Shown: piece by piece, positions 1-64,000 of the stretch | How the letters are laid out: each line of letters opens with the position of its first letter | Numbering within the stretch: the stretch's first letter is position 1 | Source: Methylocapsa palsarum | GTDB lineage: Bacteria; Pseudomonadota; Alphaproteobacteria; Rhizobiales; Beijerinckiaceae | NCBI RefSeq assembly: GCF_900114285.1 | Contig: NZ_FOSN01000001.1 | Span: forward strand, 124,001-188,000 | Direction of reading: 5' to 3' | DNA length: 64,000 bases | Notes under the pieces: generated by a model | Databases searched by the model: none | What the model was told of the DNA's origin: nothing | Seen by the model: only the letters and a program-made list of their open reading frames with translations | Position numbers and translations under genes: made by a program

Positions 1-374
1 GCGAATCGCTTCGATTGCAGATTCGCGACGGCCAGCGCCAGAACCCGGCCGCGCGCGGTGAGAAAAAGCTGCCGCTGACGGCGGTCCCTGGCGCCGTGGC
101 GGGCCTCGACATAATCCTTGTCAAGCAATTCCTTGAGAACGCGGTTGAGGCTCTGTTTGGTAATTTTCAGGATTTCCAGCAATTCGGCGATGCTGAGGCC
201 GGGCCGCCGGTTGACGAAATGCAGAACTCTGTGGTGGGCGCGGCCGAGGCCGAAATTTTCCAAAAGATGATCTGCGTCGGCGACAAAATCGCGATAGGCG
301 AAAAACATCAATTCGATCAGGTCGAACGAGGGTTCGGCCCCGCCGGCGGGCGGCCCGGCGTATGTCGTCCCCAT
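1..374 (-). CDS. MarR family transcriptional regulator (C-terminus off the left edge)
   Basis: Reading leftwards from ATG at 374 gives about 124 residues before the window ends, so the gene is partial. The centre is a winged helix-turn-helix of the MarR type: a helix around the FDLIELMFFAYRDF segment, then GRAHHRVLHFV, the recognition region ILKITKQSLNRVLKEL, and the wing with RDRRQRQLFLTARG. It is divergent from ilvE. An in-frame TTG at 434 with a possible upstream Shine-Dalgarno would add 20 residues; neither start is certain. MarR proteins bind dyad operators as dimers, and a 15-base dyad lies just upstream at 450-464, so autoregulation and control of ilvE are plausible inferences. The effector is unknown. 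Confidence 0.85.
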   Translation of the reverse strand, partial: MGTTYAGPPAGGAEPSFDLIELMFFAYRDFVADADHLLENFGLGRAHHRVLHFVNRRPGLSIAELLEILKITKQSLNRVLKELLDKDYVEARHGARDRRQRQLFLTARGRVLALAVANLQSKRF

Positions 375-449
375 GCGCGGCGCGCGCAGCTCCGTCTGTT
401 TCAGGTCCGCCTGTTTGAAGAGAGCCTTGTCCAAAGCAAACGCCTATAA

Positions 450-464
450 GTCAGTATTATTGAC
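450..464. promoter_or_regulatory. Candidate MarR operator (interrupted palindrome)
   Basis: GTCAGTATTATTGAC is a 15-base dyad in which the outer GTCA/TGAC arms and the inner TA steps pair; only the centre and one symmetric pair differ. It lies in an AT-rich patch between a MarR gene and divergent ilvE, the usual place for a MarR operator. Assignment to this regulator is inference from position and symmetry. Confidence 0.45.
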
Positions 465-641
465 ATATTTCAGGTTAAATGTTAGGCGTCAAGCAGAAAC
501 GCTTGTTTCGCCGCTGCGGTTGTTTTGCGGCCCCGCCCTGTTTATCTTTGTTAAATCATCATCCTAGCCGGCCTCGAAGGTCCATTCCCGGCCGGCCTTC
601 GATCTGGCCGCGACCCAGAACTGCCCCGGAGGAGCGACCCT

Positions 642-1529
642 ATGTCCGGCTTGTCTTTCGACCAGCGCGACGGTTTCATTTGGATGGACGGCGCCCTCGT
701 TCCCTGGACCGACGCCAAACTCCATGTCCTCTCGCACGGCCTGCACTATGGCTCCTGCGTGTTCGAGGGCGAACGCGCCTACGGCGGCAAGATCTTCAAG
801 TCGTCCGAACATTCCGAGCGGTTCAGGACCTCGGCGCAGCTGCTCGATTTCGAGATCCCCTATTCCGCCGCCGAACTCGACGCCATCAAGCAAAAGGTCG
901 TCGACGCCAACCATCTTCAAAATTGCTACGTCCGTCCCGTCGCCTGGCGCGGCAGCGAGATGATGGCGGTCGCGGCGCAGAATTCGACGATCCATGTCGC
1001 CGTCGCGGTGTGGGACTGGCCGAGCATGTTCGACATCGAAACCAAGATGAAGGGCATCAAACTCGACATCGCCGACTACAAACGTCCTGATCCCGCGACC
1101 GCGCCGTGCCGCGCCAAGGCCGCCGGCCTCTACATGATCTGCACCATCTCGAAACATCGCGCCGAGCGGCGCGGATACGCCGACGCGATGATGCTCGACT
1201 GGCAGGGACGCGTCGCCGAATGCACTGGCGCCAACATCTTCTTCGTCGCCGGCGGCGTGATCCACACGCCGATCGCGGATTGTTTCCTCGACGGCATCAC
1301 GAGGCGCACGGTGATCGATCTCGCCAGGCGCCGCGGCGTCGAGGTGACCGAGCGCCGCATCATGCCCGAGGAGCTGACCGCCTTCGAGGAATGTTTCATC
1401 TGCGGCACCGGCGCGGAAGTCACGCCCGTCGCTGAGATCGGTCCCTACAGGTTCACGCCCGCCGCGCTCTCCCGCGCGCTCATCGACGATTATTCCGCCG
1501 AAGTGCAGCCCAAGCAAAAGGCGGCGTGA
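642..1529 (+). CDS. ilvE: Branched-chain amino acid aminotransferase
   Basis: A 295-residue class IV (fold type IV) PLP aminotransferase that interconverts leucine, isoleucine and valine with their 2-oxo acids, using glutamate/2-oxoglutarate. The N-terminal part has the HGLHYGSCVFEGERAY segment typical of BCATs. The Schiff-base lysine is K159 in CRAKAAGLYM, and the PLP phosphate-binding region follows at RVAECTGANIFFV near residues 190-202. Length matches rhizobial IlvE. The ATG at 642 is preceded by a strong GGAGGAG Shine-Dalgarno. It stands alone on the plus strand, divergent from the MarR gene. The related D-amino-acid transaminase and aminodeoxychorismate lyase are less likely given the FEGERAY signature. 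Confidence 0.93.
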   Translation: MSGLSFDQRDGFIWMDGALVPWTDAKLHVLSHGLHYGSCVFEGERAYGGKIFKSSEHSERFRTSAQLLDFEIPYSAAELDAIKQKVVDANHLQNCYVRPVAWRGSEMMAVAAQNSTIHVAVAVWDWPSMFDIETKMKGIKLDIADYKRPDPATAPCRAKAAGLYMICTISKHRAERRGYADAMMLDWQGRVAECTGANIFFVAGGVIHTPIADCFLDGITRRTVIDLARRRGVEVTERRIMPEELTAFEECFICGTGAEVTPVAEIGPYRFTPAALSRALIDDYSAEVQPKQKAA

Positions 1530-1871
1530 AGGCGGCGTGGAAAGGCTCGGCGATCTGGCCGCCGTTTCGCAGCCGTAGAGATTTTGCTGTTTACGCGCCG
1601 GCCTCAACGCCAGATCATGTGATTAGCGACGATGCGGGCTCGCCTCGGTCAATGCGACGCTCAGCCAGCCGCCCGCGCGCGTCGAAAATAGAAGGGCCGT
1701 CGCGACGCTACCGTTGACTGTCGTGTTCGCGACACTGGCGCGGCTTCGCCCGTCGAATTTTCCAGAACTGCCCTTTGCGGAAGCTGGTCCGATCCTCGGC
1801 GCCGGAGTTGCATAAACGTTAGGCGCGCCGCAAAGGCGCGCGCTTGACGTTTTCGGCCACGCGGGGATTTG
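1530..1871. other. Intergenic region with no recognisable gene
   Basis: This 342-base stretch between ilvE and the zinc-ribbon gene has no ORF with family resemblance on either strand. A short GC hairpin (CGCGCC, five-base loop, GGCGCG) at about 1824-1840 is the only structure seen. It may hold the promoter of the downstream gene. Confidence 0.5.
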
Positions 1872-2108
1872 ATGCCGCTCTACGCTTACGCCTGCAACAG
1901 CTGCGACGCCGATTTCGAACTTCTGGTCCGCTCGTCCGACGTCCCTGTCTGTCCGTCCTGCGGCGGCAAGGATCTGACGCAGCAGATCGCGCGGATCTCC
2001 ACCGAGATCAAATATCCGGGCGTCGCCAAATCCTGGCGGGCGGCGGCGGCGCGGTCCGGCGACATTTCCAACTTCAGCAAAAAAGAGATCGCGACCAAGA
2101 AGAGCTGA
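1872..2108 (+). CDS. FmdB-family zinc ribbon protein
   Basis: A 78-residue protein starting MPLYAYAC. It has one rubredoxin-like zinc ribbon built from CNSC near residues 7-10 and CPSC near residues 26-29, followed by GGKDL, the layout of the FmdB/CxxC_CxxC_SSSS small-protein family. FmdB was named as a putative regulator of formamidase and amidase operons, but family members are mostly uncharacterised. The C-terminal 40 residues are basic and probably disordered. The ATG at 1872 is preferred to an immediately upstream TTG because family members begin MP(L/I)Y. No amidase gene is adjacent, so no substrate can be inferred. Confidence 0.82.
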   Translation: MPLYAYACNSCDADFELLVRSSDVPVCPSCGGKDLTQQIARISTEIKYPGVAKSWRAAAARSGDISNFSKKEIATKKS

Positions 2109-2122
2109 GCGCGCCTCAATTC

Positions 2123-2156
2123 CAAAGATTTCACCAGAGCAAAGATTTCACCAGAG
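2123..2156. repeat. Perfect tandem duplication of a 17-base unit
   Basis: CAAAGATTTCACCAGAG occurs twice in direct succession (2123-2139 and 2140-2156), just before the Shine-Dalgarno of the next gene. It looks like a recent slippage or short duplication in a leader. Confidence 0.95.
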
Positions 2157-2168
2157 AAGGTTCAAGGC

Positions 2169-2411
2169 ATGGCCACGGAAGGGTTTTTCGTCGATTGGGA
2201 CGGCAACGCGCGCAGCACCGACGATCCCGGCGGCGGATATGCCTGCGAAACCGATCCCGCCGCGCGCTATGTCGCGGTGGTTTCGAAAAACGGCGCCCTT
2301 GTTCATGAGGGAACCTTCTACAAAAGCCTCGCCGATATCGAAAAAGCGGGCATCAAGGCGCCTCTCGTGCCGGGCTCGCACCCCTGGGCGAAAAAGTCGG
2401 ACGGGTTCTAG
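2169..2411 (+). CDS. Small conserved-looking hypothetical protein
   Basis: An 80-residue soluble protein beginning MATEGFFVDWDG, rich in Gly, Asp and Lys, without signal peptide or membrane segment. I do not recognise a family. It has good codon use for this genome and a plausible AAGG ribosome site, and it follows the FmdB-like gene on the same strand. Its stop codon TAG (2409-2411) coincides with the first bases of a palindromic repeat element. Confidence 0.68.
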   Translation: MATEGFFVDWDGNARSTDDPGGGYACETDPAARYVAVVSKNGALVHEGTFYKSLADIEKAGIKAPLVPGSHPWAKKSDGF

Positions 2412-2466
2412 AAGCGCGCTTTCCGATCGCATGCAGTCATGCGATCGATCAGAAATCGCTCCAGAA
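2409..2466. repeat. Palindromic repeat element R1 (stem type B)
   Basis: A copy of the dispersed palindrome. Central stem GATCGCATG at 2425-2433 and CATGCGATC at 2438-2446 with a CAGT loop, flanked by outer arms GCGCTTTCC on the left and the AGAAATCGCTCC variant on the right. It begins at the TAG stop of the small gene. Confidence 0.9.
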
Positions 2467-2561
2467 ACAAAAGCGTGAGTATATCCAACCGGAAGATGCT
2501 TCAGGAGCCGCGAAATCCTTAAGGCGCCTTCGGCAAGGGACGGCCTTCAGCAAGGGACAAA

Positions 2562-2593
2562 ATTCGGCCCGCGGTTTCAAACGCGGCCCGAAT
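2562..2593 (+). terminator. Strong hairpin, possible terminator or attenuator
   Basis: ATTCGGCCCGCG (2562-2573) and CGCGGCCCGAAT (2582-2593) form a 12-base stem with one mismatch around an eight-base loop. No T tract follows, so intrinsic termination is uncertain. It lies 50 bases before the HAD gene. Confidence 0.4.
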
Positions 2594-2644
2594 CTGCTAC
2601 CCCTCCCCGCCAATGCCACCCTTCAGCTTCGATCGCCGAGACCG

Positions 2645-3253
2645 ATGACCGATCCCACCATCATTTTCGATCTCGGCGGCGTTCTCGTGCGCCACGACAA
2701 CGACCTTTTGTTCGACCGCCTCGCGGCCTGCTGCCCTGACCCTCAGGCGGCGCGGCCTCATATGGAGGCCTGGCTGCACGCCGAGGATGTCGGGACCGGG
2801 CGGCTCGGCGTCGAGGCGCTCCATCAACGGCTCGCAGCGGAGCATGGATTCAACGCCGCCTATCCGCGTTTTCTCGAGCTCTGGAACAGCCATTTCAGTC
2901 CGGAGCCCGGCATGGAGCCGCTCGTGCGCAGCCTTGCGGCGCCCTATCGCGTCGTCATCTTCTCCAACACCAACGCCGCCCATATCGACCATATCCGCGA
3001 CCTCTATCCGGCCTTCGGCCACGCCCATACGGCCTATCTTTCCTACGAACTCGGCCTCGTGAAGCCGGACCCGGCCTCCTACCGACGCGTGCTCGAACTC
3101 GAACGCCGCGCGCCGCAGGACTGCATCTTCATCGACGACCGCGCCGACAATACCGCCGCGGCCGCGGCGCTCGGTATGAAGACCGTGACCTTCACAGGGG
3201 TCGACTCCTTCCTGGCGGCCATGGCCGGCCATGGCGTCCGCATCGAGCGTTAG
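2645..3253 (+). CDS. HAD-superfamily hydrolase (sugar/phosphoester phosphatase type)
   Basis: A 202-residue haloacid dehalogenase-fold phosphatase. Motif I is IIFDLGGVLV near residue 9: the nucleophile Asp is present but the usual second Asp is Gly, as in YihX-like and epoxide-hydrolase-like members. Motif II is VVIFSNTNA, motif III the lysine in LGLVKPDPASY, motif IV the acidic pair in CIFIDDRADN. The insert between motifs I and II is a helical type 1 cap. It lies 80 bases upstream of glcE on the same strand. A role in phosphoglycolate turnover is tempting, but the canonical phosphoglycolate phosphatase is at 49745. Substrate unknown. Confidence 0.88.
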   Translation: MTDPTIIFDLGGVLVRHDNDLLFDRLAACCPDPQAARPHMEAWLHAEDVGTGRLGVEALHQRLAAEHGFNAAYPRFLELWNSHFSPEPGMEPLVRSLAAPYRVVIFSNTNAAHIDHIRDLYPAFGHAHTAYLSYELGLVKPDPASYRRVLELERRAPQDCIFIDDRADNTAAAAALGMKTVTFTGVDSFLAAMAGHGVRIER

Positions 3254-3333
3254 CTGGCGGCGCCGCCTCTCCCATTTGAGGCGTTCCCGATTATGGACTA
3301 CGATCGTCGCAATATCCGGCGCGCGGGGTTTCC

Positions 3334-4533
3334 ATGTTCGTCTTGAATCCCGCCGATCCGACCGAGGTCGAGGCGGCCGTCGCGGAAGCCGCGGCCAACA
3401 GAACGCCGCTGGCGATCACGGGCCTCGCCTCCAAGGCGTCGCTCGGACGTCCGACGAACGCGATCCGACTCGACCTTTGCGCCCTCACCGGCGTCACCTT
3501 CTACGAACCCGAGGAACTGGCGCTGTCCGCCCTCGCCGCGACGCCCGTCGCAACGATCGAGGCGCTGCTCGCCGAGCATCATCAGGAGCTCGCCTTCGAA
3601 CCGATGTCCTTCGGCGCGCTCTACGGGACCGGCTCGGGCACGATCGGCGGCTGCCTCATGACCAACCTCTCCGGCCCGCGCCGGATCAAGGCGGGCGCCG
3701 CCCGCGACCATGTGCTCGGGATCAAGGCGGTGTCCGGGCGCGGCGAGGCCTTCAAGGCGGGCGGGCGGGTGGTCAAGAACGTGACCGGCTACGATCTTTC
3801 GCGCGGCCTCGCCGGATCATTCGGAACCCTCGCCGTCGCGACCGAGATCACCTTCAAGGTGCTGCCGCGCGCCGAAACGCTCGCGACCCTGGTTCTACCG
3901 GGTCTTGAATCCGAGGCGGCCGCGGCGGCTCTCTGCGCGGCGATGGGCGCTCCCGTCGACGTTTCCGGGGCCGCGCATCTCCCGCTCTTCGCCGCCGCGC
4001 GCCAGGGGTTTCCCCGCGCCGCCACGCTCCTGCGGCTGGAGGGTTTCGCGCCCTCTGTCGCCGCGCGGCTCGACCAGTTGGAGGCCGCGCTGCGACCCTT
4101 TGGCCGCGCCGAACGGCTTGATGCGGCGGCGTCGACGATCCTGTGGCGCGCGATCCGCGACGCCGCGCCGCTGGCCGAACATCTGGATTCGCTGATCTGG
4201 AAGATCTCGGTCGCGCCGAAGGCCGGCCCTCTGGTTGCGGCGGCGATCGGAAATGAGCTTCCGGTCGAGGCGATGTTCGACTGGTCGGGCGGCCTTGTCT
4301 GGCTGGCGCTCGATCCGGCCCATGGGTCGGCGGGCGCCGACGCGGGCGCCGGAATAATCCGCCGGGCGGTCGCGTCGCATGGCGGCGGCCACGCGACTTT
4401 GATGCGCGCGCCGATCGAAATCCGCGCCATCGTTCCCGTGTTCGAGCCACAGCCCGATGCGCTTAGGGGTCTCGCCGCGCGGCTGAAAGCGCAATTCGAC
4501 CCGCTCGGCATTCTGGAGCCGGGGCGGATCTAG
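3334..4533 (+). CDS. glcE: Glycolate oxidase FAD-binding subunit
   Basis: A 399-residue GlcE, one of two FAD-linked subunits of membrane-associated glycolate dehydrogenase, which oxidises glycolate to glyoxylate. It has an FAD-binding type 4 (PCMH) domain in roughly residues 1-170: PLAITGLASKASLG, the phosphate-binding GTGSGTIGGCLMTNLSGPRRI, and GGRVVKNVTGYDLSRGLAGSFGTLAV are all typical. The C-terminus ends FDPLGILEPGRI, the usual family ending. It is followed by glcF after a palindromic element that supplies the TAG stop. glcD, the catalytic subunit gene that normally precedes glcE, is not next to it. Confidence 0.93.
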   Translation: MFVLNPADPTEVEAAVAEAAANRTPLAITGLASKASLGRPTNAIRLDLCALTGVTFYEPEELALSALAATPVATIEALLAEHHQELAFEPMSFGALYGTGSGTIGGCLMTNLSGPRRIKAGAARDHVLGIKAVSGRGEAFKAGGRVVKNVTGYDLSRGLAGSFGTLAVATEITFKVLPRAETLATLVLPGLESEAAAAALCAAMGAPVDVSGAAHLPLFAAARQGFPRAATLLRLEGFAPSVAARLDQLEAALRPFGRAERLDAAASTILWRAIRDAAPLAEHLDSLIWKISVAPKAGPLVAAAIGNELPVEAMFDWSGGLVWLALDPAHGSAGADAGAGIIRRAVASHGGGHATLMRAPIEIRAIVPVFEPQPDALRGLAARLKAQFDPLGILEPGRI

Positions 4534-4582
4534 AGCGCTTTCCGATCGCATGAAGTCATGCGATCAATCGGAATATGTTCTA
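4531..4582. repeat. Palindromic repeat element R2 (stem type B) between glcE and glcF
   Basis: It begins with TAGAGCGCTTTCC, in which TAG is the glcE stop codon. The stem GATCGCATG (4544-4552), loop AAGT, CATGCGATC (4557-4565) follows, and it ends GGAATATGTTCTA. It sits inside the glcEF operon, 12 bases before the glcF start. Confidence 0.92.
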
Positions 4583-4594
4583 GGTCAGGACGAC

Positions 4595-5914
4595 ATGCAG
4601 ACGAATTTTACATTGGCGCAGCTCGCAGATCCCGCCACGGCCGAGGCGGACAAGATCCTGCGCGCCTGCGTCCATTGCGGCTTTTGCACCGCGACCTGTC
4701 CGACCTTCGCGCTGCTCGGCGACGAACTCGACAGCCCGCGCGGGCGCATCTATCTCATCAAGGAGATGCTCGAACACGGCCGGCCGGCGGACGCCGAGAC
4801 CGTCAAACATATCGACCGCTGCCTCTCGTGTCTCGCCTGCATGACGACCTGCCCGTCCGGCGTCAATTATATGCACCTCGTCGATCAGGCGCGCACGCGG
4901 ATCGAGGACACCTACCAGCGGCCTTTGACCGACAGGCTGATCCGGGCGATGCTGGCTTTCGTGCTGCCCTATCCGCGCCGCTTCGCCTTCGCGCTGCGCG
5001 GCGCCGGTCTCGCCGCTCCGCTCGCGCAATTGTTCGCCCGTTGCGGCGAACCCGGGCGGCGCATCGCCGCGATGCTGCGGCTGGCGCGCGCGCCCACCTT
5101 GACGCAGCTGTCGCCGCCCGCGCTCGAATTTCCCGCCGCCGGCGCGATCGCGCCTTCGGCCGGCGCCGTCGCCAGGGTCGCCATTTTGCAGGGCTGCGCT
5201 CAGAAAGTTCTGCGGCCGCAGACCAACGCGGCCACCATACGCCTGCTCGCCCGTCTCGGCGTCGAATCTGTTCTTGTCGAGGGCGAGGCCTGTTGCGGCG
5301 CTTTGCTGCATCACCTTGGCGATGAAGCGCCCGCGCTGGAACAGGTCCGCCGCAATGTCGATGTCTGGACGGCCGAGATCGAGACGAAGGGACTCGACGC
5401 CATCATCATCACGGCTTCGGGCTGCGGCACGATGATCAAGGACTACGGCTATCTGTTGCGTCTCGACCCGGCCTATGCGGACAAGGCCGCGCGGGTCGCG
5501 GCGCTCGCCAGGGACGTCACGGAATTTCTCGGCGGCCTCGCGCCGCCCCCACCGCGCGATGTTGGAAAACGTGCAATCGCCTACCATTCCGCCTGCTCCA
5601 TGCAGCACGGCCAGAAAATCGACGCGCTACCGAAAAAGCTTCTGGCGGAGGCCGGCTTCGATGTGCGTTCGATCCCTGAGGGACACCTGTGTTGCGGGTC
5701 GGCTGGAACCTACAACATCCTCCAGCCCGAACTGGCCCTGTTGCTGCGCGAGCGCAAGATCGTCAACATCCTGAAGACCAGCCCGGATTGCGTCGCGACC
5801 GGCAACATCGGCTGCATCACGCAGATCGCCAGCGGGCTCGACCTGCCTGTGGTTCATACCGTCGAGTTGCTCGACTACGCCTATGGCGGACCAAAGCCCA
5901 CGGAGCTTCCGTGA
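4595..5914 (+). CDS. glcF: Glycolate oxidase iron-sulfur subunit
   Basis: A 439-residue GlcF. Two ferredoxin-type 4Fe-4S motifs lie near the N-terminus (CVHCGFCTATCP about residues 26-37, and CLSCLACMTTCP about 77-88). Two CCG cysteine-rich domains of the heterodisulfide-reductase type follow (EACCGALLHHLGD and HLCCGSAGTYNI). These pass electrons from the GlcD/GlcE flavins to the membrane quinone pool. The ATG at 4595 is chosen because MQTNFTLAQLADP is the family-like N-terminus; the upstream in-frame ATG at 4550 would start inside the repeat element. Spacing from glcE is 61 bases, occupied by that element. Confidence 0.94.
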   Translation: MQTNFTLAQLADPATAEADKILRACVHCGFCTATCPTFALLGDELDSPRGRIYLIKEMLEHGRPADAETVKHIDRCLSCLACMTTCPSGVNYMHLVDQARTRIEDTYQRPLTDRLIRAMLAFVLPYPRRFAFALRGAGLAAPLAQLFARCGEPGRRIAAMLRLARAPTLTQLSPPALEFPAAGAIAPSAGAVARVAILQGCAQKVLRPQTNAATIRLLARLGVESVLVEGEACCGALLHHLGDEAPALEQVRRNVDVWTAEIETKGLDAIIITASGCGTMIKDYGYLLRLDPAYADKAARVAALARDVTEFLGGLAPPPPRDVGKRAIAYHSACSMQHGQKIDALPKKLLAEAGFDVRSIPEGHLCCGSAGTYNILQPELALLLRERKIVNILKTSPDCVATGNIGCITQIASGLDLPVVHTVELLDYAYGGPKPTELP

Positions 5915-5922
5915 CGTTGAGC

Positions 5923-6639
5923 TTATTTCTCCGCGGCTTCCTGCGCGAGTGAAGCAACCTCATACTGCCGCCACAAGGCCTTCGGCCCGAGACTCTCGAT
6001 GAAAGATTCGTGTTCGCGGAGCTCCCCGTCCGTGAGCGCTGTCGCCAAAGGTTGCGGCCGCTTTTTGAGCAAGAGTCCCGTCGCCGTCTCGCGCGCGGCG
6101 GCGGCCGTCGCGAAGCCCAGCGTCGCCTGCCGGCCGCCCATCAGCTCGGCATAGACCTCGGCGAGAATTTCGGCGTCGAGCAGCGCGCCATGTTTGGTCC
6201 GGCGGGAGGCGTCGATCCCGTAGCGCGCGCAAAGCGCGTCGAGGCTGTTCGAGGCGCCGGGATATTTGCGCCGCGCGAGCGCCAGCGTGTCGGTGACCCG
6301 CTCGAGGCTGATCGGCGGCGCGCTGAGGCGGGCAAGCTCGGCGTTCAGAAAGCGAAGATCGAATTCGGCGTTGTGCGCGACGATCCTTGCGTCCGCCACG
6401 AAGGCGAGGAACTCCGCGCTGATCTGCATAAAGGTCGGCTTGCCGGCGAGGAATTCGGATGAGAGCCCGTGCACCCGGAACGCCTCTTCGGGCATGTCGC
6501 GTTCAGGGTCGAGATAGACATGAAAACTTTGCCCTGTCGGAATGGCGTTCAAAAGCTCAAGACAGCCGATCTCGACGATCCGGTGTCCGCTGGCCGGGTC
6601 CAATCCCGTCGTCTCGGTGTCGAGAATGATTTCGCGCAT
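5923..6639 (-). CDS. dnaQ: DNA polymerase III epsilon subunit (3'-5' proofreading exonuclease)
   Basis: A 238-residue DnaQ. Exo I is ILDTETTGLD at residues 5-14 with the catalytic Asp and Glu, Exo II is IVAHNAEFDLRFLN, and Exo III is KHGALLDAEILAEVY with the His and Asp of the DEDDh class. The C-terminal 60 residues should bind the alpha subunit. The ATG at 6639 gives the standard N-terminus; a longer reading frame upstream has no family resemblance. It is the last gene of the leftward ppsR-type/maf/aroE/coaE/dnaQ cluster, a conserved alphaproteobacterial order, and is separated from coaE by a palindromic element. Confidence 0.95.
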   Translation of the reverse strand: MREIILDTETTGLDPASGHRIVEIGCLELLNAIPTGQSFHVYLDPERDMPEEAFRVHGLSSEFLAGKPTFMQISAEFLAFVADARIVAHNAEFDLRFLNAELARLSAPPISLERVTDTLALARRKYPGASNSLDALCARYGIDASRRTKHGALLDAEILAEVYAELMGGRQATLGFATAAAARETATGLLLKKRPQPLATALTDGELREHESFIESLGPKALWRQYEVASLAQEAAEK

Positions 6640-6648
6640 GAAATTCCT

Positions 6649-6688
6649 TAGAGCATATTCCGATCGGATTGAATCAATCCAATCGATA
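6649..6688. repeat. Palindromic repeat element R3 (stem type A), overlapping the end of coaE
   Basis: TAGAGCATATTCCGATC leads into the stem GGATTG (6666-6671), AAT loop, CAATCC (6675-6680), then AATCGATA. The last codons and TGA stop of leftward coaE (6674-6688) are read from the element, so this copy partly rewrites the protein C-terminus. The right outer arm is missing. Confidence 0.88.
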
Positions 6689-7297
6689 GCCTTCAGGAGG
6701 CCGCGCATGTCCGCTCGCTCCCGCCAGAGCACGCAAGACGCCGCGCACCTGCCGTCGCGCGATCTCGAGCCCGTGGCCGGTGTCGATGATGAAATGCGAC
6801 CTCGCGCGTTTCTCCGCATCCGGCGTCTGTTTCGCCAGTATGACCGCGAGCCACTCCGGCGTCATGCCCCGCCGCCGGCCGACGCGGGCCTTTTGCACAG
6901 ATTCCGGCGCGCTCACCAGAACGACGGCGTCGACATTTTTTTCGCCGCCGGTCTCGAATAGCAAAGGAACGTCGAGAACGACGAGCCGCACGCCGCTCCG
7001 CCGCGCCTTTGCGAGGAAGGCGTCGCGCGAGGCGAAAACGAGCGGGTGCACGATCGTCTCCAGTCGGCGCAGCGCCGCGTCGTCCTCGAGCACAAGGGCG
7101 CCGAGCCGGCGGCGGTCCACTTCGCCGTTCACGACAACGCCGGGGAAAGCCGCTTCGATAGCGGCGGCGGCCGGCCCATTGTAGAGTTCATGGACCGTTG
7201 CGTCGGAATCATGCACGGGGACGCCCTCGGCGCGAAACATCGCGGCCGTTGTCGATTTGCCCATTCCGATAGATCCGGTGAGGCCCAAAACAACCAT
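6674..7297 (-). CDS. coaE: Dephospho-CoA kinase
   Basis: A 207-residue P-loop kinase performing the last step of coenzyme A synthesis: phosphorylation of the 3' hydroxyl of dephospho-CoA. Walker A is [12 protein letters not shown] at residues 5-16, followed by the CoaE-typical [14 protein letters not shown] and the lid region with RRGMTPEW. The final residues (YRLD and stop) come from a palindromic repeat element. The ATG at 7297 gives MVVLGLTGS, the family start. It is 13 bases downstream of aroE in the same operon. Confidence 0.94.
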
Positions 7298-7310
7298 CAA
7301 GGCGCGCCCA

Positions 7311-8165
7311 TCAGACTGCGCCTCTAATGTCGGCCTCGACCAGCGCGCGCAATTCCTGGCTGACGCTGGGCCGTGTTCCAAACCAGCGCTCGAACCCCGG
7401 AACCGCCTGATGCAGCAGCATCCCAAGGCCCGAGACCGCGCGTAAACCTCTTTTTCGCGCCGCGGCGAGGAGATCCGTTTCGAGCGGGACATAGACGATG
7501 TCGCAGACGACCGCGAACGCAGGCAGCGGGGCGAGATCGACGTCAAGCGGCGGCTGTCCTTTCATGCCGAGCGAGGTGGTGTTGACCAGAAGACCGGCGT
7601 GCTTCAGAGCCGCCGGCAGCGCGTCGTAGGCGATGGATTCAACCGCCGGGCCAAAATGCCGGGCGAGGTCGTCGGCGCGCGCTTTCGTGCGGTTGGCGAG
7701 GGAAATCTGTTTCACGCCCCGCTGAAGAAGCGCAAAAAGGATCGCCCGCGCCGCGCCGCCGGCCCCAAGGACGACGGCGTTTTCGGCCCTGTCAGCCCAG
7801 CCCGGCGCATCCTGGTCGAGAGCGCCGAGAAAACCTTCCGCATCGGTGTTGTCGCCGCAAAGAAGTCCATCCTCGAACCACAATGTATTGACAGCCTGAA
7901 GCATCCGCGCCGTCTGCGTCGTTCTGGAACAAAGGGCGAAGGCGGCCTCCTTGTGCGGCAAGGTGACGTTTCCTCCAGCGAACCCCCGGGCGGCGAGCGA
8001 ATGCGCGAATTCGGGAAAATCCTGCGGCGCGACGGCCTCCCGTTCGTAGGAACCCGCAATCTTCAATTGGTCCAGCCAAAAGCCGTGAATCATCGGCGAT
8101 CTCGAATGCGACACCGGCCAGCCGATCACGCAGGCTTTCGGAGCGGCGAGGTTTGTTGGGGTCAT
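7311..8165 (-). CDS. aroE: Shikimate dehydrogenase
   Basis: A 284-residue AroE that reduces 3-dehydroshikimate to shikimate with NADPH. The N-terminal substrate domain has [17 protein letters not shown] and the catalytic lysine in [13 protein letters not shown], with the partner Asp in GDNTDAEGF. The NADP domain has the [14 protein letters not shown] glycine-rich loop and NRTKARA, whose Arg favours NADP. Its ATG overlaps the maf stop by four bases, implying translational coupling. It belongs to the same shikimate pathway as the aroK-aroB fusion at 50570. Confidence 0.95.
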
Positions 8166-8779
8166 CCGGCGAGACTTCCTTCCTCGCGTAGAAACGTCAG
8201 CAAAGGCGCCAGCGGAAGACCAAGGATCGTCGAATGATCTCCCGTCGTCCGCTCGATCAGATGGACGCCGAGACCTTCGATCTGATAGGCGCCGACGCTC
8301 GAAAGAATCGCCTCGCCGGCGGCGTCCGCATAGGCCGCGATAAATTCCCGTGAAAGCGTCCGGAAGCCAATCCTGGCGACAGGGGCCGCCTCGAACAGAA
8401 CCTCGCCGTCGCGGACGAGGCATAAGGCCGAATGAAGCTCGTGGACGCCGCCCTGCAGGGTTTCGATCTGGGCGATGGCTTCGGACCGGGAGCTGGGTTT
8501 GGAGAAAAGGCGCCCCTCAAAGCAAAGGACCTGGTCCGCCCCGAGCGCCAGCCGTCCCGGCAGCATCGCCGCCCCGGCCAGTGCTTTGACGCGGGCGAGA
8601 GAGAGCGCGATCTCATTGGCTCCTGCGCCCGCCGCGCGCAGGGGCGCTTCAACGGCGCGTTCGTCGATGGCGACATCGCAGGTCTCGAAGGGAACGCCCG
8701 CCGACGAAAGAACGGCACGCCTCGCGGTGCTTTTCGAGGCGAGGACCAGCGGATCGGCGCGCCGCCAAAGCCTGCTCAT
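8162..8779 (-). CDS. maf: Maf-family nucleotide pyrophosphatase
   Basis: A 205-residue Maf/YceF/YhdE-type protein. The signature [14 protein letters not shown] is at residues 11-24 (usual S-x-S-P-R-R region, here STARR), and the GADQVL motif carries the catalytic acidic residue (about 81-86). These enzymes hydrolyse non-canonical or methylated nucleoside triphosphates to monophosphates. The gene overlaps the upstream DUF299 gene and the downstream aroE by four bases each, so the three are translationally coupled. Confidence 0.92.
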
Positions 8780-9609
8780 GACGCAGAGATGAATTTCATT
8801 TTGTGCATTTTATAAAGATCGATGATCGCGGCCGCGGTTTCCTCGATCGAGCGCCTCGTCACATCGATGGTGGGCCATCCGTGCTTCGCGAAGAGCTCGC
8901 GCGACCGGTTCACTTCATTGGCGACGAGGAACCTGTCGACATAGGGCGAATTCTCGCTCGCGTTCAGGGATCGGAGCCGATTGGTCCGGATCTGGACAAT
9001 GCATTCGGGAGAGGCGAGCAGCCCGACGATCAGCGGATTGCGAAGCGTCTCGATCGCCCGCGGCAGGGGGGCGTCCGGAACAAGCGGAAGATTGGCGGTC
9101 TTGATGCCGCGATTGGCGAGATAGATGCTCGTCGGCGTTTTCGAGGTGCGGCTGACCCCGAGTAAAATGACGTCCGCGGCTTCGTAATTGTCGGATTGCT
9201 GCCCGTCGTCATGCATCATGGTGAAATTGAGCGCGTCGATCCGCCGGAAATAATCCGCGTTCAGCATGTGCTGCGCGCCGGCGCGCGGCGTGGCCGCCGC
9301 CCCGATATAGGACTGGAACATTGTCATGACAGGCTGCAGGACGGAATGGCACGGCGCCCCGATCTCTCGGCAGGCCTGTTCCAGCTTATGCGCCAGATCC
9401 TGCTCGACAAGCGTGAACAGGACAAGACCGGGATTCGCCTTGATCTCGGCGATCGCATTTTGAAGCTGAACCTGCGAACGCACCATCGGATAGACATGTT
9501 CAAGGGACGAGACGCCCTGATATTGCGCGGCGACAGCGCGGCTGACCGTGATCAGGGTCTCCCCGGTCGCGTCCGAAATCAGATGCAGATGGAAATAATT
9601 GCGTCCCAA
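8776..9609 (-). CDS. DUF299 pyruvate-phosphate dikinase/PEP synthase regulatory kinase-phosphorylase
   Basis: About 277 residues. The segment [20 protein letters not shown] is the hallmark N-terminus of DUF299, and the P-loop-like [17 protein letters not shown] is in the middle. These bifunctional enzymes use ADP to phosphorylate, and Pi to reactivate, PEP synthase or pyruvate phosphate dikinase. I prefer TTG at 9609 (giving M-G-R-N-Y-F-H) with a GGATGAG ribosome site. The open frame continues to an ATG at 9768, but that extension lacks family resemblance and would run into DnaA-box DNA. It is divergent from hemE across the putative origin, as in Caulobacter. Confidence 0.88.
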
Positions 9610-9702
9610 TTTCTCATCCGGACTGTCCCGCGAGGACGTGAGGCCCGGTCGCGTCGAAAACCAAACGGCCTGTCCCAAAGCGGCGGGATTGCTTGGGACA
9701 AT

Positions 9703-9711
9703 TGTGGATAA
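9703..9711 (-). promoter_or_regulatory. DnaA box (perfect consensus)
   Basis: TGTGGATAA, the reverse complement of TTATCCACA, the high-affinity DnaA binding site. It lies inside the putative oriC. Confidence 0.8.
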
Positions 9712-9805
9712 GGCCCGCGCGTCGCCTCTGACAACAGAATTATCGCCCAAACCGGCCAGAACCTTCAACAGCCGCCGGTCTGTGCGGGAACAAAAACAGA
9801 GCGGC

Positions 9806-9814
9806 TGTGAATAA
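9806..9814 (-). promoter_or_regulatory. DnaA box (TTATTCACA)
   Basis: TGTGAATAA, the reverse complement of TTATTCACA, fits TTATNCACA and has the same orientation as the box at 9703, about 100 bases away. Confidence 0.72.
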
Positions 9815-10041
9815 TGGTCGAGGCGGGATAAAACCGGAGCGAAAACTGGAGAGGACGTGGCATCTTGTTCAAATTATTGGTAAAGCCCCTCCCGCGCACT
9901 TTGCGCCGCAAGCCTGTGCGTAACGTGAAAAAGCGCCGTTCCGGCCAGTGACAGTGGATAGCTGCGAACTGGCTTTAATCACTCCCTAAACGCCTTAGAA
10001 ACAGTTTAAGAAGATTCATATCTTATTAAGGATCTTATGCC

Positions 10042-11097
10042 TTGGAAGGCTTGAAGCGCACGCAAGAGAAGCTGTTTCTCCGTGTTCTCGATGGAGAATC
10101 CGGTTCCCCGCCACCCGTCTGGCTCATGCGCCAAGCCGGCCGGTTTCTGCCGGAATATCGCGCGTTGCGGGCGAACTACCCTTCCTTTCTCGACTTCTGC
10201 TACACGCCGAAGGCCGCGGCGGAAGCGACTCTGCAACCGATCCGGCGGTTCGGCTTTGACGCGGCGATCCTTTTCAGCGACATCCTTGTCGTGCCCCATG
10301 CGCTTGGCCAGACAGTCTCCTTTGAACAGAATGAAGGCCCGAAACTCGATCCCATCTCGTCAGCTGAGGATTTCGCCAGACTGAACGAGGCGATCGATCT
10401 TTCGCGTCTCAACCCGGTGTTCGAGACGATCGACCGGCTCAAGACCAGCCTGCCGCCGGAAACGGCGCTGATCGGCTTTTGCGGCGCGCCCTGGACCGTC
10501 GCGAGCTATATGATCGCGGGACGGGGAACGCCCGATCAGGCCCCGGCGCGGCTGTTCGCCTACCGCAACCCCGATCTCTTCCAGAAGCTTATCGACAGGC
10601 TCGTCGCCGCTTCGACCGATTATCTCACGCGGCAAATCGACGCTGGAGTCGAGGCCGTCCAGATTTTCGACACCTGGGCGGGGGTTCTTCCCACCGGCGA
10701 ATTCGAGCGCTGGTGCGCGGCTCCCATCAAGGCCATCGTCGCCGGGGTCAAGCAAAAGCGGCCCGGGACGCGGGTGATCGGATTTCCCAAATCCATCGGT
10801 CCGAGGCTTGGGGCGTTCCTGGAGCAAACGGGCGTCGACGCGCTCGGCCTTGATCCTTCGGTCGATCCCTCCTGGGCGGATCGCGAATTTTCAAAAGACG
10901 TCGTCCTGCAGGGAAATCTCGACCCGCTCGCCCTTGTCGCCGGCGGGGCTCCGCTCGCCGCCGGCGTGACGAATATCCTCGCGGCGTTCAACGACCGGCC
11001 GCATATTTTCAATCTTGGCCATGGCGTGCTGCCGCAAACGCCCGTCGAGCATGTCGAGGAGCTGCTTCGGATCATTCGCGGCGGGTCGCCCGCATGA
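10042..11097 (+). CDS. hemE: Uroporphyrinogen decarboxylase
   Basis: A 351-residue HemE that converts uroporphyrinogen III to coproporphyrinogen III. The signature PPVWLMRQAGRFLPEYR lies near residues 24-40 with the substrate-binding Arg residues, the catalytic Asp is in AILFSDILVVPHALG, and the second signature GFCGAPWTVASYM is near residues 147-159. The start is TTG at 10042, placed 10 bases after AAGG; no in-frame ATG is available upstream. It is the first gene to the right of the putative origin, and its stop overlaps the hemJ ATG by four bases. Confidence 0.95.
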   Translation: MEGLKRTQEKLFLRVLDGESGSPPPVWLMRQAGRFLPEYRALRANYPSFLDFCYTPKAAAEATLQPIRRFGFDAAILFSDILVVPHALGQTVSFEQNEGPKLDPISSAEDFARLNEAIDLSRLNPVFETIDRLKTSLPPETALIGFCGAPWTVASYMIAGRGTPDQAPARLFAYRNPDLFQKLIDRLVAASTDYLTRQIDAGVEAVQIFDTWAGVLPTGEFERWCAAPIKAIVAGVKQKRPGTRVIGFPKSIGPRLGAFLEQTGVDALGLDPSVDPSWADREFSKDVVLQGNLDPLALVAGGAPLAAGVTNILAAFNDRPHIFNLGHGVLPQTPVEHVEELLRIIRGGSPA

Positions 11098-11525
11098 CGA
11101 GTTTTTATCTCTGGATCAAGGCGCTGCATATCGTGGCGGTGATCGCCTGGATGGCGGGACTGCTCTATCTGCCCCGGCTTTTCGTTTATCATGCGGAGGC
11201 GCCGGAAGGTTCGGAGCAAGCCCAAACCTTCGTCGTGATGGAGCGCAGATTGATGCGGTTCATCATGCTTCCGGCGCTCGTCGTCGTCTGGGCGAGCGGT
11301 CTGACCCTCGCTATCGAGGCAGGCTTCCTTCAGGCCGGCTGGCTCCACTGGAAGCTGCTGCTAGTCCTTGGCATGACAGGCCTGCACGGCTATTTCTCGG
11401 TCCTGCGGAAGCAACTCGCGGCTGAAACCAATCGCCATTCCTCGCGTTTCTTCCGCATGATCAACGAAGCGCCCACGCTTCTTATGCTTGGAATAGTCGT
11501 TCTGGTTGTCATCAAACCCTTTTGA
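11094..11525 (+). CDS. hemJ: Protoporphyrinogen IX oxidase HemJ
   Basis: A 143-residue membrane protein with four predicted transmembrane helices. It matches the HemJ (UPF0093) pattern: conserved histidine in IKALHIVAVIAWMAGLLYLPRLFVYH near residues 8-33, MERRLMRFIMLPA, and KLLLVLGMTGLHGY with a conserved Lys and His. HemJ carries out the oxygen-independent six-electron oxidation of protoporphyrinogen IX in bacteria lacking HemG/HemY. The ATGA overlap with hemE marks a heme operon. Confidence 0.92.
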   Translation: MTSFYLWIKALHIVAVIAWMAGLLYLPRLFVYHAEAPEGSEQAQTFVVMERRLMRFIMLPALVVVWASGLTLAIEAGFLQAGWLHWKLLLVLGMTGLHGYFSVLRKQLAAETNRHSSRFFRMINEAPTLLMLGIVVLVVIKPF

Positions 11526-11771
11526 TTGTACAAAAGATGGCCCGGGGGACTTTGGCTTGTCAAAACGGGCGAATCCCTCTACGTATGAATGCCCTCCTCG
11601 CAGGTTTTGGCTATGATCGGGCGCTTCTCCTGCGCTGCGGCAAGACAATATCGCCTGTTTCACCAATTTCCTGATTGTCCAGGCACGTTCCGCCCTCCGG
11701 GCCAAGGTTGCGTAAAAGCCGCCCGCCCCTAGCGCGTTCAAGGCGCGCCACCCTCCAAGGACTTTATCCCC

Positions 11772-13040
<1,269 letters not shown>

Positions 13041-13197
13041 GGATTTGGGCGACCTCTTCCTGAGCGCGCGCGAAGCGGGCGTCTCGAGGGACGAGGGAAA
13101 ATTGGACCGCGTAAAACGGCCTCTGGGGCCAGTCCATTCATCGCACGGCCGAATCGGGACGCGCTTTTCTGCCGCCTTGCGATCAATGAGTTTTTGT

Positions 13198-13219
13198 TCG
13201 CTTCGTCGCGATTTTTTTT
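13198..13219 (+). terminator. Possible intrinsic terminator in the 3' region of rho
   Basis: TCGC, a six-base loop and GCGA are followed by a run of eight T. The stem is only four pairs, so this is weak. The surrounding 311 bases (13041-13351) between convergent rho and the SGNH gene hold no recognisable gene. Confidence 0.4.
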
Positions 13220-13351
13220 GCCGATTCTGAAGCCGGTTGAAAGAGAGGCGCCGGTTGCGCCGTAAGAAATTTTGCGCGCAAAGCTTCCGCATTGAGGACG
13301 TTATTTTTCGCAGCTACTTTCCGATACTGCCGAAATCAGCAAGCCATCGCC

Positions 13352-13999
13352 TCACCACACAAAATCCACCGCCTCCAGGAACGCCCGCGCCAGAATCATA
13401 TGGCCGGTCAGGGTCGGGTGGATGCGGTCGCCGGCGAGCGCCGCCGGATGAACGAGGGTGAGAATATCGTCGAACGCCGCCTGGCAATCGACGAAGATCG
13501 CGCCGTGGCGTTGGGCGACGCGGCGCACCGCCTGCCCATAGCAATCCATCATCGCGCGCAGCGGATCGTCGCGGTTTGGCTCGATGAAAAAGGGCGACAT
13601 CAGCACCAGACCCTTGAGATGCGGCCGGGTCGCGCCGACAAGCTGCTCCAAAGTCGCTGAATATTCGTCGAGGCCGACATGCCATTCCGTTTGCAGCGGG
13701 GCGTCGAACTGGCGCCAGACGTCGTTGATGCCGATCATGACCGAAAGCCAGTCGGGCTTGAGGTCCAGCACGTCGGCCTGCCACCTGTCGGCGAGATCGC
13801 GCACCGTGTTGCCGGAGACGCCGAGATTGCGGATGCGGATCTTTTCGCGCGGGCAGGCGGCGCCGAGAAGCGCGTTGACGAGGGAGACATAGCCGTTGCC
13901 GATATCCCAGCTGACGGCCTCGCCGATCGGCCGGGCGCGGGCGCAATCGGTGATCGAATCGCCGATCATGAGCAGGGAGCTGCCGCGCTCGATCTTCAT
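13352..13999 (-). CDS. SGNH/GDSL hydrolase (lipase/esterase-like)
   Basis: A 215-residue SGNH-fold esterase. Block I is LLMIGDSITDCARA with the nucleophile Ser near residue 15, block II Gly is in NLGVSGNTVRDL, block III Asn is in VMIGINDVWRQF, and block V has the Asp/His in GDRIHPTLTGH. There is no signal peptide. Such enzymes deacylate carbohydrates or lipids. It sits 16 bases downstream of a membrane acyltransferase on the same strand, suggesting paired acylation and deacylation of a glycan, though the substrate is unknown. Confidence 0.87.
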   Translation of the reverse strand: MKIERGSSLLMIGDSITDCARARPIGEAVSWDIGNGYVSLVNALLGAACPREKIRIRNLGVSGNTVRDLADRWQADVLDLKPDWLSVMIGINDVWRQFDAPLQTEWHVGLDEYSATLEQLVGATRPHLKGLVLMSPFFIEPNRDDPLRAMMDCYGQAVRRVAQRHGAIFVDCQAAFDDILTLVHPAALAGDRIHPTLTGHMILARAFLEAVDFVW

Positions 14000-14015
14000 C
14001 GGACGGTCTCGAAGG

Positions 14016-15200
14016 TCATGACGTTTTCTCCAAAGCCTGAGGAGTTTTGGCGCCCGCCTGATCCTCCGGCGGGCCGGCGGCGGGCTGGCGCAGGTTCATG
14101 AGGGCGGAGCGGATCTGTCCGGTCCGGGTCTCGAACACGCGGGAGACGAGAAACGCGCCGAGAACGCAGACCGCAATGGTGACGCCGAGCTCCAGGAACG
14201 GCGCCGGAGCCGGGGCGACGTTGACCCGGGGAAATCCGGCGCCCTGAAACGCGGCGACGGTGAAAAACACCAACGGCAGATGAATCGCATAAAGCGTATA
14301 GGAGAAGTCCGCCGCCCAGCCGAAGAAACGCGGCGCGAGCGGAAACGAGACGAGTGGGCGGCAGGCGATGGCCACGGCGGCGCCGATGGCGATCATCGAA
14401 TCGGTCTCGAGTTCGGTGGCGACCCGCTCATGGCGCAGGACCATCCCGGCGACGATCAGAGCGACGCCGGCGACGCCGGCCGGAAGCGGAAGCGGACGGG
14501 ACTGGAGGACATGGCGCGACAAGGCGCCCCCGAACCAGGCGCTGAACCAGAACACGGCCTCTTTGGGATAATGGCAGATTGTCAGGGCGATCGCGCAAAT
14601 GAGGACGAGCGTCAGCAGCCGCAGGCCGCGCGAGGCGTTCCACAGGATCGCGAGAAGGATCGCGGGGGCGAACAGATACAGCGCCCATTCGTAGCCAAGC
14701 GACCAGAGAGCCGGGTTCTGCTCCCAGGCGCGGCAGCTGAAGCCCTGTAATCCGGACACGAAGCAGATCGCCTGGGCGACGCCGCCGAAATCGAGCTGGA
14801 GATGAGACGTGAGCGGCCCTTCCGGCGGGTCGTTCAGGACAAGCAGGCCGAAAAGGAAGATCAGCTGGGTGATGATGAGCGCGGGGAAATAGACCGCGTA
14901 GATGCGGGCGAACCGTGCGATGAGATAGCGCACGAGGTCGAAACGGCCCTGCCGGATGGATTTGGTGAGGCTGCCTCCGATCAGGAAACCGCTCAGGATG
15001 AAAAAGATCACCACCGCCTGATGGCCGAGATCGGTGATGAAATAGAAGAGCCAGAGCAGCGGGCCGGGCCGATCGATCTGATCGACATTGAGAAAATAAA
15101 ATGCGCGGCTATGCGCGAACACGACGAGAAGCGCGGCGTTCGCGCGCATGAAGTCGAGCAGCGGCCAGTGAGTCGCCGCCTTGCCTGAATCGCCGGTCAT
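14016..15200 (-). CDS. Acyltransferase family 3 (OafA/NodX-like) membrane protein
   Basis: A 394-residue polytopic protein with about ten transmembrane helices. The N-terminal LLDFMRANAALLVVFAHSR (His near residue 30) and the following FFILSGFLIGGSL region match the Acyl_transf_3 family, which transfers O-acyl groups to cell-surface polysaccharide, LPS, peptidoglycan or Nod factor. The ATG at 15200 is preferred over one at 15263 because a GAGGGA site lies just before it. It pairs with the SGNH hydrolase downstream; fused or adjacent acyltransferase-SGNH modules are common. Substrate unknown. Confidence 0.88.
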   Translation of the reverse strand: MTGDSGKAATHWPLLDFMRANAALLVVFAHSRAFYFLNVDQIDRPGPLLWLFYFITDLGHQAVVIFFILSGFLIGGSLTKSIRQGRFDLVRYLIARFARIYAVYFPALIITQLIFLFGLLVLNDPPEGPLTSHLQLDFGGVAQAICFVSGLQGFSCRAWEQNPALWSLGYEWALYLFAPAILLAILWNASRGLRLLTLVLICAIALTICHYPKEAVFWFSAWFGGALSRHVLQSRPLPLPAGVAGVALIVAGMVLRHERVATELETDSMIAIGAAVAIACRPLVSFPLAPRFFGWAADFSYTLYAIHLPLVFFTVAAFQGAGFPRVNVAPAPAPFLELGVTIAVCVLGAFLVSRVFETRTGQIRSALMNLRQPAAGPPEDQAGAKTPQALEKTS

Positions 15201-15327
15201 CGTCCCTCTTGAAGCAGCCGCGATCCGTCTTCGGTGCGGCCGCGAATGCGTCAGAGTAGCCAACCCGGCCAGAGCTTGCTAGAGCAGGCGCGAACAATGC
15301 ATCGAGCCATCAAGCGAGCGATCAAGA

Positions 15328-15921
15328 ATGCGCGCCGCCGCCCTCTCCCGCAAAACCAAGGAAACCGAAATCGACGTCAGCGTCGATCTCGACGGGTCCG
15401 GCGCGGCCCAAATCTCGACCGGGATCGGGTTTTTCGACCATATGCTGGAGCAACTGGCCCGGCATTCTCTGATCGACATGGCGATCAGAGCCAGGGGCGA
15501 TTTGCATATCGACCAACATCACACGGTCGAGGACACCGGCATCGCCCTCGGGCAGGCGATCCGCCGGGCGCTGGGCGACATGGCCGGGATCACCCGGTTC
15601 GCCGATGTGCTTTTGCCCATGGACGAGACGCTGACCCGCGTCGCCATCGACATTTCCGGGCGGCCGTTCCTGGTGTTCAGGACCAGCTTCCCGAGGGCCA
15701 AAATCGGCGAATTCGACACCGAACTGGCGCGGGAGTTCTTTCAGGCCTTCACGACGCACGCGGGCATGAACATCCACGTCGAGACCCTTTACGGCGAGAA
15801 TTCGCACCATATCTGCGAATCGGCGTTCAAGGGCCTCGCCCGCGCCCTGCGCAAAGGCGTCGAGCTTGACGAGCGCCAGCGCGGCGCGATCCCCTCGACG
15901 AAGGGATCGCTGGCGGGGTAA
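15328..15921 (+). CDS. hisB: Imidazoleglycerol-phosphate dehydratase
   Basis: A 197-residue monofunctional HisB, step six of histidine synthesis. It has the metal-binding motifs [16 protein letters not shown] near residues 32-47, [15 protein letters not shown] near 58-72, and the repeat-related [22 protein letters not shown] near residues 143-164. It opens the hisB-DUF2628-hisH-hisA-hisF-hisE cluster. The ribosome site is weak. Confidence 0.95.
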
Positions 15922-16017
15922 TCCTCGAGGGCTCCCGTTTGGCGCCCGGATGCCCTAGACAGAGGCCACGCCGGGCGAGGCCGGTGGCGGGTGCTTAAAT
16001 TTTTGAGGAGCCGGACC

Positions 16018-16428
16018 ATGGCTGTCTATTCGGTTCACACGCGCGAAGACGGGACCGGCGTCGCCGACGCCGCCTTCGTTCGCGAGGGGTTCAGCTTCGG
16101 CGCCTTTTTCTTTGGGCCGCTCTGGCTCGCGCGGCATCGGCTCTGGCTCGCGATGATCGTCTGGTTCGCCCTGTGGCTCGTTCTGTTCGCGGCGGCGGCG
16201 CTGAACCTGTGGACGGCGACGGCGGCCTTGACGGCGGTCTTGCTCCTTGCCGCGCTGCTGGGATTCGAGGCGAACGCCCTGCTCGAGGCCCGGCTGGCGA
16301 AGCGCGGCGGAAGGCTGATCGACGTCGTTGCGGCCCCTGCGCTCGAGGAGGCGCAAAGCGCGTTTTTCCGGCGCCTTGCCGGAGACGATCAAGAGCCCGC
16401 CGCATTCGATCCCGGACCTTTTTCGTGA
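16018..16428 (+). CDS. DUF2628 membrane protein embedded in the his operon
   Basis: A 136-residue protein starting [10 protein letters not shown] after a good GAGGAG site. It has the [19 protein letters not shown] segment and two or three hydrophobic helices typical of DUF2628. This family sits between hisB and hisH in many Rhizobiales, but its function is unknown. Its stop overlaps the GTG start of hisH (GTGA), so translation is coupled. An upstream ATG at 15991 lacks a ribosome site. Confidence 0.85.
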
Positions 16429-17075
16429 ACGTCGCCATTGTCGATTACGGCTCGGGCAATCTGCATTCAGCCCGCAAGGCCTTCGAGCGCGCCGCGCGCG
16501 CCGCCGGGCTCGACTGCGCCATCGCCGTCACCTGCGACCCCGATCAGGTGTATGGCGCCGACCGGATCGTCTTGCCGGGCGTCGGCGCCTTCGCCGATTG
16601 CCGCCGCGGCCTCGACGCCCCGCCCGGCCTGCTTGGCGCCCTTACCGCCGCGGTTCAGGAAAAATCCCGGCCGTTCCTCGGGATCTGCGTCGGAATGCAG
16701 CTGATGGCGACCCGCGGCCTCGAACATGGCGTCACCCCCGGCCTCGGCTGGATCGAGGGCGACGTCGACGCCATCGATTCCGAAGGCGGGCGGCTACGCA
16801 TTCCGCACATGGGCTGGAACACGCTCGACGCGCGGCAGGATCATCCCTTGCTGGCCGATATCCCGACCGGCCCGGACGGGCTGCACGCCTATTTCGTGCA
16901 TTCCTACGCTTTCAGGCCGGCGCAAGCCGCGGCGATCATCGCCTCCGCCAGCTATGGCGCGCCCCTCGCCGCAATCATCGGCAAGGACAACATGGCGGGC
17001 GTCCAGTTCCACCCGGAGAAAAGCCAGAGCCTCGGGCTCGCGCTGATCGCCAATTTTTTGAGATGGCGGCCATGA
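16425..17075 (+). CDS. hisH: Imidazole glycerol phosphate synthase glutaminase subunit
   Basis: A 216-residue class I glutamine amidotransferase that supplies ammonia to HisF. N-terminus [14 protein letters not shown], oxyanion/P-loop [11 protein letters not shown], nucleophile Cys in [11 protein letters not shown] near residue 87, and the His/Glu pair in [10 protein letters not shown] near residues 194-203 complete the triad. It starts at GTG, overlapping DUF2628 by four bases, and ends in a four-base ATGA overlap with hisA. Confidence 0.95.
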
Positions 17076-17812
17076 TTCTCTTTCCGGCGATCGACCTCAA
17101 GGACGGACGCTGCGTGCGCCTCGAACGCGGCGACATGCAAAAGGCGACGATCTTCAACGACGATCCGGCCGCGCAGGCGCGAACGTTCGAGGCGCAGGGG
17201 TTCGCTTATCTTCACGTCGTCGATCTCGACGGAGCCTTCGCCGGCCGCGCTGTGAACGCGCCGGCGGTCGAAGCCATTCTCGCGGCGGTGAAGATCCCGG
17301 TGCAGCTTGGCGGCGGCGTCCGCGATCTCGCCGCCATCGAGAACTGGCTCGCAAAGGGCGTCTCCCGGGTCATCATCGGGACGGCGGCGGTGCGCGATCC
17401 CGAACTCGTCCGCAGCGCCGCGAAACGTTTTCCCGGCGCGGTCGCGGTCGGCATCGACGCGCGGGCGGGGGAGGTCGCGGTCGAGGGCTGGGCCAAAACG
17501 TCGGCGCTGAGCGCGGCCGAATTGGGAAAAAAATTCGAGGACGCCGGCGTCGCCGCCATCATCTACACCGACATCGACCGTGACGGTTTGCTGCGCGGCC
17601 TCAACATCGAGGCGACCTTGGCGCTGGCGAACGCCCTCGCCATTCCCGTCATCGCCTCGGGCGGCCTCGCTTCGATGGCGGATATCGAACGGCTGTTGGA
17701 GCCCGACTGCGCCAAACTCGAGGGCGCCATCGCGGGACGTGCGCTTTATGATGGCCGACTCGATCCGAGGGAAGCGCTGGCGCTGATCGCGCGGGCGCAG
17801 GCGCCTGCATGA
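17072..17812 (+). CDS. hisA: ProFAR isomerase
   Basis: A 246-residue TIM-barrel enzyme that isomerises ProFAR to PRFAR (1-(5-phosphoribosyl)-5-[(5-phosphoribosylamino)methylideneamino]imidazole-4-carboxamide isomerase). It starts [17 protein letters not shown] with the catalytic Asp near residue 8. The phosphate loops [12 protein letters not shown] and [15 protein letters not shown] and the second catalytic Asp in [14 protein letters not shown] are present. The start is fixed by the ATGA overlap with hisH. Confidence 0.95.
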
Positions 17813-17836
17813 AGACCCGCAAGCCCGGAAACGCCG

Positions 17837-18619
17837 ATGCTTAAAGCCCGCCTCATTCCCTGCCTCGACGTCAAGGACGGCCGCGTCGTCAAGGGCGTCA
17901 ATTTCGTCGATCTGCGCGACGCCGGCGATCCGGTCGAATGCGCCATCGCCTACGACGCGGCGGGGGCGGATGAACTTTGCTTTCTCGACATCACCGCAAG
18001 TCACGAGGATCGGGGCATCCTGCTCGACGTCGTCCAGCGCACGGCGGAGGCCTGTTTCATGCCGCTCACCGTCGGCGGCGGCGTGCGCACGCTCGAGGAT
18101 ATCCGCGCCCTGCTGCTTGCCGGGGCCGACAAGGCGTCGATCATGACCGCCGCCGTCGCCAACCGCGAATTTGTCCGGCAGGCGGCGCAAAAATTCGGCA
18201 ATCAGTGCATCGTCGTCGCCATCGACGCCAAGCAGACCGGCCCGTACCGCTGGGAAATCTTCACCCATGGCGGGCGCAAACCGACCGGGATCGACGCGGT
18301 TGACTACGCCCGGGAGGTCGTCGCCCTTGGCGCCGGGGAAATCCTGTTGACTTCGATGGATCGCGACGGCGTCAAGACCGGCTTCGACCTCGCGCTGACC
18401 CGCGCCGTGGCGGACGCCGTCAGCGTTCCCGTCATCGCCTCGGGCGGCGCCGGGACGCTCGAGCATCTCGTCGAGGGCGTCCGGGACGGCGGCGCCAGCG
18501 CGGTGCTCGCCGCCTCGATTTTCCATTTCGGCGAATTCACCGTCAGTGAGGCCAAGCGCTTCATGGCGCAAAAGGGCCTCCCGATGCGGCTCGATCCCGC
18601 GACGGAGCCGGCGCGATGA
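17837..18619 (+). CDS. hisF: Imidazole glycerol phosphate synthase cyclase subunit
   Basis: A 260-residue TIM-barrel cyclase that converts PRFAR and ammonia to IGP and AICAR. Catalytic D11 is in [10 protein letters not shown]19 in VVKGVNF, and the second catalytic Asp in IVVAIDAK near residue 130; D176-region TSMDRDG is present. Oddly, the conserved strand-4 segment normally read as S-I-N-(T/S)-A-A-V is SIMTAAV here, putting Met at position 103 where HisF enzymes usually have Asn. The codon is plainly ATG. Its stop overlaps the hisE start by four bases. Confidence 0.94.
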
Positions 18620-18933
18620 GCTTCACCCTCGACGATCTCGCGGCGATCGTCTCCGCCAGGGCGGGCTCCACCACGGAGGCCTCCTACACCAAGTCGCTGC
18701 TCGACGCCGGTCCGGCCCGCGCGGCGAAGAAGCTCGGGGAAGAAGCCGTCGAACTGGTGATCGCGGCGATGGAGGGCGAACCCCGCGCCATCGTCGCGGA
18801 AAGCGCCGATCTGCTTTATCATCTCGTCGTCGTCCTGCAGCAGCATGGCGTCGCGCTTGCAGACGTGCTGGCTGAACTCGAGCGGCGCACCGCCCGCTCC
18901 GGACACGAGGAAAAAGCGTCGCGGCCGGCCTAG
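18616..18933 (+). CDS. hisE: Phosphoribosyl-ATP pyrophosphatase
   Basis: A 105-residue MazG-like PRA-PH, the second step of histidine synthesis. It has [17 protein letters not shown] with the metal-binding Glu residues near 39-48 and [13 protein letters not shown] near 62-74. It ends the his cluster. The TAG stop (18931-18933) is also the first triplet of a palindromic repeat element. Confidence 0.93.
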
Positions 18934-19000
18934 AGCATATTCCGATCGGATTGAATCAATCCGATCGATAAGAATATGCTCATGTTTTTGACTCTGGAGC
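18931..19000. repeat. Palindromic repeat element R4 (stem type A), most complete copy
   Basis: Nearly perfect inverted repeat: left arm GAGCATATTCCGATC, core GGATTGAATCAATCC, right arm GATCGATAAGAATATGCTC. A tail ATGTTTTTGACTCTGGAGC (18982-19000) resembles the spacer between R5 and R6, so it appears to be part of a composite unit. It supplies the hisE stop codon and lies between hisE and coaA. Confidence 0.93.
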
Positions 19001-19022
19001 GCTGCGAGGACAAGGGGACTTC

Positions 19023-19982
19023 ATGGACCAGCGCGCCAGACCCGCGGCCCTCGCGTCGCCCTATCATCGGTTCAGTAGGAGCGAATGGGCGGCGCTCGCC
19101 GCCGACGCGCCGCTGACCCTGACGGCGGACGATCTTGCGCGGCTGCGCTCCACCAACGACCCGATCTCGCTCGAAGACGTCGCCGCGATCTACCTGCCGC
19201 TGTCGCGCCTGCTCTCGCTCTACGTCGGAGCCACGCAAGGCCTCTACAAGGCGACCCGGAGCTTCCTTGGCGCGGATGACGGCAAGACGCCGTTCATCAT
19301 CGGCGTCGCGGGTTCTGTCTCGGCCGGAAAATCGACGCTGTCGCGGGTGATGCAGGCGCTGCTCTCGCGCTGGCCCAACACGCCGAAGGTCGATCTCGTC
19401 ACCACCGACGGGTTTCTCTATCCGAACGCCGTCCTCGAGCGCGAGGATCTGATGGGAAAAAAGGGCTTTCCCGAAAGTTACGACAGCGCCGCCCTGCTGC
19501 GGTTCCTCTCCGACGTCAAGGCGGGGGAGCGCCATGTCGAGGCGCCGGTCTATTCGCATGTGGTCTATGACATCCTGCCGGGCGCGAGCGTCAAGGTCGA
19601 CCGGCCGGACATCCTGATCGTCGAGGGGCTCAACGTGCTGCTGCCGAGCCGCCCGGCGAAGGACGGCAGGGCGGCGCCCTTCGTCTCGGATTTCTTTGAT
19701 TTTTCGGTCTACCTGCACGCCAGCGAGCGCGATCTTGAGGACTGGTTCGTCGCCAGATTTATGCATCTGCGGCAGACCTCGTTCCGCGAACCGCAGAGCT
19801 ATTTCATCAAATACGCGGATCTGAACGATTCGGAGGCCGAGGCTGCGGCGCGCGACATCTGGACGAGGATCAACCTGCGCAATCTGCGCGAGAATATTCT
19901 ACCGACGAAGCCAAGAGCCAATCTCGTGCTGACCAAGGGCGCGAGCCACCGGATCGAGGAGGTGGAGCTGAGGAAGTTGTAG
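19023..19982 (+). CDS. coaA: Pantothenate kinase (type I)
   Basis: A 319-residue CoaA, the first committed step of coenzyme A synthesis. Walker [18 protein letters not shown] is near residues 97-113, followed by [15 protein letters not shown], the GFPESYD substrate motif, YSHVVYDI and LIVEGLNVL. Length and the C-terminal [21 protein letters not shown] match the family. The hisE-coaA order is common in Rhizobiales. No regulatory structure was seen apart from the element upstream. Confidence 0.95.
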
Positions 19983-20017
19983 GGTTGCTTTAGTCGGCGA
20001 TCGGCTTGCGGCGCAAG

Positions 20018-20911
20018 CTACCTTGGCGCGCCGGTCCTGAAATACGCGCGAACAATATCTTCAAATTTCTGGGCGGCCGGAGTCGTCAGCCCTGCTGGAC
20101 CCTTGAGAAGACACACCGTGCGTTGAGGCGGCGCGGGTTGGATGCGTCCGAAATAAAGATCGAGCTTGGGCGAGACGCTGCTGGCGTCGGCGGGAACGAT
20201 CGACACACAGGCTCCGTCGCTTACGGCGCTCATGATCGCCGAGAACGTGTTGAATTCGAGCACGCGCTTCGGGCTGACGCCATGATGTTGTAGAAAGGCG
20301 TCGATCGAGGCCCTCGTCGTGTAGCCGTGAGAGAGCAGCGCCAGGCGCTGATCGGCGAGCGCTCGCGGCTTTATAGTCGGTAAAGCGGCGAAGGCGTGGC
20401 TCCGCGCGCAGACGAAAGCGAGGCTGTCCGTGTAGAGCTTGTAGGCGGCGAGCGGCGGCGCCACCGGGCCGATGCCAACGCCAAGACTGAGTTCTCCGGA
20501 CGCGAGTCGATCAAAAATTTCGGCGTTTGCAAGCTCCAGCACCTCGATGTCGACGGCGTCATGACAGCGAATGAATTGAGACACGATGGCCGGCAGATAC
20601 AGCGCGTTGAAGGTCTGCGTCACTCCGAGCCTCAGACGCCCCCGCTTCAGCCCGCGATAGGCGTCGATCGTCTCGCGCAGCGCATGCGTGACGGCGAGAG
20701 CGCGCCGGGCGTGATCGACTGCGATCACGCCAGCCTCCGTCAACCTGACGATACGGGCGGAGCGATCGAACAGCCGGACGCCGAGATCATCCTCCAAATC
20801 CTTGATCGTCTGCGACAACGCCGGCTGTGACACGTTCAGCGCGCGCGCGGCGCGCGTGAAGCTCAGTTCGTCGGCGATCCCGACGAGATAGCGGAATTGC
20901 CGCATCTGCAT
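20018..20911 (-). CDS. LysR-type transcriptional regulator
   Basis: About 297 residues starting MQMRQFRYLVGIADE, with a GGAG site upstream that favours ATG 20911 over the ATG at 20935. The N-terminal helix-turn-helix spans roughly residues 4-62 (FTRAARALNVSQPALSQTIKDLEDDLGVRLFDR), and a periplasmic-binding-like effector domain follows (about 90-290). It is divergent from a cupin and a DapA-family gene, with a T-N11-A dyad between, so it most likely controls them in response to their substrate. The effector is unknown. Confidence 0.9.
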   Translation of the reverse strand: MQMRQFRYLVGIADELSFTRAARALNVSQPALSQTIKDLEDDLGVRLFDRSARIVRLTEAGVIAVDHARRALAVTHALRETIDAYRGLKRGRLRLGVTQTFNALYLPAIVSQFIRCHDAVDIEVLELANAEIFDRLASGELSLGVGIGPVAPPLAAYKLYTDSLAFVCARSHAFAALPTIKPRALADQRLALLSHGYTTRASIDAFLQHHGVSPKRVLEFNTFSAIMSAVSDGACVSIVPADASSVSPKLDLYFGRIQPAPPQRTVCLLKGPAGLTTPAAQKFEDIVRAYFRTGAPR

Positions 20912-20926
20912 AACGACTCCGATATC

Positions 20927-20941
20927 ATAAGGCATTCTTAT
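20927..20941. promoter_or_regulatory. Candidate LysR box
   Basis: ATAAG-GCATT-CTTAT is a dyad that contains the T-N11-A signature of LysR-type operators. It lies in the 114-base space between the divergent LysR gene and the cupin gene, 16 bases upstream of the regulator start. Confidence 0.55.
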
Positions 20942-21025
20942 TGTCAGTATTAAATTCGTGTCTTTGACTTATCCAAGCCCCACGGCGATCATTACGCCGA
21001 AATCCAACCTCCGCAGGGTCGCCGC

Positions 21026-21478
21026 ATGAGCACGCAGACAAAGTTTCATTCCGCTGATTTCGACAAGACGCCGCCCACCTTCGCTTCGACGCTGCCGGAC
21101 CGCCTCGTTCACCGCGGCGTTGAAAAGGAGGATACGCGCGCCGCCTATTCCGTGGAACGCAAGCACCCTGTGCATTTTGTCGATCTGCCCTCGAACGCTG
21201 TCAGCGTGACCGTCGGCGGCCTTGCGCCCGGGGGCCGCTCCAACCGGCATCGGCACACTTATGAAACCATTCTCTACGTGCTCGAAGGCCGCGGCTACTC
21301 AATGATCGAGGATCGAAAGATCGAGTGGGAGCCTGGCGACGCCCTCTACATTCCGGTCTGGGCCTGGCACCACCATGTCAACGCAGATGCGGAAAAGCCC
21401 GCGCGCTACCTCGCCTGCGAGAATGCGCCCATGCTGCAAAATCTTGGACGACTCGCAATCCGCGAAGAAGAGAAGTGA
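21026..21478 (+). CDS. Cupin-domain protein
   Basis: A 150-residue single-domain cupin. Motif 1 is RHRHTYETILYVLEGRG (about residues 74-90), with two His and the Glu as metal ligands. Motif 2 is GDALYIPVWAWHHHVN (about 108-123), supplying the last His. No signal peptide. Such proteins are metal-dependent isomerases, dioxygenases or sugar-acid binding enzymes. It is nine bases before a DapA-family aldolase and divergent from a LysR gene, suggesting a small catabolic operon. Substrate unknown. Confidence 0.87.
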   Translation: MSTQTKFHSADFDKTPPTFASTLPDRLVHRGVEKEDTRAAYSVERKHPVHFVDLPSNAVSVTVGGLAPGGRSNRHRHTYETILYVLEGRGYSMIEDRKIEWEPGDALYIPVWAWHHHVNADAEKPARYLACENAPMLQNLGRLAIREEEK

Positions 21479-21487
21479 GACGCATAC

Positions 21488-22393
21488 ATGACCATCACCT
21501 CACTCGAAGGCATCATCGCTTATCCAGTCACGCCCTTTCGTCCGGACGGGTCCGGCATCGATGAACAAGCGTTTCGGCGGGTTACCGAGAATCTCCTGCG
21601 TTCTCATCCGGCCGCCATCGCGTTTCTCGGCAGCGCGGGAGAAAGCGCCTACCTGACCGATGATGAATGGCGCCGCGCCGCGAAGGTCGGCGTCGAGACC
21701 GTCACGGGGCGCGCGCCGGTCATTCTGGGCGTCAGCGAGCTTACGACTGCCGCGGCGGTGTCGAAGGCGCGATACGCGAAGGAGATCGGCGCCGACATGC
21801 TCATGGTGATTCCCGTCTCCTACTGGAAACTCGCCGAGAACGAAATCTACAGCCACTTCGAGGCTATCGCGGCGGCGACCGATCTGCCCATCATGGCGTA
21901 TAACAACCCGGCGACAAGCGGCGTCGACATGCAGCCGGCCTTGCTCGTGCAGCTCGTTTCGAAGATCAAGACCGTCTGCTTCGTCAAGGAGAGCAGCGGC
22001 GACCTCAACCGCATGCACGCGATCCGGACGTTGTCGAACGGCGAAATTCCATTCTACAACGGCGCCAATCATCTCACCCTTGAAGCTCTCGCCGCCGGCG
22101 CGAGCGGCTGGTGTACGGCTGCGCCCAATCTCCTCGACGACCGGCCGCATGCGCTCTTCGAGCACATGCGCAAAGGACGCCTTGCCGAGGCGCGGGAGCT
22201 TTTCTATCAATTGCTGCCGATACTCGGCTTCATCGTCGTTGGCGGTCTGCCGACAACCGTGAAAGCCGGGCTGAGGCTGCGTGGTCTCGACGCCGGCGAT
22301 CCACGTCCGCCTCTCAAACCTCTGCCGGACGCCCCGCGGCGTGAACTCGAAGGTTTTCTCGCGACGATCGGCGTCGGAGCGATTTCCGCCTAG
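21488..22393 (+). CDS. DapA-family aldolase/dehydratase
   Basis: A 301-residue TIM-barrel enzyme of the dihydrodipicolinate synthase / N-acetylneuraminate lyase superfamily. The carboxylate-binding loop is GSAGESAYL (near 46-54), the catalytic Tyr is in MAYNNPATSG (about 137-146), and the Schiff-base Lys is in CFVKESSGD (about 163-171). The GSAGE loop differs from the G-T-T-G-E loop of true DapA, so this is probably not the lysine-pathway enzyme but a keto-acid aldolase or dehydratase acting with the cupin upstream. Its TAG stop is the start of a palindromic element. Confidence 0.87.
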   Translation: MTITSLEGIIAYPVTPFRPDGSGIDEQAFRRVTENLLRSHPAAIAFLGSAGESAYLTDDEWRRAAKVGVETVTGRAPVILGVSELTTAAAVSKARYAKEIGADMLMVIPVSYWKLAENEIYSHFEAIAAATDLPIMAYNNPATSGVDMQPALLVQLVSKIKTVCFVKESSGDLNRMHAIRTLSNGEIPFYNGANHLTLEALAAGASGWCTAAPNLLDDRPHALFEHMRKGRLAEARELFYQLLPILGFIVVGGLPTTVKAGLRLRGLDAGDPRPPLKPLPDAPRRELEGFLATIGVGAISA

Positions 22394-22440
22394 AGCATTC
22401 CGATCGGATTGAATCAATCCAATCGACAAGAATATGCTCA
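22391..22440. repeat. Palindromic repeat element R5 (stem type A)
   Basis: TAGAGCATTCCGATC, core GGATTGAATCAATCC, then AATCGACAAGAATATGCTCA. The initial TAG is the stop codon of the DapA-family gene. The left arm is two bases shorter than R4 (GCATTCC instead of GCATATTCC). Confidence 0.92.
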
Positions 22441-22452
22441 AGCTTTTGACAC

Positions 22453-22503
22453 TAGAGCATATTCCATCGATCGCATGACTTCATGCGATCGGAAAGCGCT
22501 CTA
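22453..22503. repeat. Palindromic repeat element R6 (stem type B, hybrid arms)
   Basis: TAGAGCATATTCC (a type-A left arm), then core GATCGCATG ACTT CATGCGATC, then GGAAAGCGCTCTA (the type-B arm inverted). It lies 12 bases after R5, making a tandem pair between the convergent DapA-family gene and priA. Confidence 0.92.
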
Positions 22504-22510
22504 AGCTCCC

Positions 22511-24757
22511 TCACAAAAAGCTCTGCGGCTCGATGTCCACCGCGACCCCGACGCCGCCCCGCGCTTTCGGCCCCGCCGCCAGCAGCGCGCGCAGAAATCC
22601 CTGCAGATCGGCGTTTCGCGGCGAACGCGCCAGAAGCCGGAACCGGTGGCGCCCGCGGATGATCGCGATCGGCGCCTCGGCCGGCCCGAGGAGGCGGATC
22701 TCGTCATCGCGCGGAAGGCCTCCCGCGGGCGCGAGCCGCCAGGTGGGCGAGGGCGGCAGCTCATAGGCCGCTCTCGCCAGCGCCCGCGCATGCGTCTCCG
22801 CCGAGGCCGCGTCCTTGCCCGAGACGATCAGGGCCGCGAGCCGTCCGAACGGCGGCAGACCCGCGCGCAGCCGCTGCTGCGTCTCTTCAAGATAGAATTT
22901 TTCACAATCGCCCGACAAAAGCGCGCGCATCACCGGATGTTCCGGCTGGAAGGTCTGGACCAGAGCCTCGCCGCGCGTGTCGAACCGCCCGGCCCGGCCG
23001 GTCACCTGCTGTAGTAGCTGGAACGTGCGCTCCGCCGCGCGCGGGTCGCCGGACGAGAGCCCGATATCGGCGTCGATCACGCCGACGACGGAGAGCAGCG
23101 GGAAATTGTGCCCCTTGGCGACAAGCTGGGTGCCGATGATAAGGTCGCACTCGCCCTGCGCGATGGCGTCGAGTTCGTTGCGGAGCCGTTTCGACCCGCC
23201 CGGAAAATCGGACGAGAGGACCATTGTGCGGGCATCCGGAAACGTCTCCGCCGCCTCCTCGGCCAAACGCTCGACGCCGGGGCCGCAGGCGGACAATTGA
23301 TCGACAGCCTCGCAATTGGGGCACATCTGCGGGCGGCGCTCGATATGGCCGCAATGATGGCAGACGAGCGCGCGGCGGAAGCGGTGATCGACCAGCCAGG
23401 CGGTGCAATTCGGGCATTGGAAGCGATGGCCGCAGCTGCGGCAGAGCGTGAGGGGCGCGTAGCCGCGCCGGTTGAGAAACAGCAGCCCCTGTTCGCCGCG
23501 CTCGAAAGCGCTCGTGAGCGCGGCTTTGAGCCTTGGTGAGATCCACTTGCCGCGCCCGGGCGGCTCGAGCCGCATATCGACAGCGGTGAGGCGCGGCAGG
23601 GCGCGGCCCTTGTAGCGGCCGTCGAGCCGCACGCGGCCATAGCGCCCCTGTTCCGCGTTGACCCGGGTCTCGATCGAGGGCGTCGCCGAGGCGAGGATCA
23701 CGGCGCTCGCCTCGATTTGCCCGCGCACCACGGCCATGTCGCGGGCGTGATAGGAGACGCCGTCCTCCTGCTTGTAGGCGGCGTCGTGCTCTTCATCGAC
23801 GACGATCAGGGCGAGATCGGAGAAAGGCAGATACAGCGCGGACCGCGCCCCCGCCACGACCTTGACCTCGCCGCGGGCGAGCGCGCTCCAGACGCGGGCG
23901 CGCTTGCGGGCGCCGACCGCCGAGTGCCATTCCGCCGGCCTTGCGCCGAACCTCGCGGCGAAACGGTCGAGAAACTGCGCGGTGAGCGCGATTTCCGGCA
24001 TCAGGACCAGGGCCTGACGTCCGTCCCGCACGGCGGCGGCGATGGCCTCGAAATAGACCTCGGTCTTGCCTGATCCGGTGACGCCCTCGAGCAGGGTCAC
24101 CGAGAAGGCGCGGGCGCGGACGGCGGCGGTCAAAATCTCCGCCGCCCTCGCCTGGTCCGGCTCGAGGTCCGGCGCGGCGTAGCCGGAATCGCAGGGCAGA
24201 GCCGCGGGTTCCGGCGGCAGGGCGATCGTCTCCAGCGCGCCCTCGTCCACGAGCCCGTCGATCACGCCGGCCGAGCAGGCGGCGGCCTCGGCGAGCGCGG
24301 ACTTCGGGAAGATCAGCCCGCCTTCCGCCGCGGCGAGCACGCGGCTTCGCGCCGGCGTCATCCGTTGCGGCGGCGGACCGGCGAGGCGGACCCCGACGCG
24401 GACCGGCTCGGGTCCGGCGTGGGACGGCGCCCGCACGCCCATGCGCAGCACCATGCCGCGCGGGCTCATGGTCCAGCGCGCCACCCAGTCGATGAATTTG
24501 CGCAGGCGCGGCTGAAGCGGCGGCCAGTCGAGCTTGGCCGCGACGCTCTTGAGGTTCGAGGCGCCCGGCGGCGCGGGCCTGATGTCCCAGACCACACCCG
24601 CCGCAAGGCGCGAGCCGAGCGGCGCCTCGACGAAATCGCCGGGCGCGAGGTCCATGCCTGCCGGGACGGTATAGGAAAAGGCGGCGTCGAGCGCGACCGG
24701 AACCAGCACGTCGGCGATGCGCCCGGCGGATTTATCGTCTTCGCCGTCTTTGCCCAA
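22511..24757 (-). CDS. priA: Primosomal protein N' (replication restart helicase)
   Basis: A 748-residue superfamily 2 helicase. The N-terminal DNA-binding region begins near [16 protein letters not shown], Walker A is [15 protein letters not shown] (about residues 218-232), the DEEH box is [15 protein letters not shown], and a two-zinc module of eight cysteines ([24 protein letters not shown] and beyond) lies near residues 440-490. [12 protein letters not shown] and QVTGRAGRF are helicase motifs V and VI. The start is TTG at 24757, overlapping the end of terC by 26 bases; no in-frame ATG exists nearby, so the start is tentative. Confidence 0.94.
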
Positions 24758-25595
24758 TTTTGCGCGCGCCCGGTTGCTTCGGCGGCGAAGCCGTTGGAGG
24801 AGGGGCGGAAGACGAGGCCGGAGGAGCCGAAAGGCTGGATCGGCGGGCGGGGGGATAATGCGTTCCCGCGCGACTTTTCTTCCTTCGCGCCAGCATGTTC
24901 AGCGCCTCGATCACGCCGGAAAACGCCATCGCCGCGTAAATGTAGCCCTTGGGGAAATGAAAGCCAAATCCGTCGGCGACGAGCGTCGTCCCGATCAGCA
25001 GGAGAAACCCGAGCGCGAGCATCACGATGGTCGGGTTCTTGTGGATGAACGCGGCGAGCGCGTCGGCGGCGAGGATCATCCCGGCGACGGCGAGGATCAC
25101 GGCGGTGATCATGATCGGCACGCTGTCGGTCATGCCGACGGCGGTGATGATCGAATCGATCGAAAAGACGATGTCGAGCAGGACGATCTGGGCGACGACG
25201 GTCCCGAACCTCGCGGGCTTCGCCGGCTTTTCCGGCTCCTCCTCGTCCGTGTCCACGGTTTCATGGATTTCGGACGTCGCCTTCCAGACCAGAAACATCC
25301 CGCCCCCGATCAGGATGAGGTCGCGCCAGGAGAAATCGCGGCCGAATGCGGCGAACAGGGGCTCGGTGAGACGGACGATAAACCCCGCCGCCGCGACGAG
25401 CAAAATCCGGAAGATCAGCGACAGGCTGATGCCGATCCGTCGTGCGTTGGAGCTCGAGGGATGCGGCAGCTTGTTCGAGAGGATGGCGATGAAGACGAGG
25501 TTGTCGACCCCGAGCACCAGCTCCATGACGACCAGCGTCGCCAGCGCGGCCCAGGCCGAAGGGTCATGCGCGAGCGCAAGGAGATCACGGATCAA
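24732..25595 (-). CDS. TerC-family integral membrane protein
   Basis: A 287-residue polytopic protein. Seven or so helices contain the TerC hallmarks [14 protein letters not shown] (near residues 25-38) and [17 protein letters not shown] (about 138-154), with acidic residues inside membrane segments. TerC proteins are linked to tellurite resistance and to manganese export or supply of exoenzymes. A Ser/Pro/Ala-rich basic tail of about 50 residues follows the last helix and overlaps priA. It could equally be called YgdQ/YoaE-like. Confidence 0.88.
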
Positions 25596-25861
25596 GAAGC
25601 TTTTCCGGTGCCGGTCGGGGAAGGCCCGCGCCCAGCGCGGCGCGGCGGAGAGGGTTGCGGGAATGGCTCATGTAGCCCCGTTTCGTGCCGCAAGACTGGG
25701 GCCGGGTCAAGGCGGGCCCTCGTGGCGGCGATCGCGGACGCCCCTCCCTTGCATCGCGCCGCGCAAACCCATAGATGACCTCAGCCGAGGCAGGCCCGCT
25801 CCTGCCCCCGGACCCTTGCCCCAAAAGCCCCGCCTCGCCCGCCCGGCGCCACGAGAGTTTC

Positions 25862-26434
25862 ATGCAGCATCCCCCCTCCGGCCCCGATCTCTGGCACGCC
25901 ACCACCATCATCATGGTGAAAAAAGGCGCCCGCACCGTGATCGGCGGCGACGGCCAGGTCTCGATCGGGCAGACCATCGTCAAGGGCAACGCCAGGAAGG
26001 TGCGCCGCCTCGCCAAGGGCGAAGTCATCGGCGGCTTCGCCGGGGCGACCGCCGACGCGTTCACTTTGTTCGAACGGCTCGAAGGCAAGCTTGAGCAATA
26101 CCCTGGCCAGCTCATGCGCGCCTGCGTCGAGCTCGCCAAGGACTGGCGCACCGACCGCTACCTGCGCCGCCTCGAGGCGATGATGCTCGTCGCCGACAAG
26201 GAGGCCGCGCTGGTGCTGACCGGCACCGGCGACGTGCTGGAGCCGGAGGCCGCCGACGAGGGCTCGGTGATGGGGATCGGCTCCGGCGGCAATTACGCGC
26301 TCGCCGCCGGCCGGGCGCTGCTTTCGACCGATCTCGACGCCGAGGACATCGCCCGCCGGGCGTTGACGATCGCCTCCGAAATCTGCGTCTATACGAACGG
26401 CAATTTCGTGCTCGAATCGATTGCCTCGAAATGA
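25862..26434 (+). CDS. hslV: ATP-dependent protease HslV (peptidase subunit)
   Basis: A 190-residue proteasome-related peptidase. The catalytic N-terminal threonine is exposed by cleavage in [13 protein letters not shown], leaving TTI, about 13 residues after the [25 protein letters not shown] and [14 protein letters not shown] are typical of HslV. An earlier in-frame ATG at 25775 would give an unusual 43-residue propeptide and is not favoured. It is followed by hslU. Confidence 0.94.
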
Positions 26435-26490
26435 CTCTCGAGACGCGAGCGGAGCCCGCCCGGAATGAACTTTCCGCGAAAAGAGATCCG

Positions 26491-27801
26491 ATGAACGATT
26501 TTTCCCCCCGCGAGATCGTCTCCGAGCTCGACCGTTTCATCGTCGGCCAGAACGACGCCAAGCGCGCCGTCGCCATCGCGCTGCGCAACCGCTGGCGCCG
26601 CCTGCGCCTCGAGGGGCCGATGCGCGAGGAGGTTCTGCCGAAGAACATCCTGATGATCGGGCCGACCGGCTGCGGCAAGACCGAAATCTCGCGCCGCCTC
26701 GCGAAACTCGCGGGCGCGCCGTTCCTGAAGGTCGAGGCGACGAAGTTCACCGAGGTCGGCTATGTCGGGCGCGACGTCGAGCAGATCGTCCGCGATCTGG
26801 TCGAGACCGCGATCAGCATGGTCCGCGACGAAAAGCGCAAGTCCGTGCGCGCTCGCGCCGAACTCGCCGCCGAGGACCGCATTCTCGACGCGCTCGTCGG
26901 CGTCAACGCGTCCGCGGCGACGCGCGACTCTTTCCGCAAGCGGCTGCGCACGGGCGAACTCGACGACAAGGAAATCGAGATCGAGGTGGCGCAATCGGCG
27001 CCGTCGATGCCGATGTTCGAATTGCCCAACATGCCGGGCTCGTCGGTCGGCGCGATCTCGCTCGGCGATATTTTCGGCAAGGCGCTCGGCAAGACCGCGA
27101 AGCCGCGCCGCACCATTGTCAAGGACGCGGCGGAGCCCCTGATCCTCGAGGAAAGCGACAAGCTGGTCGATCAGGAGCAGATCGTGCAGGAGGCGATCCG
27201 CGACGTCGAAAACAACGGCATCGTGTTTCTCGACGAACTCGACAAGATCTGCGCGCGCGAGGGCCGCGGCGGCGGCGCCGACGTCTCGCGCGAAGGCGTG
27301 CAGCGCGACCTTTTGCCCCTGATCGAGGGCACCAGCGTTTCGACCAAGCATGGCGTCGTGAAGACCGACCACATCCTGTTCATCGCCTCCGGCGCGTTCC
27401 ATGTCTCGAAGCCCTCGGACCTGCTGCCGGAATTGCAGGGCCGCCTGCCGATCCGGGTGGAATTGGCCCCGCTGACCGAGGACGATTTCCGCCGCATCCT
27501 GACCGAGACCGAAGCGAGCCTCATCAAGCAATACGAGGCCCTGCTCGCGACCGAGGGCGTCGAGCTCGTCTTCACCCCCGACGCCGTGATCGCCCTGGCG
27601 CGGGTGGCGGTGCAGGTCAACTCCACCGTCGAGAACATCGGCGCGCGGCGGTTGCAGACGGTGATGGAGCGCGTGCTGGACGAGGTGAGCTTCACCGCCT
27701 CCGACCGGGCCGGGGAGAGGGTCGAGATCGACGGGGCCTTCGTCGAGCGCAACATCGGCGACCTCGCCAAGAACGCGGATTTGAGCCGGTTTATTTTGTA
27801 G
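26491..27801 (+). CDS. hslU: ATP-dependent protease HslU (ATPase subunit)
   Basis: A 436-residue AAA+ unfoldase that feeds substrates to HslV. N-terminus [20 protein letters not shown], Walker [18 protein letters not shown] (about 55-71), GYVGRDVE pore motif, Walker [11 protein letters not shown], sensor-2 region [17 protein letters not shown] and the conserved C-terminus LSRFIL that docks into HslV. The open frame extends to ATG 26431, which overlaps the hslV stop by four bases, but the family N-terminus fits 26491. Heat-shock control by the rpoH product is expected but no promoter was identified. Confidence 0.95.
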
Positions 27802-27954
27802 TTGGACGCCCCCTACGGCGATGGAATGGGCGCGCCGTCGCGCCGAAATCTTTTGCGCCGCGTGCTTCGGCCGCCGCGCGGGGCGGGGCCAAGCTGCGGT
27901 CCTTGCGCGTAGGTTCTTGCGCGTTGTGATGTAGTCAAAAACTGTTCAGCCATT

Positions 27955-27978
27955 GCGATTCACGTGGCGATTCACGCG
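27955..27978. repeat. Two adjacent 12-base direct repeats upstream of the recombinase gene
   Basis: GCGATTCACGTG (27955-27966) and GCGATTCACGCG (27967-27978) differ by one base. They lie about 50 bases before the tyrosine recombinase and could be protein-binding repeats. No function is shown. Confidence 0.7.
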
Positions 27979-28029
27979 GGCGCGCGAAAGGGCTAAGCTC
28001 GGTCGCTCGAATCGGATTGTGGAGCGCCG

Positions 28030-29241
28030 ATGACAGATCCCTCCCCTGCGCCTGCGCCCGCCCCTGCCTTTCCTCGTGATCCTGCGATGCGGCGCGCCCT
28101 GGGGCTTGACGCGCTCGCCGCGATCCTACCGATGGACCGGCGCGACCGGCTCGCCGAACTTCTGACCGACGACGACGTCGCCACCTTGAAGCATCTCGCC
28201 CGCGAGGGGATGGGCGAGAACAGTTTGCGGGGGCTCGCGTCCGACCTCGCCTATCTCGAGGCTTGGGCTTTGGCGTCGACGTCAAGTCCCTTGCCCTGGC
28301 CGGCGCCTGAGGCGCTCGCCTTGAAATTCGTGGCGCATCATTTGTGGGACCCGGCCCGGCGCGACGCCGACCCGAGCCACGGGATGCCGGCGGATGTCGC
28401 GGCGAGCCTGCGGGCGCAGAATCTGCTAAGGGCCGAGGGCCCGCACGCCCCGGCGACGGTGCGCCGGCGGCTCTCGAGCTGGGCGACGCTGCACCATTGG
28501 AAAGGCGCCGACGGTCCGTTCAAGTCGGCGCCGCTCCGCGCGGCGCTCCGTCTTTCGGTGCGCGCCGGCGCGCGGCCGCGGATGCGCAAGAGCGCCCGCG
28601 CCGTGACGCTCGACGTGCTGGAGCAACTCCTTTCAACCTGCGGCTCGGACCGGCTTGTCGATGCGCGCGATGCGGCGTTGCTGCTCGTCGCGTTCGGCTC
28701 GGGCGGGCGGCGCCGGAGCGAAGTCGCCGGACTGCGGATCGAGCAATTGATCGAGGAGGGGGCGATCCTTGAAGATCCGGCCGATCCCGGCTCGACGTCT
28801 TTGCCGTGTCTTTCGATCAGGCTGGGGCGGACCAAGACGGCGAAGGCTGACGAGGACACGAGGGTTCTTCTCGTCGGGCGCCCGGTCGAGGCGTTGCGGG
28901 AATGGCTGGCGCGCGCCGGCATCGCAAAAGGCCCGGTGTTCCGTGCGATCGACCAATGGGGCGGCCTCGACGATAAAGCGATGACGCCGCAGGCGGTGAA
29001 CTGGATCGTAAAGCGGCGCGCCGCCGCGGCCGGGCTCGACCCGAAGCTTTATTCGGCGCATGGACTTCGCTCCGGCTATCTGACCGAGGCGGCGCGGGAA
29101 GGCGTCCCCTTGCCCGAGGCGATGCAGCAAAGCCAGCACCGCTCGATCCAGCAGGCGGCAAGCTATTACAACGACTCGGAACGCAAGCAGGGTAGGGCGG
29201 CGAGGCTGGCCTCAATCCCGAAAGTCCTCCCCCAATGCTAG
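28030..29241 (+). CDS. Tyrosine recombinase / phage-type integrase
   Basis: A 403-residue site-specific recombinase. An N-terminal SAM-like DNA-binding region (about 45-180) precedes the catalytic domain. Box I Arg is in GSGGRRRSEVAGL (about 220-232), a Lys follows in GRTKTAK, box II is SAHGLRSGYLTEAA (His and Arg, near 338-351), and the later His and nucleophile Tyr are in QSQHRSIQQAASYYND (near 363-378). The full R-K-H-R-H-Y set is present, so it should be active. No tRNA, att duplication, cargo or partner gene is adjacent. The N-terminus is Pro-Ala rich. Its TAG stop begins a palindromic element. Confidence 0.88.
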   Translation: MTDPSPAPAPAPAFPRDPAMRRALGLDALAAILPMDRRDRLAELLTDDDVATLKHLAREGMGENSLRGLASDLAYLEAWALASTSSPLPWPAPEALALKFVAHHLWDPARRDADPSHGMPADVAASLRAQNLLRAEGPHAPATVRRRLSSWATLHHWKGADGPFKSAPLRAALRLSVRAGARPRMRKSARAVTLDVLEQLLSTCGSDRLVDARDAALLLVAFGSGGRRRSEVAGLRIEQLIEEGAILEDPADPGSTSLPCLSIRLGRTKTAKADEDTRVLLVGRPVEALREWLARAGIAKGPVFRAIDQWGGLDDKAMTPQAVNWIVKRRAAAAGLDPKLYSAHGLRSGYLTEAAREGVPLPEAMQQSQHRSIQQAASYYNDSERKQGRAARLASIPKVLPQC

Positions 29242-29289
29242 AGCGCTTTCCGGCCGAATGTGCTCATTCGGTCGATCAGAAATCGCTCC
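29239..29289. repeat. Palindromic repeat element R7 (stem type C)
   Basis: TAGAGCGCTTTCCGG, core CCGAATG TGCT CATTCGG, then TCGATCAGAAATCGCTCC. TAG is the recombinase stop. It has the same arms as R1 but a different, internally paired core. Confidence 0.9.
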
Positions 29290-29303
29290 GGATTCATAAA
29301 CTT

Positions 29304-29345
29304 GAGCGCATTCCGGCCGGAGGGAGTCATTCGGTCGATCAAGAT
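29304..29345. repeat. Palindromic repeat element R8 (degenerate)
   Basis: GAGCGCATTCCGGCCG, then AGGGAGTCATTCGG and TCGATCAAGAT. The right half matches R7 but the left half of the core has decayed. It follows R7 after 14 bases. Confidence 0.78.
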
Positions 29346-29437
29346 AAATCCCCGGCGGTTTTCCAGATAAAAGCCCCTGTGGAATCCTGATCGCGAGTGA
29401 GGGTCGCCTGTAGCCTGGCAGGCGGTCTGAGCGACGC

Positions 29438-30532
29438 TCACTCCAAAACCACATATTCACGCGGCGCGCCGTTTTTCGGCCCGTCGAAGAAAATCAGCAC
29501 CCGCAGGGGCTTGACGCCCAGCACCGTCACAGCCTCCGCCTTGGCGCGTTTTTTCCTGTCGAACACATCCTCGAGAACCGCGATCTGCTTCACTGCGCCG
29601 CCGGGTCGCGGCTCGACCGTGAACAGACTGAACGGGATATGCCACTGCTCCTGCGCCGGGCCCGCGAGTACCAGCAATCTGCCGTCCGGCATCGCCGCCA
29701 TGTCGCGAACGCCGACATTGCAGCCAAGCGCGATCGGGATGATCTCCGGCTCTCCCCGAAGCGGCTCATGGCCAGGCGCGAACAGCGCGCTGACCTTGAC
29801 GCCGACGAGATAGGCGGCGCCCTCGATCGTCGGCGCCCTGAGGCCGGCGAAGAGTTTATCGCCGACGACGGCGAGGCCTTCGATATTGAGCCCGTCCTCC
29901 TGGATGAGATGCTTGCCGAAAAAGGGGCCGATTTTCGGCGCCGTCCGTAGCGCGTCGCCGAGCCGGTAGGTCGTCTCGACGATCCGCGCGCCGTTCTCGT
30001 CGGCCCTCAGGCGGGCGAGGATGAAGGAAGACAGGACGAATTCGTTGCCCGCCCGCGAGCATCCGTGCGAGCCGACAATGTAGAAATAGGGCGCGGCGTA
30101 AGCGACGCCCTCGCCGTCGAGATCCTTGAACACCGGCTCCTGGTCGAGGCAGCCCTGCGCCAGAGGCGAGGCCGCCACCGCCGCGGGCTTCTCGCCGAGC
30201 GTCGAAGGACTCGGCACGTCGTCGATCAGCGGCGCTTTTTTTCCGGCGGCGATATGGCCGTTGTCGATGGTGAAAAACTGGGCCGACCGGCTCTGATCGT
30301 TGATCGCGAGGCAGAGCCCCGAACGATCGCACGCCGCTCCGCTCAGATCTTCGGCGATCTTGTCCTTGCCGTTGTCCTTCTCGAGAAAGGGCGGGTCGAC
30401 CAGATAGAGCTGCACCGCCTGCAGCGGGCGCAGCGGCTCGGCAAAGGCCGCGACGATAGCGGGCGGCAGCCCCATGAGGGCGGACCCGGCGGCCAGGACT
30501 AAAGCGGCGATAGCTCCGGCGGCTGTGCGCAC
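29438..30532 (-). CDS. DUF3616 domain protein, exported
   Basis: A 364-residue protein with an N-terminal signal peptide (hydrophobic stretch about residues 5-28, likely cleavage after AFA near 31). The rest matches the DUF3616 pattern: EDLSGAACDRSGLCLAINDQ, GVAYAAPYFYIVGSHGCSR, EDGLNIEGLAVVGDKLFAGLRAP and a beta-propeller-like rhythm. Function is unknown; the family resembles extracytoplasmic phytase-like or esterase-like propellers. It is divergent from trpS. Confidence 0.8.
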   Translation of the reverse strand: MRTAAGAIAALVLAAGSALMGLPPAIVAAFAEPLRPLQAVQLYLVDPPFLEKDNGKDKIAEDLSGAACDRSGLCLAINDQSRSAQFFTIDNGHIAAGKKAPLIDDVPSPSTLGEKPAAVAASPLAQGCLDQEPVFKDLDGEGVAYAAPYFYIVGSHGCSRAGNEFVLSSFILARLRADENGARIVETTYRLGDALRTAPKIGPFFGKHLIQEDGLNIEGLAVVGDKLFAGLRAPTIEGAAYLVGVKVSALFAPGHEPLRGEPEIIPIALGCNVGVRDMAAMPDGRLLVLAGPAQEQWHIPFSLFTVEPRPGGAVKQIAVLEDVFDRKKRAKAEAVTVLGVKPLRVLIFFDGPKNGAPREYVVLE

Positions 30533-30797
30533 CCTTCTCTCCTTCCGCGATCAGACCTTGCGCAAAAACATATATCGGTTTACGCGACGCCCCAAACCAG
30601 TCTCGTCCAGGCGTTGAAACCGAAGGCCCATTTTGCCTTCGGCCGTGCGACCAAGTAAGAGGACGGAACAGATCGCAACCCCACCGCATGACGGACGGAC
30701 CTCCGTTCGCAGCCCTGGAGCACGCCCGGTCGAAGACCCCTGGTCGAAGGTCTTTGTCGCGCATCCTTATTCGTCCCGCCGAAGTTCTGGAGCCCGA

Positions 30798-31832
30798 ATG
30801 CCAAAGTTCAAGGAACGCGTTTTCTCCGGCGTGCAGCCGACGGGAAACCTGCATCTCGGCAATTATCTCGGCGCGATCGTCAAGTTCGTCGAACTGCAAA
30901 AAACCCACGACTGCATCTATTGCGTCGTCGATCTTCACGCGATCACGGTGCCGCAGAAGCCGGAGGAACTGAAGTCGAGCATAAGGGAAGTGACGGCGGC
31001 CTTTATCGCCTCGGGCGTCGATCCCAAACAGCATATCGTCTTCAACCAGAGCCAGGTCTGCGAACATGCCGAACTTGCCTGGATCTTTAATTGCGTCGCG
31101 CGCATCGGTTGGCTGAACCGCATGACGCAGTTCAAGGAGAAGGCGGGCAAGGACCGCGAGAACGCCTCGGTCGGACTTTACGCCTACCCATGCCTGATGG
31201 CCGCCGACATCCTCGTCTACCGCGCGACGCATGTGCCGGTCGGCGAGGATCAGAAACAGCACCTCGAACTCGCCCGCGACATCGCGCAGAAGTTCAATCT
31301 CGATTTCGGAGAGCGGATCGCGGCGCTCGGCCATGGCGACGCATTCTTTCCGCTGCCCGAGCCCCTGATCCAGGGTCCGGCCGCGCGCGTGATGAGTTTG
31401 CGCGACGGCGCGAAGAAAATGTCGAAGTCGGACCCTTCGGATTATTCGCGCATCAATCTTGCGGACGACGCCGATATCATCGCGCAGAAGGTTCGCAAGG
31501 CGAAGACCGACCCGGAACCTCTGCCTTCCGAGGTGGAAGGACTCGCCAAACGGCCCGAAGCGGAAAACCTCGTCGGGATCTTCTCGGCGCTCAACGGGCA
31601 GACCAAGCTCGATGTTCTTCGCCAGTTCGGCGGCGGCAATTTTTCGGCGTTCAAATCGGCGCTGGTCGATCTGGCGGTGGCGAAGCTCGGTCCGATCGGC
31701 GCGGAAATGAAGCGCCTGAAAGACGATACGGACTATATCGACAAGGTGCTGCTCGACGGCGCCTCGAGAGCCAAGGTGATCGCCAGGGAAAACCTCGCGG
31801 CGGTGAAGGATATCCTCGGCTTCGTGCGGTAG
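30798..31832 (+). CDS. trpS: Tryptophanyl-tRNA synthetase
   Basis: A 344-residue class Ic synthetase. The HIGH-type motif is [13 protein letters not shown] (about residues 13-25) and the KMSKS loop is [10 protein letters not shown] (near 206-215). [17 protein letters not shown] is the tRNA/adenylate region. The ATG at 30798 with a GGAG site gives the family start [16 protein letters not shown]; a longer frame to 30633 is not conserved-looking. The 265-base leader (30533-30797) shows nothing I can name. Confidence 0.95.
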
Positions 31833-31839
31833 CGACAGA

Positions 31840-32901
31840 CTAGTGATCGTGCCTGTGATGCGCGTCCGGGTAGTGCGGATGGGTGTGGCGTAGCGGCGCG
31901 TGCCGGTGCTTGTGTGAATGCGGCTCGCTCACCGGGCCGTCGTGCTCATGCTGGTGGTGCGCGTCGTGCGTATGGGCGTGCTCGTGCTCCAGCTCGTCAT
32001 GCATATGTTCGTGCTCGTGGCGCTCAGTGAGGTGAAGCCACAGGCCAAGGCCCATCAAAAGTCCGGCGAGGCCAAGCCGCGCCGTGAGCGGCTCGTGCAG
32101 CAGGGCGATCGCAAGCACGGCGCCGATAAAGGGTGCCAGGGAGAAATAAGCGCTGGCGCGGGCCGTCCCGAGATGACGCAGAGCGAGCACAAAACACACG
32201 AGGCTGACGCCGACGCCGAAGAATCCGACCGCGGCCGCCGCGCCGAAGGATCCGCGCGAGGGAAGCGCCGCGCCGAACCATAGCACGAGCGCGATGTTCG
32301 CCGCTCCCGCGACGAGGCCCTTGATCATCGCGATCTGCGCCGGATCGGAAGCGGACAGTTTGCGGGTGAGATTGTTGTCGAGGCCCCAGCACAAACAGGC
32401 CGCTGCGATGAGCGCCGCGCCGCGGTCTAACGCGACGCCCTTTCCGTTCGATGAGAGCAACGCCGCGCCGGCGAGAATCGCGAAGGCGCCGAGCAGCAGG
32501 CGGCGATCGACGTTCTCCTTGAACGCGAGCCAGGCGATCGCCATTGTGAACAAAGATTCGAGGTTGAGCAGCAGGGAGGCCGAGGACGCCTGCGTGCGCG
32601 TCAGGCCAAGCATGAGCAGCAGCGGGCCGAGCAGACCGCCAAACACGACGACCGCGCCAAGCCACGGCAGATCGCTCCGGCGCAGCGGCGCTTCATTGGA
32701 TGGAACTCCCGTCGCAGTGCGGCCGAGGCGGACGGCGGCGAGGCCGAGCCCCGCGCCAAGGTAGAGCGCGCCCGCCAGCATTTGCGGATCGAGCGCGCCG
32801 AGCAGCAATTTCGACAGCGGCGTCGAGGCGCCGAACAGGATCGCGGAGCCAAGCGCGAGCGGAACGCCCGGCCAGAGATGTGCGTGCGCGCTGTGAGTCA
32901 T
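31840..32901 (-). CDS. DMT/EamA-family transporter with a histidine-rich C-terminal tail
   Basis: A 353-residue protein: ten predicted membrane helices forming two EamA repeats (about 10-145 and 155-290), then a tail of about 60 residues of which roughly half are His, arranged as HEHEH, HAHTHD, HKHRH and HTHPHYP. Metal-binding tails of this kind suggest nickel, cobalt or zinc involvement, but EamA substrates range from amino acids to metabolites. Similar tailed permeases occur in other proteobacteria. Its stop is eight bases from that of convergent trpS. Confidence 0.86.
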   Translation of the reverse strand: MTHSAHAHLWPGVPLALGSAILFGASTPLSKLLLGALDPQMLAGALYLGAGLGLAAVRLGRTATGVPSNEAPLRRSDLPWLGAVVVFGGLLGPLLLMLGLTRTQASSASLLLNLESLFTMAIAWLAFKENVDRRLLLGAFAILAGAALLSSNGKGVALDRGAALIAAACLCWGLDNNLTRKLSASDPAQIAMIKGLVAGAANIALVLWFGAALPSRGSFGAAAAVGFFGVGVSLVCFVLALRHLGTARASAYFSLAPFIGAVLAIALLHEPLTARLGLAGLLMGLGLWLHLTERHEHEHMHDELEHEHAHTHDAHHQHEHDGPVSEPHSHKHRHAPLRHTHPHYPDAHHRHDH

Positions 32902-33046
32902 GGCGGACGGCCGCGCGGTTGGAGAAGATGGCTATATCCGCAATTTCACCGCATCATTGCCGATGCTTGGTCGGTTGACAAGATCGCATCGGCGCGCTTC
33001 CCGATGTCCTTTTCGGTCGCCAGGTTCTGTCGATGCGAACAAGTCG

Positions 33047-33382
33047 TCAATGCGCCGTCTTCGAAAAGACGTTGAGCACCACGACGCCAAGCATGATAAG
33101 TCCGATGCCGGCGAGTTCGCCAGCCCCGAGAGTCTGATTGTAGATGATCCATGCGATCAGCGACACCAGCGCGATCCCGGCGCCGGACCACACCGCATAG
33201 GCGACGCCGACCGGCATGTCGCGCAACGTCAGCGAAAGAAAATAAAAGGCGAGCGCATAGCCCGCGATGACGACCATCGAGGGAACGGGGCGCGTAAATC
33301 CCTCGGCGAGCTTCAGCGCCGAGGTGGCCGCGACTTCGGATGAAATCGCGATGGCGAGGTAGAGCCACGTCAGGCCGCTCAT
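33047..33382 (-). CDS. Small multidrug resistance (SMR) transporter
   Basis: A 111-residue, four-helix protein. The essential membrane Glu is in [19 protein letters not shown] near residue 16; [18 protein letters not shown] is the family signature around residues 62-79. SMR proteins work as antiparallel dimers exchanging protons for cationic compounds or guanidinium. The EmrE/QacE/SugE subtype cannot be settled by eye. It lies four bases downstream of the pepF gene. Confidence 0.9.
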
Positions 33383-33386
33383 CGTC

Positions 33387-35246
33387 TCACGCTTTGTCTT
33401 CGAGCGCCTCGAGATCGGCGATCATGCCCTCGATCATGGCGAGCCCGATCTGCCAGAAGGCGGGATCGCGCGCGTCGAGGCCGAAGGGCGCCAGAAGCTC
33501 GCTGTGGTGTTTGGCGCCGCCCGCCGACAACATGGCGAGGTAGCGCTCCGCGAAACCGTCCCGCGCGCCCTGGTAGACTCCGTACAGAGAGTTCACGAGA
33601 CAATCGCCAAAGGCGTAGGCGTAGACGTAGAACGGCGAGTGGACGAAATGCGGAATATACGCCCAGTAGGATTCATAGGCCGCGCCAAGCTCGATCGCGG
33701 GGCCGAGGCTGTCCGCCTGTTCACGCATCCACAAGGCGCTGATCTGGTCCGGCGTGAGTTCGCCCTTGCGCCGCTCGGTATGAACCGCGCGCTCGAAGGA
33801 ATAGAAGGCGATCTGGCGCACCACCGTGTTGAGCATGTCCTCGACCTTGGAGGCCAGCATCGCGCGGCGTTCGGCGATGGTGTGGGTCTGCGCAAGCAGG
33901 GCGCGGAAGGTCAGCATTTCGCCAAACACCGAGGCGGTCTCGGCCAGCGTCAACGGCGTCGGCGCCATCAAGGCGCCGTTCGGCGCGGCGAGGACCTGAT
34001 GCACGCCGTGGCCGAGTTCATGCGCGAGCGTCATCACGTCGCGCGGCCTGCCCTGGTAGTTGAGCAGCACATAAGGGTGCGCGGAGGGCACGGTCGGATG
34101 CGAAAAGGCGCCGGGCGCCTTGCCGGGGCGCACCGGCGCGTCGATCCAGCGCTCATCGAAGAAGCGCTTCGCGACGCTCGCCATTTTCGGCGAGAATTCG
34201 CCATAGGCGCCGAGCACAACGTCGCGGGCTTCGCCCCACGGGTAGACCTTAGCGGCGGTGTGCGGCAGCGGCGCGTTGCGGTCCCAGAATTTCAGCGCGG
34301 GGACGCCGAACCATTTGGCCTTCAGCCTGTAGTACCGGTGCGACAGGCGCGGGTAGGCGTCGCGCACGGCGGCGGCCAGCGCGTCGACTACCTCGCGCTC
34401 CACGCGGTTGGCGAGATGGCGCGCGTCGGCGATATCCTTGAAGCCGCGCCAGCGGTCGGAAATCTCCTTGTCCTTGGCGAGCGTGTTCGAGATCAGGGCG
34501 AAGGTGCGCAGGTTGTCCTTGAGGCCCGCACCGAAGGCGAGCGCGGCCTTCTCGCGGGTCGCTTCGTCTTCGGCTTGCATGAGGTTGAGGACAGGCTCGA
34601 CGGCGAGCTTCTCGCCATCGACGTCGAAGCGCATCGCCGTGATCGTCTCGTCGAACAGCCGGTTCCACGCGCCGTAGGCGGTGACCGATTTCTCATGGAA
34701 CAATTGCTCGATCCTGTCGTCGAGCTGGTAGGGCTTGCCCTTGCGGATGTCCGCGATCCACGGCCTGTAGCGCGCCAGCGGGCCGTTCAACAGCGCCTTG
34801 TCGAGCGCGCCTTCCTCGAGGCGATTGAGCTCCAGCTCGAAAAACAGAAGGTCGGATGAGGCCGCGGTGACCTTCTCCTGCGCGTCGCCGTAGAATTTCG
34901 CCCGCGCGACATCGGACGTATCGCTTGAATAGGTGAGGCCCGCGAAGGACATGATCTTGCCGAGCAATTCCTCCAGCGCTTCGTAGCCGGCGATCGCCGC
35001 CGCGAGCTGCGCGCCCGTCTCGTCTTTGGCGAGCGTCTCGAGCTGGCCCTTGTAGGCGGCGTTGAACGCCTGCGCCTCGCTCGCGGCCCTGGCGAGGTCT
35101 TCCGCGAATTGAGGAGAATCCATCGCCGGGTAAAGCGCCGAGAGATCCCATTCGGGCAGGGCGCCGAGGTCGGGCCCGGCCTTCACCTTGAAAGCTGCGA
35201 CGGTGGCTTCGGCGGCGGACTGACGGTGCGGGCGCGAGGGGAGCAT
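33387..35246 (-). CDS. pepF: M3-family oligoendopeptidase F
   Basis: A 619-residue cytoplasmic zinc metallopeptidase. The HEXXH motif is [11 protein letters not shown] (about residues 408-418), and the third ligand Glu is in [12 protein letters not shown] about 25 residues later. The C-terminal [16 protein letters not shown] is the M3B signature. It hydrolyses peptides of roughly 7-17 residues. The N-terminal 15 residues are variable, so the exact start is uncertain. The 277 bases upstream (35247-35523) have no recognisable gene. Confidence 0.93.
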
Positions 35247-35523
35247 GGCGGAACCTGAGGCTGGGAGAACGGCGTTGAGAAAGACTATATCGGCGCGCGG
35301 GCGGCAGGATCAACCTTGCGCGCCGCTTTGCTCGTGGCGGAGAGGGGGCGCCGCGGGGCGGTGCATTATAGAGGCGCGGCCGAACGGCTGTGCGAAGACA
35401 TTCCGGCCGTGCGATCAATGGATTGGACTGACCAGTCCGGCCGTTTGGAGCGCGCCAGGTTCATCAGGACGGATTTGCTCGTCCTTCGAGACGACGCTTC
35501 GAGGCTCGTCACCGATTGGAGCC

Positions 35524-35832
35524 CTACGCCAGATCCTCTTTCACCCGTTGGAAGAACGCCTCCAGCACGTCGCGGCGAAGGACATAGCTGCAGAACTTGC
35601 CCTCGCGGACAACGTCGACCAGCCCGGCCGTCTCCAGCTCTTTCATATGATGCGAGAGCGTCGCCGGGTTGATGCCGAGGCAGTCGCGCACGGCCCCGCA
35701 GGCGAGCGCGTCGGGCCGCTCGCCAAGCCGCTTCAGGATCTCGTAGCGACGGGGATCGCCCAAGGCCTTCGCAATCTGAAGAGCCTGCTCAGCCGTAAGC
35801 CTTTGGGCCGGTCTCGGGGCGTCGTTCGTCAT
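35524..35832 (-). CDS. ArsR-family transcriptional regulator
   Basis: A 102-residue winged-helix protein. ALGDPRRYEILKRLGERP leads into GINPATLSHHMKELETAGLVDVVREGK, the recognition helix and wing. The CxxxxxC-type metal site of ArsR itself is not obvious, although two Cys lie near residues 45 and 51, so this may be a non-metal ArsR regulator. It is 76 bases downstream of an SDR gene on the same strand. Confidence 0.87.
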   Translation of the reverse strand: MTNDAPRPAQRLTAEQALQIAKALGDPRRYEILKRLGERPDALACGAVRDCLGINPATLSHHMKELETAGLVDVVREGKFCSYVLRRDVLEAFFQRVKEDLA

Positions 35833-35908
35833 TCCCGCACTTTCGGGCCCGCCCGCCGGGCGGACAGGCCGAGATCAGGTCCGGCGGCGCGCCGGCTCCT
35901 TGAAGCTG

Positions 35909-36658
35909 CTAGCGTAAACCGCCCGAAACCACCAGTGTTTCGCCAGTGATCCAGCGCGATTCGTCGGACGCCAGAAAGACCGCGGCGGGCGTGATGTCGT
36001 CCGGCACGCCGGTTCGTCCGAGCGGGGTCAGCGCAACCATGTATTTCTCGGCGTCGCTGGCGAGAATTCCCGACGACTTGGTTCCTTCGGTTTCGACGAG
36101 ACCCGGATTGATCGAATTGACCCTGATCTTGCGCGGGCCGAGTTCGCGCGAGAGCACGCGGGTTGCCGAATCCACCGCGCCTTTGGTCGCGGTATAGACG
36201 ACGGAATTGGGCGGATTGAGGCTGGTGATCGCCGAGCTGATGTTAATGACGCTGCCGCCGGCCTCGCCAAACAGCGTCGCCGCCTCCTGGGTCGCGAGCA
36301 GAAGCCCGAGGACGTTGGTGTTGAAATGGCGGTGGAACTCGTCTTCCGTCAAAGCCTCGAGAGCCTGGAGATTGTAGACGCCGGCGTTGTTGACGAGGAT
36401 GTCGAGCCGGCCAAAGCTTTGCTTCGTCTCGGCGAAGAGGCGTTTCACGTCGGCGGCTTTCGCCACGTCGCCCTGTATGGCGATGGCCTTGCCGCCCTTC
36501 GCCTTGATCTCGCCGACGATTTTGTCCGCGCCTTCCTTACTCGACGCGTAATTGACGACCACGGCCGCGCCTTCGGCTGCGAGGCCGAGGGCTATCCCCG
36601 CCCCGATGCCTTTCGACGCGCCGGTCACGATCGCTGTCTTGCCAGATAATTTACCCAT
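35909..36658 (-). CDS. Short-chain dehydrogenase/reductase
   Basis: A 249-residue classical SDR. TGASKGIGAGIAL (residues about 12-24) is the cofactor-binding glycine motif, NNAG follows, and the catalytic Ser-Tyr-Lys are in INISSAIT and VVYTATKGAV (about 139-160). PGLVETEG and a C-terminal GGLR complete the fold. The ATG at 36658 has an AAGGA site. It resembles 3-oxoacyl-ACP reductase/glucose dehydrogenase-like SDRs; the substrate cannot be assigned. The ArsR gene downstream may regulate it. Confidence 0.9.
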   Translation of the reverse strand: MGKLSGKTAIVTGASKGIGAGIALGLAAEGAAVVVNYASSKEGADKIVGEIKAKGGKAIAIQGDVAKAADVKRLFAETKQSFGRLDILVNNAGVYNLQALEALTEDEFHRHFNTNVLGLLLATQEAATLFGEAGGSVINISSAITSLNPPNSVVYTATKGAVDSATRVLSRELGPRKIRVNSINPGLVETEGTKSSGILASDAEKYMVALTPLGRTGVPDDITPAAVFLASDESRWITGETLVVSGGLR

Positions 36659-36938
36659 GACGCTGGTTCCTTTCGGGCTGAACTTTGTTCGATAGTTGCA
36701 CAAGCATCGAACGATTGTCCGTAGTTAAGGGAGACGGGCGGCTTTGGCAAGGGGACTTTCCGGCGAGGGGCTTTGGGAGGCGGGCGGGGCGTCATTAACC
36801 GCGCATTTACCCTGATCGCGGAATATGTTTGCGGGCGCACCGGCCTCATCCTGGCGGCCGCGAAACCTCCTCAATGACCGGGGCGGGCCCGTTGTCTGAT
36901 CTTTCAGCCGGTCCTTCGGGACCCGCGCGCGAGGCCGC

Positions 36939-38468
36939 ATGCCGCCCAGAATCCTCATTGTCGACGACGATCCGATCCAGCGCAGCCGTCTCGTCGATCT
37001 CGTCCAGCGGTTTGGCTATTGCGCGGAGGCGCTCGAGGGCGGCGAGGCGGCGGTTCAGCGCCTTTTCGACGCGAACGGGGACGCCGTCGATCTCCTGATT
37101 CTCGATCTCGTCATGCCCGATCTCGACGGTATGGGCGTACTCGGACGAATGCGCGCGCGAGGCCTTGCGGCGCCGACCATCGTTCAGACGGCCAGGGGGT
37201 CGATCGAGGCGGTGGGATCGGCGATGCGCGCCGGCGCCCTTGATTTTCTGGTCAAGCCCGTCGGGCCGGAGCGGCTTCAGATCGCCATCAAGAACGCGCT
37301 TCAGACGGGGGCGCTCGAATCCGAAGTGCGCCGCCTCGACGTTCAGGCGTCGCGGGTTCTCTCTTTCAAGGATCTCGCAGGGGCGAGCGAGGCGATGGAG
37401 CGTGCGGTTCGCCTTGGCGCGCGCGCGGCGAAATCAGACATCCCCGTCCTTCTGGAAGGGGAGGCGGGCGCCGGCAAGGAAATGATCGCCCGCGCCATTC
37501 ATGGCTCATCGGACCGGCGCGGCCGCGCCTTCGTCAAGGTCAATTGCGCAGGACTGGGCGAGGACGACGCCGACACGATCTTGTTCGGAGGCGAGGCGAG
37601 CGCATCAGCTTGCGGAGGGGCGAGACAATCTGGCAAATTTGTCGAGGCGCAGGGCGGCGCGCTCTTTCTCGACGAGATCGGCGAATTGCCGCTTGCGGCT
37701 CAGGCGAGGCTCGTGCGCGCGATTCAGGAAGGCGAGGTCGATCCGGGCGCGGCGCGGCGCAAGGTCAGGATCGACGTCCGGCTGATCTGCGCGACGAGCC
37801 AGAATCTGATCGAGCGGGTGAAGGCGGGCCGCTTCCGCGAGGATCTCTATTACCGTCTCAATATGTTTCCCGTCGGCGTGCCGCCGCTCCGGCAGCGCAA
37901 AGCCGATGTCGCGACGCTCTCCCGCCAGTTCTGCGCGCGTTTTTCCGCCGCCGAGGGTAAGAGAATCCGCGGCCTCGCCGCCGAGGCGCTCGCCCTGCTC
38001 GAGGCCTATGACTGGCCCGGCAACGTCCGGCAGCTGGAAAATGCGCTGTTTCGCGCCGTGGTTCTGGCGGGCGCGGACGAGTTGACCGTCGCTGAGTTTC
38101 CGCAGATCGCCGCCCATGTCCAGGGCTTCGACGTGCGCGTGCCGCCCGCTCCGGCTCCGGCCGCGCTGCAGGCGCCGCGCGAAAAAGAATATGTGCGCGT
38201 CGAAGTCCGCGACCCCAATGTCATGGCGCTGCTCGACGAACGCGGCGACGTGCGCAATCTCGAGTCGCTTGAGGCGGACGCCATAAGATTCGCTCTCGCC
38301 CATTATCGCAACCGGATGTCGGCCGTGGCGCGAAAACTCGGCATCGGGCGCTCGACGCTCTACCGGAAAATGAAGGAGCATGGGTTCGCCGACGCGGCGG
38401 CAGTCGAAAGACTCGCCGCGCCGCCGCCGTTCCAACCGCGCCAGTTGAGGGACAGGCTCAAAATCTAG
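36939..38468 (+). CDS. NtrC-type response regulator lacking the GAFTGA loop
   Basis: A 509-residue protein. The receiver domain (1-120) has the acidic pocket VDDD, phosphoacceptor Asp in LILDLVMPD near residue 55, and Lys in FLVKPVGP. The AAA+ domain (about 140-375) has Walker A EGEAGAGKEMIARAIH, Walker B GGALFLDEIGELPL, and sensor regions ICATSQN and DWPGNVRQLEN. A Fis-type helix-turn-helix ends it (YRNRMSAVARKLGIGRSTLYRKM). The L1 loop, normally GAFTGA and needed to contact sigma-54, is replaced by a sequence around GGEASASACGGA. Sigma-54 activation is therefore unlikely. Divergent from the SDR gene. Confidence 0.9.
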   Translation: MPPRILIVDDDPIQRSRLVDLVQRFGYCAEALEGGEAAVQRLFDANGDAVDLLILDLVMPDLDGMGVLGRMRARGLAAPTIVQTARGSIEAVGSAMRAGALDFLVKPVGPERLQIAIKNALQTGALESEVRRLDVQASRVLSFKDLAGASEAMERAVRLGARAAKSDIPVLLEGEAGAGKEMIARAIHGSSDRRGRAFVKVNCAGLGEDDADTILFGGEASASACGGARQSGKFVEAQGGALFLDEIGELPLAAQARLVRAIQEGEVDPGAARRKVRIDVRLICATSQNLIERVKAGRFREDLYYRLNMFPVGVPPLRQRKADVATLSRQFCARFSAAEGKRIRGLAAEALALLEAYDWPGNVRQLENALFRAVVLAGADELTVAEFPQIAAHVQGFDVRVPPAPAPAALQAPREKEYVRVEVRDPNVMALLDERGDVRNLESLEADAIRFALAHYRNRMSAVARKLGIGRSTLYRKMKEHGFADAAAVERLAAPPPFQPRQLRDRLKI

Positions 38469-38496
38469 CGCAGACGCGCTTTTTCTCTCCGGATTT

Positions 38497-38510
38497 GGTA
38501 AAACTTTACC
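38497..38510. promoter_or_regulatory. Palindrome upstream of the L,D-transpeptidase gene
   Basis: GGTAAAACTTTACC has six-base arms pairing exactly around an AC centre. It lies in the 217-base gap between the regulator and the L,D-transpeptidase and could be an operator or a weak terminator stem. Confidence 0.4.
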
Positions 38511-38685
38511 GGCGGTTCAGAGGGATATGAAACGATCAAAGAGCGCTGCCGGAGACGGGCGCGGCGCGTCTCCCTCTGGCGAGCGGGCCGCGACGGGAAT
38601 TTTCAGGCGGCTGTCGAAATCGATGTTGAAAGCTATATATTCTGGAGCAGGCATGGCGCGAGGAACAAGAGCTAGGGGGCCAAAC

Positions 38686-40494
38686 ATGCGGCGCGCGGCG
38701 GTAAAGTCCACCGGCATCGGAGCCTTTCCGGCGCTGGCGATCCTCGCCGGTCTGGCGGGCTCGCCCTTGCACGCGCAAGAGCAGGGCCACGCCGCGCCTT
38801 CGCCCGAAGTTCAGGACGCCGGCGCCAGGTCGCTGGCGTTCCTGCCGCAGCCTGCGGCCGACGCCGGGCAGGATCTTGAGCCCCGCAAGCCTGATGCCTC
38901 GCTTGAGACCGATCCCTCGCTTGGCCTGCGCGGCGAGGACGCCGGACCGCCAGCGACGGACCCGGCCGTTTCGGCTCCGCCGTCGGCCGCCGCGCCTGTC
39001 GAGGGCGCGGCTCAAACCGCCGAGTCTCCGCCCCTCGCGCCTCTCAATGCGGCCGTGAAGGCCGTGCTTGAGGCGCGCGCCCACGCCTCGCCGCGCCCGG
39101 GCGCGCAGGCGCAGCGCCGCGAACGCGAGGCGGTCGCCGCCTTTTACGCCGCGCGCGGATTCGCCCCGCTCTGGTCGAAGGCTGGCGAACCCAATCCCGA
39201 AGTCAAATCCGCCGTCGCGCGGCTGGAGCGCGCGGGCGACGACGGGCTGAACTTGAAGAATTTCCCGCTGAGCCCGATCCGTCCGGGCGCAAACGAAGAC
39301 GTCGCCGCCGCCGACGTGGCGCTGAGCGACGCCGTCCTCGCCTACGGCCGTCAGGCGAGCGGTTCGCGGATCGAGCCGCGCCTGCTTTCGCCGCTGATCG
39401 GCACGCGCCCGGAGGTCGCCGACCCTTCGCTGATTCTCGCCACCGTTTCGAGCGCCGGGGACGAGGCCGGCGCGGCGCTTTTGAACTTCAATCCGCCGCA
39501 AGAGGGCTATATCGCGCTTCGCCGTAAGCTTGACGAACTCCGCCGCGAACGCGGCCCCTCCGTTCGCGCCCCCGCCATACCGGCCGGGCCTGTCCTGCGC
39601 GTCGGGATGCGCGATCCAAGGGTGCCGCTGATCCGCGCCCGGCTGAGCCTCGACGGCAGAGACGATGTGACGACGGAGGATCTCGTCTACGACCAGCGGG
39701 TCGCCTCGGCGGTCGCCGATTTCCAGAAGGCCAACGGGCTGCCGCCCTCGGGAATGCTGACTCCCCGCACCATCAGCGTTCTGTCCGGCGGCGAGCCGTC
39801 GAGGCTCGAGGCTGAAATCATCGCCAATATGGAGCGATGGCGCTGGATGCCGCGCGATCTGGGCGAGCGCCGGATCGAGGTCAACATCCCCGATTTCGAG
39901 GTTGTAATCATCGACAACGGGCGCGTCGTGCAACGCAACCGGGTCGTCGTCGGCAAGGTCGAGACGCCGACGCCGATCTTCTCCAACACGATGCAGTTCC
40001 TGATCGTCAATCCGGCCTGGAATGTGCCGCAGTCGATCATCAAGAAGGAGATGATCGGCAGGCTCGGCTACCTCAGCCAGCACGGCTATCAGGTCTCGTC
40101 GAACGAAGGCAGGATCACCGTCCGTCAACCGCCGGGAGAACGCAACGCGCTCGGCAAGATCAAATTCATGTTCCCGAATGATTACGCGGTCTATCTGCAC
40201 GACACGCCCTCGCGCGCCTTATTCAGCGAATCAAAGCGGGCGTTCAGCCACGGCTGCGTGCGGGTCGACGAGCCGTTCAGCTTCGCCCAGAGCGTGCTCG
40301 GACCGAAGTGGAGCGAAAGCCGGATCAAGGGGCTGATCGGCGGCAAGGAGCGTTACGTGAACCTGCCGGCTCCTCTGCCGATCCACATCGAATATTTCAC
40401 CGCCTTCGTCGACGCCTCCGGCCGGCTGCAATTGCGCGACGATCTCTATGGCTATTCGCGCCGGGTGAAGGCGGCGCTCGGGCTCGAAGGGTAG
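38686..40494 (+). CDS. Murein L,D-transpeptidase (YcbB/LdtD type), exported
   Basis: A 602-residue protein. The ATG at 38686 follows an AGGGGG site and begins a signal peptide with hydrophobic core and an LHAQ cleavage region near residue 31; an earlier ATG at 38527 lacks this. A disordered Pro/Ala linker, a scaffold domain (about 125-280), a peptidoglycan-binding domain 1 (VLRVGMRDPRVPLIRARL and VADFQKANGLPPSGML), and a YkuD catalytic domain follow. Catalytic residues are in the block from HDTPSR to SHGCVRV, with Cys near residue 522. It would form 3-3 crosslinks in peptidoglycan. Confidence 0.92.
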   Translation: MRRAAVKSTGIGAFPALAILAGLAGSPLHAQEQGHAAPSPEVQDAGARSLAFLPQPAADAGQDLEPRKPDASLETDPSLGLRGEDAGPPATDPAVSAPPSAAAPVEGAAQTAESPPLAPLNAAVKAVLEARAHASPRPGAQAQRREREAVAAFYAARGFAPLWSKAGEPNPEVKSAVARLERAGDDGLNLKNFPLSPIRPGANEDVAAADVALSDAVLAYGRQASGSRIEPRLLSPLIGTRPEVADPSLILATVSSAGDEAGAALLNFNPPQEGYIALRRKLDELRRERGPSVRAPAIPAGPVLRVGMRDPRVPLIRARLSLDGRDDVTTEDLVYDQRVASAVADFQKANGLPPSGMLTPRTISVLSGGEPSRLEAEIIANMERWRWMPRDLGERRIEVNIPDFEVVIIDNGRVVQRNRVVVGKVETPTPIFSNTMQFLIVNPAWNVPQSIIKKEMIGRLGYLSQHGYQVSSNEGRITVRQPPGERNALGKIKFMFPNDYAVYLHDTPSRALFSESKRAFSHGCVRVDEPFSFAQSVLGPKWSESRIKGLIGGKERYVNLPAPLPIHIEYFTAFVDASGRLQLRDDLYGYSRRVKAALGLEG

Positions 40495-40498
40495 GGGC

Positions 40499-40744
40499 CT
40501 ACAGGATCGCGTCCGCCGAGCCCGCCGCCGCGAACGCAAGCACCACAATCCACGGCGGCGTCTTTCAAACCGTCAGCAGCAGGAAACCCGCCAGCGCGAG
40601 AGCGAAATCGCGCGGGTTCAACACGGCGTTGGTCCAGACCGGAAGGTCGAGCGCCGCGCCCAGAATGCCGACGACGGCGGAATTGGCGGCGCGGATCGCA
40701 GTCCAGAACGGCAGAAATCGCTTTATAATCAAAGGCTTGGGCAT
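40499..40744 (-). pseudogene. Remnant of chromate transporter (ChrA) C-terminus
   Basis: Reading leftwards from about 40744, the frame gives RFLPFWTAIRAANSAVVGIL, then PVWTNAVLNPRDFALAL and LLLTV, an in-frame TGA (40565-40567), then KTPPWIVVL and a final TAG. This matches the end of ChrA-family chromate transporters, which carry LPFW, A-A-V-V-G-(I/L)-L, P-V-W-T and W-K-x-P-P-W in this order; the TGA sits exactly where W is expected (TGG to TGA). The rest of the gene is absent and the break coincides with palindromic element R9. Non-functional. Confidence 0.75.
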
Positions 40745-40790
40745 AGTCTTGTCGATTAGATTGATTCAATCCGATCGGAATATGCTCTAG
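40742..40790. repeat. Palindromic repeat element R9 (stem type A, inverted)
   Basis: On the minus strand: TAGAGCATATTCCGATC, GGATTGAATCAATC, then TAATCGACAAGA. Its TAG is the stop codon of leftward parB. The far arm is incomplete and abuts the ChrA remnant. Confidence 0.9.
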
Positions 40791-41674
40791 CTGCGCAGAA
40801 CCCGAACGAGGCCGTCGAGCTGCTCGAGGCTTTTGTAGGAGATCCGCACGTCGCCGCTTTCGCCTTTGTGAGCGATGGAGACCTTCAGCCCCAGCGCCTG
40901 GGAGAGTTCGCGCTCCAGGGCGCGCGTATCGGCGTCCTTGGCGGGTTTGACGCTTTGTTTCCGCGGCGAGTCTTCGTTGCGGCTCGCGTTTTCGTCCTGG
41001 ATGATCCGCTCGATGTCGCGGACGCTCAGACCTTCGTTGACGATCCGCGCGGCGAGCGCTTCGGCGTTGGGCGCGGTCAGCAGCGCCCGCGCGTGACCGG
41101 CGGAGATCGCCCCCTCGCCAAGCAGGCGCTTGGCGCTCTCGGGCAAATTCAGCAGCCGAAGCGTATTGGCGACATGGCTCCGGCTTTTTCCGATGACTTT
41201 GGCGAGGTCGGTCTGCGTGTAGCCGAAATCAGCGGCAAGGCGCTCATAGCCGGCCGCCTCCTCAAGCGCGTTGAGATCGCTGCGCTGGACGTTTTCAATG
41301 ATCGCGAGTTCGAGGGCCTGCCGGTCATCGGCCTCGATCGCGATGATCGGAACCTCGTGCAGACCCGCCCGTTGCGCCGCCCGCCAGCGCCGCTCTCCCG
41401 CGATGATCTCGAAGGCGTCGGGGACATGCGGCGCCGCGCGGGCGAGGATGGGTTGGATGACGCCTTTTTCCCGGATCGAGGCGGCGAGGTCGTCCAGCTC
41501 GGATTCGTCGAAAGTTTTTCGCGGATTTCGCGGATTGGTCCGCAGAAACTCGATCGGAACTTTCTGCGGGCTCGCCGGACGCGCAAGCGCGGCCTGGGCG
41601 TCGCGGCTTTCCCCGATCAGGGCCGCGAGGCCTCGGCCGAGCCGGGGGCGTGCGTCGTCTGCTGTTTTGGCCAT
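40787..41674 (-). CDS. parB: Chromosome partitioning protein ParB
   Basis: A 295-residue ParB CTPase clamp. It starts with RPRLGRGLAALIGE, then the CTP-binding boxes around NPRNPRKTF, GVIQPILAR, the arginine patch GERRWRA (about residues 94-100) and ENVQRSDLNALEEA. A central helix-turn-helix (YTQTDLAKVIGKSRSHVANTL) recognises parS, and a C-terminal dimerisation domain ends at VRVLRS. It starts one base after the parA stop. The stop codon is provided by element R9. Two parS-like sites lie within 4.3 kb. Confidence 0.96.
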   Translation of the reverse strand: MAKTADDARPRLGRGLAALIGESRDAQAALARPASPQKVPIEFLRTNPRNPRKTFDESELDDLAASIREKGVIQPILARAAPHVPDAFEIIAGERRWRAAQRAGLHEVPIIAIEADDRQALELAIIENVQRSDLNALEEAAGYERLAADFGYTQTDLAKVIGKSRSHVANTLRLLNLPESAKRLLGEGAISAGHARALLTAPNAEALAARIVNEGLSVRDIERIIQDENASRNEDSPRKQSVKPAKDADTRALERELSQALGLKVSIAHKGESGDVRISYKSLEQLDGLVRVLRS

Positions 41675-41675
41675 G

Positions 41676-42497
41676 TCATTCGCTCAGGACAGGATCGGCG
41701 ATACGGTAGCGGCGTTCGCGCTGGATCACTTCGGACGCCAGTTTGAGATAGGCCTGGCTGCCGCTGCATTTCAGATCATAGAGCAGGACCGGCTTGCCAT
41801 GTGAGGGGGCTTCCGAGACCCGCACGTTGCGGGGGATGACGGTGTCGTAGACCTTGTCGCCCATGAAGGCGCGAACATCGGCGACGACCTGCCCCGCGAG
41901 GCTGTTTCGCTGATCGAACATGGTGAGGACAATACCATGGATGGACAAAGCGGGATTCAGCGTTCTGCGGATTTCCTCGACTGTGCTGAGGAGCTGCGAC
42001 AGACCCTCAAGGGCGAAAAATTCGCATTGCAGGGGGACGAGGACGCTATGCGCGGCCGCCATCGCGTTCATGGTGAGCAGATTGAGCGACGGCGGGCAAT
42101 CGATCAGAACATAGGTGAAGGCTTGAGGCTCCGAAGCATCGCTGGCCTCCGCCACGAGACCTTCGAGAGCGCTTTTCAGCGCGTAGGCGCGGTCGCGACG
42201 CGACGCGATTTCGAGTTCCACGCCGAGAAGATCGAGGGTCGACGGGGCGATCGAGAGACGCGGGACCGCCGTCGGCTGGATCACGGAGGCAAGCGCCTTT
42301 TCGCCCAGCAGCACATCATAGGTCGAGAAGCGGCGCGCGTGGCGGTCGACTCCGAGGCCCGTCGATGCGTTTCCCTGCGGGTCGAGGTCGAGGATGAGAA
42401 CGTTTTCGCCGATCGCGGCGAGGGCGGTGCCGAGATTGATCGCCGTCGTCGTCTTGCCTACGCCGCCTTTCTGATTCGCGATCGCAAGAACGCGCAT
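41676..42497 (-). CDS. parA: Chromosome partitioning ATPase ParA
   Basis: A 273-residue deviant-Walker ATPase. Walker A KGGVGKTTTAINLG is at residues 10-23 with the signature lysine, LILDLDPQGNASTGLG is motif A', and YVLIDCPPSLNLLTMNA is Walker B. It forms a DNA-bound gradient that pulls ParB-parS complexes. parA-parB follows rsmG in the usual mnmE-mnmG-rsmG-parA-parB order. Confidence 0.96.
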   Translation of the reverse strand: MRVLAIANQKGGVGKTTTAINLGTALAAIGENVLILDLDPQGNASTGLGVDRHARRFSTYDVLLGEKALASVIQPTAVPRLSIAPSTLDLLGVELEIASRRDRAYALKSALEGLVAEASDASEPQAFTYVLIDCPPSLNLLTMNAMAAAHSVLVPLQCEFFALEGLSQLLSTVEEIRRTLNPALSIHGIVLTMFDQRNSLAGQVVADVRAFMGDKVYDTVIPRNVRVSEAPSHGKPVLLYDLKCSGSQAYLKLASEVIQRERRYRIADPVLSE

Positions 42498-42540
42498 GGC
42501 GGCTTATACCCCTCTAGCGTAGACGCTGCCTAACGGCCAA

Positions 42541-43206
42541 TCAAGCCGTCGGCGATGGACCCTGGCGGCGCCGAACAATGACAAGGCGCGCGCTGGACAA
42601 GGTTTGACTCGGCAGCGTCGAGATTTCATACCTAGCCGTCGCCGCCGGGTCGGTCAATTCTGACTCGGCGTTTTCCCCTTTTGAAAACACCCCGACGGCC
42701 CCGGATTCGATCAATTTGGCCGAATAGTTCAGAAGAATCGGAAGGGCCGCAAGGGCGCGCGCGCTGACGGCGTCCACGGGCCGCCGGAAGTCGGGAAGAA
42801 TGTCTTCGATCCGGCCGCAATGGATCTGCGCCCTGGCGCCTGTTTCACGTGAAACATCGCGAAGAAAAGCGCATTTGCGTTGATCCGATTCGATCAGGTG
42901 CACTTCTGCGTCCTTATCGTCGGCGTAGCGGATCGCGGTGACGAGACCCGGGAATCCCGCTCCCGACCCGAGGTCGACCCATCGTCTTGCCCAAGGCGCC
43001 GCATCCGAAACCTGCAGGGAATCGGCGAAATGGCGAATCCAGAGATCGTCGATGGCGCCTGGGCCGACGAGATTCACGGCCCGCCGCCATTTTTTTAGCA
43101 AATCCGCGTAGATCGACAGCCGCCGCAGCGTGTCTGGCGAGGCTTCAGCAAGTATGGGATGCGCTATTTCGCCCTGGCGCTCGCCCGAGCCCGCTGTCGT
43201 CCTCAT
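42541..43206 (-). CDS. rsmG: 16S rRNA (guanine527-N7)-methyltransferase
   Basis: A 221-residue Rossmann methyltransferase. The SAM-binding motif I is [14 protein letters not shown] (near 75-88), preceded by the GidB-typical [10 protein letters not shown] and [10 protein letters not shown]-like region ([10 protein letters not shown]). [11 protein letters not shown] is the later conserved motif. Codons for VSRET at about residues 118-122 contain a perfect parS site. The mnmG stop overlaps the rsmG start by four bases. Confidence 0.95.
42841..42856. promoter_or_regulatory. parS: parS centromere site (perfect palindrome) inside rsmG
   Basis: TGTTTCACGTGAAACA is the canonical 16-base bacterial parS consensus recognised by ParB. 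It lies in the rsmG coding sequence, 1.2 kb from parB and about 33 kb from the putative origin. Confidence 0.93.
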
Positions 43207-45065
43207 TTTGAGCCTTCGCGCCGGACTTTCGACGCCAGCAATGTCAGGGCGGCCGGCGTCATGCCCTCGATGCGGCTCGCGCGCCCCATGGTTTCGGGCC
43301 GGATCAGTTCGAGGCGGGCGCGGATCTCGTTGGACAGGCCTTTGAGCAGCCCGTAATCGAGAGTGTCTGGAATGGCGAGGGCCTCATCGCGCCGGAAGGA
43401 TTCGATGTCTCTTGTCTGACGTTCCAGATAGACCGCGTATTTTGCGTCGATTTCGATTTGCGTCGCGGCGTTTTGGCTCAACCCGCCTAATTCCGGCCAA
43501 ATCCCGCTTAGCGAGGAGATCGTGACCTCCGGCAGGGCAAGAATTTCGAAAGCTGTGCGCCGCACCCCGTCCTGATTGATCTTCAAGCCCTGTCGCGCCG
43601 CCTCGTTGGGGCTGAGACTGAGCCCGTCAAGCAGGCGCTTTGCGTCGGCGAGATCCCGCGCTTTGGTTTCGAAGGCGCTCCGGCGCGCGGTTCCGACACA
43701 GCCGAGCGCAATGGCGCGGCCGGTAAGCCGCTGATCCGCATTGTCCGCGCGCAATGAGAGCCGGTATTCGGCCCGGGACGTGAACATGCGATAGGGCTCG
43801 CTCACGCCTCGCGTGATCAGATCGTCGATCATCACCCCGATGTAGGACGTCGCCCGCTCGAAATGCACTGGAGAGACGCTACCGGCCAGGGCCGCGGCGT
43901 TCAATCCCGCGGCGAGACCCTGCGCCGCGGCTTCCTCGTATCCTGTGGTGCCGTTAATCTGGCCCGCAAGAAAAAGCCCCGGAAGCCTTTTACTTTCAAG
44001 GCTCGCCTTCAATCCGCGCGGGTCGAGAAAATCATATTCGATCGCATAGCCCGCCTGGAGGACCGCCACATGGGAAAGACCCGGAATTGTGCGCAGGAAA
44101 CGGTCCTGGACGTCTTCGGGCAGCGAGGTCGAAATCCCGTTGGGATAAATGGTGGACGTGTCGAGCCCTTCCGGCTCCAGAAAAATCTGGTGCGACTGAC
44201 GGTCCCTGAAGCGCACGACCTTGTCCTCGATCGAGGGGCAGTAGCGCGGCCCGCGTCCAGCGATCGCGCCGGAATAGACCGGCGAACGCGAAAGATTCTC
44301 CAGGATGAGAGCGTGGCCTTCGGACGTCGTCTGGGTGATGAAGCAATCAATCTGAGGCGAGGTGATGGATTTCGTCAAAAAGGAAAATGGCTCCGGCTCA
44401 TCGTCGCCGCTCTGGCGTTCGAGGCCAGACCAGTCGATCGTCCGTCCGTCGAGGCGCGGCGGCGTCCCGGTCTTGAGACGAAGCGTTTCGAATCCCATTC
44501 CGCGCAACCTCGCGGCGAGGAGATTAGAGGGATTTTCTCCAATTCTGCCCGCCGCAAACGTGCGGGATCCGATGTGGATCATGCCGTCCAGGAAGGTTCC
44601 TGTGGTCAGGACCACCGACCGGCAGGTGATTTCTCTCCCCTCGGCGGTCAGGAGTCCGGTTACGGCGCCGTTCCGGACGATCAGATCGGCCGCCTCGCCC
44701 TGGATTACCTCCAGATTCCTGACGGCATGGATTTCAGCCTGCATGGCCTGCCTGTAAAGGCTGCGGTCCGTCTGGGCGCGCGGGCCGCGCACGGCTGGCC
44801 CTTTCGCGCGGTTCAGCACTCGGAACTGAATGCCGGCGGCGTCCGCGACACGGGCCATCAGACCGTCGAAAGCGTCAATCTCACGGACGAGATGGCCTTT
44901 TCCGAGGCCTCCGATCGCCGGATTGCACGACATGGTTCCGATGGAGTGAGGCCATTGAGTGACGAGCGCCGTGCGGGCTCCCATCCGCGCCGCCGCGGCG
45001 GCGGCTTCGCAGCCGGCATGTCCGCCGCCCACGACGACGACGTCATAGTTGTCCGCCCGGATCAT
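43203..45065 (-). CDS. mnmG: tRNA uridine-5-carboxymethylaminomethyl modification enzyme MnmG (GidA)
   Basis: A 620-residue FAD protein that with MnmE modifies wobble U34 of several tRNAs. N-terminal dinucleotide motif [16 protein letters not shown], then [45 protein letters not shown] and [13 protein letters not shown], all family hallmarks; [17 protein letters not shown] follows near residue 370. ATG 45065 is chosen with a GGGA site. The open frame reaches ATG 45116, which overlaps the mnmE stop (TAATG), so translational coupling and a 17-residue longer form containing parS codons are possible. Confidence 0.94.
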
Positions 45066-45086
45066 GGCGTCGTTCCCGAACAAAAG

Positions 45087-45102
45087 CGTTTCACGTGAAA
45101 CA
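45087..45102. promoter_or_regulatory. parS: Second parS site (one mismatch) at the mnmE/mnmG junction
   Basis: CGTTTCACGTGAAACA differs from the parS consensus only at the first base. It lies just upstream of the preferred mnmG start, 2.2 kb from the site in rsmG. Confidence 0.85.
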
Positions 45103-45115
45103 GAAGCGCGCGGCA

Positions 45116-46450
45116 TTATTTGCCGATGCAGAAGCGTGAAAAGATTTCCCCAAGGATATCTTCCACGTCGACCGCTCCCGTCAATCTTTGCAGGCAAAAC
45201 AGGGCGGACCGCAAGTCCTCGGCGCGAAGTTCGACGGGCGCGGCGGAATTCCGGACGATGCGCTCCAGAGCCTGCGCCGCATCTTCGAACGCCTTGCGGT
45301 GCCGCGCCTTTGTGATGATTCCTGCGCGTCCGTCGCCGGTCTTGTCCACTGCGAAACGGCCGATACGCTTAATCAAAGAGTCGAGATTGCGCCCCGACCG
45401 CGCGCTGATCTCCATCGGGGCCGCGTTGAACGTCTCCTCGCCCGTCGTCGCAAGGGCGTGATCGCGCTTCGTTAATAAAGACCAGACCGGCCCTTCCCCG
45501 AGGTCCGGAAAAGGCTCCGCCTCGCCGGCCTCGGTCAGCCAGAGCACCAGATCCGCGGATCGCGCCTTTTCGCGCGCCCGAGCCATGCCGATCCTCTCGA
45601 TTTCATCGCCGCTCTCGCGCAGGCCCGCCGTGTCGATCAAGGTGACCGCGCAGCCGTCAAGATCGAGATGAACCTCCAGCGCGTCGCGGGTGGTGCCGGC
45701 GTGCGCGGAGACGATCGCCACGTCGCGCCGGGCGAGCGCATTGAGCAGCGTCGATTTGCCGGCGTTGGGAGGCCCCGCGATGACAATGGTCAGCCCTTCC
45801 CGGATCATTTCCCCCGCCCGGCTGAAACGCAGCTCGTTTCGGAGGTCAACAAGCACCGGCCGAACAAGCTCGGCGATGTCCGCGCCAGCCGAGTCCGTGA
45901 CGTCGCCTTCATCGGAGAAGTCGATCTCGGCTTCCATCAAAGCCGCCGCCTCCAAGAGGGTCGCGCGCCAGATGGCCGTCCTTTCTCCCAGCACGCCTTG
46001 GGTCTGGCGGAAAGCCTGCCGGCGCTGCCATTCCGTTTCGGCGTCGATGATGTCGGCGATTCCTTCGGCCTGGCCGAGGTCCATCTTGCCGTTCAAAAGC
46101 GCGCGACGGGTGAATTCCCCTGGCTCCGCAGGACGTGCGTCAGCGAACGATCCCAGCGCCTCAAACAGGGCGTTGAGGACAGCTCTGCCGCCGTGTACGT
46201 GAAATTCCGCGTAATCCTCGCCGGTGAAGCTGCGCGGGGCCGGAAAAAACAACAGGAGCCCTTTGTCGATCGCCTCTCCAGTGGCGGGATCAGACAGGGC
46301 CGCGAGCTTGGCCGTCCGCTGCTGCGGAATCGCTCCCGCGACGGCCTCAAGCATGGCGCGGGTTCGCGGGCCGGAGAGGCGCACGATCGCGATGGCGGCG
46401 CGGCCCGCGCCGGAGGCGGCGGCATAGATGGTCTGATGAGGCGCGCTTAT
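45116..46450 (-). CDS. mnmE: tRNA modification GTPase MnmE (apparent ATA start)
   Basis: A 444-residue MnmE if read from 46450. The family N-terminus (T-I-Y-A-A-A-S-G[13 protein letters not shown]) is encoded in frame, but the codon at its natural start is ATA (46448-46450), seven bases after GAGGA. No ATG, GTG or TTG lies between there and the upstream in-frame TAA at 46499-46501; the first canonical start is GTG at 46384, which would remove 22 conserved residues. The G domain has [29 protein letters not shown] and TKRD, and the C-terminus ends with the catalytic FCIGK. Confidence 0.9.
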
Positions 46451-46631
46451 GAAATTTTCCTCGTCTTTGTCACCGCCGATGGCCGAACGTGGCTTATCTT
46501 AAGGGATTGACGGCGCTTTCACTATTCGGGCGAGAAAATCGCTCATGGGTGGAACAATCCTCGCACGAGGACCGCAAACCGTGAGCAAACTGCGCCGGGG
46601 GCGCGACAACGCAAGGGGGCCTCGAGCATTC

Positions 46632-48722
<2,091 letters not shown>

Positions 48723-48735
48723 TAACTATTTGATT

Positions 48736-49554
48736 TTACTGCTTTTTCAGCCCGAGGCCCTTGCCCTGTTTGGGGTCTTTCTGCCAGCCGCCGTCGGGCT
48801 GCTGGTCGAAGACGGCCGTATGCCCTTTGCGGGCGGTGAGTTCGAGACGCCCGCCGACAAGCCGCCAGCCGACCGGATCGAAGATTACGATGCCTTGGTC
48901 CCGGCAGGCGGGGGCCAGCGAGGCCTTGAAACCGCCCTTCGCCGCGCTCTTGTCGTCGAGCGTCAGCATGCAGCCGGTGTCCTTGCCTCCCTCGCGAAGA
49001 ATGGAATAGCGGCCGGCCGCGTCGCTGAGGCGGACAACGGCCCCCGAGCCTGCCGCCTGCGACTTGCCGGCCTCCTGAGACTTGGCGGCCTCCATGGTCC
49101 GGGAGGGCGCGGTCGCCGGCGCCGCCGCTTTTTGCGGCAGGCCGTGTTCGACGGATTCGAGCCGGTAGGATTCGCCCTGCGGTCCGCTCGCGACGAAGAT
49201 CTCGTCGCTTTGCGAGACGAAATCGAGGACCGAGGCTCCGGATTTGTCGGCGAAATCGATATGGTCGTCGCCGACGAGGCTCCAGGTCTCGACCTGACCC
49301 AGCACCGGCAGCGCCTTGCGGCAGCCGGCGGGCATTCCGACGCTGCGGCCGCCGCCGATCGCGGGCCCGGCGCGCAAAGTCACGCGGCAGGATTTATTCG
49401 CATGTTCGAGCGTCACGTCCCACTGGCCGGTTTCGGCCCGAAGCAGGGTGATCGCCTGGACCGGCCCGCAGCTGAGGAGGCTCACGGTCATCATCAGCGC
49501 CGGCCATGCTCCCGCCGCGCGCGACAATCTTGACGGCTTGACGGTTCCCGGCAT
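48736..49554 (-). CDS. AprI/Inh-type domain protein, exported, two tandem domains
   Basis: A 272-residue protein with a signal peptide (hydrophobic core near residues 15-30, cleavage after VQA). Two related beta-barrel units are visible: GQWDVTLEHANKSCRVTLR to VGDDHIDFADKSG (about 40-115), and AGRYSILREGGKDTGCMLTL to RLELTARKGHTAVFD (about 180-255), separated by an Ala/Lys/Ser-rich linker. Each has the paired Cys and W-x-L-x-G-(D/G)-x-(I/L) pattern of the Inh metalloprotease-inhibitor/Omp19 fold. ATG 49554 with an AGGA site fits. Role inferred as periplasmic protease inhibitor or envelope protein. Confidence 0.75.
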   Translation of the reverse strand: MPGTVKPSRLSRAAGAWPALMMTVSLLSCGPVQAITLLRAETGQWDVTLEHANKSCRVTLRAGPAIGGGRSVGMPAGCRKALPVLGQVETWSLVGDDHIDFADKSGASVLDFVSQSDEIFVASGPQGESYRLESVEHGLPQKAAAPATAPSRTMEAAKSQEAGKSQAAGSGAVVRLSDAAGRYSILREGGKDTGCMLTLDDKSAAKGGFKASLAPACRDQGIVIFDPVGWRLVGGRLELTARKGHTAVFDQQPDGGWQKDPKQGKGLGLKKQ

Positions 49555-49744
49555 CGGTCCTCGCGATTCGTTCGGCGGGTTTGCCACCCTCTCGCGGGAT
49601 AACGAATAATACAACTTTGTAAAGCCGCGAAGGCGCACTGGAAACGAGGACCGGGGAATAAATAAAAACAATCTGAACCATCGCCTCGCCGCGCGGCTGT
49701 CGAAGCTGGTTGACGCTTTCCCTGCGCAAGCTTAACCCTGCCAT

Positions 49745-50422
49745 ATGCAGGAAACTCCTCCGCTTCTGGTGTTCGACCTCGACGGCACGCTCGCCGATAC
49801 GGCGGGCGATCTGATCGCGACCCTCAACGCCATTTTGCAACGAGAAGGCCTCTCAGGCGTCGCCGCGGCCGAGGCGCGGGCCATGGTCGGCGGCGGGGCC
49901 CGCCTTCTGATCCAGCGCGGCCTTTCGGCCAATGGCGTGAGCGTGGCCGATGCGCGCCTCGACGAATTGTTCGCGGATTTCCTCGCCCATTACGAGGCCC
50001 ATATCGCCGACGAGACGGTTCTGTTTCCGGGCGTCCACGCGGCGCTGGATCGATTTGAGTCGGCGGGCTGGGCCTTCGCGGTCTGTACTAACAAGATCGA
50101 ATATCCGTCGGTGCTGCTCCTGAACGCCCTGGGCGTCGCCGACCGTTTCAAGGCGATCTGCGGCAAGGATACGTTCAAGGTCAGCAAGCCAGACGGCGGC
50201 GCGGTCCTGCAAACGATCGCCCGCGCGAAGGGGGACCACCGCCGCGCGATCATGGTGGGCGATTCGAAAACCGATATCGACGCCGCGCGCAACGCCGGGA
50301 TTCCGGTGGTGGCGGTCGACTTCGGATACACCGATCAGCCCGTCGCCGCCTTCAGGCCTGACCGGATCATCAGCCATTTCGACGAATTATGGGACGCCGT
50401 CGAAGCTTTGCGGATCGCCTGA
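49745..50422 (+). CDS. gph: Phosphoglycolate phosphatase
   Basis: A 225-residue HAD phosphatase. Motif I is LVFDLDGTLADTAGDL (nucleophile Asp near residue 10), the cap has MVGGGARLLIQRGL typical of Gph, motif II is VCTNK, motif III Lys in KVSKPDGG, and motif IV MVGDSKTDIDAARNAGIPVV. It dephosphorylates 2-phosphoglycolate from DNA repair or Rubisco oxygenation; the product glycolate is the substrate of the GlcEF enzyme at 3.3-5.9 kb. It begins a rightward run toward aroKB. Confidence 0.92.
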   Translation: MQETPPLLVFDLDGTLADTAGDLIATLNAILQREGLSGVAAAEARAMVGGGARLLIQRGLSANGVSVADARLDELFADFLAHYEAHIADETVLFPGVHAALDRFESAGWAFAVCTNKIEYPSVLLLNALGVADRFKAICGKDTFKVSKPDGGAVLQTIARAKGDHRRAIMVGDSKTDIDAARNAGIPVVAVDFGYTDQPVAAFRPDRIISHFDELWDAVEALRIA

Positions 50423-50569
50423 GCGATTCGTGCGAACGATGGATTCTCTTTTATCAATGACTTGGGAAGGAGCTTTGGCCGAAAGGCGGGCGCTGCCGTT
50501 TGACGCTGTTTCTCTCGTTGCGGCGCAAGGCGCTTTAAATCGAATTCCTCCGCATGTTACACTCGTTTT

Positions 50570-52387
50570 ATGAGCAGCGAGACAGGATCGGCGGGGATCG
50601 GAGCGGAAGCGTTTGAGCGGGACCGGCGCCTCGAATCATTGGTGCGGGCGTTGGGACGGCGTTCGATCGTCCTCGTCGGCCTGATGGGCTCCGGGAAGAC
50701 TTCGACCGGCCGGCGCCTCGCGCATCGAATCGGCCTCGGATTCGTCGACGCCGACAGTGAGATCGAGACTGCGGCGGGCATGTCGATTTCGGACATTTTC
50801 GAACAGCACGGAGAGGCGTATTTCCGCGACGGCGAGCGCCGCATCATGGCGCGGCTGCTTGAGGAAGGCCCGCGCGTGATCGCGACCGGAGGCGGCGCGT
50901 TCCTGAACGAGGAGACCCGCGCGCGGATCGCCGGCGGCGGGATATCGGTATGGCTCAAGGCCGACTTCGACGTCCTTTGGCGGCGGGTCCGCAAACGCTC
51001 GCACCGGCCGCTGCTGCGCAACGCAGATCCCGAACAGACGATGCGCTTGCTGATCGAACAGCGCTATCCCGTTTACGCCAAGGCCGATCTGACGATTGTC
51101 TCGCGCGACGGACCACATGAACTCGCCGTCGAGGATATTATCGCGGAAGTCGAACGCTTTTTGCGGTCCGCGCCGCCGTGCGAAAACCAGGGTATCATGC
51201 ACGCTTCAGAGTCCGCTTCCCCGAAGACGCGCCACGCCGCCGATGCGGAATCTGGCGCCTGCGCCACGGTCCGGGTCGATCTTGGCGCCCGGTCCTATGA
51301 CATCCTGATCGGCTCCGGCTTGACCGCCGAGGCCGGAGCGCATCTGCGCCGCCTCGCGCCCGGAGCGGCCTGCGCGATCGTCACCGACGAACATGTCGCG
51401 GCGCTGCATCTGCCAACTCTCGAAAAAGCTCTCGACCTCGCCAAGATCCGCCATTCCAGTGTCGTCGTCCCGCCCGGCGAGGAATCGAAATCCTTCGAGG
51501 TTTTCGCCCGCGTCTGCGACGCGGTGATCGAGGCGCGGCTTGAGCGCGGCGATCTGATCATCGCCCTTGGCGGCGGGGTCATCGGCGATCTCGCGGGCTT
51601 CGCCGCTGCGGCGGTCCGGCGCGGCATGCGCTTCGTCCAGATGCCGACGACCCTGCTCGCCGAGGTCGATTCCTCGGTTGGCGGCAAGACCGGGATCAAC
51701 TCCCGCCACGGCAAGAATCTGATCGGCGCGTTTCACCAGCCCTCGCTCGTGCTGGCGGACACCGACCTGCTCGCGACGCTTCCCTCGCGCGAATTCAGGG
51801 CGGGCTATGCCGAGGTCGTGAAATACGGATTGATCGGAGACGCGGCCTTTTACGACTGGCTCGAGGCGAATTGGCGGGCGGTCTTTGCCGGTGGTCCCGA
51901 GCGGGTCCATGCGATCGCCACGAGCTGCGCCGCCAAGGCCGCCATCGTCGCCCGCGATGAACACGAACAGGGCGACCGGGCGCTGCTCAATTTCGGCCAT
52001 ACGTTCGGCCACGCCTTCGAGCGCCTTGTCCGTTACGACGGCTCGCGCCTTGTCCACGGCGAAGGCGTCGCGATCGGCATGGCCTGCGCCATGCGGTTTT
52101 CCGCGCGCAAAGGCCTTTGTTCCGGGCAAGATCAGGTCCGGGCCGAATCGCATCTGCGCGAGGCTGGCCTCCCGGTCAGGATCACGGACATTCCGGGTTG
52201 GTCGGCGAGCGCCGACGACATTCTCGAAGCGATGTATCAGGACAAGAAGGTCGAGCGCGGGTCGCTGACCTTCATTCTGGCCCGCGCCATCGGCGATTGT
52301 TTCGTGGCGAAGAACGTCGCCGCCGCCGACATCCACAGCTTCCTGCAAGATGAACTGCTGCAAGAAGAATTGATGACGGGACATTAG
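50570..52387 (+). CDS. aroKB: Fused shikimate kinase / 3-dehydroquinate synthase
   Basis: A single 605-residue frame. Residues about 28-195 are shikimate kinase: Walker A GLMGSGKTSTGRRLA, DADSEIE, RDGERR, VIATGGGAFL and the lid RKRSHRPLL. A 40-residue linker rich in Ala, Ser and charged residues leads to 3-dehydroquinate synthase (about 233-600): GGGVIGDLAGFAAA, PTTLLAEVDSSVGGKTGIN, RAGYAEVVKYGLI and NFGHTFGHAFE with zinc-binding His. Both active sites look intact. An internal ATG at 51197 (residue 210, after AGGGT) could also give a separate AroB. aroK and aroB are normally neighbouring genes in this order. Confidence 0.93.
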   Translation: MSSETGSAGIGAEAFERDRRLESLVRALGRRSIVLVGLMGSGKTSTGRRLAHRIGLGFVDADSEIETAAGMSISDIFEQHGEAYFRDGERRIMARLLEEGPRVIATGGGAFLNEETRARIAGGGISVWLKADFDVLWRRVRKRSHRPLLRNADPEQTMRLLIEQRYPVYAKADLTIVSRDGPHELAVEDIIAEVERFLRSAPPCENQGIMHASESASPKTRHAADAESGACATVRVDLGARSYDILIGSGLTAEAGAHLRRLAPGAACAIVTDEHVAALHLPTLEKALDLAKIRHSSVVVPPGEESKSFEVFARVCDAVIEARLERGDLIIALGGGVIGDLAGFAAAAVRRGMRFVQMPTTLLAEVDSSVGGKTGINSRHGKNLIGAFHQPSLVLADTDLLATLPSREFRAGYAEVVKYGLIGDAAFYDWLEANWRAVFAGGPERVHAIATSCAAKAAIVARDEHEQGDRALLNFGHTFGHAFERLVRYDGSRLVHGEGVAIGMACAMRFSARKGLCSGQDQVRAESHLREAGLPVRITDIPGWSASADDILEAMYQDKKVERGSLTFILARAIGDCFVAKNVAAADIHSFLQDELLQEELMTGH

Positions 52388-52389
52388 CC

Positions 52390-53706
52390 ATGCATGGCGC
52401 AGGCGCCAAGGCCTTGCCGGTCGAACTCTGGCTCGCAATCGTAATCATCGTCGTCTGCGTCGTCCTCGCCGCGTTTTTCGCCGCCTCCGAGACGGCGCTC
52501 ACGGCGGCCTCGCGCGCGCGCATGCACGCCCTGGAAAAAAATGGCGACCGGCGCGCCATCCTGGTCAATCGTCTGCTCAAGACCCGCAACCGGCTGATCG
52601 GCGCGACCTTGCTTGGCGGCACGATGGTCAACATCGGCGCCTCCGCCTTCGCGACCAGCATCCTCGTCGATCTCTTCGGGGACAGCGGGGCGCTCTACGC
52701 AACCGGGCTCATGACGGTCCTGTTGCTTGTGTTCGCGGAAGTGATGCCGAAGACCGTCGCGATCAATTATCCCGACCGTCTGTCGCTCTGGGTCGCGCGC
52801 TCGATCTCGTTCTTCGTCGCGATTTTCGGGCCGGTCCTGATCGCCGTCGAGGCTTTCGTGCGCGCGCTCTTGAGGCTCTTTGGCGTCGACACCAGCCGCG
52901 CGCATTCGATCCTCTCCGGCCACGAGGAGCTGAAAAGCGCGGTCGATCTTCTGCACCGGGAGGGCGGCGTCGCCCGCTCCGACCGCGACATGTTCGGCGG
53001 CCTGCTCGATCTGCGCGATCTCGAAGTCTCGGACGTGATGGTGCACCGGACCAAGATCCTCGCGCTCAACGCCGATCTGCCCCCGCACGAATTGATCCGC
53101 GAGGTCGTCTCCGCGCCCTATTCACGCCTGCCGTTGTGGCGGGGCGAGCCGGACAATATCGTCGGCGTGCTGCATGCGAAGGATTTGCTGCGGGCGCTCG
53201 ACGCCTCGGGTGGCGAACTGACGGACTTCAATGCCTCGACCATCGCCCTTGAACCCTGGTTCGTGCCCGACACGACGCCGGTTCAGGATCAGTTGCAGGC
53301 GTTTCTGAAGCGCAAGAGCCATTTCGCGATGGTCGTCGACGAATACGGCGTGGTGATGGGCCTCGTCACGCTGGAGGACATTCTGGAGGAGATCGTCGGC
53401 GATATCGCCGACGAGCACGATCCCGTCGTCCAGGGCGTCAAGGTTCAGGCGGACGGGTCGGTGATCGTCGACGGGTCGGTGCCGATCCGCGACCTCAACC
53501 GGGTCATGGCCTGGAGCCTGCCCGACGAGGAGGCGACCACGATCGCGGGGCTTGTGATTCACGAGGCGCGCGCGATCCCGGAGACGGGGCAGGTGTTCAC
53601 CTTTCATACGTTCCGGTTCGAGGTGTTGCGCAAGGTCAAGAACCGGATCGCCTCGCTGCGGATTTTCCCGGCCTCGCATGCCGGCGCATCGGCGAAGAGC
53701 GTCTAG
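52390..53706 (+). CDS. HlyC/CorC-family CNNM/CBS-domain membrane protein
   Basis: A 438-residue protein starting two bases after the aroKB stop. The N-terminal CNNM (DUF21) domain (1-190) has three or four helices with [19 protein letters not shown] and [13 protein letters not shown]. Two CBS domains follow (about 215-340, with [24 protein letters not shown]) and a C-terminal CorC_HlyC domain (about 350-430). Members are linked to magnesium/cobalt efflux. The aroK-aroB-corC order is a known Rhizobiales arrangement. Confidence 0.92.
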
Positions 53707-53937
53707 ACTGCCGCCCTGCGCAGACCGCGTGGCTTCGCCTTTTTCATCGCCGGGAAACTCCTTGGGGCTGGCGTCGGCCCTGATGTTCTTCTCAAGGCGC
53801 AAGGCGTCGATCCGGCGCCGTTCGCCGATTCCGACACGCCGCTGGCGAAGGCGCATTACAATCCCGATCAGCCGCGTGACAGCCATGGCCGATGGAGCGG
53901 CGGCGTCGAGGAGGCGGGCTGGCGCAGAACCGGCTGA
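53707..53937 (+). pseudogene. Startless coding remnant with a NPDQPRDxxGRW motif
   Basis: Directly after the corC stop, the same frame stays open for 76 codons to TGA 53935-53937 but has no start codon. It encodes FAFFIAGKLLGAGVGP, then HYNPDQPRDSHGRWSGG. Motifs of the form NPDQPRD-x-x-GRW recur in phage-like and polymorphic-toxin-like proteins of Rhizobiales. A second frame then continues with LKPLVDFLESLRSLARGWD, suggesting a frameshift. Probably a decayed accessory gene; the parent family is uncertain. Confidence 0.4.
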
Positions 53938-54028
53938 AGCCGCTCGTCGATTTTCTCGAATCGCTTCGCTCGCTCGCGCGCGGGTGGGATATAGACGGCA
54001 AACTTAAAATTGGAACAATATTCATCCC

Positions 54029-54370
54029 ATGGAAGAGTTGAACTCTCTAGAGACCGCTATCCTTGAAAAGATGTTGAGTGGAAACAATGAGTCATTCAAC
54101 ACTCAGCGGCAGAAGTATCGTTCCGCGAAAGTAACGGAAAGAAGTTCCACGGGAGTTGGATTTTTCACTCATTTCCATGTGCCTCCCAACGTTGCAAGAC
54201 TGACTGATCGGGAAGGTTTGGAAATCGGCGATGTCTCCGCCGAAATTGTGGGGTTGAAATATGGAGCTGATTTTGTGCTCTTCGTGAAGGATGGCGCCAT
54301 TGATACGCTTGAGGGCTTTTGTTACGACGAAGCTTGGCCCGCTCGCGCAATTGCTACAAATATTTTTTAC
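54029..54370 (+). pseudogene. Small hypothetical gene truncated by a transposase remnant
   Basis: The first roughly 105 residues of the frame beginning MEELNSLETAILEKML form a compact unit (TGVGFFTHFHVPPNVARL, IGDVSAEIVGLKYGADFVLF, IDTLEGFCYDEAWP) that reads like a complete small protein lacking only its end. It then runs in frame into transposase sequence, so the natural C-terminus is lost. Base composition is clearly AT-richer than its neighbours. Function unknown. Confidence 0.6.
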
Positions 54371-54795
54371 AATGGCCTCTTGCGCCCGATCATCGCAAAA
54401 AATGTTGAAGCGGCCTCTGTTCTGATGACGGACGAAGCTACAATTTATCGCGGAATTGGCAAAAAGTTCGGCGCGCACCACACAGTCATTCACTCAGCTA
54501 ATGAGTACGCGCGCCTTGGGTCTTACATTCACATCAATTCCGCAGAAAACTTTTTCAGCATTGTGAAGCGTGGAATTATTGGTTCGTATCATCATGTTTC
54601 AGAGGCGCATTTGCACCGCTACATGTGGGCGAGTTCGACTATTGCTATAACACTCGCACGATTACTGATTTTGAGCGTTTCTCAGCGTCTATCCCCGGCA
54701 TTGTCGGGAAGCGCTTAACCTATCGGCGGATAGTGAAGTCAGCGGCCAGGCGCGCGGCTCATGATTTCTCGCGCTGCAGAAAGTCAACCAGTGAT
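54371..54795 (+). mobile_element. IS1595/ISXO2-type transposase C-terminal remnant (frameshifted)
   Basis: NGLLRPIIAKN, SVLMTDEATIYRGIGKKF, VIHSANEYA and NFFSIVKRGIIGSYHHVSEAHLHRY match the DDE-domain C-terminus of IS1595-family transposases, in order. After the RYM codons an extra TG (54626-54627) shifts the frame; the correct frame resumes with GEFDYCYNTRTITDFERF and GKRLTYRR and ends at TGA 54793-54795. The N-terminal half with zinc finger and first catalytic Asp is absent and no terminal inverted repeats were found, so the element is dead. Confidence 0.8.
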
Positions 54796-54857
54796 CATTA
54801 ATAAAATTTAACGTCCCAATCTAAGACTCCGCCTGCCCAAAAACCTAAAATGCAGAA

Positions 54858-54881
54858 CGAATCACGATCGTGAGTGATTCG
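54858..54881. promoter_or_regulatory. Nested palindrome upstream of the GIY-YIG gene
   Basis: CGAATCAC (54858-54865) and GTGATTCG (54874-54881) are exact inverted repeats, and TCACGATCGTGA (54862-54873) is itself a perfect palindrome inside them. It carries two GANTC sequences (CcrM methylation sites). It lies about 75 bases upstream of the start codon at 54956, so an operator is possible. Confidence 0.45.
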
Positions 54882-54955
54882 CGAAGCCGCGCCCGCATAA
54901 GGCGTTGGAACCACAGAGCGCGACTTCGCTTCACCCCATATAAAGGGATATAGAT

Positions 54956-55319
54956 ATGCTTAACCAACCTAACTCGTTAGTCAACCCCTTCCCCCGCCTC
55001 GTATGGACAGGGGCAAGCAGGACGACTTACGAATTCGAGCACCACGCAATTGGGATGAGATTCAATGCCATCGGTGGTGTCTATATTTTCTGTAAGCAAG
55101 CCTCTGATACGTTGTGGTATGCGATATATGTCGGCGAGACAGACAATTTTTCCAGACGTTTGTCCGATGAACTTGCGGCGCATCATCGATGGGATGACAT
55201 ATCCCGCTCCGGGGCCACACACGTCTGCGCGATGGTCGTCAGAGGCGGCAATGCCGAAAGAGTACGAATCGAAAACTGATCTTCGTCATGGGTTGAATCC
55301 ACCCTGCAACCATCAATAA
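54956..55319 (+). pseudogene. Small GIY-YIG-like nuclease gene with a one-base frameshift
   Basis: The open frame from ATG 54956 (after AAGGG) runs 107 codons to TGA 55277-55279. It contains GGVYIFCKQ and WYAIYVGETDNFSRRL, the GIY-YIG core with its Arg. Skipping one A in the AAAA run at 55272-55275 restores a natural ending, E-T-D-L-R-H-G-L-N-P-P-C-N-H-Q, stopping at TAA 55317-55319, including the conserved Glu expected of this fold. The gene is either inactivated, translated with slippage, or affected by a sequencing error. Confidence 0.72.
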
Positions 55320-55323
55320 AACG

Positions 55324-55503
55324 TTAACTTTTAGGGCTTGGTTTAGTTGCCAAGCCCTTTTTAATTTTTGGCTTGGCTTTAGGTTTCGGCCCGCTCTTGA
55401 CCGCCGCATCAATGGCGCGCTCAAATCGCTCCCATGCGTCTGGTTTGTTTTCAGCCGCCGTTTTATCCATTGGAGCTGTCCATTTGCTGTTTCCAGAGCC
55501 CAT
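55324..55503 (-). CDS. 59-residue hypothetical small protein
   Basis: A leftward gene of 59 residues starting MGSGNSKWTAP after an AGGGG site. The centre DAWERFERAIDAAVKSGPKP resembles a small-protein motif widespread in Rhizobiales (D-A-W-x-R-F-E-R-A-x-D), and the C-terminus is Lys/Pro rich. No membrane segment. The last codons lie in the terminator hairpin of the convergent GIY-YIG gene. Function unknown; such proteins often sit in accessory regions. Confidence 0.65.
   Translation of the reverse strand: MGSGNSKWTAPMDKTAAENKPDAWERFERAIDAAVKSGPKPKAKPKIKKGLATKPSPKS
55333..55369 (+). terminator. Rho-independent terminator
   Basis: AGGGCTTGG (55333-55341), eight-base loop, CCAAGCCCT (55350-55358), followed by TTTTTAATTTTT. 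A strong intrinsic terminator 14 bases after the GIY-YIG stop. The same bases encode the end of a leftward small gene. Confidence 0.85.
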
Positions 55504-55539
55504 TATTCCGTACCCCTGACCCGCGCCCGCGGATCTAGA

Positions 55540-57318
55540 CTATGGCCCGGCTTTCGCGGGCGCGACCTGCCCCACCATGAATTGCGCCCGCGCCAATTCC
55601 GCGAAGAGCCCGCCTTTCGCGACGAGTTCGTCGAACGAGCCGGCCTCGATGATCCTGCCCTGATCGAAGACGAAGATCCGGTTCGCGCCGCGAATGGTCG
55701 CCAGCCGGTGCGCGATGACGAAGGTGGTGCGGCCTTCCGTCGCTTTCTCCAAGGCGCCCTGCAATTGCCGCTCGGTCGTGGCGTCGAGGGCCGAGGTCGC
55801 CTCGTCGAGGATCATGATCGGCGGGTTTTTCAACAAGGCGCGGGCGATGGAGATGCGCTGGCGCTCGCCGCCTGAAAGCGAGCGTCCGCGTTCGCCGACG
55901 ATGGTCGAGAGACCCTCGCTCTGGCGGCCGACGAACTCGGTGGCCTGCGCCCGTTCGAGGGCGAGTTCGATCTCCTCCCTCGTCGCGCCGGGGCGCCCGA
56001 CGCGAAGGTTTTCCTCGATCGAGCGGGCGAACAGCATCGGCTCCTGAAACACGACGCCGATGTTGCGCCGGAGCGAGGCGAGGGTCAGGTCGCGGATGTC
56101 CATCCCGTCGATCAGGACGCGGCCCTTGTCGGGATCGAACACCCGGTGCAGCAGCCCGAGCGTCGTGGATTTGCCCGACCCCGTCGAGCCGACCAGCGCG
56201 ACGGTCTCGCCGGGCGCGACCTCGAAGGCGATGTTGGAGACCGCCGGCCTTTTTCCGTCATAGGAAAACGAGACGTTCTCGAATACGACGCGGCCTTCGA
56301 GGCGGCCGGGATCGACCGCGAACGGCGCGTCGGCGACCTTCGGGTCGGTGTCGAGAACGTCGAAAAAGTCCTGCAGCTTCGGCGCCTGCATGAACAAGGC
56401 GTTGAAAAAGCCGACGACCTGCTCCAGCCGCGCGATCAGCATGGTGGCGAAATTCATGAAGGTCACGATCTCGCCGACGCTGGCGAGGCCCTGCAGGTTG
56501 AGCCAGGTCCCAAGCAGGAAAATCGACAGAAGCGACAGGGTCGAGGACGCCCGGGTCGCGACGGCCGCGATCGCCCACCAGGAGAGCACCGGCATCTGCG
56601 CGCCAAGTACTGAATCGATGATCCCCCCGAGCGTCTTTGTCTCGATGTCGATGCGGGTGAAGCTCTGGATCACCGGCACGTTGCCGAGCGCGTCGGAGGC
56701 GTGTTCGGCGAGCGTGCTGTTGTAGTTCTCGACCGATTGCTGCAGGGTCTCAGTCTTGCGCAGGACAAGCGTGGTCAGAACCGCGAAGAGCGCCACAAGA
56801 ACGATCAGCACCGCGCCGAGCCGCCAGTTCAGGAACAGCGACAACGGCAACAAGATCACCAGCGCCGCCAGCGAGGCGCAATTCTCGCGGAAGAACGACA
56901 GCCAGAGGCCGGACATTCCGGCGGCGCCCTCCAGCATCACCTTGAGCAGCCGGCCGGAATGGACCGAGGAATGGAAGCTCAGCGGCAGATGCAGCACATG
57001 TTCGAAATAGAGCGCCATGACCGCGAGGCGGCGGCGATGCGCGAGCTTGTCCGCGTTCAGGGCGACGAGAACGCCCGCCGGAATCGAAAACAGGCCAAAC
57101 CCCACCCAGGCGCCGAGTAGCGGAACGAGGTCGCGAAAGGTCAGGACAATTCCCGGAGTCTGGCCGCTGGTGAGTTTGTCGATGATGCGTCCGAAGAGGA
57201 CGGGCTCGGCGAACTGGGCGATCGCCAGCGCGAGGTTGGCGAAGGCGAGGAAAATCGCGAGATATTTTTCGCTGCCGAGGAGTTTCAGGGCCCGGAGATA
57301 GACGGAAAAAATCGACAT
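55540..57318 (-). CDS. NdvA/ChvA-like ABC exporter (cyclic beta-1,2-glucan exporter type)
   Basis: A 592-residue half-transporter: six-helix membrane domain (about 15-310) and ATPase domain (about 340-575). Walker A is [11 protein letters not shown], the signature [16 protein letters not shown], Walker [13 protein letters not shown], and the H-loop VIAHRL. The membrane domain has [47 protein letters not shown] and [14 protein letters not shown], strongly like NdvA, which exports cyclic glucan for osmoadaptation and host interaction. No ndvB synthase is in view, so the substrate remains inference. Confidence 0.87.
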
Positions 57319-57454
57319 TGCAGGCTCGCGGCTTGGCTCCGGCTTACGGCTGAGGCTTTCGCACGGCGACGGCGAAATTGGTAGGCTTTAATCGGCGCTC
57401 CCTTGCCGTAGGGCGGAGGGATTGTATAACCTTAAGGAAAACGGGAGGAAGTCC

Positions 57455-57700
57455 ATGAATCGCATCGCTTTAGCTGTGTTTGCGACGCTGATGGCCGCAG
57501 CTCCAGCGCTGGCCGACGATTGCCAGAGCAAGGCGGTCGGCAAGGACGGGCGCGCGCTCGCCGGCGCCGCGCTGACCGGCTTTTTGAAGAAATGCCAGCG
57601 GGAGGCCTGCGAAACCAAAGCCGTCGGCTCGGACGGCAAACCCCTTCATGGCGCGGCCAAGAACAGCTTCATGACAAAGTGCAAGGCTGGGGCGGGCTGA
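57455..57700 (+). CDS. PsiF-repeat periplasmic protein
   Basis: An 81-residue secreted protein: signal peptide MNRIALAVFATLMAAAPALA, then two PsiF-like repeats (C-x3-A-x4-G-x-A-L-x-G-x-A-x3-F-x3-C: DCQSKAVGKDGRALAGAAL and CETKAVGSDGKPLHGAA), each with paired Cys. psiF is phosphate-starvation-inducible in E. coli, function unknown. ATG 57455 is chosen because an upstream ATG (57422) would lie before a GGAGG site. It is convergent with a psiE homologue. Confidence 0.82.
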   Translation: MNRIALAVFATLMAAAPALADDCQSKAVGKDGRALAGAALTGFLKKCQREACETKAVGSDGKPLHGAAKNSFMTKCKAGAG

Positions 57701-57738
57701 CGCCGGCAAACAGATTTAGCCGCGATCGGCGATTGTGG

Positions 57739-58218
57739 TCACCCAACGCGCCGATTCCAGAGGCAGAGCCAGTAGCCGACGCCGACCGCCAGCGTGACGG
57801 CGGCGGTCGCGTAGACGTAATCCGCGCCCACTTCTTTGTAATCAAGGATGATGATTTTTCGTAAGATCGCCATGTAGGCGGTGACGACAACGATTTCCAG
57901 CTGCATCACCTCGCTGCGCAGATAGCTGACGATGTTCATGAAAATTTCGATCGCGATGAGCACCGCCATGAAGGCGCCGAAGGTCGCGAAGATGTCGCCG
58001 ATCTCGAGCAGAAAATTTGGATGCGACATCACCCGGTTGTAGAGAATGATCACGACTTCGGCGACGCCCCACCAGATGACGAGCACCATCAGAATCGCGA
58101 GGACGCGGACGGCGTGCCGGATCGTCAGATAGCTCCATTTGACGACCGGATCGTCGCTTTCGAGGGCGCCGTGCGCGCCGCCGTTATTGTCCTCGTCCAC
58201 GATTCTTCTCCGCGTCAC
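57739..58218 (-). CDS. PsiE-family membrane protein
   Basis: A 159-residue protein with four predicted helices after a soluble N-terminus of about 30 residues. FATFGAFMAVLIAIEIFMNIVSYL and QLEIVVVTAYMAILRKIIILDYKE match the PsiE (phosphate-starvation-inducible E) family. Role unknown. Its stop is 38 bases from that of psiF, and rluD begins about 100 bases upstream in the opposite direction. Confidence 0.85.
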   Translation of the reverse strand: MTRRRIVDEDNNGGAHGALESDDPVVKWSYLTIRHAVRVLAILMVLVIWWGVAEVVIILYNRVMSHPNFLLEIGDIFATFGAFMAVLIAIEIFMNIVSYLRSEVMQLEIVVVTAYMAILRKIIILDYKEVGADYVYATAAVTLAVGVGYWLCLWNRRVG

Positions 58219-58320
58219 TGTCCCGGCGGGCGCCGGACGTGATGAAAATGCTCGACATTCACGCCGAAAGCGAATCCCTTACCGATCCGCTCCCGCCGCC
58301 TTCGGCGCTCGAGGCGAAAC

Positions 58321-59427
58321 TTGAACCAGGCCTTTGAGGATATTCAGTTGGGCGCGCCCGAAACAAGCCTGAGCGTCGCCTTGACAGAGCCCGAAACGGC
58401 GAACCGGCCCCCTGACGCCGCCTCGCTCTCCTGCCAGGTGGCCCCGGAGCAAGGAGGCGAAAGGCTTGATCGCTATCTCGCGGGCGCGGCGGGTTCAAGC
58501 TTGTCGCGCACGCGGATCAAGACGCTGATCGAAGCCGGCCGCGTCGTCGTCGACGGCGCGAGGGCGGCCAGCGCCAGCCAGATCATCCGCGCCGGCCAGG
58601 TCATCCGGGTCGATGTTCCAGAACCCACGGATCCCGTTCCCGCGGGCGAGGATATCCCGCTCGCCGTCGTGTTCGAGGACGAGCACCTGCTCGTCATCGA
58701 CAAACCCGCGGGCCTCGTCGTCCATCCGGCGGCGGGGCATGAGACCGGAACCCTCGTCAACGCACTGATCGCTCATTGCGGCGCGAGCCTCTCCGGCGTC
58801 GGAGGAGTGCGGCGCCCCGGCATCGTGCACCGGCTCGACAAGGAGACGTCCGGCCTGCTCGTGATCGCCAAGACCGACGCCGCGCATCAGGGCCTCGCCG
58901 CCACGTTCGCCGATCACGGCAAGACGCTCGGCCTCATCCGCGAATATCTGGCTTTCGTCTGGGGGGCGCCGGCGCAGCCCTCGGGAACGATCGACGCGCC
59001 GCTCGGCCGTCATGCGATCGAGCGGGAAAAGTTCGCCATCGTCCCGGCCGCGCGAGGCCGCCATGCGGTGACCCACTGGCGGGTTCTGCAACGCTTCGGG
59101 GCCGGCGCCAGCCTCGTCGCCTGCCGGCTGGAGACCGGCCGGACCCATCAGATCCGCGTTCACATGGCGCATGTCGGCCATCCTTTGATCGGCGATCCTG
59201 TCTACGCGAAGGGTTTCCGAACCAAGGCGGCGAGGCTGCCGCCCGCGGCGCGGGCCTGCGCCGAAAACCTGACCCGGCAGGCCCTTCACGCCGCCGTTCT
59301 GGGATTCAGGCACCCCGTCACCGGCGAGACGCTGCGATTCGAAAGCGCGCCGCCGGAGGCGTTGCGCGCGCTCGGCGAGGCGCTGGCGCAGGGCGACGGA
59401 CTCGCGCCGCCCGCCGATCATAAATAA
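58321..59427 (+). CDS. rluD: 23S rRNA pseudouridine synthase (RluD family)
   Basis: A 368-residue protein. An N-terminal S4 RNA-binding domain (about residues 45-105, RLDRYLAGAAG through RVVVDG) precedes the catalytic domain, whose nucleophile Asp is in GIVHRLDKETSGLLVIAKT (about 163-181). LETGRTHQIRVHMAHVGHPLIGDPVYA is the RluD/RluC signature. The start is TTG at 58321; no in-frame ATG precedes the conserved part. The rluD-rpoH order is standard in Rhizobiales. Confidence 0.93.
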   Translation: MNQAFEDIQLGAPETSLSVALTEPETANRPPDAASLSCQVAPEQGGERLDRYLAGAAGSSLSRTRIKTLIEAGRVVVDGARAASASQIIRAGQVIRVDVPEPTDPVPAGEDIPLAVVFEDEHLLVIDKPAGLVVHPAAGHETGTLVNALIAHCGASLSGVGGVRRPGIVHRLDKETSGLLVIAKTDAAHQGLAATFADHGKTLGLIREYLAFVWGAPAQPSGTIDAPLGRHAIEREKFAIVPAARGRHAVTHWRVLQRFGAGASLVACRLETGRTHQIRVHMAHVGHPLIGDPVYAKGFRTKAARLPPAARACAENLTRQALHAAVLGFRHPVTGETLRFESAPPEALRALGEALAQGDGLAPPADHK

Positions 59428-59811
59428 TTTATGATAAAATTCATCATTTCATAGTAGGCTCACGCATCAGCCTTAGGTCGATCGCCAGAAAGGCGCCGAA
59501 TCCCTCAAGGCTGAGGGGGAAGCCTGTCGCAGACGCCGTCAAATGTGAATTCTTGTTTAGCTTTGCCGCCGCAAGCGGCAGTCAGGGTTCGTGTGATGTT
59601 TATTGCAATCCGAGGGAAACATTGCCGAAATCGGACGTTCATCGGTTCAGACAAACCGAGGGCCGAGCCTGACAAAGCTGTAACCTTTCTAATTTGTAAT
59701 GAGAGCGGCGCGTCCATGCGGGATATGTTTTCGTAATGCATGGACGGATTGATGATTTGTCCGGTTATGAGAACGCTCCGTACAGGAGGGTTCCGAGGGA
59801 GATGTTTTGAA
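59428..59811. other. rpoH leader and intergenic region
   Basis: A 384-base gap between rluD and rpoH. It contains an AT-rich patch just after rluD (ATAAATAATTTATG), hairpins CCCTCA-AGGC-TGAGGG near 59502-59518 and TGCCGC-CGCAA-GCGGCA near 59567-59583, and an AT-rich segment at about 59680-59700 that could be the promoter. No gene is seen. A heat-responsive leader is possible but not shown. Confidence 0.5.
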
Positions 59812-60723
59812 ATGAGTGCTGCGCTGCCGATGATTTCGGGTGAAAGTGGGCTCGCTCGTTACCTCAATGAAATTCGCCGGTTTCCGATGCTGGAGCCGCA
59901 GGAGGAATACATGCTGGCCAAGCGTTGGCGCGAGCATGCTGATTCCGACGCCGCTCACAAGCTTGTGACGTCTCATTTGCGTCTCGTCGCGAAGATCGCC
60001 ATGGGATACCGCGGATACGGCCTGCCCATCAGCGAAGTCGTTTCGGAAGGCAATGTCGGCCTGATGCAAGCTGTGAAGCGATTCGAGGCCGACAAGGGCT
60101 TTCGTCTCGCGACATACGCTATGTGGTGGATTCGCGCTTCAATACAAGAGTATATCCTGCGGTCGTGGTCGCTTGTGAAAATGGGCACGACGGCGAGCCA
60201 GAAGAAATTGTTTTTCAACCTGCGCAAGGTGAAAAGCCAGATCTCGGCGCTCGAAGAAGGGGATCTGCGTCCCGAGCATGTCACGACGATCGCGCACCGG
60301 CTTGGCGTGAGCGAGCAGGATGTCGTCGACATGAACCGGCGGATGTCCGGCGACGCGTCGCTGAACGGCCCGGTTCGCGCCGAGGGCGAAGGCGAATGGC
60401 AGGATTGGCTCGTCGACGAGAGCGCCACGCAGGAAAATCTGCTCGCCGACCGCGAGGAAAGCGAGAATCGTCTTGGCGCGCTGCGCAATGCGCTCGGCGT
60501 CCTCAACGAACGCGAGCGCAAGATTTTCGAGGCGCGTCGTCTGAGCGAGGATCCGATCACGCTCGAGGCTTTGTCGGATCAATTCGACATTTCCCGCGAG
60601 CGGGTGCGTCAGATCGAGGTCCGCGCGTTCGAAAAGGTGCAGGCGGCGGTGAAGGCCGGAGTCGGGCGGATCGAAACCCGCTCCCGGACCCCGCGAATCG
60701 AGAATTCCGCCGCGCCGGTCTGA
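59812..60723 (+). CDS. rpoH: RNA polymerase sigma-32 (heat-shock) factor
   Basis: A 303-residue group 3 sigma factor. Region 2 has VTSHLRLVAKIAMGYRGYGLPISEVVSEGNVGLMQAVKRFE and FRLATYAMWWIRASIQEYILRSWSLVKMGTT; the RpoH box QKKLFFNLRK follows. Region 4 is LNERERKIFEARRLSEDP to DISRERVRQIEVRAFEKVQ. ATG 59812 gives the family start MSAALPMISGESGLARYL. Expected targets include hslVU at 25.9-27.8 kb. A terminator follows at 60761. Confidence 0.95.
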   Translation: MSAALPMISGESGLARYLNEIRRFPMLEPQEEYMLAKRWREHADSDAAHKLVTSHLRLVAKIAMGYRGYGLPISEVVSEGNVGLMQAVKRFEADKGFRLATYAMWWIRASIQEYILRSWSLVKMGTTASQKKLFFNLRKVKSQISALEEGDLRPEHVTTIAHRLGVSEQDVVDMNRRMSGDASLNGPVRAEGEGEWQDWLVDESATQENLLADREESENRLGALRNALGVLNERERKIFEARRLSEDPITLEALSDQFDISRERVRQIEVRAFEKVQAAVKAGVGRIETRSRTPRIENSAAPV

Positions 60724-60760
60724 TTGGCTGATCGGCTGATGATTAGCGCGACGAAAGCAA

Positions 60761-60796
60761 AAAGGCGTCCGGACCAGGGTTCGGGCGCCTTTTCAT
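60761..60796 (+). terminator. Rho-independent terminator after rpoH
   Basis: AAAGGCGTCCG (60761-60771), ten-base loop, CGGGCGCCTTT (60782-60792), an 11-base stem with one G-T wobble, followed by a short T run. It ends the rluD-rpoH unit. Confidence 0.82.
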
Positions 60797-60973
60797 TTAG
60801 GCGCGAACGCCTTTCCCGTCCCTGCTGACGGCTTTATTTCTCACCAACCTCAGCCTATACAAATTTTCCGTCGAAACCGGCGGAGCGGTCCGGCGCGCGG
60901 CGTAACGGACTGGCGGAACAGGCGAATATCCTCCGGAAACGGCGGGCTCCGGACGCAAGGGGATGGTTGAGGA

Positions 60974-61720
60974 ATGGCGGGACACAGTCAGTTCAAGAAT
61001 ATCATGCACAAGAAGGGCAAGCAGGATGCGATCCGCTCCAAGCTTTTTTCCAAGCTCGCCCGCGAAATCACCGTCGCCGCGAAAATGGGTTTGCCCGATC
61101 CCAACATGAACGCGCGGCTGCGCGCCGCCGTCCTCGCGGCCCGCGCCGAGAACATGCCGCGGGACAATATCGAACGCTCCATCAAAAAAGCCTCCGGCGC
61201 CGACGCCGAAAATTATGACGAGGTCCGCTATGAGGGCTACGCCCCCGGAGGGGTCGCCGTGATCGTCGAGGCGCTGACCGACAACCGCAACCGGACGGCG
61301 GGCGAAGTGCGCTCCTATTTCACCAAGGCGGGCGGCTCGCTCGCGGAGACGGGTTCGGTCTGTTTCATGTTCGACCATGTCGGCCTCGTCGAGTTTCCGG
61401 CGGGCGTCGCCTCGGAAGAGGCGATGCTTGAGGCCGCGATTGACGCCGGCGCGCAGGATGTCCTGTCGAGTGAAGAGAGCCACGAAATCATTACGACTTT
61501 CGAAGTTCTGCGCGAGGTCGCGCAGGAACTCGAAAAGAAGTTCGGCGAACCGCGCAAGGCCAGTCTGATCTGGCGCCCGCAGAACACGATCAGCGTCGAC
61601 GACGAGGCCGGCGAAAAAATCGTCCGCCTCGTAGGGTCGCTCGAAGACAACGACGACGTCCAGAATGTCTACGCCAATTTCGAGATTTCGGATGCGCTGA
61701 TGGCGAAGCTCGGCGGGTGA
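60974..61720 (+). CDS. yebC: YebC/PmpR-family regulatory protein
   Basis: A 248-residue protein starting [19 protein letters not shown] with a TTGAGGA site. [48 protein letters not shown] and the C-terminal [16 protein letters not shown] are the family landmarks. YebC proteins act as transcription regulators or translation factors relieving ribosome stalls. ruvCAB usually follow it in this clade; here ybgC follows directly, overlapping by four bases. Confidence 0.93.
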
Positions 61721-62184
61721 CCGCTGGGCCTCTCCAGCGGGACATAAAGGGTAGCGCGTCCTTGCAGGCGCCGCACCGCTTCGCGATCCGCGTCTATTAC
61801 GAGGACACCGATTTTTCCGGCGTCGTCTATCACGCCTCCTACCTGAGGTTCCTGGAGCGGGGCCGCACGGAATTTCTCCGCGCCCTTGGAATCGGGCACA
61901 GATCCATCTTCGCGGGGGCGGACGGCGAGAGCCTTCACTTCGTCGTGCGGGCCATGTCGATCGAATTTATCAAGCCCGCCCTGATGGACGATTCGCTTTG
62001 GGTTGAAACGTCGATCGAGACCCTGGGCGGCGCCTCGGTCGAGATGAGCCAGGCCATTCTGCGCGACGCCGAACCGCCCTTGATCAAGGCCAAGGTCAGG
62101 ATCGGCATGGCCTCGCAGGGAAAGGCGAGGCGGATTCCGCCGCTGATCCTCAACAAGCTGAAGGGCGAAGCTTCGCCGCCTTGA
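61717..62184 (+). CDS. ybgC: Tol-Pal-associated acyl-CoA thioesterase YbgC
   Basis: A 155-residue hotdog-fold thioesterase. The catalytic Asp is in [32 protein letters not shown] (about residues 25-56). [17 protein letters not shown] is typical. It starts at GTG, overlapping the yebC stop (GTGA). It opens the tol-pal cluster, consistent with its usual role beside tolQ. Confidence 0.91.
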
Positions 62185-62325
62185 TCGCTTTCGTGATCAG
62201 GCGCGGTAACGCAAAATTAATCGTGATCGCGCCTAGATCAGGCGCAGTCAGCACGGTCCGCTCTTGCGGCTTCGCCCGCCAAGCCCCAGAAATGACCGAT
62301 TTTTCGATCAGGGTCGGGCCGCGTC

Positions 62326-62390
62326 GCAGGCCGCCGCCTTTTGTTGTTGCGGCCCCGTCTTGTGTTGTTGCAGGCCGCCGCCTTGTGTTG
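62326..62390. repeat. Three imperfect 21-23 base tandem repeats upstream of tolQ
   Basis: Units at 62326-62348, 62349-62369 and 62370-62390 share GC(A)GGCC..., then CTT(T/G)TGTTGTT. They lie 35-100 bases before the tolQ start, in the 241-base ybgC-tolQ gap. Significance unknown. Confidence 0.7.
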
Positions 62391-62425
62391 AACCCAGCGT
62401 CTTTCGCGTTCAGAGGATGGTCACG

Positions 62426-63160
62426 ATGAATCCAGCCGACATCGCCGCAACGGCTTCAGGATTGCCCCCGGTGGCGGAAATGTCACTTCTCGGCATGTTC
62501 TGGTCGGCGCATCTCGTGGTCAAGCTCGTGATGATCGGGCTGCTTTGCGCCTCCGTGTGGTGTTGGGCCATCATCATCAACAAGGTTCTGCTCCTGCGCC
62601 GCGCCCAGCGCGCGATGGCGCAATTCGAGGAGGTCTTTTGGTCGGGCGCCTCGCTCGACGAGCTTTACGCGACCCTGTCGTCCCGGCCGACGACCGGCAT
62701 GGCGAGCCTGTTCGTCGCGGCGATGCGCGAATGGCGGCGCTCGCTGCAGGGCGTCGGATCGTCCTTCATGGGATTGCAGGCGCGCATCGAAAAAGTGCTG
62801 GACGTCTCGATCGCGCGGGAAGTCGAAAAGCTCGAATCCAATCTTCTCGTCCTCGCGACGGTGGCGTCGGCGAGCCCCTTCATCGGCCTTTTCGGGACGG
62901 TCTGGGGCATCATGTCGTCGTTCCGTTCGATCGCGGCCTCGCGCAATACCTCGCTCGCGGTCGTCGCGCCCGGCATCGCCGAAGCGCTTTTTGCGACGGC
63001 GATCGGGCTTTTCGCCGCGATCCCGGCCTTGATCGCCTATAACAAACTGCAGGGTGACGTCGCCAAGAAACAGGCGCAGCTCGAAGCCTTCGCCGACGAG
63101 TTTTCCTCCATTCTGTCGCGTCAGATCGACCAGCGTTCCGGCCACGATCAGGCGGCCTGA
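62426..63160 (+). CDS. tolQ: Tol-Pal system proton channel subunit TolQ
   Basis: A 244-residue MotA/TolQ/ExbB protein with three membrane helices. The first helix is near residues 25-45; helices two and three are in LVVLATVASASPFIGLFGTVWGIM-type sequence (LLVLATVASASPFIGLF, about 140-160) and ALFATAIGLFAAIPALIAY. With TolR it uses the proton gradient to drive TolA. ATG 62426 is preceded by GAGG; a second ATG nine bases upstream is also possible. Confidence 0.94.
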   Translation: MNPADIAATASGLPPVAEMSLLGMFWSAHLVVKLVMIGLLCASVWCWAIIINKVLLLRRAQRAMAQFEEVFWSGASLDELYATLSSRPTTGMASLFVAAMREWRRSLQGVGSSFMGLQARIEKVLDVSIAREVEKLESNLLVLATVASASPFIGLFGTVWGIMSSFRSIAASRNTSLAVVAPGIAEALFATAIGLFAAIPALIAYNKLQGDVAKKQAQLEAFADEFSSILSRQIDQRSGHDQAA

Positions 63161-63264
63161 GTCCGGGCGGAGCCCGCGCCCCGCCCTCTCACGTGAAAAG
63201 GTGATTTCGAAGGTCCGCAGTTCTTGGGGATCGCGTTCAGGATTCTCCCCGGAGATTTTGCATC

Positions 63265-63711
63265 ATGGCTATGTCAGGAATGGCGGCCCGCAGGGGCGGA
63301 CGGAGGCGGCGCGGCGTGCCCCGCTACGGCGCGATGGCCGAAATCAACATGACCCCGTTCATCGACGTCATGCTCGTCCTTCTGATCATCTTCATGGTCG
63401 CCGCTCCCCTGCTTGCGACCGGGGTGCCAATCGATCTGCCGCAGACCAAGGCGTCGGCGCTGAACATCGATCAGAAGCCGCTGTCCGTCGCCGTCGACGA
63501 CAAGGGCCTCGTCTTTGTCATGGATCAGCCCGTGCCGGTCGAGCAGCTCGCCGACAAGCTCAAGGAAGTGGCCAAAAGCGGCTTCGATGAACGGATTTAC
63601 GTGCGCGGCGCCAATCAGGTGAACTACGGCAAGATCGCCGAGGTGATGTCGATCATCACGACGGCGGGCTACAAGAAGGTCGCATTGGTCACCGATCCCA
63701 GCAAGAACTGA
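63265..63711 (+). CDS. tolR: Tol-Pal system protein TolR
   Basis: A 148-residue ExbD/TolR protein. A basic cytoplasmic N-terminus is followed by EINMTPFIDVMLVLLIIFMVAAP, whose Asp near residue 34 is the channel proton carrier, and a periplasmic domain with DLPQTKA and VRGANQVNYGKIAEVMSII. It follows tolQ by 104 bases. Confidence 0.94.
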   Translation: MAMSGMAARRGGRRRRGVPRYGAMAEINMTPFIDVMLVLLIIFMVAAPLLATGVPIDLPQTKASALNIDQKPLSVAVDDKGLVFVMDQPVPVEQLADKLKEVAKSGFDERIYVRGANQVNYGKIAEVMSIITTAGYKKVALVTDPSKN

Positions 63712-63717
63712 ACGAAT

Positions 63718-64000
63718 ATGCGGCTGCCGCAAAATCCTGGCTTCGCGATCTCCGGAGGCGCGCACGCCCTCCTCCTCGCCGCGATCCTTTTGTCCTTCTC
63801 GTACGCCGCCCAGTTCGAGGATGCGCAGGAGAGCATTCCGGTCGAGATGCTGACCAATCAGGAATTCAACCAGATCATGCAAGGCGAGAAGACCGCGCCG
63901 GCGCGGCCCAAACCGGTGCGGCGGGCGGAAAAGATCGCCGAACTCGTGGAGTCAAAGCCGCATCCGGCGACGCCCGAGGCCAAGGCCGACATTCCCGCGC
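63718..64000 (+). CDS. tolA: TolA, N-terminal part (runs off the right edge)
   Basis: ATG at 63718, six bases after the tolR stop, opens a frame to the window end (94 codons). It encodes a short cytoplasmic start, one membrane helix GGAHALLLAAILLSFSYAAQ (about residues 13-32), then SIPVEMLTNQEFNQIMQGE and a Pro/Lys/Ala-rich stretch, as expected for the TolA domain I and start of domain II. TolA spans the periplasm to Pal. Confidence 0.85.
   Translation, partial: MRLPQNPGFAISGGAHALLLAAILLSFSYAAQFEDAQESIPVEMLTNQEFNQIMQGEKTAPARPKPVRRAEKIAELVESKPHPATPEAKADIPA

Follow-up and report, generated by a model that had tools for sequence, protein, structure and literature searches.

The window, a 64,000-nucleotide stretch of the Methylocapsa palsarum genome (G000), contains seven copies of a dispersed palindromic repeat, delimited with a 116-position profile and its successor (Table 1). 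The original prediction described nine related elements; related sequence does lie at all nine coordinates, but these are pieces of seven copies and not nine elements. By profile match alone the seven span 2413-2487, 4531-4584, 6651-6688, 18931-19003, 22393-22503, 29239-29343 and 40707-40789. Copy 5 is the only whole unit in the window with both ends recognisable (its far end is CTA, followed by A), and the rest are truncated, internally deleted or degenerate. In six of the seven copies the TAG at the end of the repeat is also the end of a predicted gene. The gene ending at copy 2 is one that we take to be glcE-like, and the shape of that copy probably results from an internal deletion. No copy occurs past 40.8 kb, as originally noted, but this absence is unremarkable because 5 of 38 inter-copy gaps over the surrounding 448 kb reach at least 23 kb.

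Table 1. Copies of the palindromic repeat in the 64-kb window; the strand is the direction from hairpin A to hairpin B.
Copy	Position	Strand	Structure	Gene end
1	2409..2490	+	hairpin A 2412-2463, spacer, degenerate remains of hairpin B	TAG 2409-2411 terminates predicted ORF 2169-2411
2	4531..4584	+	lone hairpin with A outer arm and A core, B-type right arm	TAG 4531-4533, stop of ORF 3334-4533 (FAD_binding_4)
3	6649..6696	-	lone degenerate B hairpin without right arm	
4	18931..19003	-	hairpin B 18931-18983, spacer, stub of A inner arm	TAG 18931-18933, stop of ORF 18616-18933 (PRA-PH; hisE-like)
5	22391..22503	-	B hairpin 22391-22441, spacer, A hairpin 22453-22503	TAG 22391-22393, stop of ORF 21488-22393 (DHDPS family)
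6	29239..29355	+	degenerate; rare CCGAATG core (29239-29290), decayed second hairpin 29302-29355	TAG 29239-29241, stop of ORF 28030-29241 (Phage_integrase family)
7	40707..40789	+	A inner arm remnant 40713-40725, spacer, hairpin B 40737-40789	CTA 40787-40789, TAG stop of minus-strand ORF 40787-41674 (ParB)

The repeat unit is bipartite and 112-116 nt long, with a hairpin A, a spacer of about 12 nt and an inversely oriented hairpin B enclosed by the outer ends TAGAGC...GCTCTA. Hairpin A is composed of the outer arm TAGAGCGCTTTCC, the core GATCGCATG/CATGCGATC and the inner arm AGAAATCGCTCCA; hairpin B is composed of the inner arm GAGCATAKTCTT, the core GGATTG/CAATCC and the outer arm GGAATATGCTCTA. 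This anatomy was read from the 3-kb surroundings of 30 genome matches that ranked among the strongest; one locus (L015) is shorter, at least two (L019, L037) have one hairpin incomplete, and 29 of the 30 were used to build the 116-position profile. A bulge of about 4 nt adjoins the inner arm of each hairpin in canonical orientation and thus fixes the direction of the hairpin. Read as hairpins, those at 22453 and 40737 run opposite to the others in the window. When the nine window hairpins were folded singly, seven beat their shuffles (at most 2 of 200 shuffles fold equally well), the one at 6649 was barely better (23/200) and the one at 29302 was no better (125/200). Two window hairpins, 22453-22503 and 4531-4582, are hybrids that combine an A core with a B-type arm, which suggests deletion or exchange between the unit halves at their common GATC stretch.

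A covariance-model search of the genome and its relatives had been proposed together with the original prediction. With seven of the nine window hairpins as input, the model returned at least 155 hairpin matches at E <= 1 in the M. palsarum genome (about 150 candidates scored; a whole copy contributes two hairpins) and matches at E <= 0.01 in 23 of 40 genomes, M. palsarum included. The arm GGAATATGCTCTA has 102 exact occurrences in the M. palsarum genome, and its reversed control has none. A profile search of two contigs of this genome (C46 and C55) identified 69 merged copies in 834,751 bases, which extrapolates by proportion to about 340 copies in 4.1 Mb and disposes of the possibility that just nine copies exist. 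The three swappable cores of the original prediction do exist, but GCATG and GGATTG belong to opposite ends of one unit and CCGAATG is rare; exact matches in the same 835 kb number 40, 31 and 3, respectively, one of the three being the window copy.

Among the other genomes of the same genus, 13 of 14 match the model, and genomes of other genera have 0 to 96 matches each. The complete 5.2-Mb genome of one same-genus relative (G008) has no model match at E 0.01, despite containing IS630 matches. Plasmids also carry relatives of the unit: 5 of 72,556 plasmid records match, two of them with most of the query, and the matching plasmids are from Methylocella tundrae, Methylosinus trichosporium OB3b and Methylosinus sp. 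C49. Rfam has no match in the window at gathering scores, and a literature search, with subscription papers, including those on RUP and RIME, outside its reach, recognised no publication on this palindrome family.

The unit is mobile DNA that carries no gene, and it has moved recently in close relatives. The genomes G002 and G014 are 97.8% identical over 88 kb, and alignment of a 100-kb and a 400-kb stretch of each revealed six clean sites at which the whole unit is present in one genome and absent from the other. The unit is flanked by TA/TA at three of them (C153:75241, with one base altered beyond the far TA; C1:165918, where the first base of the unit is altered; and C1:669), by TA plus one further TA at C1:81952, by TG/TG at C1:154109 (empty site CTGG) and by TA/CA at C1:297191 (empty site CTAG). 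TA or TG is therefore duplicated at five of the six clean sites. Excluded from the six were C1:182674, which is filled but not clean, and C1:334801, where a 36-nt difference lies within a copy. At another locus (L084, G002:C1:4904) the sister genome G014 is without hairpin B and a lone hairpin A remains; loss of this kind offers an origin for the lone hairpins of the window.

The sampled genomes supplied 80 full-length copies, and in 66 of them both ends could be located; the dinucleotide is TA on the left in 43 and on the right in 39. In the 26 copies with TA at both ends, the outside bases are C or T in 49 of 52 cases, and the target is therefore YTAR. A four-base duplication, YTNR, was considered as C1:165918 fits it, and was dropped because the base before the left TA disagrees with the base inside the right end in other copies. 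Departures from the TA rule are frequent in the base next to the far end of a copy, with C in place of T or, on the opposite side, G in place of A; the recent insertion G002:C1:297191 shows one as well. Elsewhere in the M. palsarum genome (G000:C47:205691-205964) three like hairpins stand in a row with a 111-nt period; insertion of the unit into the terminal TA of a resident copy would give such an arrangement.

The unit has terminal inverted repeats and contains no transposase gene, as is the case for MITEs. IS630-type transposases (PF13358) were found in 11 of 14 genomes scanned, with three matches in M. palsarum. Thirty PF13358 loci were scanned for TA-flanked inverted ends with the end sequence left unspecified; 11 yielded an end pair, and 7 of these 11 start with GAGC. 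The seven GAGC loci correspond to six copies (L152 is the same as L163) of four elements, in G000, G001, G007 and G025. The G025 copy (L140) has the ends TAGAGCATTTTCCGATC and TAGAGCGTTTTCCTATC, and TTGAATC lies in its second end at the same distance from the terminus that the hairpin B loop has in the unit. Among IS insertions chosen for exact TAGAGC/GCTCTA ends, all 17 distinct ones, eight of which are copies of one G001 element, have C/T before and A/G after the TA, that is, YTAR.

With the hexamer used for selection left out, 20 IS ends (10 loci) agree with the unit on average at 12.7 of 21 positions, versus 7.4 of 21 for 613 TAGAGC sites elsewhere (Mann-Whitney p = 8e-12, for ends that are not independent). 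Single IS ends range from 8 to 17 of 21 positions; the pair of L140 in G025 reaches 16 and 17, and that of L183 in G001 14 and 17. The IS630 and unit ends are thus similar, not identical, and the close partners lie in genomes other than that of M. palsarum, where the one IS630 copy with both ends found (L134) is among the poorer (8 and 11 of 21). The nearest transposase piece, that of L140, matches 13 of 40 genomes; used as a query at E <= 1e-15, it has no match in G000, G002, G004 or G014. These four are the genomes richest in unit matches and include the two with observed insertions; the responsible IS630 copy may have been lost, may be too diverged for the search or may be absent from the drafts. 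An IS5/IS427 parent was rejected: six PF13340 loci of M. palsarum were scanned, and their ends differ from those of the unit (two loci with TA-flanked GGTCC ends) or were not found (four loci, one of which, L126, adjoins a unit copy). The ends and the target rule point to an IS630-type transposase as the probable mover, and the unit is best read as a non-autonomous MITE of the IS630/Tc1-mariner type (probability about 0.85).

Gene ends were compared with copy ends using a simple codon model trained on the M. palsarum genome and applied to the other genomes, which is not a standard gene finder. In the 835-kb sample, 29 of 69 copies have a gene stop within 4 nt of their end, and all 29 stops are TAG. 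Background YTAR sites outside gene bodies and copies lie at stops in 96 of 851 cases (11%), which gives p = 8e-11 for the excess, or 1e-9 when weighted by the target tetranucleotide (expectation 12.5%). Copies were also found at stops in G002 (5 of 13; 4 TAG, 1 TAA; p 0.01) and G014 (5 of 12; 3 TAG, 1 TAA, 1 TGA; p 0.005), two counts that are not independent as they have copies in common, and in G004 (4 of 18; 3 TAG, 1 TGA; p = 0.06). TAG ends 159 of the 611 genes predicted in the M. palsarum sample, TAA ends 99, and 29 of the TAG stops are element ends. In this part of the genome, an element forms the end of roughly one in twenty predicted genes and supplies about 18% of TAG stops.

At three of the six empty sites the TAG was already the stop of a positively scored ORF (140, 277 and 130 codons; coding scores of 16, 56 and 32) and is unchanged after insertion; no scored stop was found at the other three. 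Applied to the 23 full-length stop-associated copies, a strict pattern finds a far-end TA in 8; the next base is G or A in 6 of these and C or T in the other 2. Behind an altered end, a TA is also present in at least one more stop-associated copy (C55:159270). With a far-end TA in 8 of 23 copies, two of these followed by C or T, a TAR stop preceding the insertion is unproven for most copies. Orthologues were found for five of the six window genes that end at a copy, the integrase-like gene having none in the stretches searched. Four of them extend further than the window genes (GlcE by 4, HisE by 3, DapA by 6 and ParB by 1-2 residues), and that of ORF 2169-2411 ends alike. Thus, part of the M. 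palsarum stops may have been made or moved by insertion. None of the 17 IS insertions lies at a scored stop, in short loci scored with a codon model from another genome.

With 4 copies within genes and 2 at sequence edges omitted, 63 intergenic copies remain in the sample. Convergent gaps hold 22 of them versus 18% of intergenic bases, and divergent gaps hold 6 versus 28% of intergenic bases, a bias that fits promoter avoidance and a role at transcript ends alike. There is no support for an intrinsic terminator in window positions 18001-32000, where none of 25 terminator-like sites lies over a copy hairpin; one such site (29367-29351) reaches the final bases of copy 6, a decayed one. The mobility of the unit, its IS630-like ends and the frequent identity of its end with the stop codon of a gene were all missed by the original prediction.

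Pairing within the hairpins was evaluated on 93 full-length copies from six genomes (58 from M. palsarum), aligned by sequence, with a consensus structure of 40 pairs. Standard pairs occupy 94.3% of cells versus 25-46% after sliding the partner by 1-3 columns; the cores are not random as to pairing, and the earlier claim that pairing is maintained while the cores change is upheld. Two-sided changes occur in 160 cells, versus 12-50 in slid versions and a mean of 46 in shuffled ones. The number of pairs with a two-sided change is 22, above all 200 shuffles (mean 9.8, maximum 15) but not above every slid version (these give 8-24), and this pair count alone therefore proves nothing. The independence of these changes is overstated, as the copies are related and the structure was taken from the alignment's own consensus. 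Cores are not exchanged at a single site, two of the three being opposite ends of one element, and much of the double change lies between species or subfamilies (pair 19-30 CG/AT, pair 85-99 GC/AT). The A core is GATCGCATG in G000 and GATCGAATG in G002, G014 and G004, and the B core is GGATTG in G000 and CAGATCG in G002 and G014, in a core survey that required a hairpin and so shows variety, not frequency.

Within the M. palsarum genome, 220 cells differ from the consensus. The change affects one side of the pair in 190 of them, breaking it in 116 and leaving it paired in 74; in the remaining 30 it affects both sides, with pairing kept in 23 and lost in 7. Transitions alone would break the pair in half of one-sided changes. 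Since 116 of 190 one-sided changes break the pair, selection on individual copies is not supported. Column variation in this genome is 7.1% in core stems, 4.1% in arm stems and 11.3% in unpaired positions. The selection on a hairpin or cruciform originally proposed agrees with the retention of pairing across species but not with the changes in single copies. It is concluded that the hairpin matters for those copies that spread, or that copying between arms maintains it, and that individual copies drift.

REP, REPIN and BIME elements consist of two inverted hairpins and a spacer and reach high copy numbers. The two inverse hairpins, the copy number and the row with a 111-nt period would suit REPIN doublets moved by a RAYT (TnpA-REP, a Y1 transposase). 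However, PF01797 (Y1_Tnp) has no match at E <= 1e-5 in G000, G002, G004, G005, G007 or G008, although the same search is positive in 5 of 14 control genomes; the lack of a RAYT reported for the window thus extends to the entire M. palsarum genome, and the description as a dispersed palindromic family without RAYT is borne out. The unit also differs from REPINs in that TA or TG is duplicated at most of the six insertion sites, and Y1 single-strand insertion is, to our knowledge, not known to duplicate either. On the absence of Y1_Tnp and the target duplication, movement by a RAYT was rejected as extremely improbable. Hairpins that serve the cell as protein-binding sites or cruciforms, kept by selection locus by locus and not mobile, would explain why pairing persists across species and why stem columns vary less than unpaired ones in M. 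palsarum. Such hairpins would not be expected to be present or absent at six sites between genomes that are 97.8% identical, to leave no match in the same-genus G008 or to undergo common one-sided, pair-breaking changes; this explanation is very unlikely, and as a full account it is already contradicted.

Palindromes may also be upheld, and core changes spread, by templated repair in which one arm is copied onto the other, without selection. Quasi-palindrome correction is an established mutational process, and double changes are frequent at some core pairs. Yet one-sided broken cells outnumber two-sided paired cells in M. palsarum (116 versus 23), and since most changes within this genome break pairs, correction cannot be fast; templated repair is a possible but doubtful account. 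Copies at stop codons might instead be retained for a benefit, by supplying a ready TAG and a 3' hairpin for protection of the RNA end, termination or insulation of convergent genes. The 29 of 69 copies at stops, the enrichment in convergent and depletion in divergent gaps, and the intact near-end TAG beside often altered far ends agree with this, although the near ends were selected for TAG. On the other side, the hairpins are not followed by a T-run, many pairs are broken in single copies, and the target rule, if genes and promoters are avoided, would by itself give a bias in this direction; retention for benefit is therefore unlikely. A related suggestion, offered tentatively and with considerable doubt, is that the element lands in the TA of a TAG or TAA, rebuilds the stop with a hairpin directly behind it, and that such copies are then co-opted as transcript 3' ends. 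A plain mobile element is the most likely reading, with co-option at gene ends possible.

For the IS630-type MITE, a mechanism can be proposed from the sequence comparisons. A transposase of the IS630 family, acting in trans, would recognise the ends TAGAGCRYWTTCCGATC... and insert the 112-nt unit into YTAR sites with duplication of the central TA. Behind each end stands its own complement, and each half therefore folds into a hairpin. The first base of the unit behind the TA is G; a unit that enters the TA of a stop codon, TAG or TAA, would therefore restore TAG in place and so leave the upstream protein unchanged. Stop codons would be safe landing sites, and for this reason many copies would be found at them; the stop excess is thus probably explained by tolerance and not by benefit.

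ERIC-type MITEs are likewise short and TA-ended with terminal inverted repeats. RUP of Streptococcus pneumoniae, a 107-bp derivative of IS630-Spn1 with 108 intergenic copies and a TA target (PMC2229807), resembles the unit in its IS630-similar ends, its target and its lack of a gene of its own. It belongs to another host, and the consulted portion of that source mentions neither paired terminal hairpins with changing cores nor an excess at TAG stops; the likeness is one of description. The same portion describes Correia/NEMIS elements of other bacteria as short and TA-ended with terminal inverted repeats (PMC2229807), again a likeness by description. RIME and other rhizobial palindromes, according to the consulted portion of PMC2245857, are repeated intergenic elements of a related order of bacteria and are likened to the unit by description only.

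These observations give an account of a palindrome family that had none, as a mobile element that can be tested and has recently moved in close relatives. The unit would provide a clean case in which the choice of target and the first base of a transposon together let it enter gene ends with the protein unchanged. They also carry a warning: compensatory changes seen in a bacterial hairpin may reflect competence for transposition or copying between arms, and not a function at the site where the hairpin is found.
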